Source: Deltaproteobacteria bacterium
GTDB lineage: Bacteria > Myxococcota_A > Polyangia > JAAYKL01
DNA: 48,898 nt
Reading direction: 5' to 3'
Assembly (NCBI GenBank): GCA_028713995.1
Contig: JAQTNF010000018.1
Span: 1 to 48,898 of the forward strand
The position numbers and the translations under genes were made by a program. Below the pieces are notes generated by a model. It saw nothing but the letters and a program-made list of their open reading frames with translations, ran no database searches and had not been told where the DNA came from. Positions 1-48,898 of this stretch are shown piece after piece; position 1 is the first letter of the stretch; every line of letters begins with the position of its first letter.

Positions 1-165
1 ACGCCCACTTCATGTCGCTGTCGCAGACCGCCCGCAAGCAGGGCATCGACCTCGGCGACTTCGTCACGCAGGCCATCGCCGCTCACATGTCCGGCGCGCC
101 ACCGCCGAGCATCTTCACATCGTAGCCGTGCTGTCGGGTGCGCCATCATCCCGCTAAACAGTTAC
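1..165 (+). mobile_element. Right end of an IS66-family-like insertion element (partial)
   Basis: The segment holds the 3' end of a transposase-like reading frame followed by about 40 nt of non-coding DNA ending in CTAAACAGTTAC. Read inward from that edge the end begins GTAACTGTTTAG; IS66-family terminal repeats usually begin GTAA. Immediately after the edge a LuxR-type HTH coding sequence begins in mid-gene, which is what an insertion into a regulator would leave. The left end and target duplication lie outside the window, so the boundary is inferred. Confidence 0.5.
3..125 (+). CDS. Transposase C-terminal fragment, IS66-like (partial)
   Basis: The frame enters from the left edge and ends at TAG. 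It encodes about 40 residues (AHFMSLSQTARKQGIDLGDF onward, ending in PPPSIFTS). The pattern of a short helix with QTAR-x-QGID, then an amphipathic helix before a Pro-rich tail, resembles the extreme C-terminus of IS66-family DDE transposases. Only the tail is visible: no catalytic residue can be inspected and the start is outside the window. The adjacent GTAA-type end supports the assignment. Confidence 0.5.
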   Translation, partial: AHFMSLSQTARKQGIDLGDFVTQAIAAHMSGAPPPSIFTS

Positions 166-355
166 GCGGGAGCAGGAGGTCCTCTGGATGATCGCGAACG
201 GAAAGAACCGGCGCGGAATCGCGTCCGCGCTTGGCATCTCGCCCAAGACCGTGGCCGCGCATCGCGAGAACATCCTCGCCAAGCTCGATCTGAAAAACAC
301 GGCGGAGCTTGTCGCTCACGCCTTGCGCTCGGGGCTTTTCTCGTCCGAGAAATAA
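161..355 (+). pseudogene. LuxR-family helix-turn-helix regulator, truncated 5'
   Basis: The frame reads VTREQEVLWMIANGKNRRG, then IASALGISPKTVAAHRENIL and an AKLDLKNTAELVAHAL tail. This is a complete LuxR/GerE DNA-binding domain with the usual TxREQEVL opening and ISPKTVAAHR recognition helix. No start codon precedes it; a TAA stop lies in frame at 155-157, inside the probable insertion-element end. The receiver or sensor domain expected upstream in a response regulator is missing. It is therefore best read as the 3' remnant of a NarL/FixJ-type regulator gene cut by the element. The natural stop codon is intact. Confidence 0.75.
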
Positions 356-414
356 CCGTTCCTTTCTTTCTCGTTCCACGCCGTACAGGTGGGCGGTCTT
401 TTTCCAGAGAAACA

Positions 415-455
415 CATAGGACTTATTTCTAGATGAAATAGGACTTTGTCCTATG
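415..455. promoter_or_regulatory. Nested inverted/direct repeat, possible operator or hairpin
   Basis: A perfect 8-bp inverted pair CATAGGAC (415-422) and GTCCTATG (448-455) flanks a second palindrome, TATTTC-TAGAT-GAAATA (424-440). The nonamer ATAGGACTT is also directly repeated at 416-424 and 438-446, two helical turns apart. The inner ATAGGAC-TTT-GTCCTAT copy can form a 7-bp hairpin. The block is AT-rich relative to its surroundings and lies about 100 nt upstream of the secreted-protein gene starting at 549, so it is more likely a regulator site than a terminator. No regulator is identified. Confidence 0.45.
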
Positions 456-548
456 GACTACGTCGTTCTGCGTTTCGTATTCTTTCCTCCAGAACGCGGG
501 AATCCAATCAGTCACGCAGAAGCCCGAAAAGGGCAAAGGAGGTCGCGA

Positions 549-1169
549 ATGAAAAAGTTCTCTTTGTTGTCCGTCGCTGTAGGGTTCTTCTTCGCGCATC
601 AGGTATCCGCTTCCCCTCCCACTCCTCCTGTGGAGGCGGAGTTCCTGGAAGTCCCTGACATCGGGCTCGACGGGAATGCCATCGATCCCGCTCTGAGCGA
701 GTTACGCATCCATCCCACGACCTCGGGCGTTCTCGGTGCCGAGGTCAAGCGGACGCTCTATCAGGAGGGAACGGTTTTCGAGATCTCATTCGGGGAAACC
801 GTCGCATGGACAAAGGACAAAGACGCACCAACGGACAGGACCGTCTCGGCGGATGTCCCTGAAGATCTCTCGGACGGATACTATTCCGAAATCGTCGACA
901 TCACCGTGTTGGAGAAGGGAGCGGACCTCCCACAGACCGTGCGGCTCTACAGGTATTTCCGGGTTGAGAAGGGGAGGATCGGCTTGATCACGTGCGGGGA
1001 GTATTCCGAAGCCACAACCGTTTTCGACGTCCTTCCGAATTCCAAGGGCAAGCTCGAGCGGGTGGCCCGGGGAACCGACGCGGTTTCCGCGAGCTTCGCA
1101 GCCGAGGTCGCTCGCTGCGAAAAGAATCCGAAGAGCTGCCAGGCCATTGTCGAAGTGGCCGGCGATTGA
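549..1169 (+). CDS. Secreted protein of unknown function
   Basis: The ATG at 549 is chosen because AAGGAGG ends 6 nt before it and because the protein then begins with a clean signal peptide (MKKF, hydrophobic SLLSVAVGFFFA, then VSASPPTPP). An in-frame ATG at 453 would bury that signal. The mature part is about 185 residues and mostly polar, with two Cys pairs (ITCGEYSE and CEKNPKSC near the C-terminus). No enzyme motif is recognised. The metalloprotease-like gene follows after 73 nt in the same direction, so co-transcription is plausible. A repeat block at 415-455 lies upstream. Function is not assigned. Confidence 0.7.
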   Translation: MKKFSLLSVAVGFFFAHQVSASPPTPPVEAEFLEVPDIGLDGNAIDPALSELRIHPTTSGVLGAEVKRTLYQEGTVFEISFGETVAWTKDKDAPTDRTVSADVPEDLSDGYYSEIVDITVLEKGADLPQTVRLYRYFRVEKGRIGLITCGEYSEATTVFDVLPNSKGKLERVARGTDAVSASFAAEVARCEKNPKSCQAIVEVAGD

Positions 1170-1242
1170 GATCTGAGAAACAACCCACGACGAACCGCTT
1201 CCAATTGGGAAGCATGTCGAAGAAAAAGGAAAGGAATTCATC

Positions 1243-2586
1243 ATGTATATGAAACTGCGAGTATGGCTCTTTGCGGCTCTGACCGCCGGTCTCGCGTTCA
1301 CGATGACGTCAAAAGCCAGTGCGGCGACGCGTACGGTCTGTTTCGACCTCCGGCTCAGCGACGATCGGACCTACTGCCCGATGAAAGGCGATATATATAA
1401 CTACGATGCGAAGCGGACGTGTGATCCCGGAGGTTTCGTGGGCATAAGAGGGTGGTTATTCGAGTTGTGGGACAAGGACACGGATTCCGGCGACGACTAC
1501 TGCGGGGAATACTTTCTGGGTGGCACGGGGCTTCAGTGCTTGACCGTGGAGTGGGAGAACTCGGCCTGCGCCGCCGATGGCGAAGCGAACCCGGATTTTT
1601 TCATTCGTCTCAAGCCGCAGGTCGCCGGATCGCACGACAGTGCCATTCTGACCGCTCTGAAAGGAGACGGCTCGAGACACTCGGGCACATCTTGGCGCAA
1701 TGGTCCATCCGGGAATCCCGACAAATGGGTGGCGGTCAACTGCCAGCACGGCTCGAACTGCTACATCCTGCCTGGTGGGATTTTGGTTCCTGTCACGGAT
1801 CCCACCGGCGACAGGTACCAGGCCTACCTGGCCATCGACTCCGCCCAACGGACCCTTGAGACCTTCCAAAGTGCCATGGAATTGAGGACCGAGGGAATCA
1901 ACGCCTACGTGGATCACGTAGAAAACCTACCCGTTCCCGGAGGCAATCCAGATAATAATTGTCCTGGCGGTTGCAGTTGGGATCGATGGAATATCGCCAT
2001 ACCATACGGGGCGCCTGCAATCGATGGTCAAGTCTCAACCCATGAGCTTGGTCACGTGTTGCAGAGGCGCGAGTTCGGCCGCGACGAACTAAACGACAAT
2101 TGCTCTCTAAATGGCAATGGATGGACCCCCATAGTTTCTGAATTCGAGTCCTGCGCCACTCAAGAGGGCTGGGCCAGTTACGTCGCAGTTGTGTCCTGGT
2201 GGAATCCGGACTACAGTTATCCACCGGGAGCTCCTTCCAATGCAAGGTATCATGGCAATTTCGTCGAGAATGCCATTCCGTATTCCAGCAATTGCGAAAC
2301 CAATGGACATCTCGCCTTGCAGGTCATCAAATTCTTCTGGGACCTGGATGACGTGAACAACGAAGGTGCTGTTGCCCCGGCGACGACTGCCGACACGTGG
2401 ACCAACAGCACGACCGGGTTGCTCAATGTCTGGCACCTGTTCCCGGATGGAACCGACAATCGGGAAAACTACGAAGGGGACGGATTGGACGTAGATGGAG
2501 TCAACTTGAGAGACTACAGCTATCACACCTCCGGCCTCTACCCCCAGGAGCAGCACAACTGCGTTCACCTGCAGACCTACTGGTGA
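1243..2586 (+). CDS. Secreted HELGH-motif putative zinc metalloprotease
   Basis: The 447-residue product has a signal peptide (LWLFAAL-type core ending in SKASA-AT) and is rich in Cys and aromatic residues, as expected for a secreted folded domain. H267-E268-L-G-H271 is an HExxH zinc motif. A second candidate ligand lies in CATQEGWASYVA (E308), the spacing expected for a gluzincin-type Glu, and a WWNPDY segment follows. This arrangement resembles the metallopeptidase-like secreted proteins found in Myxococcota, but no named family is certain. AAGGAAAGGA precedes the start; an alternative ATG lies two codons later. No propeptide boundary or C-terminal sorting signal is visible. Proteolytic activity is inferred from the motif only. 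Confidence 0.7.
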   Translation: MYMKLRVWLFAALTAGLAFTMTSKASAATRTVCFDLRLSDDRTYCPMKGDIYNYDAKRTCDPGGFVGIRGWLFELWDKDTDSGDDYCGEYFLGGTGLQCLTVEWENSACAADGEANPDFFIRLKPQVAGSHDSAILTALKGDGSRHSGTSWRNGPSGNPDKWVAVNCQHGSNCYILPGGILVPVTDPTGDRYQAYLAIDSAQRTLETFQSAMELRTEGINAYVDHVENLPVPGGNPDNNCPGGCSWDRWNIAIPYGAPAIDGQVSTHELGHVLQRREFGRDELNDNCSLNGNGWTPIVSEFESCATQEGWASYVAVVSWWNPDYSYPPGAPSNARYHGNFVENAIPYSSNCETNGHLALQVIKFFWDLDDVNNEGAVAPATTADTWTNSTTGLLNVWHLFPDGTDNRENYEGDGLDVDGVNLRDYSYHTSGLYPQEQHNCVHLQTYW

Positions 2587-2661
2587 GTCCCTTGCCGCGA
2601 GCTGAAGCCGGCTGAAAATCTCCGACGCTCCGCAGCTCCGTTATGATAGACTCAGAGTCAG

Positions 2662-3255
2662 ATGGCGATATCGATGAAAAGATTCTCCCTCGTTTCCTTG
2701 GGGCTTTTGCTCTCGGGCTGCATGCTGCAGATCGGATGCTCCCCCGATCCGGCTTGCGAAAACGCAAACGATTTCCCATCCGGCGACAACACCTCGTTCC
2801 TGTCCGTGCAGTTCTACTCGGAGTGGGGAGGGCCGTGTGCGAACCTTGAGAAATGCTGGGATCGTATGGGACTTGACGCGGATGGAACCCTCGTGCTCGC
2901 CGACGGCGACGGAAATGAGATCTTCGAGGTCACGGACGAGGAGTTGGATGAGGTTCGCGACATTGCTGATAGGAAGGAGACATGGGATTACGTCAGCCAA
3001 ACGATCTGCCCCGGGCCTTTGGCAAGTTGGGAAAGCATGGAGATTGTGCTGAAGAATGGCGACGTCTACCATAGTATTTCGGGGTATTCGATTACGGGTT
3101 GTCTGACTCCGGACACGCCCATGGGGGAATTGTATTACATGATAGCGAAAATGCGTGATCGTTACTTTTCCCCACGATGCACGGAATATAGATATGATGT
3201 CGATTCCGAGGGCGTCTGGACTGTCGACGAGAAATCGAGGGGGCTATGTACGTAG
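2662..3255 (+). CDS. Lipoprotein of unknown function, tandem relative of the next gene
   Basis: The N-terminus carries positive residues, a hydrophobic stretch and a lipobox, LLLSGC, with Cys20 as the likely lipidated residue. The mature domain (about 175 residues) has paired cysteines (GPCANLEKC, TICPGP, TGCLTP, SPRCTEY, GLC). A core pattern (DGTLVLADGDG, an ELDEVRDIAD helix, then MEIVLKNGDVY) recurs in the next gene, so the two look like diverged tandem duplicates. Neither the ATG at 2662 nor the one at 2674 has a good Shine-Dalgarno sequence; the first is used here. The 3' end overlaps the next start by 10 nt, suggesting translational coupling. No function is known. Confidence 0.65.
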   Translation: MAISMKRFSLVSLGLLLSGCMLQIGCSPDPACENANDFPSGDNTSFLSVQFYSEWGGPCANLEKCWDRMGLDADGTLVLADGDGNEIFEVTDEELDEVRDIADRKETWDYVSQTICPGPLASWESMEIVLKNGDVYHSISGYSITGCLTPDTPMGELYYMIAKMRDRYFSPRCTEYRYDVDSEGVWTVDEKSRGLCT

Positions 3256-3908
3256 AAACCTGCGGAACCCGGTGGCTTTCTCATTGGTTCGCGGCTCTGC
3301 TCCTGTTCTGCGCAGCGTTGGTCGCGCCTTCCCCCCCACCGCTGCTCGCGGCAGGGCAGGACGGAAAGTGCGAACAGCCGACGGTCGTCTCGGTCGCGGT
3401 TGCCGAAAGGTGGCCGCGCATTTGCGAGGATGAGGCCCAGGAGAAGTACTGCTGGCGCGAGATCGAGATGTTCATGGACGGCAGGGTGGAGCTCAGCGAT
3501 GCGGACGGCATGAGAAAGGCAAACATGAGCGCACAGTCCCTCGTCGAGCTGAAAAAGATCGTGTCGGGCACGGAGCTTCTTTCCAAACTGAGAAACCCTT
3601 TGTCTCCGGACTGCGAGGGTCACGACGGCATCCACATGGCAGAGATCCGCGTGGAGCTCTCCAACGGAGCTTCGATGTCGACCCGGTGGGCCGGCGGGTG
3701 CCTGGAGAGGGAGGGTCATCCGTTCAAGCTCGCGCACGATCTGGCGGTGAAACAACGCATCGACCACGTCGAATGCGAACCGTTCGAAAGCGCGCTCTGC
3801 GACGAGGGTTTCGACCCTCTCGACTACTATCAACTGGTCGAGCTGTCCTTTTCCTTCTCCGGAAGAACGCTGCACGGCCTGTGCTTCCCGTGCTGCGGCA
3901 GTTGCTGA
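3246..3908 (+). CDS. Secreted Cys-rich protein, paralogue-like to the preceding lipoprotein
   Basis: The ATG lies inside the 3' end of the preceding gene. The first 35 residues form a signal sequence (WFAALLLFCAALVAP core, then LLAAGQ). The mature domain contains MDGRVELSDADG, a SLVELKKIVS helix and MAEIRVELSNGASM followed by GGCLE. These align in order with DGTLVLADGDG, ELDEVRDIAD and MEIVLKNGDVY / TGCL of the upstream neighbour. The C-terminus is unusually Cys-dense (LCFPCCGSC), which could be disulphide-bonded or bind metal. Unlike its neighbour it has no convincing lipobox. Function unknown. Confidence 0.6.
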   Translation: MYVETCGTRWLSHWFAALLLFCAALVAPSPPPLLAAGQDGKCEQPTVVSVAVAERWPRICEDEAQEKYCWREIEMFMDGRVELSDADGMRKANMSAQSLVELKKIVSGTELLSKLRNPLSPDCEGHDGIHMAEIRVELSNGASMSTRWAGGCLEREGHPFKLAHDLAVKQRIDHVECEPFESALCDEGFDPLDYYQLVELSFSFSGRTLHGLCFPCCGSC

Positions 3909-4149
3909 CGGCGACGCGACGTGCGTTCGGGCACGGTTGCGAGCCGATCGGCGAAAGCGAAGAAAGGGGTCGGAGTGCGGCCACGGGCCGGCCACGACCA
4001 TCGGATCCGAGCGCGGGCACAACCCCTTCCTCAACGGCGCCATGTGGATCGAGCCTTGACCTGGGCGCGATGATCTTGACTTTTCGGGTCCGGGGACTAC
4101 GTTTCGCGCGACCGGCGACGTTCGGCCGACGTGAGGAGGTGAGTGAGGC

Positions 4150-4461
4150 ATGCCCATCTACGAGTACCGTTGCGGCGCGTGCGGCCACGAGTTCGAGATC
4201 ATGCAGAAGATGTCCGACGGCCCGGTCCGGAAGTGCGAGGCGTGCGGGAAGCTCAAGGTCAAGCGCCTCGTTTCCCAGACGTCGTTCGTCCTCAAGGGAT
4301 CGGGCTGGTACGTCACGGACTACGCCGGGAAGAAGGGGCAGGGGTGTTCGTCCAAGCGCGATTCCGGCGCGGCCGAGTCGCCGAAGACCGAGAGCCCGAA
4401 GACCGAAAGCCCGAAGACCGAGACCCCGGACAAGCCCGCCGTCAAGGCCGCGGCCGTCTGA
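4150..4461 (+). CDS. FmdB-family zinc-ribbon protein with Ser-Pro-Lys-Thr repeats
   Basis: [20 protein letters not shown] is the classic opening of the FmdB/CxxC-CxxC putative regulatory family. Two Cys pairs (CGAC and CEAC) make the zinc ribbon in the first 40 residues, and the SGWYVTDY segment that usually closes the domain is present. The tail carries three near-identical copies of ESPKT, encoded by about 15-bp DNA repeats at roughly 4379-4424, and ends in Lys/Ala. The start is supported by GAGGAGGTGAG upstream. Such proteins are often linked to amide or C1 metabolism, but the role is not established. It converges on the phosphofructokinase gene with only 25 nt between stops. Confidence 0.85.
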
Positions 4462-4486
4462 CGCCGCGAGCCATCCCTCCGTCGGA

Positions 4487-5782
4487 TCAGTAGTCGTCCG
4501 CCAGGTAGCCGAACTGACCCTTGAACTCCTCGGGCGTGCAGTTGGCCACGCGCGCGAGCCTCGAGAGGCGCTTGAAGTCCTCGAAGTCGGACCTGTCGAG
4601 CCGGATCATGTATTCGCGGCACATCTTGTAATAGGCGTTGTCCACGTCGACCAGCCGGGTGCGGATGCGGCCGGTCTTGGGATCCATGATGTTGTTGAAC
4701 GAGATGATGTACGGGGCGCCGTCGCGCAGCGCGATCATCGACGCGGTGCCTCCCCCGATCAGGAAGCGGATGGCCGTGTACCCCAGGTTCTGCGTGTACT
4801 CGAGGTCGAACGAGTTCGCCGGCTGGCACCGCAGCTCGTAGCCGATGTCCTTGTTCACGATCGTACAATCGATCTGGCGCTTCTTGAGCCGCTTCTTGAC
4901 CTCCTCCTTGACCAATTCGGCGAGCGCGATCTCCGAGTAGCGCACGTGACCGTGCGCGTCGTATTCGAGCTCCTTGTAGGACTTGAGATCGGCCACGTCG
5001 ATCGACTCGATGAGGCCCTCGGACAGCACCGCCACTCCGTAGTCGCGCCCCAAAAGCCGGCGCTTGATGATGGCTCCCTCGAGGATGTCGCAGACGTGCG
5101 AGAGCCTGACGGGGCGGTCGCGGAACTCCTCGCCGACGATGGTCAGGGTGGCGCCCGCGGCGTTGCCGATGCCGAGCGCCAGGTGGCCGGCCTTGCGGCC
5201 CATGGTGACGACGAAGTACCAGCGGTTGGAGGTGAAGGCGTCCTCCATGATGTTCTTCACGAGCTGCGCCCCGACCTCGCGCGCGGTCTGGTAGCCGAAC
5301 GTCAGCATCTGGCCCGGGAGCGGGAGGTCGTTGTCGATCGTCTTTGGTACGTGCGCGGTCTGGATCTGCCCGCCGGCCATGAGCCCGAGCTGGCTCGCCG
5401 AGAAGGCGGTGTCGTCGCCGCCGATGCTGAGCAGGTAGTCGACCTCGAGCTCGGTGAGCACGCCGAGCACGGCGCGCATGGCGTCCGCGTCCTTCGTGGG
5501 GTTGAAGCGCGACGTGCGCAGGATGGAGCCGCCGCGGTAATGGATGCGCGACACCTTGTCGATGGTGAGCCGCTCCACGTGCGTCGACGAGCCCCGCGCC
5601 AGCCACTTGTATCCGTCGTAGATGCCGATGACCCTGAGGCCCGAGTTGACGGCCTCGATGGTCGCCGAGCGGATCACGCCGTTGATGCCCGGAGCCGGCC
5701 CGCCGCCTACGAGGATGGCCAGCGTCTTGTCGGCCTGCCTCGAAGACGTCCTTGCTCCCTTGCCGTTGTCGATATCTGCCAT
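4487..5782 (-). CDS. pfp: Diphosphate-dependent 6-phosphofructokinase (predicted PPi type)
   Basis: The 431-residue product is a PFK-A superfamily enzyme converting fructose 6-phosphate and fructose 1,6-bisphosphate in glycolysis/gluconeogenesis. Visible motifs are the GGGPAPGIN phosphate-binding loop (residues 26-34), GGDDT (121-125), PKTIDND (146-152) and MGRKAGHLAL. The second Asp in GGDDT and the Lys in PKTIDND are the residues that mark PPi-using rather than ATP-using enzymes, where Gly is found at both places. Use of PPi would make the step reversible. The ATG at 5782 is preferred over an in-frame GTG at 5806 because GAGAGGA precedes it. lolA lies 90 nt upstream on the same strand. Confidence 0.9.
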   Translation of the reverse strand: MADIDNGKGARTSSRQADKTLAILVGGGPAPGINGVIRSATIEAVNSGLRVIGIYDGYKWLARGSSTHVERLTIDKVSRIHYRGGSILRTSRFNPTKDADAMRAVLGVLTELEVDYLLSIGGDDTAFSASQLGLMAGGQIQTAHVPKTIDNDLPLPGQMLTFGYQTAREVGAQLVKNIMEDAFTSNRWYFVVTMGRKAGHLALGIGNAAGATLTIVGEEFRDRPVRLSHVCDILEGAIIKRRLLGRDYGVAVLSEGLIESIDVADLKSYKELEYDAHGHVRYSEIALAELVKEEVKKRLKKRQIDCTIVNKDIGYELRCQPANSFDLEYTQNLGYTAIRFLIGGGTASMIALRDGAPYIISFNNIMDPKTGRIRTRLVDVDNAYYKMCREYMIRLDRSDFEDFKRLSRLARVANCTPEEFKGQFGYLADDY

Positions 5783-5872
5783 GGCGTCCTCTCGTGCCTT
5801 CCCCACAAGCTGCGGGCATTATCGGGTAGCGGGTCCCTCATGACAAGATCCGTACGGCGCAAAGGGGGCGGG

Positions 5873-6559
5873 TTACTGCGGGTTGGTTATGACGGGCACT
5901 CCCTTCGGCGGGGTGAACGTGAAGAGCGCCGGGTCGAGGCCTTTGCCGACGAGGGGATTTTCGAAGTCGAGCCGGTTGCGGTTTCCCTCGCGGTCGACGA
6001 GCACGGAGCGCACGACGTGGAAGTCGGCGGAGGAGACGTACAGCTCCACATGGTCGAAGGGCGACTTCCTGTCCTTGGGCGTGAGGCCGAGCACGAACCC
6101 CTGCGCGAACCCGAACGCGTCGGACGGGAGCCTCGCGACCCGGTACTCCTGCGTCAGATCGCTCTCGCCCGTGAGGAAGGCCAGCGCGCGGCGATATCTT
6201 TCGGTGTCTCCGGTGCCCGCGAACACCTGCGGGACCTCGGGCTCGTAAATCCACAGCGTCTTGCCGTCGTAGATGAAGAGCTTCTTGTCCGGGCGATGGT
6301 ACTCCCAGCGCATGAGCCCCCCCCTCTTGAAGAGCACCCTTCCGTAGGCGCGCTCGAGCCTTCCCTGGAACATCTTGTGCGCGATGGTCTGCACGAACGC
6401 GGCCTGGTAGTCGGACGCGCCCGCGTAGAAGGCGCGCACCTTGGCCACGATCTCCGCGTCGCTCGGCGAGCCTTTTGCGTCGGGCGCGCCCGCAAACGCG
6501 GCGAGGCTCGCGAACACCGGGATCGAAACGAGCGCAACCAAGAAATGCCCGGTTTTCAT
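5873..6559 (-). CDS. lolA: Outer-membrane lipoprotein carrier protein LolA
   Basis: The 228-residue protein has an N-terminal signal peptide (FLVALVSIPVFASLAAFAGA) and a LolA-like fold signature: an initial helix with a DYQAAFVQ segment, GRVLFKRGGLMRWEYHRPDK, a DGKTLWIYEPEVPQV strand pair, and DFENPLVGKGLDPALFTFTPP followed by KGVPVI at the end. LolA ferries lipoproteins through the periplasm to the outer membrane, which suits a genome region so rich in lipoproteins. AAGGAGG lies just before the ATG. Length is typical for the family. The gene faces away from the sigma54 island, and the upstream interval to 6982 contains regulatory sites for the opposite strand. Confidence 0.9.
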   Translation of the reverse strand: MKTGHFLVALVSIPVFASLAAFAGAPDAKGSPSDAEIVAKVRAFYAGASDYQAAFVQTIAHKMFQGRLERAYGRVLFKRGGLMRWEYHRPDKKLFIYDGKTLWIYEPEVPQVFAGTGDTERYRRALAFLTGESDLTQEYRVARLPSDAFGFAQGFVLGLTPKDRKSPFDHVELYVSSADFHVVRSVLVDREGNRNRLDFENPLVGKGLDPALFTFTPPKGVPVITNPQ

Positions 6560-6777
6560 GTGTCCTCCTTAGCTTCTTGGACGCGGCGGGCGGCGACTCT
6601 ATTCGCACCAGGGCTTTTCGAGGCACCTTCTCCACCGCGAAAAACACCGCGATATGAGCACAGAAACGCGTTCGAAGCCAGGGAAGGAGGCCAGGAGCCC
6701 ACGTCGACCTCTCCGGCGGAGAGGTCCGACTATCGCCGCTCGTCCTCCCCGGCAAACCCACTTCTTTGCACTCGCCG

Positions 6778-6804
6778 TTAAGTGTCATCTGGCGGGTATT
6801 GACC
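6778..6804 (+). repeat. 27-bp dispersed repeat, copy 1
   Basis: TTAAGTGTCAT, one variable base (C here), then TGGCGGGTATTGACC. It matches a second copy at 48141-48167 at 26 of 27 positions. It lies between the divergent lolA and sigma-factor genes, just upstream of a sigma54 UAS. Its origin (edge of a small mobile element or a regulatory motif) is unknown. Confidence 0.7.
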
Positions 6805-6827
6805 TCTCTCTCCCGCTCATCGGGTTC

Positions 6828-6941
6828 TTCGAATTGAAGGCGATCCCGTTTCATTTTGATTGAACACGCCGACCTTCCGGGACAGCCCGAGGTGCAAGTG
6901 CCTGAACTCACATGCATCTTTTCGGTGGCCCGGAAGCTGCT
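6828..6941 (+). promoter_or_regulatory. Sigma54 promoter A with UAS (sigma-factor gene)
   Basis: UAS arms TTCGAATTGAAGG and TTCATTTTGATTGA occupy 6828-6863. GCAAG (6894-6898) matches the GCAAC element in the other promoters. The -24/-12 core TGGCCCGGAAGCTGCT is at 6926-6941, with GG at 6927-6928 and GC at 6939-6940, 12 nt apart as sigma54 requires. The UAS ends 64 nt and the pentamer begins 33 nt before the GG. The predicted transcript start is near 6952, 31 nt before the start codon. Confidence 0.85.
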
Positions 6942-6982
6942 ACAGACGCCCGACGGGGCCACAACACGGCAGGTGCTGACAA

Positions 6983-8236
6983 ATGCAATCAAACGCTTGT
7001 GAAAACGGGATGGCGGCGCAAGACAAGAAAACCTCCTGGCAAGTCCAGGGTCGGCCACGGAGCTCCGGGATCTGTCGCTCGATCACGCTCGATCCGACGC
7101 TCGGCCGGTACTTCCAGGATCTCGCCTTGCACAGCGTCTTCGACGCCGAGGCCGAGGCCGAAAGCATGAAGCGGATGTCGCAGCTCGAAGTCGAGCGCTG
7201 GCGCGTGCTGCTCGGCGAGCCTGCCCTCGCCGGCGCGCTCTCCGACGTGATCCGCGACCAGTTCATGACCGGGCCCGGGGCATGCCCGCCGCCCGACCTC
7301 CGCCCGCTCAAGCGCGCCGCGACGCGCGCCCGGGGGACCGCGAACGCCCGCTACCTCGACGTCGTTTCCCGGCTCTCGCCGGCCCTCCTCGACGCCGATC
7401 CGGATCGCGAGATCGTCGCCGCGGCCCACGAGTCCGCGCTCGCACGCGCCGCCGCCGGTTCATCGCGGCGGGCCCGATGCTTCGCCGCCTACGCCGTCCG
7501 GGTGCGCGCCGCGCTCGCCGAGGTGGAACGGGCGAAACACGAATTCATCCGCGCCAACCTCCGGCTCGTGGTGGTCATCGCGCGGCGCTACGACAAGGGC
7601 AAGCTGCCTCTCATCGATCTGATCCAGGAGGGGAACCTCGGGCTCATCAAGGCCGTCAATCGTTTCGACCGGCGCTACGGCTGCCGCTTCAGCACCTACG
7701 CCTCGTGGTGGATCCGCCACGCCATCGGCCGCGCCATCGCGACCAAGGGCCAGTGCGTCCGCGTCCCGGTGCACACCCTCGAGACCCAGCGCCGGCTGGC
7801 GCGCGTCGAGGCCTCGATGGCCAGGCGCCTCGGCCGGGCACCGACGCCCGAGGAGCTCTCGGACGAGACCGGGCTCCACCCCGGCAAGCTGGCCAAGGTC
7901 GCCAGGCACCGCATGGCGTCGACCTGCTCCCTCGACGGCGGATTCCTGAGTGTCGATGACCGGCGCTACGGTGATCTCCTCGCCGATGAGGAGCACGCGA
8001 GCCCCTTCGACGAGACGCTGCTCGCGGCGTGGCGCGACAAAATGGGCGCGGTTCTCGGCACGCTCACCCCGATCGAGCGCAGCATCATCACCTCGCGCTA
8101 CGGGCTCGCCGACGACAACGTCAGGACGCTCAAGGAAATCGGCGCGTTGTGCAACCTCTCCCGGGAGCGCGTGCGCCAGCTCCAGGAGCAGGCGCTGCGC
8201 AAGATGCGCGACGCGCTCGACATCGACGCCGCTTGA
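6983..8236 (+). CDS. RNA polymerase sigma factor, sigma70 family (RpoD/RpoS-like)
   Basis: The 417-residue protein directs RNA polymerase to promoters. Region 1.2 is seen near the N-terminus (LDPTLGRYFQDLALH). Region 2 includes FIRANLRLVVVIARRYDKG, LPLIDLIQEGNLGLIKAVNR and FSTYASWWIRHAIGRAIA. Region 3 has RRLGRAPTPEELSDETGL, and region 4 has LTPIERSIITSRYGL with the helix-turn-helix TLKEIGALCNLSRERVRQLQ. There is no acidic region 1.1, and a variable 100-residue segment separates 1.2 from 2, so it looks like an alternative group 2/3 factor. A weak AGGTG at 6971 precedes the ATG. The sigma54 promoter at 6828-6941 drives it, implying a sigma54-to-sigma70 relay. No anti-sigma gene is adjacent. 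Confidence 0.93.
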   Translation: MQSNACENGMAAQDKKTSWQVQGRPRSSGICRSITLDPTLGRYFQDLALHSVFDAEAEAESMKRMSQLEVERWRVLLGEPALAGALSDVIRDQFMTGPGACPPPDLRPLKRAATRARGTANARYLDVVSRLSPALLDADPDREIVAAAHESALARAAAGSSRRARCFAAYAVRVRAALAEVERAKHEFIRANLRLVVVIARRYDKGKLPLIDLIQEGNLGLIKAVNRFDRRYGCRFSTYASWWIRHAIGRAIATKGQCVRVPVHTLETQRRLARVEASMARRLGRAPTPEELSDETGLHPGKLAKVARHRMASTCSLDGGFLSVDDRRYGDLLADEEHASPFDETLLAAWRDKMGAVLGTLTPIERSIITSRYGLADDNVRTLKEIGALCNLSRERVRQLQEQALRKMRDALDIDAA

Positions 8237-8255
8237 GCCTTCGCCTGTTCCCGCC

Positions 8256-8369
8256 TTCAAATCGAATGAGATACGCTTCATTTTGATTGGAGAACGCGCC
8301 CAAGCGGCGTCCGCGGAAGGCGCAACCGGCTGAAAACGCGCCCCATCCGTCGGTGGCACGGAAGCTGCT
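8256..8369 (+). promoter_or_regulatory. Sigma54 promoter B with UAS (START/GT operon)
   Basis: UAS arms TTCAAATCGAATG and TTCATTTTGATTGG lie at 8256-8290, one nt shorter than the others and with a final G for A. GCAAC is at 8322-8326. The core TGGCACGGAAGCTGCT is at 8354-8369. GG at 8355 is 65 nt after the UAS end and 33 nt after the pentamer start. The transcript would start near 8380, 32 nt before the gene. Confidence 0.85.
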
Positions 8370-8411
8370 TTTCAACCCCGCTGCGACCCCAGCGTATTTC
8401 GGGAGGTTTGC

Positions 8412-9158
8412 ATGGACAAGAATCAGAGCATGAGCCTCAAATCCGCTGACAAGGAGCGTGCAGAAGGCAAAACCAGGCTGCAACGAGCGCTGCAGGGAGT
8501 GACGGCGCCCGTTGTGATAACGGTCGCCGCGGTGCTTGGACTGGTTGGGGTCGGCGCCACGGCTCGCAAGGACGCGGAAGGGACGATGGTCGTTCCCCAG
8601 GGGTACGACCTGATCAGCGGGGACAACGGGGTGGAGGTCTACCAGAACCGCAATACGGACATCATCGAGCTGCTCGCCCAGGGGCGGCTCCCGGCTTCGC
8701 CACAGGCGGTGATGGCGGGGCTCATCGACTACGAGCATCAGGTCGGCGTCATCGCGCGCGTGTCCGAGAGCCGGATCCTCGAGCGCGGGCCGGACTCAAT
8801 GACCGTCTACCAGCGGTTGAACCTGCCGATCGTGAGCGACCGGGACTACGTGCTCCGCGTCGTCTGGCGCGTGAAGGGCGACAAGACGTGGATCCGCTAC
8901 CACGCCGTCGGCGGTCAGGGACCGGCGCCGGTGGACGGCGTCGTGCGCGTGACGCACCACCAGGGCGGCTGGGACCTGACCGCGGTGGACGGCGGGCGCG
9001 CCACGCTGGCCGTGTTCCACGACAGCATCGACATGGGAGGATTGCTGCCCAAGGCGCTCGCCCGCGCCGGCGCGGGTCGGGAAGTGCCCAGCTTGTACCG
9101 GGACGTGTGCCGCCTGTTGCAGGTCGGCAAGATCACGGGGGTGGCGTCATGTCCGTAG
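8412..9158 (+). CDS. Membrane-anchored START/SRPBCC-domain lipid-binding protein
   Basis: The 248-residue protein has a charged N-terminus, one membrane segment (APVVITVAAVLGLVGVGATA, about residues 31-50) and a START-like domain from about residue 60. The domain signature includes YDLISGDNGVEVYQNRN, then PASPQAVMAGLIDYEHQ and YQRLNLPIVSDRDYVLRV. START domains bind lipids or sterols in a hydrophobic cavity. GGGAGG precedes the ATG. The last 10 nt overlap the glycosyltransferase start, so the pair is translationally coupled under sigma54 promoter B. A role in handling the lipid acceptor or product of the neighbouring transferase is an inference from context. Confidence 0.8.
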   Translation: MDKNQSMSLKSADKERAEGKTRLQRALQGVTAPVVITVAAVLGLVGVGATARKDAEGTMVVPQGYDLISGDNGVEVYQNRNTDIIELLAQGRLPASPQAVMAGLIDYEHQVGVIARVSESRILERGPDSMTVYQRLNLPIVSDRDYVLRVVWRVKGDKTWIRYHAVGGQGPAPVDGVVRVTHHQGGWDLTAVDGGRATLAVFHDSIDMGGLLPKALARAGAGREVPSLYRDVCRLLQVGKITGVASCP

Positions 9159-10345
9159 CAATGCTTCTGACGGCCGTCGGTGCGACCGTGGCCGTCGCCG
9201 CGGCGTTCATCCATTGGCGGCTCGCCGCGGCCCTCGCCCCGCGCGAGGCTTTGCCCAGCCCGGCGGTTTTCCCGTCCATCACGGTCATCCGACCGATCCG
9301 CGGGCTCGACGTGGGCGCCGCGGAGAACATCCGCGCCGCTTTCGTGAACGACTATCCGGGCGAGATCGAGATCCTGTTCGTGTTCGACGACGACACGGAG
9401 CTGGCGCTCCCGCTCGTGCGCGCCGCCATCGAGACCAACGCCGCGTCCGCCGACGCCCGCATCCTGTTCGCCGGGCATCCGCGCCCCGGACGCACGGGCA
9501 AGCTGAACGCCATGATCGCGGGCCTGCGCGCGGCCCGCGGCGAGCTGGTGGCGTTCGTGGACTCCGACACGCGGCCCGGTCCGCATGCGCTCACCGCGCT
9601 CGTGGACACGCTGCTTTCCGATCCGGGCGCCGGGGCGGCGTTCGCCCCGGTCGTGGCGACGTCGACCCCGCAAACCGCGGGAGACACCGGCTACGTGCTG
9701 CTGCTCAACGGGTTGTACGGGCCCGAAGCGGCGTTCGCCGCCAAGCGCAAAGACTGGGAGCTGCCGTTCATCATGGGGCAGTTCATGATCTTCCGGCGCT
9801 CGGCGATCGCCGCGATCGGCGGCCTGGAGTGCGCCGACGGCCAGCTCGTGGACGACATGTACCTCGGCGCCCGCCTCCACGCCGTGGGGCTGCGAAACCG
9901 CGTGTCGCCCGAGGCGGTGCCCATCATCGAGGGAGGACTCGGGCTGCGCGAGTTCTGGCAGATGTACGTGCGGTGGATCGCGTTCTCCCGCACGGGGCTC
10001 GCCGGACTGTCGGCCAAGTGGCTCTCCGTCGCGCGCGGAGCGCTGTTCTGGATCGGCTTTCTCGCCGCCATCGCGGCGTCGCTGCTCGGGCATCCGCTGG
10101 TCGCGGCCGTGAACCTCGTCGGCGCCGCCATCGTGTCGGCGAGCGCCATCGAGCTGCACCACGCGCTCGGCGGCGGACGCGTCACGGCGCGGCTCGCGTG
10201 GGTCTCGTTCATGCTCCTCCTGGTCGCGCCGGTCGTCCTGTTCGTGACGTACTCGCATCGCGAAGTGAGCTGGCGCGGCCGCACCTACCGGCTGAACGCG
10301 GAATCGCGGCTGGCCGAGGAGCGGGACCCGACGCTGGCGGCGTGA
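9149..10345 (+). CDS. Ceramide-glucosyltransferase-like family 2/21 glycosyltransferase
   Basis: The 398-residue protein has an N-terminal membrane helix, a GT-A catalytic domain and C-terminal membrane helices. Visible motifs are ITVIRPIRGLD, the DDD of VFDDDTEL, FVDSDTRPGP (the D-x-D metal/nucleotide motif), DGQLVDDMYLG and Q-M-Y-V-R-W (the QxxRW motif of processive and ceramide-type GT2/GT21 enzymes). The tail VSWRGRTYRLN is typical of GT21-like and HpnI-type enzymes. The likely reaction is transfer of a sugar to a membrane lipid on the cytoplasmic face. The start ATG at 9149 overlaps the START gene; a longer in-frame extension upstream lies within that gene and is rejected. It converges on the GH38 gene. 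Confidence 0.85.
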   Translation: MSVAMLLTAVGATVAVAAAFIHWRLAAALAPREALPSPAVFPSITVIRPIRGLDVGAAENIRAAFVNDYPGEIEILFVFDDDTELALPLVRAAIETNAASADARILFAGHPRPGRTGKLNAMIAGLRAARGELVAFVDSDTRPGPHALTALVDTLLSDPGAGAAFAPVVATSTPQTAGDTGYVLLLNGLYGPEAAFAAKRKDWELPFIMGQFMIFRRSAIAAIGGLECADGQLVDDMYLGARLHAVGLRNRVSPEAVPIIEGGLGLREFWQMYVRWIAFSRTGLAGLSAKWLSVARGALFWIGFLAAIAASLLGHPLVAAVNLVGAAIVSASAIELHHALGGGRVTARLAWVSFMLLLVAPVVLFVTYSHREVSWRGRTYRLNAESRLAEERDPTLAA

Positions 10346-10366
10346 CAGAGTCCCGTCGAGCGCATC

Positions 10367-12802
10367 CTAGAACAGCAGCCGCACGCTCACGATGGCGCCG
10401 TCGACCGGCACGACCGCGGCGCCGTCTTCCACTCGCAGCTCGCTCAGATCGCGTTCCCGGGCGTCGCACAGCCGGGCCGCCCGGACGGGCCGCGCGGCGC
10501 ACCGCACGCGGACGACGACGGACCCGCGACCGAAGCCGCCGAGGCGCACGATCACGCCGGCGCCGCGGTCGGCCGGCTTCACGGCGGCCACGCGGACGTC
10601 GTCGCGGTCGCACGTCACGACGGCGTCGGCGGCCGCGTCCAGGTCGGGCGTCGCGGGCGCGAACCACGCGGTTCCGAGCGCCTGGCGCGGCTGGATCGGG
10701 AGCTTGTTGTCGAGCACGTCCCCGGCCCGCGTGAACCACACGGCATAGTCGAAGGTGTGCTCGTCGGGGTCGGTCCCCGAAGCCGGGTGCGCGAGCAGCG
10801 GAAGCACGAGGAACGCCCGTTCCCTGGGAACGTTGCGAAGGGCGACCCACTCCAGCGCGCCGTTCTCGCGCAACGTGGCGCACGCGGGTCCCCCCAGGAA
10901 CGCGGCCATGCCCCGGCCGCCGCGGCCGTGGTCGTGGGCAAAGACGAAGTTGCGGGCCGGCCAGAACGTCGGCGAGTACAGCTTGTGCGCCGGGCGCTCG
11001 ACGACCCCGCCCGGGACGTCCATCGTCAGCCGGTCGGCAACGAGCGTCGTCGGGAAGCGGCACGTGATCGTGCGCCGCCTCGCCGCGGCCCCCACGATGC
11101 GCAGGCGGATGATGGGCGAGTCGTCGCGGAACCACAGGAAACGCACGAACGGGCGCCCTTCGAGCCGCGAGTCGACGCGCACTTGCAGCACGCCGTCCTC
11201 TTCGATCGCCCGGACCGTGGCCGGCTGGCGGCTCGCGCACGCGACCTCGCGCAGCACGCCGCCGCGGTACTCGTGGCCCATGCGCCACAGGCCGCCCGAG
11301 TCGCGGTAGGCGACGAGATCGTTCGCCGGACCGGAGATGAGCGAGCGGCCGTCTTCCGCCCGGTCGAGGACCGTGATGCAGCCGCCTGCCGCCGCGCTCA
11401 GCACCACCTTGTAGTATCGCGTCGTCACTTCGACGCGGCCGTCGGCGAGAGTCCACTGCGGCGGCTCCCCGTGTGAGGGCGCGGGCGGGGCCTGGCGCGT
11501 CGCGCGCACGCGGGCGAGCGCGCTGTCGGCCAACCCTTCGGCTTCGGTCAACCATGGCCCCTGCTCCGCGTGCCATACGCGGTCGGGCGCCGTGCCCGTG
11601 ACGAAGTCGTGGTGGTTGCTGACGATCAAGAGGTCCCACGCCGCTCCGATCTCGCGGCGCAGCTCGGGGTCGGGCGAATCCGTGGAGCCCGGGGCGGGCA
11701 CGGCCGTCAGCTTTTCGAGCAGCACGAGCTTGCGGCCGATGCGGTTGCACCGCACCTTGATGTCCGGCCGGCTGGCGTAGAACCCCATCCAGTACGGGTT
11801 CGGGTCGAACGTGAGCGTCGGGAGCCGCGGGCGGTAGTGATCCACGAGGGTCATGTAGTCGTCCATGCCGGCGTTGACCGCCCACACGCCGGTCTCCTGG
11901 TAGTGCGTGCGGTTGTAGCGGTCGAGCAGCCCGACGAGCCCGTGGATGGGGCCGTTGAAGTCGCACCCCATGGGGCAGAACAGGTACGGAGTGCGGGCCA
12001 GCGGTCGAAGCTGCCGCACGAACGCCCGCACCCGCCGCGCGATGTGGCGCCTCGTGCGCCACGACATCCCGAAGACGACGCCCATCCAGCGGATGACGCC
12101 CACGTGCGCGAGCATGTCTCCCTGGAAGTACGTGAACGCGTTCCAGTGGCACAGCACCTCCGCGCCGTCCGGAGCGCGCCACACGAAGTCGACAGTCCGC
12201 AGGTCGCGCTCCAGCAGCTCGGCGCTGGAGCCGGGCAGCGGGAACGCCTTTCGCCTGCGATAGTCCGTGGCCACGAAATACATGCCGTCGATGCGCGTGA
12301 TGGCGGCGTGGTCGAAGCCCAGCGCCCGCAGCATGCTGGGCAGCGCCGGCGAGTGTCCGAAGTCGTCCGGCAGATAGGCGAGACGCGGCTCGGGCGTCAT
12401 CCGCCGCGTGCGCAGCCACTCCTGGCCGTCCAGGTAGTCGCGCAGGATGAGCTCCGTGTCCGGCAGCACCGTGTCGGGGGTGGTGATGCCCGTGCCGGTC
12501 AGGCGCAGGCGGCCGTCGTTGACGAGCTGCCGCAGGATTTCGCGCTGGTCGGGCCGCCGCTCCCAGTAGCGTCTCAGAAAGAACAAGGCCTCGACCGAGA
12601 AGATGCGCCGCGGCTCGGCAACGAGCGCCGCGATGACCTCGTCGAGGATGCGCTCGATGCGACGGCCGTAGTATTCCTCGGACGTGAACAGCCAGTTCGG
12701 ATCCCAGTGGCTCGATTCCCCGAAAATCAGCACGGATTCGGCGTCCGTGGGAATGCCAAGGCGCGCGCGAAGGGCGGATTCGTCGGCGTTCATGTGAGTC
12801 AT
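10367..12802 (-). CDS. Glycoside hydrolase family 38 alpha-mannosidase-like enzyme
   Basis: The 811-residue protein carries GH38 hallmarks: an N-terminal zinc-binding segment ESSHWDPNWL (H32, D34), LAYLPDDFGHSPALPSML containing the probable nucleophile Asp in the D-x-FG-x-S context, and SNHHDFVTGTAPD, matching the HHDAVTGT zinc/active-site motif of class II mannosidases. The C-terminal half is the beta-rich GH38 domain. No signal peptide is visible, so it is probably cytoplasmic. The start at 12802 (MTHMNADES) is used; ATG 12793 is an alternative and neither has a clear ribosome-binding site. It sits on the opposite strand within the sigma54 island and has no sigma54 promoter of its own. Confidence 0.85.
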   Translation of the reverse strand: MTHMNADESALRARLGIPTDAESVLIFGESSHWDPNWLFTSEEYYGRRIERILDEVIAALVAEPRRIFSVEALFFLRRYWERRPDQREILRQLVNDGRLRLTGTGITTPDTVLPDTELILRDYLDGQEWLRTRRMTPEPRLAYLPDDFGHSPALPSMLRALGFDHAAITRIDGMYFVATDYRRRKAFPLPGSSAELLERDLRTVDFVWRAPDGAEVLCHWNAFTYFQGDMLAHVGVIRWMGVVFGMSWRTRRHIARRVRAFVRQLRPLARTPYLFCPMGCDFNGPIHGLVGLLDRYNRTHYQETGVWAVNAGMDDYMTLVDHYRPRLPTLTFDPNPYWMGFYASRPDIKVRCNRIGRKLVLLEKLTAVPAPGSTDSPDPELRREIGAAWDLLIVSNHHDFVTGTAPDRVWHAEQGPWLTEAEGLADSALARVRATRQAPPAPSHGEPPQWTLADGRVEVTTRYYKVVLSAAAGGCITVLDRAEDGRSLISGPANDLVAYRDSGGLWRMGHEYRGGVLREVACASRQPATVRAIEEDGVLQVRVDSRLEGRPFVRFLWFRDDSPIIRLRIVGAAARRRTITCRFPTTLVADRLTMDVPGGVVERPAHKLYSPTFWPARNFVFAHDHGRGGRGMAAFLGGPACATLRENGALEWVALRNVPRERAFLVLPLLAHPASGTDPDEHTFDYAVWFTRAGDVLDNKLPIQPRQALGTAWFAPATPDLDAAADAVVTCDRDDVRVAAVKPADRGAGVIVRLGGFGRGSVVVRVRCAARPVRAARLCDARERDLSELRVEDGAAVVPVDGAIVSVRLLF

Positions 12803-12832
12803 ACTACCACGGGGATCGCGCGCGGACAGCAA

Positions 12833-12848
12833 TGGCACGGAAACTGCT
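12833..12848 (+). promoter_or_regulatory. Sigma54 core promoter C, no UAS
   Basis: TGGCACGGAAACTGCT, with GG at 12834-12835 and GC at 12846-12847, is a near-perfect -24/-12 core differing from the regulon consensus by one base. Neither the UAS 65 nt upstream (that stretch lies inside the GH38 coding region) nor GCAAC 33 nt upstream is present. The predicted transcript start near 12859 coincides with the ATG at 12860. Confidence 0.6.
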
Positions 12849-12859
12849 TGAAAACATGC

Positions 12860-13516
12860 ATGACGAATCGTTCGCGACCTCTCACCCTGTGGCATGTCCC
12901 TTGGCTTTTCGGGATCGCGATCCTCCTGACGCAAGCCCGATGGGTCGTCGCGAGCGAGACGCCACCCTGCGGCGCAACAAAGGCCTTGCCTCCCGTCCTC
13001 GATCCGGCCTGCCGCCATCGAAAGGATCTCCAGGCCGAGCTGTCGCTTTTCGGCGGGAGCTATCTCGGGGCGTCTCTCGGCAAGAGCTTTCTCGCAGGCG
13101 GCCGATCGTACTTCCACATCGACCGGATGTTCGCCGTCGGAGCGAGCTATGGCTTTACACGATTGTTCATCGGTAACCGCCGCTTCGGCGAGACCATCGA
13201 GGATCGCAACGTCCACCTGCTGTCCGGGGAGCTCGCGATCTCGAACGACATCGCGATGCGCATGGGCCGGCAGCTCCTGGAGATGGACCTCTACCTCACC
13301 TTGGGGGCCGGCGCGCTGCGGCTGAACGAGGAGTGGGAAGCGCTCGGGGTCCTCGGCGGGGGAGTGAAATTCTACACGGGCCTGCCCTGGCTTGCGGTTC
13401 GCCTCGACGTGAACACGGACATGCACGGCACCCACGGCGCGTTCGACGCCGACTTCACCGTGGTCGCCGGCCTTTCCCTCCTGTTCCCGGCTCGGCCCTC
13501 GCCGCTCGGGCACTGA
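12860..13516 (+). CDS. Outer-membrane beta-barrel domain protein
   Basis: The 218-residue protein starts MTNRSRP, followed by a hydrophobic signal core (WLFGIAILL) and cleavage near WVVASETPP. The mature part alternates short hydrophobic strands and turns (AELSLFGGSYLGASLG, FAVGASYGFTRLF, MDLYLTLGAGALRL, TVVAGLSLLF), typical of a small barrel. A much longer in-frame ORF extends upstream on this strand through the antisense of the GH38 gene and is rejected because the signal peptide fixes the start. The sigma54 core at 12833-12848 would give a transcript beginning at or next to the ATG. No Shine-Dalgarno sequence is present, so translation may be leaderless. Function within the regulon is unknown. 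Confidence 0.75.
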   Translation: MTNRSRPLTLWHVPWLFGIAILLTQARWVVASETPPCGATKALPPVLDPACRHRKDLQAELSLFGGSYLGASLGKSFLAGGRSYFHIDRMFAVGASYGFTRLFIGNRRFGETIEDRNVHLLSGELAISNDIAMRMGRQLLEMDLYLTLGAGALRLNEEWEALGVLGGGVKFYTGLPWLAVRLDVNTDMHGTHGAFDADFTVVAGLSLLFPARPSPLGH

Positions 13517-13553
13517 GCCTGGCGCGACAAATGATCCACGGCCGTCGCTCCCC

Positions 13554-13668
13554 TTCGAATTGAAGGAGGAGCTGCTTCAATTTGATTGACCGCACAACCG
13601 TCCGGGCATCACCGCCGGCCGCAACCTCCCGAAAGCACGCTCCGTGCATCGATGGCACAAAAGCTGCT
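13554..13668 (+). promoter_or_regulatory. Sigma54 promoter D with UAS (alarmone synthetase operon)
   Basis: UAS arms TTCGAATTGAAGG and TTCAATTTGATTGA are at 13554-13589, GCAAC at 13621-13625 and core TGGCACAAAAGCTGCT at 13653-13668. The UAS ends 65 nt and GCAAC begins 33 nt before GG 13654. The predicted start near 13679 opens with CTGACTTTCGG, the same initial sequence as the transcript from promoter F. Confidence 0.87.
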
Positions 13669-13680
13669 TGGGTGACGTCT

Positions 13681-13772
13681 GACTTTCGGCCCCGGTGAGC
13701 ATGGGTGGGGCCATCCGAGCAACGAGGGTTTGCCTTCGGGGCCAAGGCGGGTGCTCACCGGATCCGAAAGTC
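13681..13772 (+). promoter_or_regulatory. Long inverted repeat in the 5' leader of the alarmone synthetase mRNA
   Basis: GACTTTCGGCCCCGGTGAGC plus A (13681-13701) pairs with TGCTCACCGGATCCGAAAGT plus C (13752-13772), matching at 19 of 21 positions and enclosing a 50-nt GC-rich loop. It begins within a few nucleotides of the predicted transcript start and ends 43 nt before the start codon. This could form a stable 5' stem affecting mRNA stability or translation. No known riboswitch or leader family is recognised. Confidence 0.6.
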
Positions 13773-13815
13773 GCCATGATGACATCCGTGGAGGCTCACG
13801 CAGGAGGAGGCCCAC

Positions 13816-14370
13816 ATGACCTTCGCAATCGAGACGGTTTCCGGTCCGAATCCGTTTTCCGAAAGCCTCGACGACTACAGGACCCTATTCATGTGCTTCG
13901 CGATCGCCTATGCGACCCGCCTGGAAACGCTGGCCCAGATGCTTCGGCGTGTGTCCGTCATCGCCCGGGAGGTCGTGCCGCGCGCCGAGATCCATGGGCG
14001 GGTCAAGAGCCTCCGGTCGACCCTGCACAAGGTGCGCAGGATCCACCCCGACCACGGCCGGGTCCTGGATTCCGTCGGAGTGCGGATCATCGTGCCCAGG
14101 ACCCGGGACTGCTACGGTCTGTTCGAGCGATTTCGCAGCGCATTCGAGGTCGTTCCGGGCGAGGACGACGACTACATCAGGAACCCGAAGCCCAACGGAT
14201 ACCGGGGCCTGCACACCACCGTCGTCGGCCCCAACGGGCAGATGGTGGAAATCCAGCTTCGGACGAGGTGGATGCATGCGATCGCGGAGCAGGGTACGGC
14301 CGCGCACTGGCGGTACAAGCAGCTGCGCGCGCTCCCTGTAAACTTCAAGAAGGACGAAGCACACCAGTAA
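13816..14370 (+). CDS. Synthetase-only RelA/SpoT-domain (p)ppGpp synthetase (small alarmone synthetase)
   Basis: The 184-residue protein is essentially one RelA/SpoT synthetase domain making (p)ppGpp from ATP and GTP/GDP. Visible motifs are [35 protein letters not shown], the signature [38 protein letters not shown] and HWRYKQ. There is no HD hydrolase, TGS or ACT domain, so degradation must come from another enzyme. GGAGGAGG lies before the ATG. It is the first gene of a likely operon with wrbA (10 nt downstream) and a Cys-rich secreted protein, behind sigma54 promoter D and a structured leader. Alarmone synthesis under sigma54 control is the notable point. Confidence 0.9.
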
Positions 14371-14380
14371 GGAGGAAGCC

Positions 14381-15001
14381 ATGAAAATCCACGTCGTCTT
14401 CTACAGCACGTTCGGCCACGTCCATCAGCTCGCGCAGGCCGTCGCCGACGGAGCGCGATCCGTGAACGGGGCTGATGTGAAGCTCTTCCAGACCGCCGAG
14501 CTCATGCCGGAAGAGGCGCTGAAAAAGAGCGGGGCCATGGTCGCGAGGCAAGCATTTTCCCATGTCCCGGTGATCGCCGCCGACGAGCTGGCCGAAGCGG
14601 ACGCCATCATCTTCGGCACGCCGACGAGGTTCGGCATGATGGCGGCGCAGATGCGCAACCTGCTCGATCAGACCGGCCCGCTCTGGGCGAAAGGGGCGCT
14701 GGTCGACAAGGTCGGAAGCGTGTTCACGTCCACCGCGACCCAGCACGGCGGACAGGAGACCACCATCACCAGCTTCCACGCGACCCTGCTGCACCACGGC
14801 ATGATCGTCGTCGGCGTGCCTTATTTGGAGAACGGGATCAGCACGATGGAGGGGATCTCCGGCGGCGGGCCCTACGGCGCATCGACCGTGACCGGTCCGG
14901 ACGGATTGCGCAGACCGAGCGAGAACGAGCTCGGCGTCGCCCGTTTCCAGGGAAAGCACGTGGCCGAGATCACGAAGGCCCTCGTGCAGGGCCGGAAATA
15001 G
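14381..15001 (+). CDS. wrbA: WrbA-family NAD(P)H:quinone oxidoreductase
   Basis: The 206-residue flavodoxin-like protein begins [20 protein letters not shown], giving the FMN phosphate loop, and contains the WrbA signature [19 protein letters not shown] followed by [14 protein letters not shown]. It also has the [11 protein letters not shown] and GGPYGASTV segments. WrbA enzymes reduce quinones by two electrons, protecting against redox cycling. Length is typical (about 200). TAAGGAGG precedes the ATG. It is the second gene of the sigma54 operon starting at 13816, linking alarmone synthesis with oxidative defence. Confidence 0.92.
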
Positions 15002-15013
15002 AGGACCAAAGGA

Positions 15014-15532
15014 ATGGGACGGGCTTCACACGTGTCTAGGTGGCGCTCCGAACGTCTGTATGCGCCGTTCCCCGCATGCGTCATGGCGTTGCAGATCTGC
15101 GCCTGCCAGGACCTCGCCATGGCTGACGAGAGTGCGCCCGATACGCCCCCCACAACCCAATCGATCGATTCGACCGGAACCGGGAACCAGGGTGAACCCC
15201 CCGACAATGCGTTGCGAGGCGCCTGCTCCGAGGCGGATCGCGTGGAATATGTTCATGATCCCAATCCGGAATTCATCAGCAAAGTGCGAGCATGCAGCAG
15301 GGAGACATGGGCCAACAAAGTCAAAAACATTGCGTGTCTCAAGAAGGCCATGCCATCGCTTTCATCCGGTTGTGCGGCCTGCTTCGCAAACATGGCAAGC
15401 TGCTCCCTGGAAAATTGCGCAATGCCATGTCTGTTCGGCTGGCTGAGTGACATCTGCGTAAACTGCGCGAACGCCAATTGCCAGGAAGCTCTTGTCAAGT
15501 GCACGGGAGTGGCCCGCGCCGATCTGCCCTGA
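15014..15532 (+). CDS. Cys-rich probably secreted protein, unknown function
   Basis: The 172-residue protein follows wrbA by 12 nt and is probably co-transcribed. GAGGA at 15002 supports the ATG at 15014. A basic N-terminus, a hydrophobic stretch (PACVMALQICACQ) and an AMA-DE site suggest export, though the signal is atypical. A Thr/Pro/Ser-rich linker follows. The C-terminal domain holds about a dozen cysteines in a dense pattern (SGCAACFANMASCSLENC, MPC, DICVNCANANC, VKC). Such patterns fit disulphide-stabilised folds or metal binding. I do not recognise a family; the context suggests an envelope stress role. Confidence 0.6.
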   Translation: MGRASHVSRWRSERLYAPFPACVMALQICACQDLAMADESAPDTPPTTQSIDSTGTGNQGEPPDNALRGACSEADRVEYVHDPNPEFISKVRACSRETWANKVKNIACLKKAMPSLSSGCAACFANMASCSLENCAMPCLFGWLSDICVNCANANCQEALVKCTGVARADLP

Positions 15533-15546
15533 TCTGCCGTTCCCTT

Positions 15547-15661
15547 TTCAAATTGAAGGAAAGCCGTCTTCATTGTGATTGACCAGGACCGGTTCTTCGT
15601 GACCCTCCGCAACGCAACCACCCGAACCTGCTGGCGTCTCGCCGATGGTCCGGAAGCTGCT
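15547..15661 (+). promoter_or_regulatory. Sigma54 promoter E with UAS (multicopper oxidase operon)
   Basis: UAS arms TTCAAATTGAAGG and TTCATTGTGATTGA lie at 15547-15582. GCAAC occurs at 15614-15618 (another copy at 15609). The core TGGTCCGGAAGCTGCT is at 15646-15661. GG 15647 is 65 nt after the UAS end and 33 nt after GCAAC. The predicted start is near 15672, 49 nt before the ATG. Confidence 0.85.
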
Positions 15662-15720
15662 AAGGACGCGTCCCGAGCGGAAGAGCTCCACCTGAAATCG
15701 ATGAACAAGGAGAAAATGAA

Positions 15721-18700
15721 ATGAACGGTCGCAGGAAATGGGGACTTGCCATCGTGCTCATGATGTTGGGTTGTGCCGGGACCGACAGCGGCGATTCGCG
15801 CGTCACCGGTGCGGATAGAGCATCCGCCGCCGCGCGCGCCGCCGCGCTGGGCCTCAAACCGGGCGTGTCCGGGAGGGCGGCCAACGGACCCGCGGCGATG
15901 CCGCCACCGGCGCTCGATCCCGGCGGGATTCCGCATTACTTCGGGCCGTACGCGAACTATGCCTACAGCCCGCTCCCCAAGGGGCCCATCACCGGAATCG
16001 CGCTTGACGTCGGGGGCAGCGGCTACGCCGCTCCGACCGTCACGATCTCGGATGTCTACGGCACCGGCACCGGCGCCACGGCCACGGCGACCTTGACCGG
16101 GGACGTGATCACCGCCGTCAACCTCACGAACCCGGGCACGGGGTACAGCGCCCCGATCGTGTTCATCAACGATACCACCGGCACCGGCGCCGTTGCCGTG
16201 GCGACCGTCGGAGATACGCCCGGCTCGCTCTCAGGCGGCCTCCGGAAGTTCGTGAACGCGCTGCCGGGGCTCTACATCTCGGGCGTCACGGACCCGGGCT
16301 CCAATTTCAAGAACGAGAACGGGCAATACATCCCCGTGGCCGTCCCGGAGAGCTGCACCTACTCCGGCCAGCAGGCGGATTGCTACGTCATCGAGCTGGT
16401 TGAGTACCGCGAGCAGATGCATGCGGATCTTCCCCCGGTTGTCGGGACATGGCCCAATCAGACGGGTGGAACCCTGCTGCGCGGTTACATGCAGACCAAT
16501 ACGACCGATCCCCTTGTGAAGGTGCCGCATTACATGGGGCCGATCATCATTGCGCAGAAGGACAGGCCCGTCCGGATCACGTTCAAGAACATGCTTCCCA
16601 CCGGAGCCGACGGCAACCTCTTCCTGCCCGTGGACACCACGGTCATGGGAGCGGGGATGGGCCCCCTCGACATGATGGGCATGCCGGGGATGAAGGAGAG
16701 CTACACGCAGAACCGCGCCACGCTGCATCTCCATGGCGGCCTGGTTCCATGGATCAGCGACGGCACCGCCCAACAGTGGACCACCCCGGCGGGAGAGACC
16801 ACGCAATACCCCAAGGGCGTCGGCGTGTACAACGTCCCCGACATGCCGCATCCCGGGACCGGCGCCGTACAGGGAGAGCTGACCTTCTATTACAACAACG
16901 AGCAGAGCGCGCGCCTGATGTTCTACCACGACCACGCCTTCGGCATCACCCGCCTCAACGTCTATGCCGGCGAGGCGGCGGGATACCTGCTGACGGACCA
17001 GGCCGAGCAGGACCTGATCAACGGCACCAACGTGACCGGCGCCAATCCCACCTCGTCGAAGGTTCTTCCCGACGTCGGGATCCCCCTCATCATCCAGGAT
17101 CGATCCTTCGTGGACCCGACCACGCTCGCCGCGCAGGATCCGACCTGGCCGTTTACCCCGCACGACGGCGACCTGTGGTATCCGCACGTCTACATGCCGA
17201 ACCAGAACCCGGCCGATCTGGGCGGCATGAACGCCTTCGGCCGCTGGCATTACGGCCCTTGGTACTATCCGCCGACGACGACCATCGCCCACGGGCCCGT
17301 TCCGAACCCCTACTGCCTGCCCACGCCTCCCGCGGCCGGGACCTATCCGAACGGACCGTACGATTGCAGCGCGGCGCCGTGGGAGAATGCGTACATGCCC
17401 GGATCGCCCAACCCTTCCATTGCGGCCGAGGGGTTCATGGACACCCCCATCGTCAACGGCGCGGCCTACCCCTATCTGGTGGTGGACCCCAAGGCGTACC
17501 GCTTCCGCATCCTGAACGCCGCGGACGACCGCTTCTGGAACCTGCAATTCTACGTGGCGGATCCGACGGTCACCACTTCGGACGGCAGGACCAACACCGA
17601 GGTCAAGCTCGTTCCCTATCCCGCCGGGGCCACCGGATACCCGGTGGACTACGTCGTGGCGGATCCGACCACGGCGGGCCCGTCGTTCATCCAGATCGGG
17701 ACCGACGGCGGCTTCCTGCCCAAGCCGGCGGTGTTGCCCAACAAGCCCGTCGCCTGGAACGGCGATCCGATGGCCTTCGATTTCGGGGTCGTGAACCAGG
17801 GGACGCTGATCATGGCCCCCGCGGAACGCGCCGACGTCATCGTCGACTTCTCCGCCTATGCCGGCAAGACCTTGATCCTGTACAACGACTCGCCCGCGCC
17901 GTTCCCGGCGATCGATTATCGCTATGACTACTTCACGGGCGGGCCGGACAACACGGCCACGGGCGGCACGCCGCCGACCCTGCCCGGATACGGTCCCAAC
18001 ACCCGCACCATCATGCAGATCCGGGTCAACGGCTCGACGCCGGCTCCCGCGTACGACCTCGCCGCGTTGCAGGCGGTTTTCGCCAAGACCGCCGCGAAGA
18101 GGGGCGTGTTCGAGGTCTCCCAGGCGCCGATCGTCGTGCCGAACACCCGCTACGACTCGGCCTACGACGCGACGTTCCCCAGCGTCAACGCCACCGCGGC
18201 CAGGATCTACGACACGGCCAAGACCTTCTCCACCATCTCCGGAACGACGCTGACGCTCCCGTTCCAGGGCAAGACCGTCATGGACGCGATGAGCGAGGTG
18301 TTCGACGACTACGGCAGGATGAACGGGATGCTCGGGCTGATGAAGACGGCGCTGCCGGGGTTCATCCCCTATCCCTACACCTCCCCGCCCGTGGACATGG
18401 TGAAGTTCTCCATGACGCCCATGACCGAGCCCTCGCCCGGCGACAACACACAGATCTGGAGAATCAATCAAAACGGCGTGGACACCCATTCGATCCATTT
18501 CCATCTGTTCAACGTACAGCTCGTCAACAGGGTCGCCTGGGACAACGCCGTGCGGCTTCCCGACGCCAACGAGCTGGGCTGGAAGGATACCCTCAGGATG
18601 AACCCGCTCCAGGATGCGATCGTGGCGTTGAAACCGGTTGCGCCCCTGCACCAGCCCTTCAAGGTTCCCAACAGCGTGCGCACGATCGACCCGACGATGC

Positions 18701-19503
18701 CGGAGAACTCCACTCTCGCGGGACCGCTGCCGGATGGATTCCAGGATCCGACGGGAACACACGTCTCCATCGCCAACAGCAGAATCAACTACGGTTGGGA
18801 GTACATGTATCACTGCCACATCCTCGGTCATGAAGAGATGAACATGATGCATAGCGTCGTCGCCCTGATGCCGCCCGAGGCGCCTTCCGGGCTGAACGCC
18901 GCGCTGACGAACGGGACCGCGGCCTTGACCTGGACGGACAACTCCCTCGATGAGACGGGCTTCAAGGTCGTGAGAGCCACGGACGCCGGCTTCACGACGA
19001 ACGTCGTGACCAGGACGCTTGCAGCGGACGCGACGGCCTACACCGACACGAGCGTCGCGGGCAACAAGACGTACTACTTCAAGGTGCTCGCCACCAACGT
19101 GGTCGGCAGCACGGCGGCGTCCAACTTCACGCAGCCCGCGGCGCCGGGCTTCCCGACCATGAGCGCGGACTCGGAGCCCTCCAACACGGCCTCGTTGACG
19201 GTGATATCCGCTCCGACCAACCTGACCGCCAAGCTGTTGGCAGGTCCGTCGCGCGTTCGATTGGCGTGGACGGACAACGCCACCAATGAGACCGGGTACA
19301 GGATCGAGCGGCGTGTCAACGGCGGCGCCTTTACGCAGATCGCCGCGCCGGGACCGCGAGCCGGAACAGGGAACGTAAGCTACACGGACAACAACGTGAC
19401 AATCGGCGCGACGTACGCCTATCGGGTGCGGGCGGCGAGCGCGAGCGGGTTCTCGGTCTACTCGAACACCGCGGCCATATCACGTGTCGGATTTACAAAA
19501 TAG
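15721..19503 (+). CDS. Large multicopper oxidase lipoprotein with two fibronectin type III domains
   Basis: The 1260-residue protein has a lipobox (LMMLGC). Residues about 95-170 hold two GSGY/GTGY-type repeats (GGSGYAAPTVTI, NPGTGYSAPIVFI). All copper ligands of a laccase-type oxidase are visible: HLH at 336-338, HDH at 403-405, H-S-I-H-F-H at 923-928, and H1031-C1032-H1033 with H1037 and axial M1042. The trinuclear and type 1 sites are therefore intact, so one-electron oxidation with O2 reduced to water is expected; the substrate (metal ion, phenol or other) cannot be read. FN3-like domains follow at about 1050-1140 and 1160-1258. It precedes a cytochrome c lipoprotein and a beta-barrel. 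Confidence 0.93.
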   Translation: MNGRRKWGLAIVLMMLGCAGTDSGDSRVTGADRASAAARAAALGLKPGVSGRAANGPAAMPPPALDPGGIPHYFGPYANYAYSPLPKGPITGIALDVGGSGYAAPTVTISDVYGTGTGATATATLTGDVITAVNLTNPGTGYSAPIVFINDTTGTGAVAVATVGDTPGSLSGGLRKFVNALPGLYISGVTDPGSNFKNENGQYIPVAVPESCTYSGQQADCYVIELVEYREQMHADLPPVVGTWPNQTGGTLLRGYMQTNTTDPLVKVPHYMGPIIIAQKDRPVRITFKNMLPTGADGNLFLPVDTTVMGAGMGPLDMMGMPGMKESYTQNRATLHLHGGLVPWISDGTAQQWTTPAGETTQYPKGVGVYNVPDMPHPGTGAVQGELTFYYNNEQSARLMFYHDHAFGITRLNVYAGEAAGYLLTDQAEQDLINGTNVTGANPTSSKVLPDVGIPLIIQDRSFVDPTTLAAQDPTWPFTPHDGDLWYPHVYMPNQNPADLGGMNAFGRWHYGPWYYPPTTTIAHGPVPNPYCLPTPPAAGTYPNGPYDCSAAPWENAYMPGSPNPSIAAEGFMDTPIVNGAAYPYLVVDPKAYRFRILNAADDRFWNLQFYVADPTVTTSDGRTNTEVKLVPYPAGATGYPVDYVVADPTTAGPSFIQIGTDGGFLPKPAVLPNKPVAWNGDPMAFDFGVVNQGTLIMAPAERADVIVDFSAYAGKTLILYNDSPAPFPAIDYRYDYFTGGPDNTATGGTPPTLPGYGPNTRTIMQIRVNGSTPAPAYDLAALQAVFAKTAAKRGVFEVSQAPIVVPNTRYDSAYDATFPSVNATAARIYDTAKTFSTISGTTLTLPFQGKTVMDAMSEVFDDYGRMNGMLGLMKTALPGFIPYPYTSPPVDMVKFSMTPMTEPSPGDNTQIWRINQNGVDTHSIHFHLFNVQLVNRVAWDNAVRLPDANELGWKDTLRMNPLQDAIVALKPVAPLHQPFKVPNSVRTIDPTMPENSTLAGPLPDGFQDPTGTHVSIANSRINYGWEYMYHCHILGHEEMNMMHSVVALMPPEAPSGLNAALTNGTAALTWTDNSLDETGFKVVRATDAGFTTNVVTRTLAADATAYTDTSVAGNKTYYFKVLATNVVGSTAASNFTQPAAPGFPTMSADSEPSNTASLTVISAPTNLTAKLLAGPSRVRLAWTDNATNETGYRIERRVNGGAFTQIAAPGPRAGTGNVSYTDNNVTIGATYAYRVRAASASGFSVYSNTAAISRVGFTK

Positions 19504-19598
19504 CGACAGGGCGTCGCCGCGCCGATGCACGGGCGGCAAGTTGAGCAAATGAGCCGAGAGACAACGTTGGGAGGAACAACTTCCAGAAGGAGGAACCC

Positions 19599-20066
19599 AT
19601 GAAGATGCGAATCCATGTGCCAGGAATTCTGTCGATGAGCACGTCCCTCGCCGCGGCGGCATTGCTCGGGGCATGTGCCCCGACCTCGGGCGGGACGCCG
19701 CCTCGCTCCGCGGCCGTTCCCAAGACGGTCGAGAGCCAGGTGGCGGAGGGGAAGGCGCTCTACGGTCAGCGTTGCGCCGGCTGCCACGGCGATGGCGGCC
19801 AGGGCACGGACAAGGCGCCAGCCCTGGTCGGCGCCGGGGCACTGCCGCTCGATCCCCCCGCGGAGCGGAAGTTCCGGAAGACGCAGTTCAAGACCGCCCT
19901 CGATGTCGCTGACTTCGTCGTCCCCAACATGCCGCCGCCGCCCAAGGAGAAGCTCACCGAGGAGCAGTACTGGTCGGTGCTGGCGTTCGATCTGCAGGCG
20001 AACGGCGTCGCGCTCAAGGAATCCGTGGGGCCAGACAACGCGGCCGCGCTGGTGCTTCACCCTTGA
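19599..20066 (+). CDS. Monohaem c-type cytochrome lipoprotein
   Basis: The 155-residue protein has a lipoprotein signal (AAALLGAC) and one haem-binding CAGCH motif in LYGQRCAGCHGDGGQGTD. NMPPPP, about 60 residues later, provides the probable axial Met in the usual class I context, and the terminal helix LTEEQYWSVLAFDLQ is typical. GAAGGAGG precedes the ATG. It lies 95 nt after the multicopper oxidase with no promoter seen between them, so it is likely in the same sigma54 operon. Its stop overlaps the next gene's TTG start. It may pass electrons to or from the oxidase. Confidence 0.9.
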   Translation: MKMRIHVPGILSMSTSLAAAALLGACAPTSGGTPPRSAAVPKTVESQVAEGKALYGQRCAGCHGDGGQGTDKAPALVGAGALPLDPPAERKFRKTQFKTALDVADFVVPNMPPPPKEKLTEEQYWSVLAFDLQANGVALKESVGPDNAAALVLHP

Positions 20067-20773
20067 ACGCCCGCGGCACCTCGCTCATCGCAGCGTTCGT
20101 GATCCTCGCCTCTGCCGCGCCGCTCGCCGCGCAGGACGCCGCGGCGCAGCGGCCCAAGCGGGAACAAGCCGGCGAGGGAGAAGGGGGGAAGGACGGGCAC
20201 GACTTCGCCTGGTTCTCGGTGGCGCCCGAGGTCGGCTATGCGTACTTCGCGCCGGCCACCATCACGGTGATGGGCTTCGACTTCCGGGTCGAGCCGCGCA
20301 GCAGCGTCGTCGTCAAGGCGCACCTCGATCTGGGCGGGGACGGCCTCGCGTTGGAGCTCGCCCCTCTGTATTCATGGGAGTGGGGAAGCGGGACCTTCGG
20401 CAACTTCAACGCGCTCGGCGCGGAGCTCACGTTCGCGTGGCGCTTCAGGGTCGGGAGCTTCTACCCTGGCCTGGGCCTCGGCCTCCACTGTGCGTACATC
20501 ATGGGTGACGACATCTCGTCCGGCGCCGAGTGCTATGGGCGCCTGCCCGTGGGCTTCACCTGGTACTTCGCCGAGTACGCGGCGCTCGTCTTCGAGGTGG
20601 GGCTCATGTACGGAGGCACCGGCATACGCGCCAGGAAGCTCGTGGTGGATGTCGTCCCGTCGCCGAGCGGCCAGGAAAGCGCACAACAGGCCGCGAACGA
20701 CGCCCTCGCGTCCAACGTCTCGTTCGGCACCGGGTTCGCGGTGGACGTGATGCTCGGATTGCGCTTCCCGTGA
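20063..20773 (+). CDS. Outer-membrane beta-barrel-like protein
   Basis: The 236-residue protein starts at a TTG whose last bases form the TGA stop of the cytochrome gene, giving tight translational coupling. The N-terminus is a signal peptide (SLIAAFVILASAAPLAAQ), then an acidic/basic low-complexity stretch. The mature region alternates amphipathic strands (APEVGYAYFAPATITV, ALELAPLYSWEWGSG, PVGFTWYFAEYAALVFEVGL) and ends in a strand finishing LRFP, with Phe near the C-terminus as in barrels recognised by BAM. Together with the cytochrome and multicopper oxidase it may form an envelope redox module; that is an inference. Confidence 0.72.
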   Translation: MNARGTSLIAAFVILASAAPLAAQDAAAQRPKREQAGEGEGGKDGHDFAWFSVAPEVGYAYFAPATITVMGFDFRVEPRSSVVVKAHLDLGGDGLALELAPLYSWEWGSGTFGNFNALGAELTFAWRFRVGSFYPGLGLGLHCAYIMGDDISSGAECYGRLPVGFTWYFAEYAALVFEVGLMYGGTGIRARKLVVDVVPSPSGQESAQQAANDALASNVSFGTGFAVDVMLGLRFP

Positions 20774-20779
20774 TCCCTC

Positions 20780-20870
20780 TCAAAATGATTGATTATCCGG
20801 GTGTCTCGACACGGCAACGGCCGCAACCCACCGAAAACACGCCCCATGCGCCGATGGCACGGAAGCTGCT
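20780..20870 (+). promoter_or_regulatory. Sigma54 promoter F with half UAS
   Basis: Only a right-arm-like half site, CAAAATGATTGA (ending 20792), is present, because the left arm would overlap the preceding gene. GCAAC is at 20823-20827 and the perfect-consensus core TGGCACGGAAGCTGCT at 20855-20870. Spacings of 64 nt and 33 nt to GG 20856 match the other promoters. No gene starts within 300 nt downstream until sod, which has its own promoter, so this promoter appears to serve a non-coding leader. Confidence 0.75.
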
Positions 20871-20880
20871 TGTAAATTAC

Positions 20881-21035
20881 GCTGACTTTCGGGCGGGGAG
20901 CACGAACGGGGCGAGCCGGGCACAGGGACGAAGAGCTTTTCGGTTGTTGGAAGAGCATCATCGGTCTGGGGGGGGCATCACCTGTGTGCGCGGCAAGGGA
21001 TCATTTCATGAGATGCATGTTCATCTCCAACCTCC
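20881..21035 (+). ncRNA. Putative sigma54-dependent small RNA or orphan leader
   Basis: Predicted transcript from promoter F. It opens with CTGACTTTCGG and stays recognisably similar for about 50 nt to the leader from promoter D (shared CTGACTTTCGG, GAGCA and GGGGC blocks in order). The distal pairing arm of the D hairpin is missing. I see no credible coding frame with a ribosome-binding site and no clear U-tract terminator, so the 3' end is arbitrary here; readthrough into sod is possible. The 20774-21183 interval otherwise holds only promoters F and G. Confidence 0.3.
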
Positions 21036-21149
21036 TTCAAGTTGAAGGAGATCCGACTTCATTTTGATTGAACAAAGCGGTCCCCCGGAACCGCCTGCGA
21101 TGCAACTGATTGATTTCATATGCGTCTCTTCGGTGGCCCGATAGCTGCA
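21036..21149 (+). promoter_or_regulatory. Sigma54 promoter G with UAS (sod-usp operon)
   Basis: UAS arms TTCAAGTTGAAGG and TTCATTTTGATTGA are at 21036-21071, GCAAC at 21102-21106 and core TGGCCCGATAGCTGCA at 21134-21149. The UAS ends 64 nt and GCAAC starts 33 nt before GG 21135. The predicted start near 21160 leaves a 24-nt leader containing AAAGGAG. Confidence 0.85.
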
Positions 21150-21183
21150 ACGGCCGCGTGTCGTTGAGGGAAAGGAGAAACCC

Positions 21184-21807
21184 ATGTCAGAGACAAACAC
21201 GTTCTATGAACTGCCCAAACTCGAGTACGAATACAGGGATCTGGCTCCGTACATGTCCGAGGAGCAGCTGCGAATCCACCACGGGAAGCATCATCAGGCG
21301 TACGTGAACGGCGCCAACGGGATCCTGCAGAGGCTCGACAAGGCGCGCAAGGAGAACGCCGAGCTGGATCTGAAGGCGACGTTGAAGGAGCTGTCCTTCA
21401 ACATCGGCGGACATCTGCTGCACTCGCTCTTCTGGGGCAATCTCGCGGCGGAGGGAAAGGGAGGCACCGGGCCCGGCGGGCGGCTGGCCGACGTCCTCAC
21501 CAAGGAGTTCGGAAACGTCGACAGGTTCAAGAAGGAATTCATCCAGGCCGCGGTCAGCACCGAGGGCTCGGGCTGGGCCGCGCTGACCTATTGCCGGCAG
21601 ACCGCGCGGCCGATCATCATGCAGGTCGAAAAGCACAACACCAATGTCTACCCGATGTTCACCATCCTCATGGTGGCCGATGTCTTCGAGCACGCGTACT
21701 ACATCGATTACAAGAACGATCGCGCCAAATACGTCGACGCGTTCTTTCACGTCGTGAACTGGAGCGCGATCGAAAGAAGGCTCGAGAATCTGCTCGGGCA
21801 AAAATAG
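21184..21807 (+). CDS. Fe/Mn superoxide dismutase
   Basis: The 207-residue enzyme dismutates superoxide to O2 and H2O2. Metal ligands are visible as H32 in [17 protein letters not shown]80 in [13 protein letters not shown], and D166 and H170 in [15 protein letters not shown]. The last motif has Phe where DVWEH is usual. The GGHLLHS-FW wording resembles Fe-type enzymes of archaea and some bacteria, but metal choice cannot be decided from sequence. No signal peptide is present, so it is cytoplasmic. AAAGGAG precedes the ATG. A UspA protein follows after 32 nt, both behind sigma54 promoter G. Confidence 0.94.
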
Positions 21808-21839
21808 CGAACACAGGGACGAACACAGGAGGACAGGAC

Positions 21840-22283
21840 ATGTTTGCACCGAAAATCATTCTCGTTCCCACCGACTTCTCGGAGCACTCCGACGAGGCCA
21901 TCAAGCAGGCCGTCGACATCGCGGAGCAGAACGACGCCAAGATCTATCTGCTGCACGTCATCGACAAGCTGCAGCAGTGCGCCGTCGACTACTGCATCTC
22001 GATCGAGACCATGCAACAGGTCCAGGCGGAGAGCGAAAAGGAGGCGACACGGAAGATGAAGGAGGAGGTCCGGAAGATCGCGCAGTCGAGGAAAGTCGAC
22101 GTGACATTCGACGTCAAGGGCGGGGTTCCCTACGCCGAGATCCTGAGGCAGCAGGAGGACAGGAAAGCGGACCTCATCGTGATCGGCTCCCACGGCAGGA
22201 CGGGTATCATGAGGACCCTCATCGGGAGCGTCGCCGAGAAGGTCATGCGCGAATCGAAGTGCCCGGTCCTCCTCGTCCGCTAG
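21840..22283 (+). CDS. Universal stress protein, UspA family (ATP-binding type)
   Basis: The 147-residue single-domain protein begins MFAPKIILVPTDFSEHSDEA and ends with GSHGRTGIMRTLIGS followed by VAEKVMRESKCPVLLVR. The G-x2-G-x9-G-S motif is complete, so it should bind ATP like the MJ0577-type proteins. CAGGAGG lies before the ATG. An upstream in-frame extension overlaps sod in another frame and is rejected. Co-transcription with sod under a sigma54 promoter fits a stress-response role, but no specific partner is known. Confidence 0.93.
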   Translation: MFAPKIILVPTDFSEHSDEAIKQAVDIAEQNDAKIYLLHVIDKLQQCAVDYCISIETMQQVQAESEKEATRKMKEEVRKIAQSRKVDVTFDVKGGVPYAEILRQQEDRKADLIVIGSHGRTGIMRTLIGSVAEKVMRESKCPVLLVR

Positions 22284-22338
22284 CCGAGACGGCAACGGTC
22301 GTCCGCACGGCCGAAAAAGCGCGCGGCGGGGGACAGCC

Positions 22339-22432
22339 CTTCATTTTGACTGAACCGACAAACCGTCAAATGCGCTGTCGTTTCGCAACAGACCGGAAGC
22401 ATTCACTTCTCACCGATGGCACGGGGGCTGCT
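22339..22432 (+). promoter_or_regulatory. Sigma54 promoter H with right-arm UAS (radical SAM operon)
   Basis: Only the right arm, CTTCATTTTGACTGA (22339-22353), is clear; the left arm has decayed. GCAAC is at 22385-22389 and core TGGCACGGGGGCTGCT at 22417-22432. The arm ends 65 nt and GCAAC begins 33 nt before GG 22418. A start near 22443 excludes the GTG at 22441 as a start codon. Confidence 0.8.
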
Positions 22433-22470
22433 ACTCACCTGTGCAGGCGGCGCGCCAAAGGAGCGAGAAC

Positions 22471-24036
22471 GTGCAACAGATGAACGCCCTGCTCATCTAT
22501 CCCCGTTTCCCCATCACCTACTGGGGGTTTCAGCATGGGTTGCGCCTTATCGGCAAACAGGCATCCCTGCCGCCGCTCGGTCTGCTCACTCTTGCGGCGT
22601 TGCTGCCCGGCCAATGGCATATACGTCTGGTGGACCTCAATGTGACGGCGCTGCGTGACGACGATCTCCGCTGGGCCGACATCGTGCTTACGGGCGGAAT
22701 GCTCATCCAGGTGGAATCGATGCACGAGGTCATCGCCCGCGGCCATTCTTTCGACCTTCCCGTGGCTGTCGGCGGACCGGCGCCGACCACGAGCCCGGAG
22801 CTCTTCGGCGACGCGGACGTGGTGTTTCGGGGCGAGGCCGAGGGCCGAATCGACGAGCTGTTGCGCGCGCTCCCCCAATCACCCGGCAGCCACCGCGTTC
22901 TCGACGCGCCGGCCGGGTTCCCGGACATGAAGATCGTCGCCGTGCCACGCTTCGACCTCCTCGATATTTCGAAATACGCGTCCATGAGCGTGCAATATTC
23001 GAGAGGCTGTCCGTTCCGATGCGAGTTCTGCGACATCGTCGCAATCTTCGGCCACATTCCGCGCGTGAAGACACCGGAGCAGGTGCTCGCCGAGCTCGGG
23101 GCGATCTCCCGGCTGGGCTTCAGGGGCACGCTGTTCTTCGTCGACGACAATTTCATCGGCAACAGGCTCGCCGTGAAGCGCCTCCTGCCGATGTTGCGCG
23201 AGTGGCAGCGCATGCACGGCCGGCCGTTCGAATTCTACACCGAGGCCAGCATGGACCTCGCCGCCGATCCGCGGCTCCTCGGCGCCATGGTGGACGCGGG
23301 ATTCTCGTCCGTCTTTGTCGGCGTCGAAACGCCTTCGGCGAAAGCGCTCGAACAGACGAGGAAGCTCCAGAACCTGCGCCTCGATCTGTCCGAGGCGATC
23401 AATCGGATCACGCGGGCGGGGCTCGAGGTCATGGGCGGATTCATCGTGGGCTTCGACAGCGATGGAGAGGACGTCTTCGCGTTGCAGCGGGATTTCCTCG
23501 CGCGTCAGCCGATCCCGCTCGCGATGGTGGGCATGCTCACGGCGCTTCCCGGCACGGATCTCTGGCGCCGCCTCGAGGCGGAAGGGCGATTGCGCGAGCG
23601 CTCGAGCGGGGACCAATTCGCGAGGCCCAATTTCGTGCCGGCGATGGAGGAGCGGGCGCTGCTCAGAGGCTACGCCGGGCTCATGGGATGGCTCTACTCG
23701 CCGGAGGCGTATTACGGCCGGTGCGAGGCGTATCTGGACCGCTCCGGCTCGCGCCCGAAAACGCGGCTTCCGACGCTCGGCGAGGTCGGCGCGTTGCTGC
23801 GTACGATCTGGCACGTCGGGGTCCTCGGTCCGCGCCGTCGCCATTTCTGGCGGCTCCTGGCCAGGGCCGCGCCGCGCGGCCGGATGCACCAGGCCGTGGC
23901 CCATGCGATACAGGGCGAGCATCTCGTCCGATATACGCGCGAGTTCCTCCTGCCGCGTCTGGAGCGCGCCCTGGCGGGGATCCGGACCGAGGTTCGCGAC
24001 GCGGTTCCCGCCCTCCCGAGAGTGGTGGCCCGATGA
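22471..24036 (+). CDS. B12-binding radical SAM protein (DUF4070 type, HpnP/HpnR-like)
   Basis: The N-terminal B12-like domain (LLIYPRFPITYWGFQHGL, then KQASLPPLGLLTLAALLP, and a VAVGGPAPTTSPELF strand) is followed by the radical SAM core with C180-x3-C184-x2-C187 (RGCPFRCEFCDI). Further motifs are LFFVDDNFIGNR, FVGVETPSAKALEQTRKLQN, GGFIVGFDSD and a DUF4070-like C-terminus. The wording is close to hopanoid methylases and related enzymes, but many sequences of this type have unknown substrates. GTG 22471 is chosen because AAAGGAG ends 7 nt before it; ATG 22480 is the alternative. The ATGA overlap with the pirin-like gene implies coupling, behind sigma54 promoter H. Confidence 0.85.
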   Translation: MQQMNALLIYPRFPITYWGFQHGLRLIGKQASLPPLGLLTLAALLPGQWHIRLVDLNVTALRDDDLRWADIVLTGGMLIQVESMHEVIARGHSFDLPVAVGGPAPTTSPELFGDADVVFRGEAEGRIDELLRALPQSPGSHRVLDAPAGFPDMKIVAVPRFDLLDISKYASMSVQYSRGCPFRCEFCDIVAIFGHIPRVKTPEQVLAELGAISRLGFRGTLFFVDDNFIGNRLAVKRLLPMLREWQRMHGRPFEFYTEASMDLAADPRLLGAMVDAGFSSVFVGVETPSAKALEQTRKLQNLRLDLSEAINRITRAGLEVMGGFIVGFDSDGEDVFALQRDFLARQPIPLAMVGMLTALPGTDLWRRLEAEGRLRERSSGDQFARPNFVPAMEERALLRGYAGLMGWLYSPEAYYGRCEAYLDRSGSRPKTRLPTLGEVGALLRTIWHVGVLGPRRRHFWRLLARAAPRGRMHQAVAHAIQGEHLVRYTREFLLPRLERALAGIRTEVRDAVPALPRVVAR

Positions 24037-24737
24037 TCACGCTCCGCAGGGCCATGGAGCGACACCACGTCCGGCGTCGTAAGCAGGAGGTCTGGCTCAC
24101 GTTCTTTCCACAGGACCGGACGGACCCGCTCGCCGACGGGTTCGGCGCCCTCGAGACGCTCGACGAGAGCCGTCTTTCTCCGGGCGCGATCGTCGCGCCC
24201 CGCCTGCGCCATGAAGCCGAGATCGTCACCCACGTGCTCGCGGGTTCGCTGGCGCAGGGGGACTCGACGGGGTGGTCGGGCGTCATCCACGCCGGCGAGT
24301 TCCAGCGCATGACCACCGGACGCAGCGTCCGTCACAGCGAGAGGAATGCGTCGCAGACGGACCGGGTGCACATCTTCCAGATGTCGCTGCGCCCCTGCGA
24401 GTCCGATCTCGATTGTGCTCACGAGCAGAGACTCTTCTCCATGGCGGAACGCAGGGGCGTGCTGTGCGTCGTCGCGTCGCCGGACGGACGCAGGGGGTCG
24501 CTGCGCGTCCATGAGGACGCCCTCATCTATTCGGCCATGCTCGACGTCGGGCAGCACCTGGTCCACGAGCTCCCTCAAGGGCGGCTCGCCTGGCTCCACG
24601 TCGTGCGCGGCGAGATCGTCCTCGGCGACCTCGTCCTTGCCACGGGCGACGGCGTCGGCGTTGCTGCCGAGCTTGCGGTCTCGTTCACCGCGCGGGAGAA
24701 GACCGAGATCCTGCTTCTCGACCTGCGCGAAAACTGA
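24033..24737 (+). CDS. Pirin-family bicupin protein with altered metal site
   Basis: The 234-residue protein matches YhhW-type pirins: HEAEIVTHVLAGSLAQGDST, GVIHAGEFQRMTTGRSVRHS with ERN, then a second cupin half (ALIYSAMLDVGQHLVHEL, LAWLHVVRGEIVLGDLVLA). In typical pirins the first motif reads H-P-H-R-D-M-E and supplies two His ligands; here the corresponding stretch is R-L-R-H-E-A-E, so both appear replaced by Arg. The later H-S-E pair is kept. Quercetinase-like chemistry is therefore doubtful. The ATG overlaps the radical SAM stop codon by 4 nt. Confidence 0.8.
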   Translation: MITLRRAMERHHVRRRKQEVWLTFFPQDRTDPLADGFGALETLDESRLSPGAIVAPRLRHEAEIVTHVLAGSLAQGDSTGWSGVIHAGEFQRMTTGRSVRHSERNASQTDRVHIFQMSLRPCESDLDCAHEQRLFSMAERRGVLCVVASPDGRRGSLRVHEDALIYSAMLDVGQHLVHELPQGRLAWLHVVRGEIVLGDLVLATGDGVGVAAELAVSFTAREKTEILLLDLREN

Positions 24738-24981
24738 AAGTGAAAAAGGGGGTCAGAGGGTCAGGACCCATCACATGTCATATCGCCGGGTCTTCTGTCC
24801 CGCCCTCGCGCTTGTAGGAATGGGGGCGTCCATGAGGACGCGCTGCTAGAACACCGACCGGTTTGAAGGGTCAGCCAAATCGCTGAGTTGGGCGTTGTCC
24901 TGCCGAAAACTGGCGCAGCGGCACGCACGATGATCTTCTGGGCACCAGCGGCGAGCGAGTGCTCGCGCGAGGAGGTGCGGC

Positions 24982-25253
24982 ATGAGCATCGAGCGTTGGC
25001 GACCACGACAGGCACACACGAGACAGGAGGAGATTCTTCTTCGCCGGCTCGGGCCGTTCTCCTGCAGGGCTATCACGGCGTGTCGGACGCCGAGGCCGTG
25101 GAGCTGACGGTCGTCGACCTGCGGTGGCAGATGGTTCTGGATCGGCTCGGCTGCGGCGAGCCGGCGTTCTCGCAAGGGGCGCTGTTCGATTTTCGCGAAG
25201 CGCCCGTGCCTTACCTCTACTTCCTGAAGGGGAAGCCGCCGGTGCTCAAATGA
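24982..25253 (+). pseudogene. Decayed IS1182-like (IS5-superfamily) transposase fragment
   Basis: From ATG 24982 (GAGGAGG upstream) the frame reads MSIERWRPRQAHTRQEEILL with RRLG, an N-terminal transposase segment, then loses the frame. From about 25040 another frame gives ARAVLLQGYHGVSDAEAVEL, then TVVDLRWQMVLDRLG and EPAFSQGALFDFRE, the conserved N-terminal block of IS1182-type transposases. The roughly 60 residues usually between them are missing, and the catalytic DDE domain is absent. It is an internal-deletion remnant. The intergenic stretch 24738-24981 has no gene I can support; it probably includes the element's left flank. Confidence 0.75.
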
Positions 25254-25377
25254 GACCGCCAAGCAAAGACGGGTGAACCTCTGGCCCCACCTGGGGCTCA
25301 GACCATGAAATTCCTGGGACGCCGAAGGGTGGCCCGCGACCTGTTCCAGGGGTAAAACGTCGCGCAAGGAGGCGGAC

Positions 25378-26565
25378 GTGACGGACGAAGCGAAGCAGGC
25401 GTTGCGACGCTCGCTGCCGGGGACGGTCCTGGCGCTCGGCGCCGTGAGCTTTCTCACGGACGTGTCGAGCGAGATGATCTACCCGCTTCTGCCGGTGTTC
25501 CTCGCCACGGTGCTCGGCGTGGGCGCGCTCTATCTCGGCGTGATCGAGGGTGTGGCCGAGTCGACCGCGTCCCTGCTCAAGGTGGTCTCGGGCGCGTGGT
25601 CCGACCGGCTCAAGCGGCGCAGGCCCCTGCTCGCGTTCGGCTACGGGCTGTCGGGCGCGGCGCGGCCGCTCATCGGGCTCGCGGCCGGGTGGCCGTTCGT
25701 GCTCGCCATGCGCTTCCTGGATCGGATCGGCAAGGGGCTGCGCACCTCGCCGCGCGACGCGCTCATCGCGGACGTGACCGATCCGTCGATCCGCGGCCGC
25801 GCCTTTGGCCTGCACCGGGCCATGGATCACGCCGGCGCCGTGGTGGGTCCGCTCGCGGCCGCCGGGCTGCTCTCCTACGCGGGCGTCACCTTGCGCCACG
25901 TGTTCCTGCTCGCGGCCGCGCCCGCGGTCCTGGTCATGCTCGTCATCGCGCTCGGCGTGCGCGAGCGCAAGGCGCGCGAGCCCGGACCGAGCCCTCGCCT
26001 CCGCTTCAAGGCGGGCCTCCGCGAGATGGGGCCCGGCTTTCGCAGGCTGCTCGCGGCGCTCCTCGTCTTCACCCTCGGCAACTCCACGGACGCCTTCCTG
26101 CTCCTTCGCCTTGGGGACGCGGGGCTTACGGCAGGCCAAGTGGCGCTCCTGTGGAGCGCGCACCACGTGGTCAAGATGGCCGCCACCTACGCGGGCGGGC
26201 GCCTGTCCGACCGGCTCGGCCGTCGCCCCATGATCGCGTGCGGCTGGATCGTATACGCGGCCGTGTACCTGGCGTTCGCGCTCGTCGGGAGCCGCGCCGG
26301 GCTCGTGGCCGTGTTCCTCTCGTACGGCCTCTACTTCGGCCTCACCGAGCCCGCGGAAAAGGCCTGGGTCGCGGATCTCGTGCCGGAACGCCTGCGCGGC
26401 ACCGCGTTCGGCCTGTACCACGGCGCGATCGGCCTCGCCGCCCTGCCCGCGAGCCTCCTTTTCGGCCTGCTCTGGCACGCCTTCGGTTCCCCCGTCGCCT
26501 TTGTCGCGGGTGCCGGCCTTGCCGCGATCGCGGCCGTGCTGCTGCTGCGCGTGAACGATTCCTAG
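25378..26565 (+). CDS. Major facilitator superfamily transporter
   Basis: The 395-residue protein has about 12 predicted membrane segments. Loop 2-3 reads SGAWSDRLKRRRPLLAFGYG, an MFS motif A variant (D-R-x-R-R-x-P), and the mirrored loop GGRLSDRLGRRPMIACGW appears in the second half. The opening FLTDVSSEMIYPLLPVFLA and RFLDRIGKGLRTSPRDALIA are typical of a bacterial MFS subgroup often annotated as efflux transporters. GTG 25378 is the start because AAGGAGG lies 5 nt upstream. Substrate unknown. The diguanylate cyclase gene follows after 69 nt. Confidence 0.9.
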   Translation: MTDEAKQALRRSLPGTVLALGAVSFLTDVSSEMIYPLLPVFLATVLGVGALYLGVIEGVAESTASLLKVVSGAWSDRLKRRRPLLAFGYGLSGAARPLIGLAAGWPFVLAMRFLDRIGKGLRTSPRDALIADVTDPSIRGRAFGLHRAMDHAGAVVGPLAAAGLLSYAGVTLRHVFLLAAAPAVLVMLVIALGVRERKAREPGPSPRLRFKAGLREMGPGFRRLLAALLVFTLGNSTDAFLLLRLGDAGLTAGQVALLWSAHHVVKMAATYAGGRLSDRLGRRPMIACGWIVYAAVYLAFALVGSRAGLVAVFLSYGLYFGLTEPAEKAWVADLVPERLRGTAFGLYHGAIGLAALPASLLFGLLWHAFGSPVAFVAGAGLAAIAAVLLLRVNDS

Positions 26566-26634
26566 GGAGCGCGACCCTGGCCAGTTGGGCAGATATCGGC
26601 CATATTGAGTGTTCTTGTGAAGAGGAGCCGCCTG

Positions 26635-27579
26635 ATGGTCGAGCCGCGCGAGATGAACGGAGGGAAGGACGGTACGCCGCCCGTGCGCGGCCATTCCCTG
26701 TACGCGTCCCCGACACGGCCGGAAAGGGTCGTGGACCGCATCCCGTCCCGCATCGCCTCCTGGCCCGCGCCCGCGGTCACGCTGGCCGGCGTCGCGATCG
26801 CCGCGCTCGTGGGCGCCGTGGACTACCTCGCGGCCGAGGAGCTGAGCTTCGCCCTCTTCTACCTGGTTCCCGTCGCGCTCGTGTCCTGGTTCGAGGGACG
26901 CTGGCCGGGCCTCCTGGTCGCGGCGCTCTCGACCGCCGTCTGGTACTTGGCCGACCAGCTCACGGGCCACGGGTCCGCGCACACGCTCGTGCCCTTGTGG
27001 AACGTGGCCGTGCGCTTCGTCTACTTCGCGTTCGTGGCGCTCGTGCTCGTGCGGCTGCGCGGCTCGCTCGAGGCGGAGCGCGCCATGTCGCGCGTGGATC
27101 CGCTCACGGGAGTGGCCAACGTGCGCGCCTTTACGGACGCGGCCGGCACGGAGATCGCGCGGTGCCGCAGGTACCGGCACCCCCTGTCGCTCGCCTACTT
27201 CGACGTGGACGACTTCAAGAGCGTGAACGACATGCTCGGGCACCGTGCCGGGGACGAGCTCCTTAGCGCATTGGCCTCGCGCGTGGAGGCCGGCATGCGC
27301 AGCGTGGACGTGGTGGCGCGCCTGGGGGGCGACGAGTTCGCGGTGCTCATGCCCGAGACCGGCTCGGACGCGGCTTTCGCGGCCATGGAGAAGATCGAGA
27401 AGGACGTGCGCGAGCTCATGGCGTCCCGCTCATGGCCCGCCTCGCTCAGCATCGGGCTCGTCACGTTCCTCGCGCCTCCCGAGTCCGTCGACGCGTTGAT
27501 CCACGCGGCCGACACGCTCATGTACGCGGCCAAGGGCGAGGGGAAGAACAGGATTCGCCGGGAGATCGTCGGGGAATGA
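26635..27579 (+). CDS. Membrane-bound diguanylate cyclase (GGDEF)
   Basis: The 314-residue protein has four probable membrane segments (residues about 45-150: AVTLAGVAIAALVGAV, FALFYLVPVALVSW, LLVAALSTAVWYLA, FVYFAFVALVLV), a short linker and a GGDEF domain starting at SRVDPLTGVANVRAF. The active-site loop G231-G-D-E-F235 is intact, and R222-S-V-D225, five residues upstream, matches the RxxD inhibitory site, so it should make c-di-GMP with product feedback. No EAL domain is present. ATG 26635 is preferred over TTG 26605 because GAGGAG lies 8 nt before it. It converges on the fic gene. Confidence 0.9.
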   Translation: MVEPREMNGGKDGTPPVRGHSLYASPTRPERVVDRIPSRIASWPAPAVTLAGVAIAALVGAVDYLAAEELSFALFYLVPVALVSWFEGRWPGLLVAALSTAVWYLADQLTGHGSAHTLVPLWNVAVRFVYFAFVALVLVRLRGSLEAERAMSRVDPLTGVANVRAFTDAAGTEIARCRRYRHPLSLAYFDVDDFKSVNDMLGHRAGDELLSALASRVEAGMRSVDVVARLGGDEFAVLMPETGSDAAFAAMEKIEKDVRELMASRSWPASLSIGLVTFLAPPESVDALIHAADTLMYAAKGEGKNRIRREIVGE

Positions 27580-27623
27580 GCCCAAGCTCGCGGGCCCGAC
27601 CGACCACGGTGATGTCCCTGGCA

Positions 27624-28991
27624 CTAAGAGCCTTTGAGTCGATTCTCGAGATCTCTCACGGGGTGGAAGTAGAAAGTCTTACCGACCTTCTTCATGGAGA
27701 GAAGCCCTCTGCGGACGAGATCGTATAGGTCCATCCGCGCCGTCTGATGCGTGACGTTCTGGAGCGTCATGTGCGATCTCACGGTGTACTCGCTCCTTTC
27801 CTTCTTGAGAGCGTGGACGATGAGTGCGCGCTGTCTGTGGTTGAGCTCTCGCATGTCGCCCAGGCGCGAGGAGAGGAGCTCGAGGTCCCGCGCCTTCTTG
27901 CGCAGGTAGACGTGGACGTCGTCGATCGCGCGTTTGATGAGCTGCAGATGGTACAAGATGAAATAGGTCAAATCGTTGTCGTCGGTCTCGGTGTGGAGGA
28001 AAGCCCGTGCGTACTGTGTCTGTGCCTCGCGAATGAGCCTGGAGATTGAGACGTACTCGAACATCCAGTATCCGTGGCGGAGCATCGACCAGTAGAAGAG
28101 CGAGCGAGCGCAACGGCCGTTCCCGTCGACGAACGGGTGATCGTAGGCCAACCAGAAGTGGAGGATGATCGAGCGCACGACCGGGTGCAGGTAGTAGCCC
28201 GGTGTCTTCCCGTTGGCGAAGTCGCACATCTCGGCGAGCCTGGACTCGAGCTCGGTCGCCGGAGGTGGCACGTACAGCACCTGCCCGCTGTGGTCCTCGA
28301 CGACGTGGACCGGTTCATCCGCTCTGCGAAACCGGCCGCTTTCCGACGGCTCGTCCATCGTGCCCGCCGTTATACGTCTGTGCAGGTCGAACACGATGTC
28401 GGGCGTGAGCTTTTCGCCGCGCAGTGTCCGGACGTGCTGCATCGTGGAGTAGTTGTTGAAGATCATCCGTTCGCTGCGATTGCGCGGTCGCCTGCCGCTG
28501 CGAATCATCTCCGCGGCGACCTTCCGCGTTGTCGATGCACCTTCGATCTGGCTCGAGGTGATCGACTCCTCGATGAGCGACTTGATGATGTACCGGTCTG
28601 TCTTGTCCCCGTCGGGAAGGAGCGCGTCGGAGCTGATCGCCCCGCCCGCCTCCATGTCCACGAACCGCAGGATCTCGGGCGCCGGTTCGGGCAGAGCGTC
28701 GAGGTGCGTAAATCTCCGTTTCCGACCGTCCTCAAGGGGAATCGGCTTCGACATGATCTGGCGCTGCAGCTTCATGGCGGCCCAGATCATCTCGCGGGAT
28801 ATCCCTGAAGGAGGCGTTCGACGGACGAGCTCGTCCCAGTGCAGGTAGCGCCCGTCGTGAGTGACCCCGATTCCAGAGGTGAGCGCCTTCCGAAAGAAAT
28901 CGTCCGTCAAACCCAGGACATCGGCGTTCCCCTCTGCGAACGCAGAAAGCAACTGCAAGACCGTGAACGGCGGTTTTGTTGGTGTTTTCAT
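27624..28991 (-). CDS. Fic-domain AMP-transferase, class II (self-inhibited)
   Basis: The 455-residue protein contains the Fic core with catalytic H285 in HPFVDGNGRCARS, the motif that transfers AMP from ATP to target hydroxyls. An inhibitory helix motif SSQIEG (E150) lies N-terminal to the core, defining a class II enzyme expected to be autoinhibited. The C-terminal region is helical with a winged-helix-like end (TVRSHMTLQNVTHQTARMD, then LYDLVRRGLLSMKKVGKT), common in Fic/DOC transcription-linked proteins. No antitoxin gene is adjacent, as expected for class II. Direct repeats upstream at 29013-29093 may be its operator, perhaps bound by the wHTH itself. Confidence 0.9.
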   Translation of the reverse strand: MKTPTKPPFTVLQLLSAFAEGNADVLGLTDDFFRKALTSGIGVTHDGRYLHWDELVRRTPPSGISREMIWAAMKLQRQIMSKPIPLEDGRKRRFTHLDALPEPAPEILRFVDMEAGGAISSDALLPDGDKTDRYIIKSLIEESITSSQIEGASTTRKVAAEMIRSGRRPRNRSERMIFNNYSTMQHVRTLRGEKLTPDIVFDLHRRITAGTMDEPSESGRFRRADEPVHVVEDHSGQVLYVPPPATELESRLAEMCDFANGKTPGYYLHPVVRSIILHFWLAYDHPFVDGNGRCARSLFYWSMLRHGYWMFEYVSISRLIREAQTQYARAFLHTETDDNDLTYFILYHLQLIKRAIDDVHVYLRKKARDLELLSSRLGDMRELNHRQRALIVHALKKERSEYTVRSHMTLQNVTHQTARMDLYDLVRRGLLSMKKVGKTFYFHPVRDLENRLKGS

Positions 28992-29012
28992 TGAATTGCC
29001 CCACTGCTAGAA

Positions 29013-29093
29013 TCTGCTAACTTTGTCTAAATTAGCATAACAGAAACACCCGTTCCCGCAAGGTCAAGATCTGCTAATATCCTCTAAATCATC
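29013..29093 (-). promoter_or_regulatory. Direct repeats upstream of fic, possible autoregulatory operator
   Basis: TCTGCTAACTTTGTCTAAAT (continuing TAGC, 29013-29036) is repeated imperfectly as TCTGCTAATATCCTCTAAAT (continuing CATC, 29070-29093), 57 nt apart. The first copy also holds the inverted pair TGCTAA / TTAGCA. The AT-rich block stands out between the fic start and the ABC-F 3' end and lies where the fic promoter should be. Confidence 0.5.
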
Positions 29094-29128
29094 ACTTCGC
29101 ATGTGGACGTTCCCTGCCCGAGGGCCGC

Positions 29129-30766
29129 CTACAGCTGGCGGTTTCCGGCCGAAGACGACCGGGCCAGGTACTCGGCGTAGGTGCCGTCGAACGCGCGCAT
29201 CTCGCCGCGGTCGATCTCGAACACGCGGTTCACGAGGGAGCGCAGGAAGTGCCGGTCGTGGCTGACGAGCACCACCGTGCCCGCGAACCGCTGGAGCGCG
29301 GCGAGCAGGATCTCGCGCGAGGCGATGTCGAGGTGGTTCGTCGGCTCGTCGAGCACGAGCAGGTTCACAGGGCGCGCGAGCAGTGTGGCGAGCACCACGC
29401 GGCTCTTCTCGCCGCCGGACAGGATCGAGACACGCTTCTCGACCGCGTCGCCGGGGAAGAGGAACGCGCCGCACAGGTTGTGGATGGTTCCGCGCGACGC
29501 GAGCGGCAGGGCCGCCTGCACCGTTTCGAAGACGGTCCTTGCGGGATCGAGCAGGTCGAGCGCGTGCTGGCTGAAGTAGCCCAGGCTCACGCCTGCGCCG
29601 AGCGCGGCACTGCCCTCGGTGGGCGGCGTCTGTCCCGCGATGATCTTGAGGAGCGTGGACTTGCCCGCGCCGTTGATGCCCACGACGGCCACCTTCTCCT
29701 GCCGCCGGATGAGCCCTGACACGCCTGAGAAGACGGGTTTTTCGCCTCCGTCCGGCAGGGGCCACGACTTGGCGAGCCCCTCGAGCCTCACCACCTCGTC
29801 GCCGCTGCGCGGGGCCTGCGCGAACTCGAAGCGGACGACGCGCGCCTCCGCCGGAATCTCGACGCGCTCGATCTTCTCGATCTTCTTGACGCGCGACTGG
29901 ACCTGGGCCGCATGCGAGGCGCGCGCGGCGAAGCGCGCGATGAACTCCTCCTCCTTGGCGAGCATCTCCCGCTGGCGGCGGTGGCTGGCGAGGAGCTGCT
30001 CCCTGCGGACCTCGCGCTCGCGCTCGAAAAAGTCGTAGTCGCCGCTGTACGTGGTGACGGTCCGGCCCGCGATCTCGACGATGCGCGTCACCACCCGGTT
30101 CATGAACTCGCGGTCGTGGGTGGTCATGAGCAGGGCGCCCTTGAACGAGCCCGCGAGCCACTCCTCGAGCCAGATGATCGACTCCACGTCCAGGTGGTTG
30201 GTCGGCTCGTCGAGCAGCAGGATGTCGGGTTTGAGCGTGAGGATGCGGGCCAGCGCGATGCGCATCTTCCACCCGCCGCTGAACGTCTCCACCGGGCGGT
30301 CCCGCTCGCCCTCGCCGATGCCGAGGCCGCTAAGGACGGTCTTGGCACGCACGTCGAGATCGTAGCCGCCCAGATGCTCGAACGACTCCATCGCGTCGCC
30401 GTAGCGCGCGAGGAGCGCGGCCATCTCCTCGTCGCTGCACGGCCCGCCCATGGCCGCCTCGAGCGCCTTGAGCTCCTCGCCCAGGCGCAGCACCCCGCCC
30501 GCGACGGCCATCACCTCGGCCAGCGCCGAGCGCCCGGCCATGTCGCCCACGTCCTGCGAGAAGTAGCCCACCACGGAGCGGTTCGGCCGCGAGATCTCGC
30601 CCGCGTCGGGCTGCTCCTCCCCGGCGATGAGACGGAAGACGGTGGTCTTGCCCGCGCCGTTGGCGCCCACGAGGCCCGTGCGGCTGCCCGACGGCAGCTG
30701 GAAGCTCGCGTTCCTGAACAGGACCTGCGCGCCGTACTGCTTCGAGATGTCGGTGAAATGGATCAT
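29129..30766 (-). CDS. ABC-F family ATPase (ribosome-associated translation factor type)
   Basis: The 545-residue protein has two ABC domains and no membrane segment. Domain 1 has Walker A GANGAGKTT, signature FSGGWKMRIALA and Walker B LLLDEPTNHLD; domain 2 has GINGAGKST, LSGGEKSRVVLA and LVLDEPTNHLD. The interdomain linker (FFEREREVRREQLLASHRRQ, then a Lys/Glu-rich helix) is the P-site tRNA interaction motif region. Both catalytic Glu residues are present. Such proteins act on the ribosome in translation control or antibiotic resistance. MIHFTDISKQYG at 30766 is taken as start because it matches the usual N-terminus; no clear Shine-Dalgarno sequence is seen. Confidence 0.92.
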   Translation of the reverse strand: MIHFTDISKQYGAQVLFRNASFQLPSGSRTGLVGANGAGKTTVFRLIAGEEQPDAGEISRPNRSVVGYFSQDVGDMAGRSALAEVMAVAGGVLRLGEELKALEAAMGGPCSDEEMAALLARYGDAMESFEHLGGYDLDVRAKTVLSGLGIGEGERDRPVETFSGGWKMRIALARILTLKPDILLLDEPTNHLDVESIIWLEEWLAGSFKGALLMTTHDREFMNRVVTRIVEIAGRTVTTYSGDYDFFEREREVRREQLLASHRRQREMLAKEEEFIARFAARASHAAQVQSRVKKIEKIERVEIPAEARVVRFEFAQAPRSGDEVVRLEGLAKSWPLPDGGEKPVFSGVSGLIRRQEKVAVVGINGAGKSTLLKIIAGQTPPTEGSAALGAGVSLGYFSQHALDLLDPARTVFETVQAALPLASRGTIHNLCGAFLFPGDAVEKRVSILSGGEKSRVVLATLLARPVNLLVLDEPTNHLDIASREILLAALQRFAGTVVLVSHDRHFLRSLVNRVFEIDRGEMRAFDGTYAEYLARSSSAGNRQL

Positions 30767-30833
30767 GTCGCGGTGTTGACTCGCACTCCGGGCGGCACTC
30801 GACACACTTCATGAAAGAGCCGGGCTCGCGGGC

Positions 30834-32129
30834 CTACAGCTCGGCCATGGTGATGTTCCACACCATCGCCTCGCTCGGGACCATGCGGCGGTTGATGGGC
30901 GTGCCTACGTACGCGCCGTTCGCGTACTCGTAGCGCACGATCGTGCCGTGGCCGTCATCGGCCACGTACAGCTCGGGCCGGCCGTCGTTCTCGAGGTCGG
31001 CCACGAACGCCGCGTGCTCGAAGCCCGACGACTCCTTGTCGATGTTGGAGGGCTCCCAGGTGCCGTCGTCCTTGCGCTTCATGACCCACACGCCGCTCGA
31101 GAAGGCCGAGGCCACGAGCTCCTGCTTGCCGTCGCCGTCGAGGTCGCCGTATGTGAGGAAGCGGCAGAAGCGATCCGGCAGAGTGGCCACCTTCACGCCC
31201 GTGAGCTTGCCGCCCTTGTCATCGAAGCGCAGGATCTCCACCGGCTCCTTGATGGTGGCCGCCTCGCCGGCTCCCAGCATCTCGGCTTCGAGCGACGCGT
31301 ACAGCTCCTGCCGGCCGTCCTTGTCGAGGTCCGCCACGAGGATCTCCTTGACGTGGCGCGTGGCGAACTCGGCCACCACCGACTTGTCGAACGTCTTCCC
31401 GTTCCAGGCGTAGCGCATGACGCGGCCGCCCTGCGCCTCGCCCGACAGGCGGTTGGGCTGGCTCGGCGTGGCGTAGATCTCGAGCTTGCCGTTGCCGTCG
31501 AGATCGCCCACCTCGATCTCGTGCACGAACGTGTCGGGCGTGCGATCGAGCTCCTCGGGCACCCACGCGTCGCCGCGGCGCCAGACCACCGCGACCACGC
31601 CCTGGTCGTGGGTGGCGATGGCCAGGTCCATCCGTCCGTCGCCGTCGAAGTCGGCCTGCTCGAAGTCGCGCAGCCGGTTCTGCTTGCCGCCGAACGTGGG
31701 GCTCCACAGGGTCTTGCTCCTCCACGAGTTGCCGTCCTTGTTCCACATCTTCAAGGCGGCCGCGTTGCCGCCGATGGAGAGGATGCCCTCGTTTCCATAC
31801 TGCATGGCCTTGTGCATCACGTTGGAGCCCTCGTCCTCCACGCGCTCCGCGGTGAAGCCGCCCTGGCTCTCGGGCGTGAGCACGAGCATGGCGCCCTTGT
31901 CCGGCACCGTGTACTGGCCGTTCGCGTTCGTCTTGAACTGGGACTCGGTCACGAGCAGCACCCGCCTCTTGCCCGGCGTGGGCGCGGGAGTCGGCAAAGC
32001 GGGTTTTTCGGCCTTGGCCGCGGGCGGCTGCGTCACGGCCGGCCCCTCCTGCGCGGAGCCCTTGTCCTGCCCGCAGGACGCAAAGAGCACGCAGGCGAGC
32101 ACGAACACGAAGAACGCACATGACCTCAT
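30834..32129 (-). CDS. Lipoprotein with FG-GAP/VCBS repeats
   Basis: The 431-residue protein starts at ATG 32129, where GGAGG lies 5 nt upstream and the signal peptide (FFVFVLACVLFASC) ends in a lipobox. A Pro/Ala-rich linker follows. The body contains five Asp-rich calcium-binding-like repeats: ADFDGDGRMDLAIA, GDLDGNGKLEIYA, ADLDKDGRQELYA, GDLDGDGKQELVA and ADLENDGRPELYVA. This layout forms a beta-propeller on the cell surface in integrin-like and VCBS proteins. Ligand unknown. In-frame upstream codons exist but would spoil the signal peptide. Confidence 0.88.
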   Translation of the reverse strand: MRSCAFFVFVLACVLFASCGQDKGSAQEGPAVTQPPAAKAEKPALPTPAPTPGKRRVLLVTESQFKTNANGQYTVPDKGAMLVLTPESQGGFTAERVEDEGSNVMHKAMQYGNEGILSIGGNAAALKMWNKDGNSWRSKTLWSPTFGGKQNRLRDFEQADFDGDGRMDLAIATHDQGVVAVVWRRGDAWVPEELDRTPDTFVHEIEVGDLDGNGKLEIYATPSQPNRLSGEAQGGRVMRYAWNGKTFDKSVVAEFATRHVKEILVADLDKDGRQELYASLEAEMLGAGEAATIKEPVEILRFDDKGGKLTGVKVATLPDRFCRFLTYGDLDGDGKQELVASAFSSGVWVMKRKDDGTWEPSNIDKESSGFEHAAFVADLENDGRPELYVADDGHGTIVRYEYANGAYVGTPINRRMVPSEAMVWNITMAEL

Positions 32130-32243
32130 TTTAGCCTCCATGCGCCGGCGCTTTTCGCCGGCCCCGTTCGCTTCCATCCGGCCGGTATATAGTGACAAAG
32201 CCGCGCCCGAGGCAACTTCCTCAAGGGGTGCCCCGTCCTCGTT

Positions 32244-33263
32244 TCACGGCCCGGGATCCGCTTCCAGGGTGAGTGTGAAGGAAGCGCCCTCCGAAGGGGG
32301 CACCTGGAGCACGAGCGCGTACTCGGTCCCGGGATCGCCCGGCACCCACGGAACAAGGCCGGCTTCGAGGTTCTTCGACGGATCGTCCCCGGGATCCGCG
32401 CAGCTCGACGCCACGATCGGGCTTGGGCCTTTTGCCGAGCACGCGGCGAGCGCGAAATGAAACAGGGGCGCGCTATCGGGATCGCCCTTTCGGACGAGCC
32501 TCGCGCCCCGCATGACGATGGCCGCGTCGTAGGGGTTGTGCAGCACGAACCCGGCCTGCCGCCAGCCGTCGGCCCCGGCCCCGCAGATCCACGGATCGCG
32601 GCCCGCGGACGGCGCGGCGCGCGACAGGTCCAGGTCCACGGGCGCGGTCCACGGGTTCACGCTCACGAGCGGATCCTCGAGGTCCCCGTCGTAGCCCGGG
32701 CCCGGCCCGTCGCAGGCGAGCGGCTCCCCGGCGGCGGGCAAGGGCCGGCTCCACGTCCCGGCCGGGCGGATCTCGAAGCCCAAAGAGAGGATGCCGGCCT
32801 CCTCTCCTTGCGCATGCACGAAGGCCGGGGTCCCGGCGGCGAGCCCCTGGACGAGGAGCCATGGCCTGTAGTCGCAGTCGAGCGTGCCGCCGAGGAGCGC
32901 GTCACCGCATTCGTCGCCGAAGAGCGCGAGCGAGGCGCCCTTGCGGAACGGGAGATTGCTCCCGTCAAGCGGTTCGGCCCAGGCCAGGAGATCCACGTCG
33001 TTGCCCGCGCCGGGCAGGTCGAAGCGCGCCGCACCGACCGGAAGGCCCGCCGGCGTGCAGCCCGCGGCCCTCGAGACGGGCTGCGCAAAGACGGAAACGG
33101 TCCCGGAGCAGGGCGCCGCGTCGTTTTCGCAGGCAACGGGATCGGGTCCGACCGCGGGGCAGACGCCCGCGTCCTCGTCCGGAACGGGGACGCCGAAGTC
33201 GAACGGCACCTCGCTGCAGCCCAAAAGGGCGAGCGCGGCGACAAGAGGCGGCAGGCGGCTCAT
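32244..33263 (-). CDS. Lipoprotein of unknown function, third gene of ECF cassette
   Basis: The 339-residue protein begins MSRLPPLVAALALLGCSEVP, a clear lipobox, which fixes the start at 33263 within a longer open frame. The mature protein has scattered Cys pairs (ACENDAAPCSG, DECGDALLGGTLDCD, WICGAG, LAACSAKG, SSCADPG) and many Gly/Pro turns, suggesting a secreted beta-sandwich held by disulphides. No enzyme motif is recognised. It lies 13 nt downstream of the FecR/TPR gene, so it is probably the last gene of the sigma/anti-sigma operon. Confidence 0.7.
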   Translation of the reverse strand: MSRLPPLVAALALLGCSEVPFDFGVPVPDEDAGVCPAVGPDPVACENDAAPCSGTVSVFAQPVSRAAGCTPAGLPVGAARFDLPGAGNDVDLLAWAEPLDGSNLPFRKGASLALFGDECGDALLGGTLDCDYRPWLLVQGLAAGTPAFVHAQGEEAGILSLGFEIRPAGTWSRPLPAAGEPLACDGPGPGYDGDLEDPLVSVNPWTAPVDLDLSRAAPSAGRDPWICGAGADGWRQAGFVLHNPYDAAIVMRGARLVRKGDPDSAPLFHFALAACSAKGPSPIVASSCADPGDDPSKNLEAGLVPWVPGDPGTEYALVLQVPPSEGASFTLTLEADPGP

Positions 33264-33276
33264 CGGAGCCAGAATA

Positions 33277-34725
33277 TCATCTGCGCAGCTCGGCGCGAGC
33301 CTCATCCGCGAAGCGGCCCGAGGGGAACGACGACAGGTAGGCCTCGAGGAGGGGGCGCCCGGCAACGGGTCCGTCCATCCTCGAGCGGCACAGCGCGCGG
33401 TAGAACACGGCCTCCTCCACATGGGCGCCGTTCGGGTGTCGCGCGAGGTAGTCCGAAGCCTCACGGGCGGCCTCGCCGTAGCGTTTCATGCCGGCCAACA
33501 TCTGGAACACGAGGGCCCGCGCGTGGTCGGCGTTCGGTCCGCCGGCCGCGGCGGCCTCGTTGGCGAGTGCAAGGCTCCGCTCGAGGTCCCGCGTATGCGA
33601 GAGCGCGCTGGCCGCAAGGTACGTGGCCTCGGCCTTGCGCCCCGGGTCCATGCCCGCGAGCGTGAGGAATGCGGCGGACGCGTCGGCGAAGAGCCCCAGG
33701 TTCTGCAGGGACCTGCCGCGGTAGTAGACGAGATCAGCGGTGCCCGCGGCCGACGCGGTCAGGACCATCACGCTCGCATAGTCCCGCGCCCGGTAGCGCT
33801 CCTTGACCTGCTCGAGGAGGTCGGGCCCGGCACGGCGCGCGGTCGCGTGCTCCCTGGCCGAAAAGTCCGTGTCCTGCGGGTCCCCTGCCCCAGCCGCGCG
33901 GTCCTCGGCCGGCGACGGCGACGCCGGGACCGCTGCCGAGTCGGCCATCGCGAGCGCCCCGCCCCGTCCGGCCTTGGGCCTGGGCAGCCAGGCGACCCAC
34001 GTACGCTCGCCCGCGAGAGCGAGATCGGACATGGCCGCCACGCCGTCCATCTCGCGCAGTGTCGCCGCGCCGTCCGCGGTCACGCGCGCCTCGTTGCCCG
34101 CGGTGAGCGCGAAGGAGCGCGTGGCGAGGGCCATTGTCACCCGGCCCTCGTGCAGCCGGACCATGGTCGCGCCGCTTTGGACCGCGACCGCGAGGGTGGT
34201 GCCGTGCACGGTGACCACGGTCTGCGGGGTCGCGATCTCGAGGGGGCGGTTCTGCGGACGCCTGGCCGCGCGGACGACCATGTCGCCCTCGAACAGCCTG
34301 ATCCGGTCCCCGTTCCCGCCGTCGACCTTCATCCTCGCGCCGGAGCCGAGCCACACGGCCGTGCCGTCCGGCATGACGAGCTTTGCCCTGCTGCGGTCCG
34401 GGATATGGACAGGCGTGCCGCTCGCGATCGCGTCCCCGGGCGCGAGGCGCCACGATCCGGACAGGCTGACCGAGCCGGTCCCGGGCAGGCGCCCGTTTCC
34501 GGCGAGCAGGACCACGAGCACGCCGGCCGCAAGCGCGACCGCCCCGGCCGCCGCAACCGCGAGCACGCCGACCGAGACGCGCGTGCGCCGGGCGCGCTCC
34601 TCGCCCGAAAGCCTGCCGAGCAGGCGGCGGCGCTCGAACTCGAGGCGCGCCGGGCCGGGATCCGCGTACTCCCGGTTCTGGAGCGCCTTCACCAGGCGGT
34701 CGAGATCGCGCTCATCCCGGTTCAT
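33277..34725 (-). CDS. FecR-domain transmembrane anti-sigma-like protein with TPR tail
   Basis: The 482-residue protein has a short cytoplasmic N-terminus (RLVKALQNREYADPGPARLE), one membrane helix (VSVGVLAVAAAGAVALAAGV, then LVVLLAG; about 50-76) and a FecR domain (AKLVMPDGTAVWLGSGARMK, VVTVHGTTLAVAVQSGATMV). After a Pro/Ala linker come TPR-like helices (DLLEQVKERYRARDYASVMV onward to the C-terminus). FecR proteins relay periplasmic signals to ECF sigma factors; the TPR part may bind partners in the periplasm. Its start overlaps the ECF sigma gene by 14 nt. Common in Myxococcota; here the inducing signal is unknown. Confidence 0.85.
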   Translation of the reverse strand: MNRDERDLDRLVKALQNREYADPGPARLEFERRRLLGRLSGEERARRTRVSVGVLAVAAAGAVALAAGVLVVLLAGNGRLPGTGSVSLSGSWRLAPGDAIASGTPVHIPDRSRAKLVMPDGTAVWLGSGARMKVDGGNGDRIRLFEGDMVVRAARRPQNRPLEIATPQTVVTVHGTTLAVAVQSGATMVRLHEGRVTMALATRSFALTAGNEARVTADGAATLREMDGVAAMSDLALAGERTWVAWLPRPKAGRGGALAMADSAAVPASPSPAEDRAAGAGDPQDTDFSAREHATARRAGPDLLEQVKERYRARDYASVMVLTASAAGTADLVYYRGRSLQNLGLFADASAAFLTLAGMDPGRKAEATYLAASALSHTRDLERSLALANEAAAAGGPNADHARALVFQMLAGMKRYGEAAREASDYLARHPNGAHVEEAVFYRALCRSRMDGPVAGRPLLEAYLSSFPSGRFADEARAELRR

Positions 34726-35338
34726 GTCGTCCCTCTTCCGCGTCTTCCAGAATCGCGGCCAGGTACGGGTCCTGCCGCGCCTTCCTGATGAGCTCCCTGC
34801 GGGCGAACCAGATGCGCGACTTCACGGTCGTCACCGGCGCGCCCACCATCTCCGACACCTCCTGCGTCGAGAACCCCATGGCCGCGAAGAGGAGGAACGC
34901 GATGCGCTTCTTGGGCTTGATGCGGTCGAGCGCCGCGTGCAGCCGCCGCAGGGCCTCCTGGCCCACCAGCCTGTCGTGGGGCGTTCCCGAGGTCGCGTCC
35001 GGGATGGCGTCGAGCACCTCGACATCGGAGGTCGTCCACCCTCTGCGCGGCCGCCGCAGGTGGTTGTAGGCCGCGTAGATCGTCACCTGGTGCAGCCACG
35101 TGGAAAAGAGCGAGTCGCCCCGGAAGGACGGCAGGGAGCGGTGCACGTGCACGAACACGTCCTGGACCAGGTCGTCGAGCTCGGCGGTCGCGCCCAGCGT
35201 GCCGGCGAGGAGCCTGCGCACCGCCGGGGCGTGGCGCAGGAACAGCTCGCCCAGGGCGTCCCTGTCCCCTTCCTGCGCGCGCAGGACGAGCGCCCTGTCC
35301 GGGTCCTGCCTCCGCTCGTCTGCGGTCTTCCTGGCCAT
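34712..35338 (-). CDS. ECF-type RNA polymerase sigma factor
   Basis: The 208-residue protein has sigma region 2 (ALGELFLRHAPAVRRLLAG, ELDDLVQDVFVHVHRSLPSF, FSTWLHQVTIYAAYNHLRR) and region 4 (RLHAALDRIKPKKRIAFLLF, then GFSTQEVSEMVGAPVTTVKS and RIWFARRELIRK). Regions 1 and 3 are absent, as in ECF factors. ATG 35338 is used; a GTG four codons upstream is possible. It heads an overlapping operon with the FecR/TPR protein and a lipoprotein. The interval 35339-35461 contains the inverted pair CCGTACGG/CCGTAC close to the start, a possible autoregulated site. Confidence 0.93.
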   Translation of the reverse strand: MARKTADERRQDPDRALVLRAQEGDRDALGELFLRHAPAVRRLLAGTLGATAELDDLVQDVFVHVHRSLPSFRGDSLFSTWLHQVTIYAAYNHLRRPRRGWTTSDVEVLDAIPDATSGTPHDRLVGQEALRRLHAALDRIKPKKRIAFLLFAAMGFSTQEVSEMVGAPVTTVKSRIWFARRELIRKARQDPYLAAILEDAEEGRHEPG

Positions 35339-35461
35339 GCCTCGTCTCACCGTACCGTGAGTGGCAAGAACGCTCCGTACGGCTTAATAAAAAGCGCTCC
35401 CACCGAGTTTATCGTGATCACTCCACGAGGACGAGCGCGTAATCGTGGCGAGTTGCCGTAA

Positions 35462-36301
35462 TTAGAGGAGATTCGAGAGCAGTGCGCGGAGGAGATCGCC
35501 GGTCGATGCAGCGCCGGTCATTGCGCAGCTGCATCCGGAGCCGGACGAATCGCCACCGGCATCGACGCCTGCGTCGGCATCGGCGTTGGTGTCGGTGCCC
35601 GCGCTGGTATCGGTGTCGCCGTCGGTGTCGCCGTCGGTGTCGGTGTCGCCGTCGGCGTCGCCGTCGGTGTCGCCGTCGGTGTCACCGTCGGTGTCGGTGT
35701 CGCCGTCGGTGTCGGCATCAGTATCCGAATCGGCGTCGGTATCCGCGCCGCTGTCCGCGCCGCTGTCCACGCCGCTGTCCACGCCGCTGTCCACGCCGCT
35801 GTCCACGCCGCTATCCGCGCCGGCATCGACCTCAAGGCACGCCGCGGCGCCCTCCTCGCTGTAATAGCCTTCCGCGCAGTCGAGGCAATCCGCCTCATCG
35901 GATGAGCCCGTGTTCGGATTGTAGGTGTCCGCCGGGCACAGCAGACAATCGTCCAACGACGTGGCTTCGCCCACCGGGTTGTAGGTGCCGGCCGGGCAAT
36001 CGAGACACACGGCGGCGCCGGTGCTCGGGTTGTACGTACCCGCGACGCAGTCGAGACACGCCGTCGACAGGATCGAGCCCGTGCTCGGGTTGTAGGTCCC
36101 GACAGGGCAGGCCGTGTGCGACTGATCGCAGTAGTAGCCCGTATTGCACGTGACACACACGCTGCCGCCGCTGCAGTAGTACCCGTCACTGCAGCCCGAA
36201 TGACCCGAGCAGATTGGTGCCGCGTGAGCGACTTGCGCGTAGGTGAGCGCGACACCGCACGTCAGACCGGCGGCCAAGAAGACGTGACTGACAAGGCTCA
36301 T
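35462..36301 (-). CDS. Cys-rich secreted protein with Asp-Thr-Asp-Gly repeat and GCSC tail
   Basis: The 279-residue protein has a signal peptide (VFLAAGLTCGVALTYAQVAHA), then about 120 residues of ephrin-receptor-like Cys repeats (CPVGTYNPSTG, CVAGTYNPSTG, CPAGTYNP, CPADTYNPNTG, CAEGYYSEEG). A long acidic run of Asp-Thr/Asp-Ser/Asp-Gly dipeptides follows, and the protein ends with GSGCSCAMTGAASTGDLLRA and a short hydrophobic tail. The GCSC motif before a hydrophobic stretch resembles MYXO-CTERM surface-anchoring signals but lacks the terminal Arg cluster. The start overlaps the upstream stop as ATGA. It is probably displayed on the surface; function unknown. Confidence 0.8.
   Translation of the reverse strand: MSLVSHVFLAAGLTCGVALTYAQVAHAAPICSGHSGCSDGYYCSGGSVCVTCNTGYYCDQSHTACPVGTYNPSTGSILSTACLDCVAGTYNPSTGAAVCLDCPAGTYNPVGEATSLDDCLLCPADTYNPNTGSSDEADCLDCAEGYYSEEGAAACLEVDAGADSGVDSGVDSGVDSGVDSGADSGADTDADSDTDADTDGDTDTDGDTDGDTDGDADGDTDTDGDTDGDTDTSAGTDTNADADAGVDAGGDSSGSGCSCAMTGAASTGDLLRALLSNLL
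35580..35830 (-). repeat. Low-complexity Asp-Thr/Asp-Gly/Asp-Ser coding repeat
   Basis: Short GTCGGTGTC- and GTCCACGCC-type units on the plus strand encode the acidic linker of the surface protein. Units are of irregular length and in frame, as expected for slippage-prone repeats rather than a CRISPR array. Confidence 0.85.
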
Positions 36302-37383
36302 TGTCCGAGCACGGACATCTCCATGTCGACACCGCCGCCGATCTGCCACGGGAACCCGCCGAAATCGCCCCGCCCTTCGATGCCGTAGGCCGTGGGCTCG
36401 ATTGCGAAGGCCGCGTCCAGGTGCGCGCGGATGCGCAAGTTTCGGGAGGCGCGCCAGCCCATGGCCAGGGAGGCCATGAGGAGCGGCGCGATGGATGTCG
36501 CGCGGGCCGTCTCGCCCGCCCCGAGAAAGGCCGTGACCGCGGTCCTCTCCGCGCCGGCGGATACGCACGCTTCCACGTCGAGGTGGCGCGAGGTCCACGG
36601 CAGAAAGCCGATGGCGGCCGACGCGGAGAGGCTCGAAAGCTCCATCATGCGCTCGTCCCTCTCTCCGATGCGCACGGGCAGGTCAGCGGCGAGGACGAGC
36701 TTCAGGAGCCAACGCTCCTCGAGGCGCACGCCCGGCACGAGCGCCACGACCTCGTGCTGGCCCCATCCGGCCGCGTCGAAATGAGCCCGGTAACGGTAGC
36801 CTGCGCCCAGCCACCCGGACCACGCGGACGGTTTCTCGGCCAAGGCCCTCGCCGCGGATCGGGGAGGCGCAGCGGGCAAGGTCCGGGGCGGCTCGGCCGG
36901 CACGGTCACGAGCAGATCGATGGGCGGCCGCGCGCCGCCCTCCAGCCGGGCGGCCAGCACCTCGCGCACGAATACGGCCTCGGCCTCGGGCGGGCCGGGG
37001 GCGGCCTGCATGGTCTCGAGGCCCCGGCCGGCGGCGGAAAGGGCCATGTTGAGCCGCCCGCCGGCGTCGTGCCAGACCGCGGCCACGGCCCGGTGGATGG
37101 CAAGCAGCTCGGCCACGCGGGCCGGATCGGGCGTGCCCGAAGGCAGGACCTCGGCCACCACGGCCAGCCGAAGATCCGCGAGCGCCTCGGTGCAGGCCGC
37201 GAGCGCGACAGCGTCGGCGTCGCCTTGCGTCGGAAACCAGACGACCACGCCCGACGGCGCGAAGCTCCGGCTCTCGGAGGAGGCGGCCGTCTGTGCGGTG
37301 AGCCCACGCGGCGAGAAGACGAGCGCGGCAGCGAGCGCCGCCGCGAGGATCGTGCCGGCGGGGGAAGGCCGGTCCGTGATCAC
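36298..37383 (-). CDS. Exported protein of unknown function, barrel-like C-terminal half
   Basis: The 361-residue protein starts at a GTG overlapping the previous stop (GTGA) and has a signal peptide (ILAAALAAALVFSPRGLTAQ). The first half is a compact alpha/beta region (GVVVWFPTQGDADAVALAAC, LAVVAEVLPSG, AVAAVWHDAGGRLNMAL) that may bind a partner; the second half alternates strands (WLGAGYRYRAHFDAAG, EVVALVPGVRLEERWLLKLV, ASAAIGFLPWTSRHLDVEAC) suggesting an outer-membrane barrel. It is the middle gene of three tightly overlapping genes with a secreted metalloprotease and a Cys-rich surface protein. No known family recognised. Confidence 0.65.
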   Translation of the reverse strand: MITDRPSPAGTILAAALAAALVFSPRGLTAQTAASSESRSFAPSGVVVWFPTQGDADAVALAACTEALADLRLAVVAEVLPSGTPDPARVAELLAIHRAVAAVWHDAGGRLNMALSAAGRGLETMQAAPGPPEAEAVFVREVLAARLEGGARPPIDLLVTVPAEPPRTLPAAPPRSAARALAEKPSAWSGWLGAGYRYRAHFDAAGWGQHEVVALVPGVRLEERWLLKLVLAADLPVRIGERDERMMELSSLSASAAIGFLPWTSRHLDVEACVSAGAERTAVTAFLGAGETARATSIAPLLMASLAMGWRASRNLRIRAHLDAAFAIEPTAYGIEGRGDFGGFPWQIGGGVDMEMSVLGQ

Positions 37384-38849
37384 ATTCCCAGCTCCGCGAG
37401 CGCGACCGACATCGCGAGATCGAGGAGCGAGCGGCCGCGCGACAGGCCCGCGGCGCGGCAGCCGCAGCCGCTCCCGTCGCCGCCGTTGCCGGCATCGGCC
37501 CCGGCGTCCTCGGCCGACGGGGTTCCGGTGTCCGTGTCCGGCGGGTCACGCACCTCGTACGAATACTTGAACGGCGCCTGCGTCCATTCGTCGAGGTCCG
37601 GATCATGGGAGAAGTCGCCCAGGTTGGTGATCGCGATCACCGCCGACGCGTCGTCCCCGGAGATGGGGAACGTGAACGCGCCCGACGCGCCCTCGATGCC
37701 CGACTCGACCACCTGGGCCCGGCCCTTGCCCTCGGCGAGCCGGATGGCCTGAACGTGCCAGCTCGCGGACGGATCGCCGTCGAACGAGAAGTCGACGAGC
37801 GCGTCGCGGGAGAGCACGTTGTCGAGCATGATGTAGCTCGTGCCGGTCTCGGCCACGGGCAGCCCCTCGGCGTCGTTGATCCTGCCGTTCGCGTTGTGCG
37901 TATCCTGGATCGCCACCGTGGCGCCGGAGTCCCACGCGGCGCCGTTCGAGAAGTGGCGGCCGTCGTCGTACCTGCCCGCCACGAGGCGCCACTCCGAGAA
38001 CCGGGACAGCATGCCCCACAGGTCGGTCCCGCGATCGGCCTTGAGGATGGCGTCGGCCGCGTCCAGGTAGTCGGGCTCGTTGTTCGAGCTCACCTGCTTG
38101 GTGCCCTCCCACAGGAGGCGCACGGGCAGCGGATCGCCGTCCCAGTAAGCCTCGGACAGGAACTGGAGCCACAGGTACGCGCCGTACTGGTACGCGTCGC
38201 CGGGGGTGAAGTAGTCGATGGCGAGCCCGGGGCTCTGCTGGAACGTGTCCAAGACCCAGCCGACGTACGGCACGCCGCTGCATACGAGGCCCTGGATGTA
38301 GCTCGACGTGTTCTCGAAGAACGCCGGATCCTCGGCACCGTCGTAGCCCATCTGGATCACGTGGTGGAACTCGTGGGACACGGTCTCGCAGTTGAGCCCG
38401 GCCGAGGCGTCGAGGGAGACGTAGCCGCTCAGGGCGTAGCGGTCGGATCTCTCGTAGGACACGGTTTCGGGCACGGTCACGCCGCCCGCGCTCATATAGG
38501 AGAGATCCTCCACGTAGAAGTCGATGCGCTCGTCGCCGCCGGCCGTGCCGTCGCCCGGAGGCGCGTCGTAGCCGAGGACGTCCACCGAATAGTGCCAGGC
38601 CTGCTCCATGAAGAACATGATCATGGCGCCCTGCTGCTCGGAAATCGCGGCGTCGGCCGGGTAGTGGAAGCGCAAGGGGTACTTGTCGGAATCGAGCGTC
38701 TTCGTCGAAGAGGGGCGCGGCATGGGCAGCGCGCGCACGCGGAAGCGCTCGAGCGCCTGGGGAGTGCCGCATCGGATCTGGGCCTCGGCTTCGATCGATC
38801 CGGACAGCGCGACGATGAGGATGCCAAGAGCGAGCGTTGTCTTCGTCAT
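37380..38849 (-). CDS. Secreted HEFHH-motif metalloprotease-like protein with GCGC tail
   Basis: The 489-residue protein has a signal peptide (LALGILIVALSGSIEAEA) and an HExxH zinc motif within CETVSHEFHHVIQMGYDGAE, followed about 20 residues later by FFENTSSYIQGLVC, whose Glu may be the third ligand. This resembles MXAN_6640-type putative metalloproteases of myxobacteria. After a beta-rich region comes a Thr/Asp/Ala linker (DTDTGTPSAEDAGADAGNGG) and GSGCGCRAAG, which matches the start of MYXO-CTERM anchors, but the final helix is short and lacks an Arg tail. First gene of the overlapping surface operon. No clear Shine-Dalgarno sequence. Confidence 0.82.
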   Translation of the reverse strand: MTKTTLALGILIVALSGSIEAEAQIRCGTPQALERFRVRALPMPRPSSTKTLDSDKYPLRFHYPADAAISEQQGAMIMFFMEQAWHYSVDVLGYDAPPGDGTAGGDERIDFYVEDLSYMSAGGVTVPETVSYERSDRYALSGYVSLDASAGLNCETVSHEFHHVIQMGYDGAEDPAFFENTSSYIQGLVCSGVPYVGWVLDTFQQSPGLAIDYFTPGDAYQYGAYLWLQFLSEAYWDGDPLPVRLLWEGTKQVSSNNEPDYLDAADAILKADRGTDLWGMLSRFSEWRLVAGRYDDGRHFSNGAAWDSGATVAIQDTHNANGRINDAEGLPVAETGTSYIMLDNVLSRDALVDFSFDGDPSASWHVQAIRLAEGKGRAQVVESGIEGASGAFTFPISGDDASAVIAITNLGDFSHDPDLDEWTQAPFKYSYEVRDPPDTDTGTPSAEDAGADAGNGGDGSGCGCRAAGLSRGRSLLDLAMSVALAELGM

Positions 38850-39057
38850 GATTCACGATTGTAGCCCCGGAAAGCCGGACCGACCAAGCGGTTGTTGCGG
38901 CTGTTGCGGCGCGCTCGTACGCACGTTTTCCTTGGGACGGTCCGGACACGGTGTGTCTCGCTGAATTGGCGCGCGCCGGCGTCCCGGGATATAAACAAAG
39001 GGGACTCAAGCCTCGCAACCCGTGGAAAGTCCAGGCATCGCGCCGGAACAAGCGTTG

Positions 39058-39073
39058 CGGCACGGTGTTTGCT
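39058..39073 (+). promoter_or_regulatory. Sigma54 core promoter upstream of Cu/Ag efflux operon
   Basis: CGGCACGGTGTTTGCT has GG at 39059-39060 and GC at 39071-39072, 12 nt apart, and carries the full TTGC -12 element. The UAS and GCAAC of the 7-22 kb regulon are absent at the matching distances, so another activator would be needed. The predicted start near 39084 leaves a 31-nt leader before a small ORF. Confidence 0.65.
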
Positions 39074-39114
39074 TTATCCGCCTTGAGGACGACGTTCAAC
39101 AGGAGGAACCAGCC

Positions 39115-39150
39115 ATGCGGATATGGGGCACGACAAAAGGGAGGCCGTGA
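39115..39150 (+). CDS. 11-residue upstream leader ORF
   Basis: ATG 39115 follows CAGGAGGAACCAGCC, the best ribosome-binding site in the region. It encodes MRIWGTTKGRP and ends TGA, overlapping the ATG of the outer-membrane factor gene as TGATG. It may couple translation of the operon or act as a regulatory leader peptide. It has no Cys, His or Met beyond the start that would make it an obvious metal sensor. It may be chance, but signal strength and overlap argue otherwise. Confidence 0.4.
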   Translation: MRIWGTTKGRP

Positions 39151-40535
39151 TGTCGCTCGGCACGTCCACAATGAAGGCAGGCAGGCGGCTTTTTCCCCTC
39201 GGGATGACGCTGATCTCTCTGTTCGGGCGCGTCGCCCTGGCACAGGAGCCGGGCTCGGTTCCGGCAGGCCCCACGCTCGCGGACGATCCGCTGCTCGCGG
39301 GCCTGGTCAAGGAAGCCCTGGAGAGGCGCCCGGAGCTGGCCCAGGCCAGGGCGACGATCCAGGCGGACCTCGCGCGCGTTCCCCAGGCGAGCGCTCTGCC
39401 GGATCCGGTCCTTTCCCTGGGAATCCAGAACGACGGTTTCAGCGCGATCCGGATCGGCGAGATGGAGACGAGCTATCTCACGGTCATGGCCTCCCAGACC
39501 TTCCCCTGGTACGGAAAGCGCGATCTGAGGGGAGATGTCGTCACCCTCGGAGCCCGCCAGGCCGAGGCGGACCTCAAGCGCGCGCGGCTGTCCGTCGAGG
39601 CCGAGGTCGAGCGCACATACGTCGACCTCCTGCTCGTGAGGGATCAGCTCGGCCTTCTCGCCAAGCTCGAGACTCTGTGGACGCAGGCGGAAAGCATGGC
39701 GCGGGCCCGGTACGAGTCGGGCGACGGCGCGCAGTCGGATATCCTCAGGGCCCAGCTCGAGCGCAGCCGCCTCAAGCAGCGGCGCTTCGCGCTCGAGGCC
39801 GAGGAGCGGCGTCGGGTCGCGGTCTTGAACCGGCTCCGGGGCCGCCCGCTGGACGAGGCCATCGCCACCAGCCGCTCGCTCGTCGACGTCCCGGATCCGG
39901 CATTGCCCGATGGAACGACCGCCACGAAGGATGCGGAGGCGCGCAGCCCCGAGCTGAAGAGATCACAGCTGGCCGTCGAACAGTCGGGCAGGCTCGTGGA
40001 CCTGGCCAAGAAGGACTACTTCCCCGATCTGACCGTGAGCGCCGGAGTCATGCCGCGCTGGGGGAAGTTCGACCCCATGTGGCAGGCCGGGCTGTCGTTC
40101 TCGATCCCGATCTGGAGCGGCGACAAGCAGTCGCGCGAGGTCGAGGAGAACCGGATGCGAGGGACGGCCGCCCACTACGGAGCAGACGCGACAAGGCAGC
40201 TCTTGCGCCAGCGGGTCGCGGAGCGCCTCACCCTGCTCGAGGCGCTGGTCGAAACCAACCGATTGTATCGCTCGGGGCTCCTGGTGCAGTCCGAGGCCAC
40301 GGTCGCGAGCACGATGGCCCAGTATGAGGTCGGGCGCGCCACCTTCGCCTCGGTCCTGGAAGCGCTCACCGGGTACGTTGCCGACATCAGTGCGTTCTAT
40401 GAGTCGATCGCGGCGGCCCAGCGCATCGACATCGCGGAGCGCGAGGTGAGCCTCGATTCCGAGGCCGGCCCGGCGCCGACGTCGCAGCCGCAGCCGACCG
40501 GGACAGCGGGCTCGGAATCGGCGTCCCGCATGTAG
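39150..40535 (+). CDS. Outer-membrane efflux factor (TolC/CusC-like)
   Basis: The 461-residue protein has a signal peptide (LFPLGMTLISLFGRVALAQ) and two TolC-type repeats with long helices (LVKEALERRPELAQARATIQ; AEADLKRARLSVEAEVERTY; EEERRRVAVLNRLRGRPLDE). It also has the conserved PDPVLSLGIQN and FPWYGKRDLRG strands of heavy-metal efflux outer-membrane factors. ATG 39150, with GGGAGG upstream, is chosen; an in-frame ATG at 39123 is less well placed. It is the first structural gene of a C-B-A operon, with 16 nt to the adaptor gene, and should form the outer-membrane channel of the efflux pump. Confidence 0.88.
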   Translation: MSLGTSTMKAGRRLFPLGMTLISLFGRVALAQEPGSVPAGPTLADDPLLAGLVKEALERRPELAQARATIQADLARVPQASALPDPVLSLGIQNDGFSAIRIGEMETSYLTVMASQTFPWYGKRDLRGDVVTLGARQAEADLKRARLSVEAEVERTYVDLLLVRDQLGLLAKLETLWTQAESMARARYESGDGAQSDILRAQLERSRLKQRRFALEAEERRRVAVLNRLRGRPLDEAIATSRSLVDVPDPALPDGTTATKDAEARSPELKRSQLAVEQSGRLVDLAKKDYFPDLTVSAGVMPRWGKFDPMWQAGLSFSIPIWSGDKQSREVEENRMRGTAAHYGADATRQLLRQRVAERLTLLEALVETNRLYRSGLLVQSEATVASTMAQYEVGRATFASVLEALTGYVADISAFYESIAAAQRIDIAEREVSLDSEAGPAPTSQPQPTGTAGSESASRM

Positions 40536-40551
40536 CGGGAGGAGAACGGTC

Positions 40552-42048
40552 ATGGAGACTGACACCGATACCGATGCTCGCGTTGATGCCGAGGCCAGCG
40601 TCGACACCGACCCGGAGCCGAAGCCGGAACCGAAGCAAAGGCCCCGTTGGATCGTGTGGGTGATGCTTGGCCTGGTGGTCGCCGGGATCGCCGTCGGGGG
40701 AAGCGCCGTCTTTCTGGTCATGCGCGGCCGCGGAGATTCTCATGCCGGTGCGGCGGCTCCCGACCACAAGCCGCTCTACCAGTGCCCCATGCACCCCGCG
40801 ATCACTTCCGATCATCCGGGCGACTGTCCGATCTGCGGGATGAAGCTCGTCCTCATGAAGCAGGATCAACCTGCGCCGTCGCAGACCGCGGCGATACCCG
40901 CAAAGCGCGGGATCCTGTTCTACCGCTCGCCCATGGACCCGAAGCAGACCTCGCCCACGCCGCGCAAGGACGAGATGGGCATGGACTACGTCCCGGTCTA
41001 CTCGGACGAGGCGCAAGGGAACGGGGGCCGGCAGGTGGAAGGGCTCGCCACGGTGACGATCGATCCGGCGCGGCAGCAGCTCATCGGCCTGCGCACGGCG
41101 CCAGTGACGCGCGGCCCGGTCGCGGAGAGCTGGCGCACGGTCGGACGCGTCGAGGTCGACCCGACCCGGGTGCGCAAGACCAACGTCAAGATCGAGGGGT
41201 ACATCGAGCGCATGTACGTGGACTTCGTCGGCAGGCCCGTCCGAAGGGGCGAGCCGCTGTTCTCGATCTTCAGCCCGTCCCTCCTCGCCACCGAGAATGA
41301 GTATCTCCTCGCCGTGCAGATGAAGGACGCGCTCTTGAAGGGCGGCGCCTTCGCCGGAAACGCCGACTCGCTCATCGCCTCGGCGCGGCGGAAGCTCGAG
41401 CTGTGGGACGTGCCGGCCAAGGAGATCGAGCGGCTCGAGCAGACCCGCCAGCCGTCGAAGTCGCTCACCGTCGTGTCGCCGATCGCGGGCGTGGTCACCG
41501 CCAAGAACGTGGTCGAGGGGGCACGCGTGAATGCGGGCGACACGCCGTACGAGATCACGGATCTCGGCGTGGTCTGGGTGCTGGCCGACGCCTACGAGAC
41601 CGACCTCCCCCGGGTGCGCGTGGGGATGCAGGCGTCCTTGACCGTGCAGGCGTACCCCGACCAGCCGTTCGAGGGGAAGGTGGTGTTCATCGACCCGCTC
41701 CTCGATCCGAAGACGAGGACCACAAAGGTCCACATGCACTTCCCGAATCCCACGGGCGTCCTCATGCCGGAGATGTTCGGCGACGTGACGCTCGAGGGTA
41801 CGCAGCGCGAAGGATTGCGCATCCCGACCGACGCCGTGGTTCCCTCGGGCGTGAGGAACGTGGTGTTCGTGGCCCTGGGCGACGGAAAGTTCGAGCCGCG
41901 CGAGGTCCGGCTCGGAGCCAGGACAGGTGATCAGGTCGAGGTGCTGGGCGGCATTACGGAAGGCGAGCAGGTCGTCATGCGCGCCAACTTCCTCGTGGAC
42001 TCCGAGTCCCAGCTCAGGAGCTCCCTCGCCGGGATCGGAGGGAAGTGA
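40552..42048 (+). CDS. cusB: CusB-like periplasmic adaptor with two heavy-metal-binding modules
   Basis: The 498-residue protein has an acidic Asp-Thr-rich N-terminus, one membrane anchor (WIVWVMLGLVVAGIAVGGSA) and two metal-binding modules: LYQCPMHPAITSDHPGDCPI-CGM (Cys/Met/His) and YRSPMDPKQTSPTPRKDEMG-MDYVPVY. Then come adaptor domains: barrel-sandwich with VEGLATVTIDPARQQLIGLR and PIAGVVTAKNVVEGARVNAG, and a membrane-proximal end. It links the inner-membrane pump to the outer-membrane factor and, in Cus systems, passes Cu(I)/Ag(I) to CusA. GGGAGGAG precedes the ATG. Confidence 0.92.
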   Translation: METDTDTDARVDAEASVDTDPEPKPEPKQRPRWIVWVMLGLVVAGIAVGGSAVFLVMRGRGDSHAGAAAPDHKPLYQCPMHPAITSDHPGDCPICGMKLVLMKQDQPAPSQTAAIPAKRGILFYRSPMDPKQTSPTPRKDEMGMDYVPVYSDEAQGNGGRQVEGLATVTIDPARQQLIGLRTAPVTRGPVAESWRTVGRVEVDPTRVRKTNVKIEGYIERMYVDFVGRPVRRGEPLFSIFSPSLLATENEYLLAVQMKDALLKGGAFAGNADSLIASARRKLELWDVPAKEIERLEQTRQPSKSLTVVSPIAGVVTAKNVVEGARVNAGDTPYEITDLGVVWVLADAYETDLPRVRVGMQASLTVQAYPDQPFEGKVVFIDPLLDPKTRTTKVHMHFPNPTGVLMPEMFGDVTLEGTQREGLRIPTDAVVPSGVRNVVFVALGDGKFEPREVRLGARTGDQVEVLGGITEGEQVVMRANFLVDSESQLRSSLAGIGGK

Positions 42049-42050
42049 CG

Positions 42051-45000
42051 ATGCTCCGGCGCGTCATCCGCTTCTCCGCCGAGAACAAGTTTCTCGTCAT
42101 CGCCGGGACGCTGGTCATGCTGGCGATTGCATACTGGGCGATGAGGAACATTCCCCTCGACGCCCTTCCCGACCTTTCGGACACGCAGGTGATCGTGTCC
42201 TCGCGCTGGGACCGCAGCCCCGATCTCCTCGAGGACCAGGTCACCTACCCGATCATCACCGCTCTGCTCGGCGCGCCCAAGGTGAAGGCGATCCGCGGCT
42301 TCTCCGACTTCGGCTTCAGCTTCGTGTACGTCATCTTCGAGGACGGCACGGACATCTACTGGGCGCGCACGCGCGTCCTCGAATACCTCTCCAAGATCAC
42401 GCCCCAGCTCCCCGCCGGCGTGAAGACCGAGCTCGGCCCGGACGCGACGAGCCTGGGCTGGGTCTTTGAGTACGCGCTCGTCGACCGGTCGGGAAAGCAT
42501 ACGAGCGACGAGCTGCGCAGCTACCAGGATTGGTTCCTGCGCTACGCGGTTGAGAGCGTGCCGGGCGTCGCAGAGGTCGCGACCGTCGGCGGCCAGGTGC
42601 GCCAGTACCAGGTCACCGTGGACCCCACGAGCCTCGCGGCCTACAAGCTGCCGCTCGACACGGTCATCGAGGCCGTGCGCAAGGGCAACAACGACGTCGG
42701 CGGCCGGCTCGTCGAGCTTTCCGGGCGCGAGTACATGGTGCGCGGCCGCGGCTACGTGAAGTCGGTCGCCGATCTCGAGAAGCTGGTGCTCAAGACCGAG
42801 AACGGGACGCCCATCACGGTCAAGGACGTCGCCAGCGTGACGCTGGGGCCCGAGATGCGGCGCGGGATCGCCGACTACAACGGCGAGGGCGATGTCGTCG
42901 GCGGCATCGTCGTGATGCGGCAGGGGGAGAACGCGCTCAACGTCATCGAGCGCGTCAAGGCCAAGCTCGCGGAGCTGAAACCGTCGCTCCCCGCGGGCGT
43001 CGAGGTGGTCACGACCTATGATCGTTCCGATCTCATCCAGCGCGCGATCCACACGGTCAAGAGCAAGCTCGTCGAAGAGATGATCGTGGTCTCGCTGGTG
43101 ATCCTGCTCTTCCTCTGGCACATCCCGTCCGCGACCGTGCCCGTCCTCACCATCCCAATCAGCGTGGCGCTGGCCTTCATTCCCATGTACCTGATGGGGC
43201 TCAACGCCAACCTCATGTCGCTCGCCGGCATCGCCATCTCCATCGGGGTGCTGGTCGACGGGGCCATCGTCGAGGTGGAGAACGCCTACAACAAGATCTA
43301 TGAGTGGCAGGCGTCCGGGAAGAAGGGCGACTTCTACAAGGTGCGGCTCGAGGCCCTGCTCGAAGTCGGGCCCTCGGTGTTCTTCTCGCTCCTCATCATC
43401 GCGGTGGCCTTCATGCCGGTCTTCACCCTCGTCGACCAGGAGGGCCGGCTCTTCAAGCCGCTCGCCTACTCCAAGAACCTGGCGATGGCGATTGCCGCGG
43501 TCATGGCCGTGACGCTCAACCCGGCCATGCGCATGCTCTTCGCGCGCATCGAGCCGTTCCGCTTCAGGCCGCGGCCGCTCGCCTCACTCGCCACCCGGCT
43601 CTTCGTCGGCACGTACTATTCCGAGGAGAGGCATCCCATCAGCCGGCTTCTCCACCGCATCTACGAGAGACCCTGCCGGTTCGTGGTGAGGCACGCCAAG
43701 GCGACCGTGCTCGTGAGCCTCGTCATCGTCGGGGCGACCCTCCCCGTCTACTTCACGCTCGGCTCCGAGTTCATGCCGCCGCTGCGCGAAGGCTCGCTGC
43801 TCTACATGCCGTCCGCGGTGGAGCCGGGCATGTCGGTCGCCGAGGCGCACAAGGCGTTGCAGGTGCAGGACAAGCTCCTCATGACCTTCCCCGAGGTCGA
43901 GCGGGTCTTCGGGAAGGCCGGGCGCGCGAACACGCCGACCGACCCGGCGCCGTTCTCGATGATGGAGACCACGATCCTGCTCAAGCCCGAGTCGCAGTGG
44001 CGCGAGAAGCCGCGCTGGTACTCGGGGTGGGCTCCCGAGTGGATGAAGGGGATCCTGCGCGCGTTCTCACGAGACCGCATCACCGAGGAGGAGCTCATCG
44101 CGGAGATGGACACGGCGCTGCAGCTCCCGGGCATCAGCAACGCCTGGACCATGCCCATCAAGGGGCGGCTCGACATGCTCTCGACCGGAATCCGGACCCC
44201 CGTCGGCATCAAGGTGAGCGGCGCGGACCTCGCGGTCGTCCAGAAGATCGCGCTCGGCATCGAGGCCGCGGTCCGGAAGGTGCCCGGGACCCGGAGCGTC
44301 TACGCCGAGCGGGTCGCGGGAGGCTACTTCCTCGATTTCGTGCTCAATCGCGACAGCCTCGCGCGCTACGGCCTTACGGTCGACGACGCCAACACGATGG
44401 TCATGACCGCGGTGGGCGGCGACAACCAGACCACGACCATTGAAGGCCGCGAGCGATACGGCGTGAGCGTCCGATACGCCCGGGCCTTCCGCGAGGACAT
44501 CGACGCGCTCAAGCGCGTGCTCCTGCCGCTGCCAGGGGGCGAGGGGCAGATCCCGATGAGCGAGATCGCGGACGTGCGGCTCGTCGAGGGTCCATCGATG
44601 ATCCGCGACGAGAACGGGCTCCTCACCGGATACGTCTACGTGGATTTCGACACCTCGAAGGTGGATGTCGGCGGCTACGTCGAGCAGGCCAAGAAGGCCG
44701 TCGACTCGCAGGTGAAGCTGCCGGCGAGTTACGCGGTGTCCTGGAGCGGGCAGTACGAGAACATGGTGCGCGTGAAGGAGCGGCTCAAGCTGATCGTCCC
44801 GCTCACCCTCGTGCTCATCTTCGCGCTCCTGTACATGAACACGAAGTCGGGCTTCAAGGCGGCCCTGGTCATGCTGGCCGTGCCGTTCTCCATGGTGGGC
44901 GCCGTCTGGCTCCTGTACGCGCTCGGCTACAACATCTCGATCGCGGTCTGGGTCGGAATGATCGCCCTCATGGGGCTCGACGCCGAGACCGGGGTCTTCA

Positions 45001-45347
45001 TGCTGCTGTTCCTGGACCTCTCGCACGACGAGGCCAAGGCCCGGGGCCGGCTCAGGACCACGGGCGATCTCATCGAGGCCATCATCCACGGGGCGGTCAA
45101 GCGCGTGCGCCCCAAGGCCATGACCGTGGCCGCCGCCTTCATCGGCCTGTTGCCCATCATGTGGTCCACCGGCACCGGGGCGGATCTGATGAAACGCATC
45201 GCCGCGCCCATGGTCGGCGGGCTCGCGACCTCGTTCCTCCTGGAGCTGCTCGTCTATCCCGCGATCTACTACCTGTGGCGCCGCAAGGAGGTCGTCGAGG
45301 GACCGCCGACGGATGCTGCACCCGCGGGTGAACCGGTCGTCGGTTGA
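42051..45347 (+). CDS. cusA: CusA-like heavy-metal RND efflux pump (Cu/Ag type)
   Basis: The 1098-residue inner-membrane pump has the RND layout of two sets of membrane helices and large periplasmic loops. CusA-type metal residues are visible: M586 in LLYMPS, M637 in DPAPFSMMETTI and M709 in DMLSTGIRTPVGIK, matching the three-Met cluster of E. coli CusA. The proton-relay segment SIGVLVDGAIVEVENAY is intact. The family drives Cu(I)/Ag(I) export with the proton gradient. ATG 42051 (GGAGGG upstream) is preferred to GTG 42045, which is too close to that site; the adaptor stop lies 2 nt upstream. Confidence 0.94.
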   Translation: MLRRVIRFSAENKFLVIAGTLVMLAIAYWAMRNIPLDALPDLSDTQVIVSSRWDRSPDLLEDQVTYPIITALLGAPKVKAIRGFSDFGFSFVYVIFEDGTDIYWARTRVLEYLSKITPQLPAGVKTELGPDATSLGWVFEYALVDRSGKHTSDELRSYQDWFLRYAVESVPGVAEVATVGGQVRQYQVTVDPTSLAAYKLPLDTVIEAVRKGNNDVGGRLVELSGREYMVRGRGYVKSVADLEKLVLKTENGTPITVKDVASVTLGPEMRRGIADYNGEGDVVGGIVVMRQGENALNVIERVKAKLAELKPSLPAGVEVVTTYDRSDLIQRAIHTVKSKLVEEMIVVSLVILLFLWHIPSATVPVLTIPISVALAFIPMYLMGLNANLMSLAGIAISIGVLVDGAIVEVENAYNKIYEWQASGKKGDFYKVRLEALLEVGPSVFFSLLIIAVAFMPVFTLVDQEGRLFKPLAYSKNLAMAIAAVMAVTLNPAMRMLFARIEPFRFRPRPLASLATRLFVGTYYSEERHPISRLLHRIYERPCRFVVRHAKATVLVSLVIVGATLPVYFTLGSEFMPPLREGSLLYMPSAVEPGMSVAEAHKALQVQDKLLMTFPEVERVFGKAGRANTPTDPAPFSMMETTILLKPESQWREKPRWYSGWAPEWMKGILRAFSRDRITEEELIAEMDTALQLPGISNAWTMPIKGRLDMLSTGIRTPVGIKVSGADLAVVQKIALGIEAAVRKVPGTRSVYAERVAGGYFLDFVLNRDSLARYGLTVDDANTMVMTAVGGDNQTTTIEGRERYGVSVRYARAFREDIDALKRVLLPLPGGEGQIPMSEIADVRLVEGPSMIRDENGLLTGYVYVDFDTSKVDVGGYVEQAKKAVDSQVKLPASYAVSWSGQYENMVRVKERLKLIVPLTLVLIFALLYMNTKSGFKAALVMLAVPFSMVGAVWLLYALGYNISIAVWVGMIALMGLDAETGVFMLLFLDLSHDEAKARGRLRTTGDLIEAIIHGAVKRVRPKAMTVAAAFIGLLPIMWSTGTGADLMKRIAAPMVGGLATSFLLELLVYPAIYYLWRRKEVVEGPPTDAAPAGEPVVG

Positions 45348-45363
45348 GGTGGCGACGACGCGG

Positions 45364-46845
45364 TCACCATATGATCTCCGGCTCCGGGAAGGCGGCGTCG
45401 GGCGCGCCGAGCAGCTCCGGCAGCGAGAAGCCCACGAACGGCTGCTCCGGCACGGGTTTTTTGCCCGCCGCGGCCCACAGCACGAGCGCGCCGGGGTCAA
45501 AGACGATGGCGTAGAGCGCCCCGTTCGTGGCGAGGCTGCCGTTGTTGTCGAACGTGCCGAGCGGCACTTCCTTGTGGGTGTAGGGATTCACCCGGTCGCG
45601 CAGGATTTTCACCGCGGAGTACGGCTCCAGCGAGCCATGGAGGCTCTCGGCACCGCCGGGTGCGAGGAGCTGGGAGAGACGCTCGTAGCGCAACGCGGAC
45701 GACGGGGCGATCGGGACCGCATCCAGCGCCTCGGTCTCGGCCGCGGTGAAGTGGTTCGTGAGGAAGACCACGCCCTGCCCGTCCGGGCGCACGCCCACGG
45801 CCGTGGCCGTCATCTCCACCGCCGCGCCGCGATCCGCCGCGCCGTCGGAAATCCCGAAGAGCTCCACGGACATGTGATCCTCTTTGCGGACGGCGTCGAG
45901 AGCTTCGTCGATGCCGTGGGCCGTTCCGAGCAGCTCACCCACCATCTGCACGTGGCTGTGCCCCTTCTTGGCGCTCTGCGTCGGACCGACCGGGTCGGCC
46001 TCGTTCGAGGCGACGACCACGTGCTTTGCGTTCATGCCGGAGTAGGGGCTCAGGTTGCCGGGAAAGCCGACGGTCACGTACGGGACGCGGCCCTCGGGCT
46101 GGCGCACGAAAACGACGGGATATTTGAGGAGGAAATCCACGTCGGACCAGTCGAGCAGGCGGCCGTGATAGATGCGGCCGTCGGCGCTGGCCTCCCCCGC
46201 GGCCGTGAACTGGCTGCACGCCGGCGAGGTGAAACCCGGAAGCTGCTCGGTGAGGACGTCCCCGAAGTTGATCACCAGGCACAGGTTCATCGTCCAGCCC
46301 ACGTCGCCGGCCGTCTCCACCATGCCCTTGCACTCGTCGACGATCCACTGGTAGGAGTTCGACCTCGCCAAGTCGACCAGCCCGAGCAGGTTCGCGAGCG
46401 GAATGAGCGCCGCGATCTTCTTGACGTAACTCGAGTTGGCGAGGCCGTCCGCGATCTCGTCGTGGAGAAGCTCGCCGTGCTGCTTTCCCATCTCGAGGGG
46501 GGAGCCGGAGAGCCAGACCACGGTGTACCCGAAGCGCGTCTCCCTGTGCGGCTCGATCTTGGGCAACGATTCCCAATCGAGATCCACGTCCTCGCGGTCC
46601 ACGAGACCGGTCCCGGCGTCCGAGCCCGCGTCCTCGCCCATGCCCGTGTCTTCACCCGTACCAGAGCCCGTGTCCGAACACGTCTCGGTTCCCGTACCCG
46701 TACCCGTGCCCGTGTCCGTGTCCGTGTCCGTGTCCGTGCCTGCGTCCGAGTTCGGGCCATTGCCGCCGCCGTCCGTCCTGCACGCCGGGATGCCGCAAAC
46801 GATCCCGAGCAAAACCGCAGGCGCCCATATCCAATCGAGCCTCAT
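45364..46845 (-). CDS. C45-family (acyltransferase/peptidase) lipoprotein with Thr-Asp/Gly-Thr linker
   Basis: The 493-residue protein starts at ATG 46845, 6 nt after GGAGG (ATG 46848 is too close), and has a lipobox (GIVCGIPAC). A roughly 65-residue Asp/Thr/Gly repeat linker follows. The body matches the C45 peptidase / isopenicillin-N acyltransferase-like fold: GSPLEMGKQHGELLHDEIAD, then SPACSQFTAAG with the probable N-terminal-nucleophile-type Cys, and IYHGRLLDWSDVDFLL. In many C45 enzymes this Cys is exposed by self-cleavage; whether that occurs here is unknown. The substrate may be an acylated amino compound or peptide. It converges on cusA. Confidence 0.8.
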   Translation of the reverse strand: MRLDWIWAPAVLLGIVCGIPACRTDGGGNGPNSDAGTDTDTDTDTGTGTGTGTETCSDTGSGTGEDTGMGEDAGSDAGTGLVDREDVDLDWESLPKIEPHRETRFGYTVVWLSGSPLEMGKQHGELLHDEIADGLANSSYVKKIAALIPLANLLGLVDLARSNSYQWIVDECKGMVETAGDVGWTMNLCLVINFGDVLTEQLPGFTSPACSQFTAAGEASADGRIYHGRLLDWSDVDFLLKYPVVFVRQPEGRVPYVTVGFPGNLSPYSGMNAKHVVVASNEADPVGPTQSAKKGHSHVQMVGELLGTAHGIDEALDAVRKEDHMSVELFGISDGAADRGAAVEMTATAVGVRPDGQGVVFLTNHFTAAETEALDAVPIAPSSALRYERLSQLLAPGGAESLHGSLEPYSAVKILRDRVNPYTHKEVPLGTFDNNGSLATNGALYAIVFDPGALVLWAAAGKKPVPEQPFVGFSLPELLGAPDAAFPEPEIIW

Positions 46846-46924
46846 CATGAACCTCCGGAGCTTCCAGGCCGTCCGGGACATCGTACGGCCCTTCCCCGGT
46901 GGTCTCAAGGGGGCGGGGAAGGGG

Positions 46925-48049
46925 TCATTTCGTGGAGAAGGGATCTTCCACCGCGCGCGGCTGGCGCACTCGCTTCGCCAGCGACTTCAGTTGCTTCGAC
47001 GCCACGTAGGAGCGCCCACGCTTCTCGCCGACCGGAACCAGCAGATCCTTGTCGGCCAGGAGCTTCAGATCGCGCCCGGCAACGACCTCGGACACGTCGG
47101 CGGCCGTGCGGTAGGTAGCGTTGCGGACGCTGTAGCCGTCCGCCGCGTCGGAGAGCGCCACCAGCGTGCGCTCGGGCAGGGCCTTGCGCTTGATCTCGAC
47201 CTCCAGGAGGTTCCAGAGCGCCTCCATCTCGCGAACCCGCATGAGCAGCGTCCGGGCCTGCCGGTAATGGGCCGTCAGGACGAACCTGAGCCACGGTCGC
47301 GCGTCGAGGCCCGGCTGCCAGCGCCCTCCGCCGACCTCCGCCAGCACGTCGTAGTACGCCTGGGTGTTGCGCCCGAGGTACTCCTCGATGCTGCAAAACG
47401 GCGGCTCCAGGATGCCCTCGCGGGCGAGGACGAGCGTCTGGAGCGCCCGGGCCATGCGGCCGTTGCCGTCGGAGAACGGGTGGATCATCACGAGGTTCAG
47501 ATGCGCCATTCCGGCGCGAACCACCGCCGGTGCGTTCTTGTCCTCGGCGTTGAGCTGGTCGACGAGCTCCGCCACGAGGCGGGGGACGACATCGCCGTCC
47601 GGCCCCTCGTAGACGGTTTCTCCCAGCTCATCGTTGTGGACGAAGATCGCGCCCGGCCGCCATCTCCCGGGGTTCTTGGAGAGGACGTGCCCGATCATCA
47701 TGAAGTGGAGGCTCTTGATGAGATCGGCGTGGTAGGAGAACTCCGGGTCGGAGGCGAGTTGCAGGATGTAGGTCATCGCGTTGCGGTAGCCGGTGATCGC
47801 CGCCCACGTATCCGCGTCCGCTTCCAGAGGCTCCTCGCCTTCGGCCGCCGCGAGGGCGTCGTCCACCGTGACGTTGTACCCCTCGATGGTGTTCGAGCCG
47901 CGGATCGCCCTGGCAAAGGCCGTCCGCCGGAGCAGACCTGTCCATCGCTTGGCCTGGGTCGTGTTGCGACCGAGATTGCGGCGCAGCTCCTCGACGCGGG
48001 TCACGACCGCTCGCTCTTCGACAGTCAGATTGGGAGTGGAGAACAGCAT
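46925..48049 (-). CDS. Fic-domain protein (class II), second copy in window
   Basis: The 374-residue protein has the Fic signature HPFSDGNGRMARA with catalytic H190 and, N-terminal to it, the inhibitory motif SNTIEG (E57), so it is expected to be autoinhibited. A C-terminal winged-helix-like part (RTAADVSEVVAGRDLKLLAD, then KDLLVPVGEKRGRSYV) follows. AGGAG precedes the ATG. It differs clearly from the Fic protein at 27624-28991, so it is not a recent duplicate. The region 48050-48140 is AT-rich and holds a likely promoter but no gene. Confidence 0.9.
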   Translation of the reverse strand: MLFSTPNLTVEERAVVTRVEELRRNLGRNTTQAKRWTGLLRRTAFARAIRGSNTIEGYNVTVDDALAAAEGEEPLEADADTWAAITGYRNAMTYILQLASDPEFSYHADLIKSLHFMMIGHVLSKNPGRWRPGAIFVHNDELGETVYEGPDGDVVPRLVAELVDQLNAEDKNAPAVVRAGMAHLNLVMIHPFSDGNGRMARALQTLVLAREGILEPPFCSIEEYLGRNTQAYYDVLAEVGGGRWQPGLDARPWLRFVLTAHYRQARTLLMRVREMEALWNLLEVEIKRKALPERTLVALSDAADGYSVRNATYRTAADVSEVVAGRDLKLLADKDLLVPVGEKRGRSYVASKQLKSLAKRVRQPRAVEDPFSTK

Positions 48050-48140
48050 GTCGGAAACTCCTATAGTGGTTTACTTTTGGTTGGATAATATACTACCGAG
48101 AGTCTGTTGACAAACGCTTTTCCGACAGCACATTCGCTTT

Positions 48141-48167
48141 TTAAGTGTCATGTGGCGGGTATTGACC
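48141..48167 (+). repeat. 27-bp dispersed repeat, copy 2
   Basis: TTAAGTGTCAT, variable base G, then TGGCGGGTATTGACC; 26 of 27 positions match 6778-6804. On the minus strand it encodes the final GSIPAT residues and stop codon of phoU, so it sits exactly over the gene's 3' end and may have replaced the original terminus. Confidence 0.7.
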
Positions 48168-48846
48168 CCAATGCTCCGTCGCTCGAGTGCCGGATGTCGC
48201 GCCCCTCGACCATGTAGACCACCTGCTCGGCGACGTTCGTGGCGTGGTCGCCCATGCGCTCGAGGAGCTTGGCCGCGGACTGCACGTGGATTCCCGTCTC
48301 CACGAGCGACTCCTCGGCGCGCATGCGGGCGAGCACCTCGCGGAACGTGGCGTGGTACAGGAGGTCGACCTCCCGGTCGCGGGCCAACACGGCGCGCGCC
48401 TTCCCGATGTCGCCCTCCACGAAGGCGTCGATGGAGTCGCGCACCATCTCCTCCACCATGCGCCCCATGGCCGCGATGCTGTCCGCGCGGAGCACCTGCG
48501 CGGCGCCCGAGAGATCCACGGCCCGCTCGCACAGGTTGACGGCCAGATCGCCGATGCGCTCGAGATCCGTCACCATCTTGAGCGCGATCGTGATGAAGCG
48601 CAGGTCCGAGGCCATGGGCTGGCGCTTGGCCAGGATGACGAGGCAGTGCCGGTCGATCTCCACCTCGTCGCGGTCGACGAGCCTGTCGGACGACACCACC
48701 TGCCGGGCCGTGTCCATGTCCCTCTCGACGAACGCCTTGACCGCCTGGGCGATCATCTGCTCGACCCGGCCTGCCATGAGCAGCAGGCGCTCGCGCAGGG
48801 TGGTGAGCTCCTTCTCGTACTCCCGGTCGGTGTGCTTCTCGGTCAT
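48148..48846 (-). CDS. phoU: Phosphate transport system regulator PhoU
   Basis: The 232-residue protein has the two three-helix PhoU repeats with their signatures: SDLRFITIALKMVTDLERIG-DLAVNLCERA and AKLLERMGDHATNVAEQVVY. The E/D-R-I-G-D and E-R-M-G-D-H-A motifs bind metal clusters. PhoU represses phosphate uptake and signalling with PstSCAB and PhoR. GGAGGCG lies upstream. The natural end seems to be near VEGRDIRHSS; the extra DGALGSIPAT comes from a repeat. It follows pstB directly, as in the usual pst-phoU operon. Confidence 0.95.
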   Translation of the reverse strand: MTEKHTDREYEKELTTLRERLLLMAGRVEQMIAQAVKAFVERDMDTARQVVSSDRLVDRDEVEIDRHCLVILAKRQPMASDLRFITIALKMVTDLERIGDLAVNLCERAVDLSGAAQVLRADSIAAMGRMVEEMVRDSIDAFVEGDIGKARAVLARDREVDLLYHATFREVLARMRAEESLVETGIHVQSAAKLLERMGDHATNVAEQVVYMVEGRDIRHSSDGALGSIPAT

Positions 48847-48861
48847 GTTCGCGTCGCCTCC

Positions 48862-48898
48862 TCAGCCGAAACGGCCGGTGATGTAGTCCTCGGTGCGC
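48862..48898 (-). CDS. pstB: Phosphate ABC transporter ATPase PstB, C-terminal end (partial)
   Basis: The minus-strand frame entering from the right edge reads RTEDYITGRFG and ends TGA. The TEDYITGRFG ending is highly typical of PstB. Only 11 residues are visible, but the position 15 nt upstream of phoU on the same strand strongly supports it. Confidence 0.85.
   Translation of the reverse strand, partial: RTEDYITGRFG

Follow-up and report, generated by a model that had tools for sequence, protein, structure and literature searches.

The window considered here, a stretch of 48,898 nucleotides, contains a series of sigma54 promoters that share a short element between the upstream enhancer (UAS) and the core, and the question raised by this locus is what kind of factor reads that element. 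The seven promoters with a UAS all have a sigma54 -24/-12 core with GG-N10-GC, and in each of them a pentamer begins 33 nt before the first G of GG, being GCAAG at 6894 and GCAAC at 8322, 13621, 15614, 20823, 21102 and 22385. These coordinates and the fixed distance, as given in the first-pass annotation, were exact and far above chance: the window contains GCAA[CG] at 0.0018 per strand-base, and none of 5000 shuffles placed one and the same pentamer in register in six of the seven spacers (shuffle maximum of 3). The pentamer taken as a unit held for its position and not for its extent, the conserved unit being the longer CAA-N4-Y(T/C)G(A/G)A at an offset of -31 from TGG. An alignment of 19 promoters gives CAA, four free bases and Y(T/C)G(A/G)A as the conserved pattern. 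The leading G of the pentamer is dispensable, with CCAAG found twice and GTAAC once in the genome of the window, and GTAAC, ACAAC and CCAAC among the variants of its relatives.

The full motif, YAA-N4-Y(T/C)G(A/G)A, is the reverse complement of the IHF consensus WATCARNNNNTTR, i.e., YAANNNNYTGATW, and GCAAC is the GTTGC edge of a predicted IHF site, read on the other strand. The earlier statement that the pentamer is unlike a standard IHF site was wrong because of this identity, the seven window sites matching 6-9 of 9 consensus positions with a single 9/9 copy at 21103, and the suggestion of a DNA-bending site made in the same annotation is supported, as a predicted site. No other perfect match in the orientation of the 21103 copy occurs within the 48.9 kb window, and a single one in the opposite orientation lies at 6987. 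The other sites of this genome score mostly 6-8/9, and of 2000 permuted consensuses none fit its promoters as well as the true IHF consensus; the same test was weaker in family f4, where 143/2000 permutations were equally good. Functional IHF sites in the sigma54 promoters of Desulfovibrio vulgaris score 67-78% (PMC3897727). The W-A of WATCAR is mostly altered, with TGAA in place of TGAT. The IHF site H' of lambda attP, TATCAATTTGTTGC, shares the TCAA-N4-TTG core, and its GTTGC is the reverse complement of GCAAC; however, H' is a recombination site with an A-tract, whereas the copies in the window, and those in GC-rich genomes, have none. In H' the six A stand eight bases before TATCAA, and nearly the same spacing is found in the AT-rich genome G005 of the same family, with a six-A tract seven bases from the TTTCAA of the element.

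All the promoter parts listed here lie on the + strand. The promoter of the sigma70-family gene at 6983 has UAS half 1, TTCGAATTGAAGG (6828..6840, called from sequence), UAS half 2, TTCATTTTGATTGA (6850..6863), the IHF-like element CAAGTGCCTGAAC (6895..6907, directly after the G at 6894; 7/9) and the core TGGCCCGGAAGCTGCTA (6926..6942). The next three promoters consist of UAS half 2 TTCATTTTGATTGG (8277..8290), element CAACCGGCTGAAA (8323..8335, 8/9) and core TGGCACGGAAGCTGCTT (8354..8370); UAS half 2 TTCAATTTGATTGA (13576..13589), element CAACCTCCCGAAA (13622..13634, 7/9) and core TGGCACAAAAGCTGCTT (13653..13669); and UAS half 2 TTCATTGTGATTGA (15569..15582), element CAACCACCCGAAC (15615..15627, 6/9) and core TGGTCCGGAAGCTGCTA (15646..15662). 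A weak UAS half 2, CTCAAAATGATTGA (20779..20792), precedes the element CAACCCACCGAAA (20824..20836, 7/9) and a second core of sequence TGGCACGGAAGCTGCTT (20855..20871). The perfect element CAACTGATTGATT (21103..21115), the reverse complement of WATCARNNNNTTR, lies between UAS half 2 TTCATTTTGATTGA (21058..21071) and the core TGGCCCGATAGCTGCAA (21134..21150), 5' of an Fe/Mn superoxide dismutase gene, and the last promoter has UAS half 2 TTCATTTTGACTGA (22340..22353), element CAACAGACCGGAA (22386..22398, 6/9) and core TGGCACGGGGGCTGCTA (22417..22433).

The enhancer of these promoters is in two parts, TTCAAATTGAAGG-N6/7-cTTCATTTTGATTGA, with the half TTCATTTTGATTGA beginning 75-77 nt before TGG; it is present at all seven, weakly at 20855, and a block resembling UAS half 1 is found 5' of many, not all, regulon promoters. 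Two subclasses can be distinguished between 6926 and 22433, GCAACC..GAAAnCACG with TGGCACGGAAGCTGCTT and GCAAGT..GAACTTG with TGGCCCGGAAGCTGC, which possibly correspond to a promoter duplication or to a graded response. The pentamer had been described as absent from the two cores without a UAS, at 12833 and 39058, and this is correct at the 33-nt distance. The core at 12833 has no copy of the element; however, the one at 39058 has GCAACCCGTGGAAA about one helical turn farther upstream, where a degenerate and weak IHF-like element, CAACCCGTGGAAA (39016..39028), has its CAA at 39016, a gap of 30 instead of 19 and a G in place of the T of YTGA. Its putative core, CGGCACGGTGTTTGCTT, is weaker (CGG), and both lie 5' of an OEP/HlyD/RND efflux operon.

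Twelve more regulon promoters were found in the genome of the window, eight on contig C76 and one each on C1, C55, C168 and C171, and 11 of them have the element in register as GCAAC, GCAAG, CCAAG or GTAAC, the copy on C55 being 1 bp nearer. In a search for the enhancer plus core over 318 genomes of the class, the set was found mainly in family f4 and in genome G193 of family f28. The element in f4 is mostly TGCAACTACCTGAACTTGCTTGC at an unchanged distance, with some 1-2 bp shifts that displace the motif as a unit, and the conservation there reaches into CTTGCTTGCRTCT, beyond what the contacts of Escherichia coli IHF predict, with CTTGCTTGC as the extra conservation outside the IHF core. Two f28 promoters match the motif poorly. 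The promoters adjoining the activator orthologues carry the element too, so that conservation in orthologous promoters, the check proposed by the first-pass annotation itself, was obtained both in another family and beside the activator orthologues. A looser GCAA plus core pattern was also tried in the relatives and discarded, as its matches were mostly coding background. The divergent partner promoters L067:1381 and L090:1194 have a sigma54 core and a clearly degraded element (4-5 of 9).

Outside the regulon, CAACNNNYTGAW was searched at 4-34 nt before sigma54 cores in the 318 genomes, giving 29 distinct matches, and in 23 of them CAAC-N3-YTGAW is placed either 16-19 or 27-30 nt ahead of the core, two distances that differ by one helical turn. 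Because these windows were picked on the CAAC data themselves, a second search was done with TAAC, permitted by the TTR rule of IHF, and placed 25/30 matches inside those windows (binomial p = 7e-11). For GAAC, barred by the rule, the figure was 4/12, no better than chance, and the phasing of CAA and TAA but not of GAA agrees with the rule (pyrimidine-A-A on the other strand). The raw number of CAAC matches was not clearly above that of a reversed-pattern control, which gave many matches, and thus the evidence is the clustering of positions and not the counts. The enhancer was absent from the 16 CAAC promoters examined outside the regulon, and in 15 of them a codon that could start an open frame lies within ~70 nt of the core. 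G005 has TAACCACCTGAAA and CAACCACTTGAAA at -30 and -31 of two sigma54 promoters, the one with CAACCACTTGAAA sitting behind a different upstream repeat, and no activator match at E<=1e-100; the element is not specific to the UAS or to its XylR-like activator. The sigma54-like cores of G023 and G047 have no clear element at -31. At L198 of G005 (contig C145), a sigma54 promoter is located behind the repeated AATTCGCGGAATACCG, a possible unrelated enhancer.

The reading that we consider highly probable is that the element is a predicted IHF bend site between enhancer and sigma54 core, which would help an upstream activator to reach the sigma54 RNA polymerase. IHF would bind the spacer between the two-part enhancer and the -24/-12 core and bend it sharply, and the enhancer-bound activator, a putative XylR_N/V4R/AAA+/Fis-HTH enhancer-binding protein encoded elsewhere in the genome, would then meet the polymerase on the correct helix face, with a presumed effect on transcription. 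Such a bend must set the correct face and would therefore require an element fixed within ~1 bp or shifted by a whole helical turn, which may explain both the rigid spacing and the 11-bp alternative position. The genome of the window has six HU-family (PF00216) genes, including an IHF-alpha candidate adjoining pheT, over the NF001401 cut-off (118.1 vs 111), and an IHF-beta candidate with IHF-beta models as best match, although below their cut-offs (105.9 vs 115). The latter retains the IEIRGFGSF stretch of E. coli IHF-beta, whose Glu and Arg (E44, R46) determine the TTR preference.

The lack of an A-tract in the GC-rich copies, the use of TGAA over TGAT and the conservation of CTTGCTTGC in f4 would also be compatible with a specialised IHF or another HU-family protein. 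A wider proposal, tentative and on balance unlikely, is that a class-wide, helically phase-locked element reaching beyond the IHF core (YAACNNNYTGAAATTG...) may be read by an IHF variant or other HU-family dimer specialised for sigma54 promoters, the bend position being part of the promoter definition. Less probable is a different lineage-specific bending or accessory protein, an HU-family paralogue or other factor, that would read the longer motif YAACNNNYTGAAATTGCTTAG and act like IHF: the six HU-family genes, the f4 conservation past the IHF core and a GAAATTG extension, preferred in the phased matches of other families, are consistent with it, but core, spacing and pyrimidine rule all equal those of IHF, and IHF-alpha/beta candidates are encoded. 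That the same activator makes a second contact here, an option raised in the first-pass annotation, is now very improbable, since promoters without a UAS share the element at the same or a helically phased distance, including one in the same-family genome without an activator match at E<=1e-100. The regulon members all lie within 1 bp of one position, and some copies form an imperfect inverted repeat, CAAGT-N6-ACTTG, as such a contact might; however, the element is unlike the TTCAAATTGAA palindromes, and the repeat is missing in about half of the copies, for which reason it was also rejected as the site of a dimeric factor. The least probable is an UP-like or upstream contact of the sigma54 RNA polymerase (alpha C-terminal domain) in place of a bender. 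It would suit an element that adjoins the core and is class-wide, but the rigid CAA-N4-YTGA, the pyrimidine-only first base and the 11-bp alternative are more in keeping with a sequence-specific protein than with an AT-rich UP element.

The predicted IHF site has precedents in other bacteria. The Pu promoter of the TOL plasmid of Pseudomonas putida has two enhancer sites for XylR, one IHF site and a -24/-12 core (PMC3900584), and the promoters described here similarly combine an XylR_N-type candidate activator, two upstream sites, one IHF-like site in the spacer and a -24/-12 core. They are unlike Pu in their enhancer sequence, in their stress-type targets and in that ~19 promoters have the IHF-like site within ~1 bp of one position. 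In D. vulgaris orp1/orp2, an IHF site also lies between enhancer and sigma54 core (PMC3897727), that of orp2 in the same orientation and near -43 (PMC3897727); orp1/orp2 is a single divergent locus with an experimentally tested site, whereas the window sites are predicted from sequence. The kind of element and the order of enhancer, IHF site and sigma54 core are already known in other bacteria, and the phase-locked geometry is new, the position appearing unusually fixed and, at unrelated promoters within the class, helically phased. A literature search returned nothing direct on IHF-sigma54 helical phasing, nor on IHF with enhancer-binding proteins in Myxococcus. In this way, a pentamer without explanation becomes a testable IHF site, and many genomes provide sequence evidence that IHF-like sites keep a fixed helical phase relative to the -24 box. 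The sigma54 stress regulon of a class with many uncultured genomes has a Pu-like architecture, and in GC-rich genomes, in which the core alone is ambiguous, the phased motif offers a way to recognise real sigma54 promoters.

The likely activator of the regulon is encoded at L052:3711-5378 on contig C76, a protein of 556 aa with XylR_N, V4R, sigma54-interaction (AAA+) and Fis HTH domains that would bind the enhancer, also present directly 5' of its own start. Orthologues are found in the 10 other genomes of f4 and f28 with confirmed enhancer matches (~78-88% identity, some as fragments), and across several families of the class the protein is mostly 80-84% identical over its length, a conservation so high that the regulon may have been transferred horizontally. 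Contig C36 of the same genome has another, partial copy (88%). By gene content the regulon looks like a general stress set. Its genes, at 6983-24737 of the window and in L052 on C76, include those for a sigma70-family factor, superoxide dismutase, universal stress protein and pirin, as well as a flavodoxin-fold quinone reductase, multicopper oxidase, cytochrome c, RelA/SpoT-domain protein and PAS hybrid kinase.
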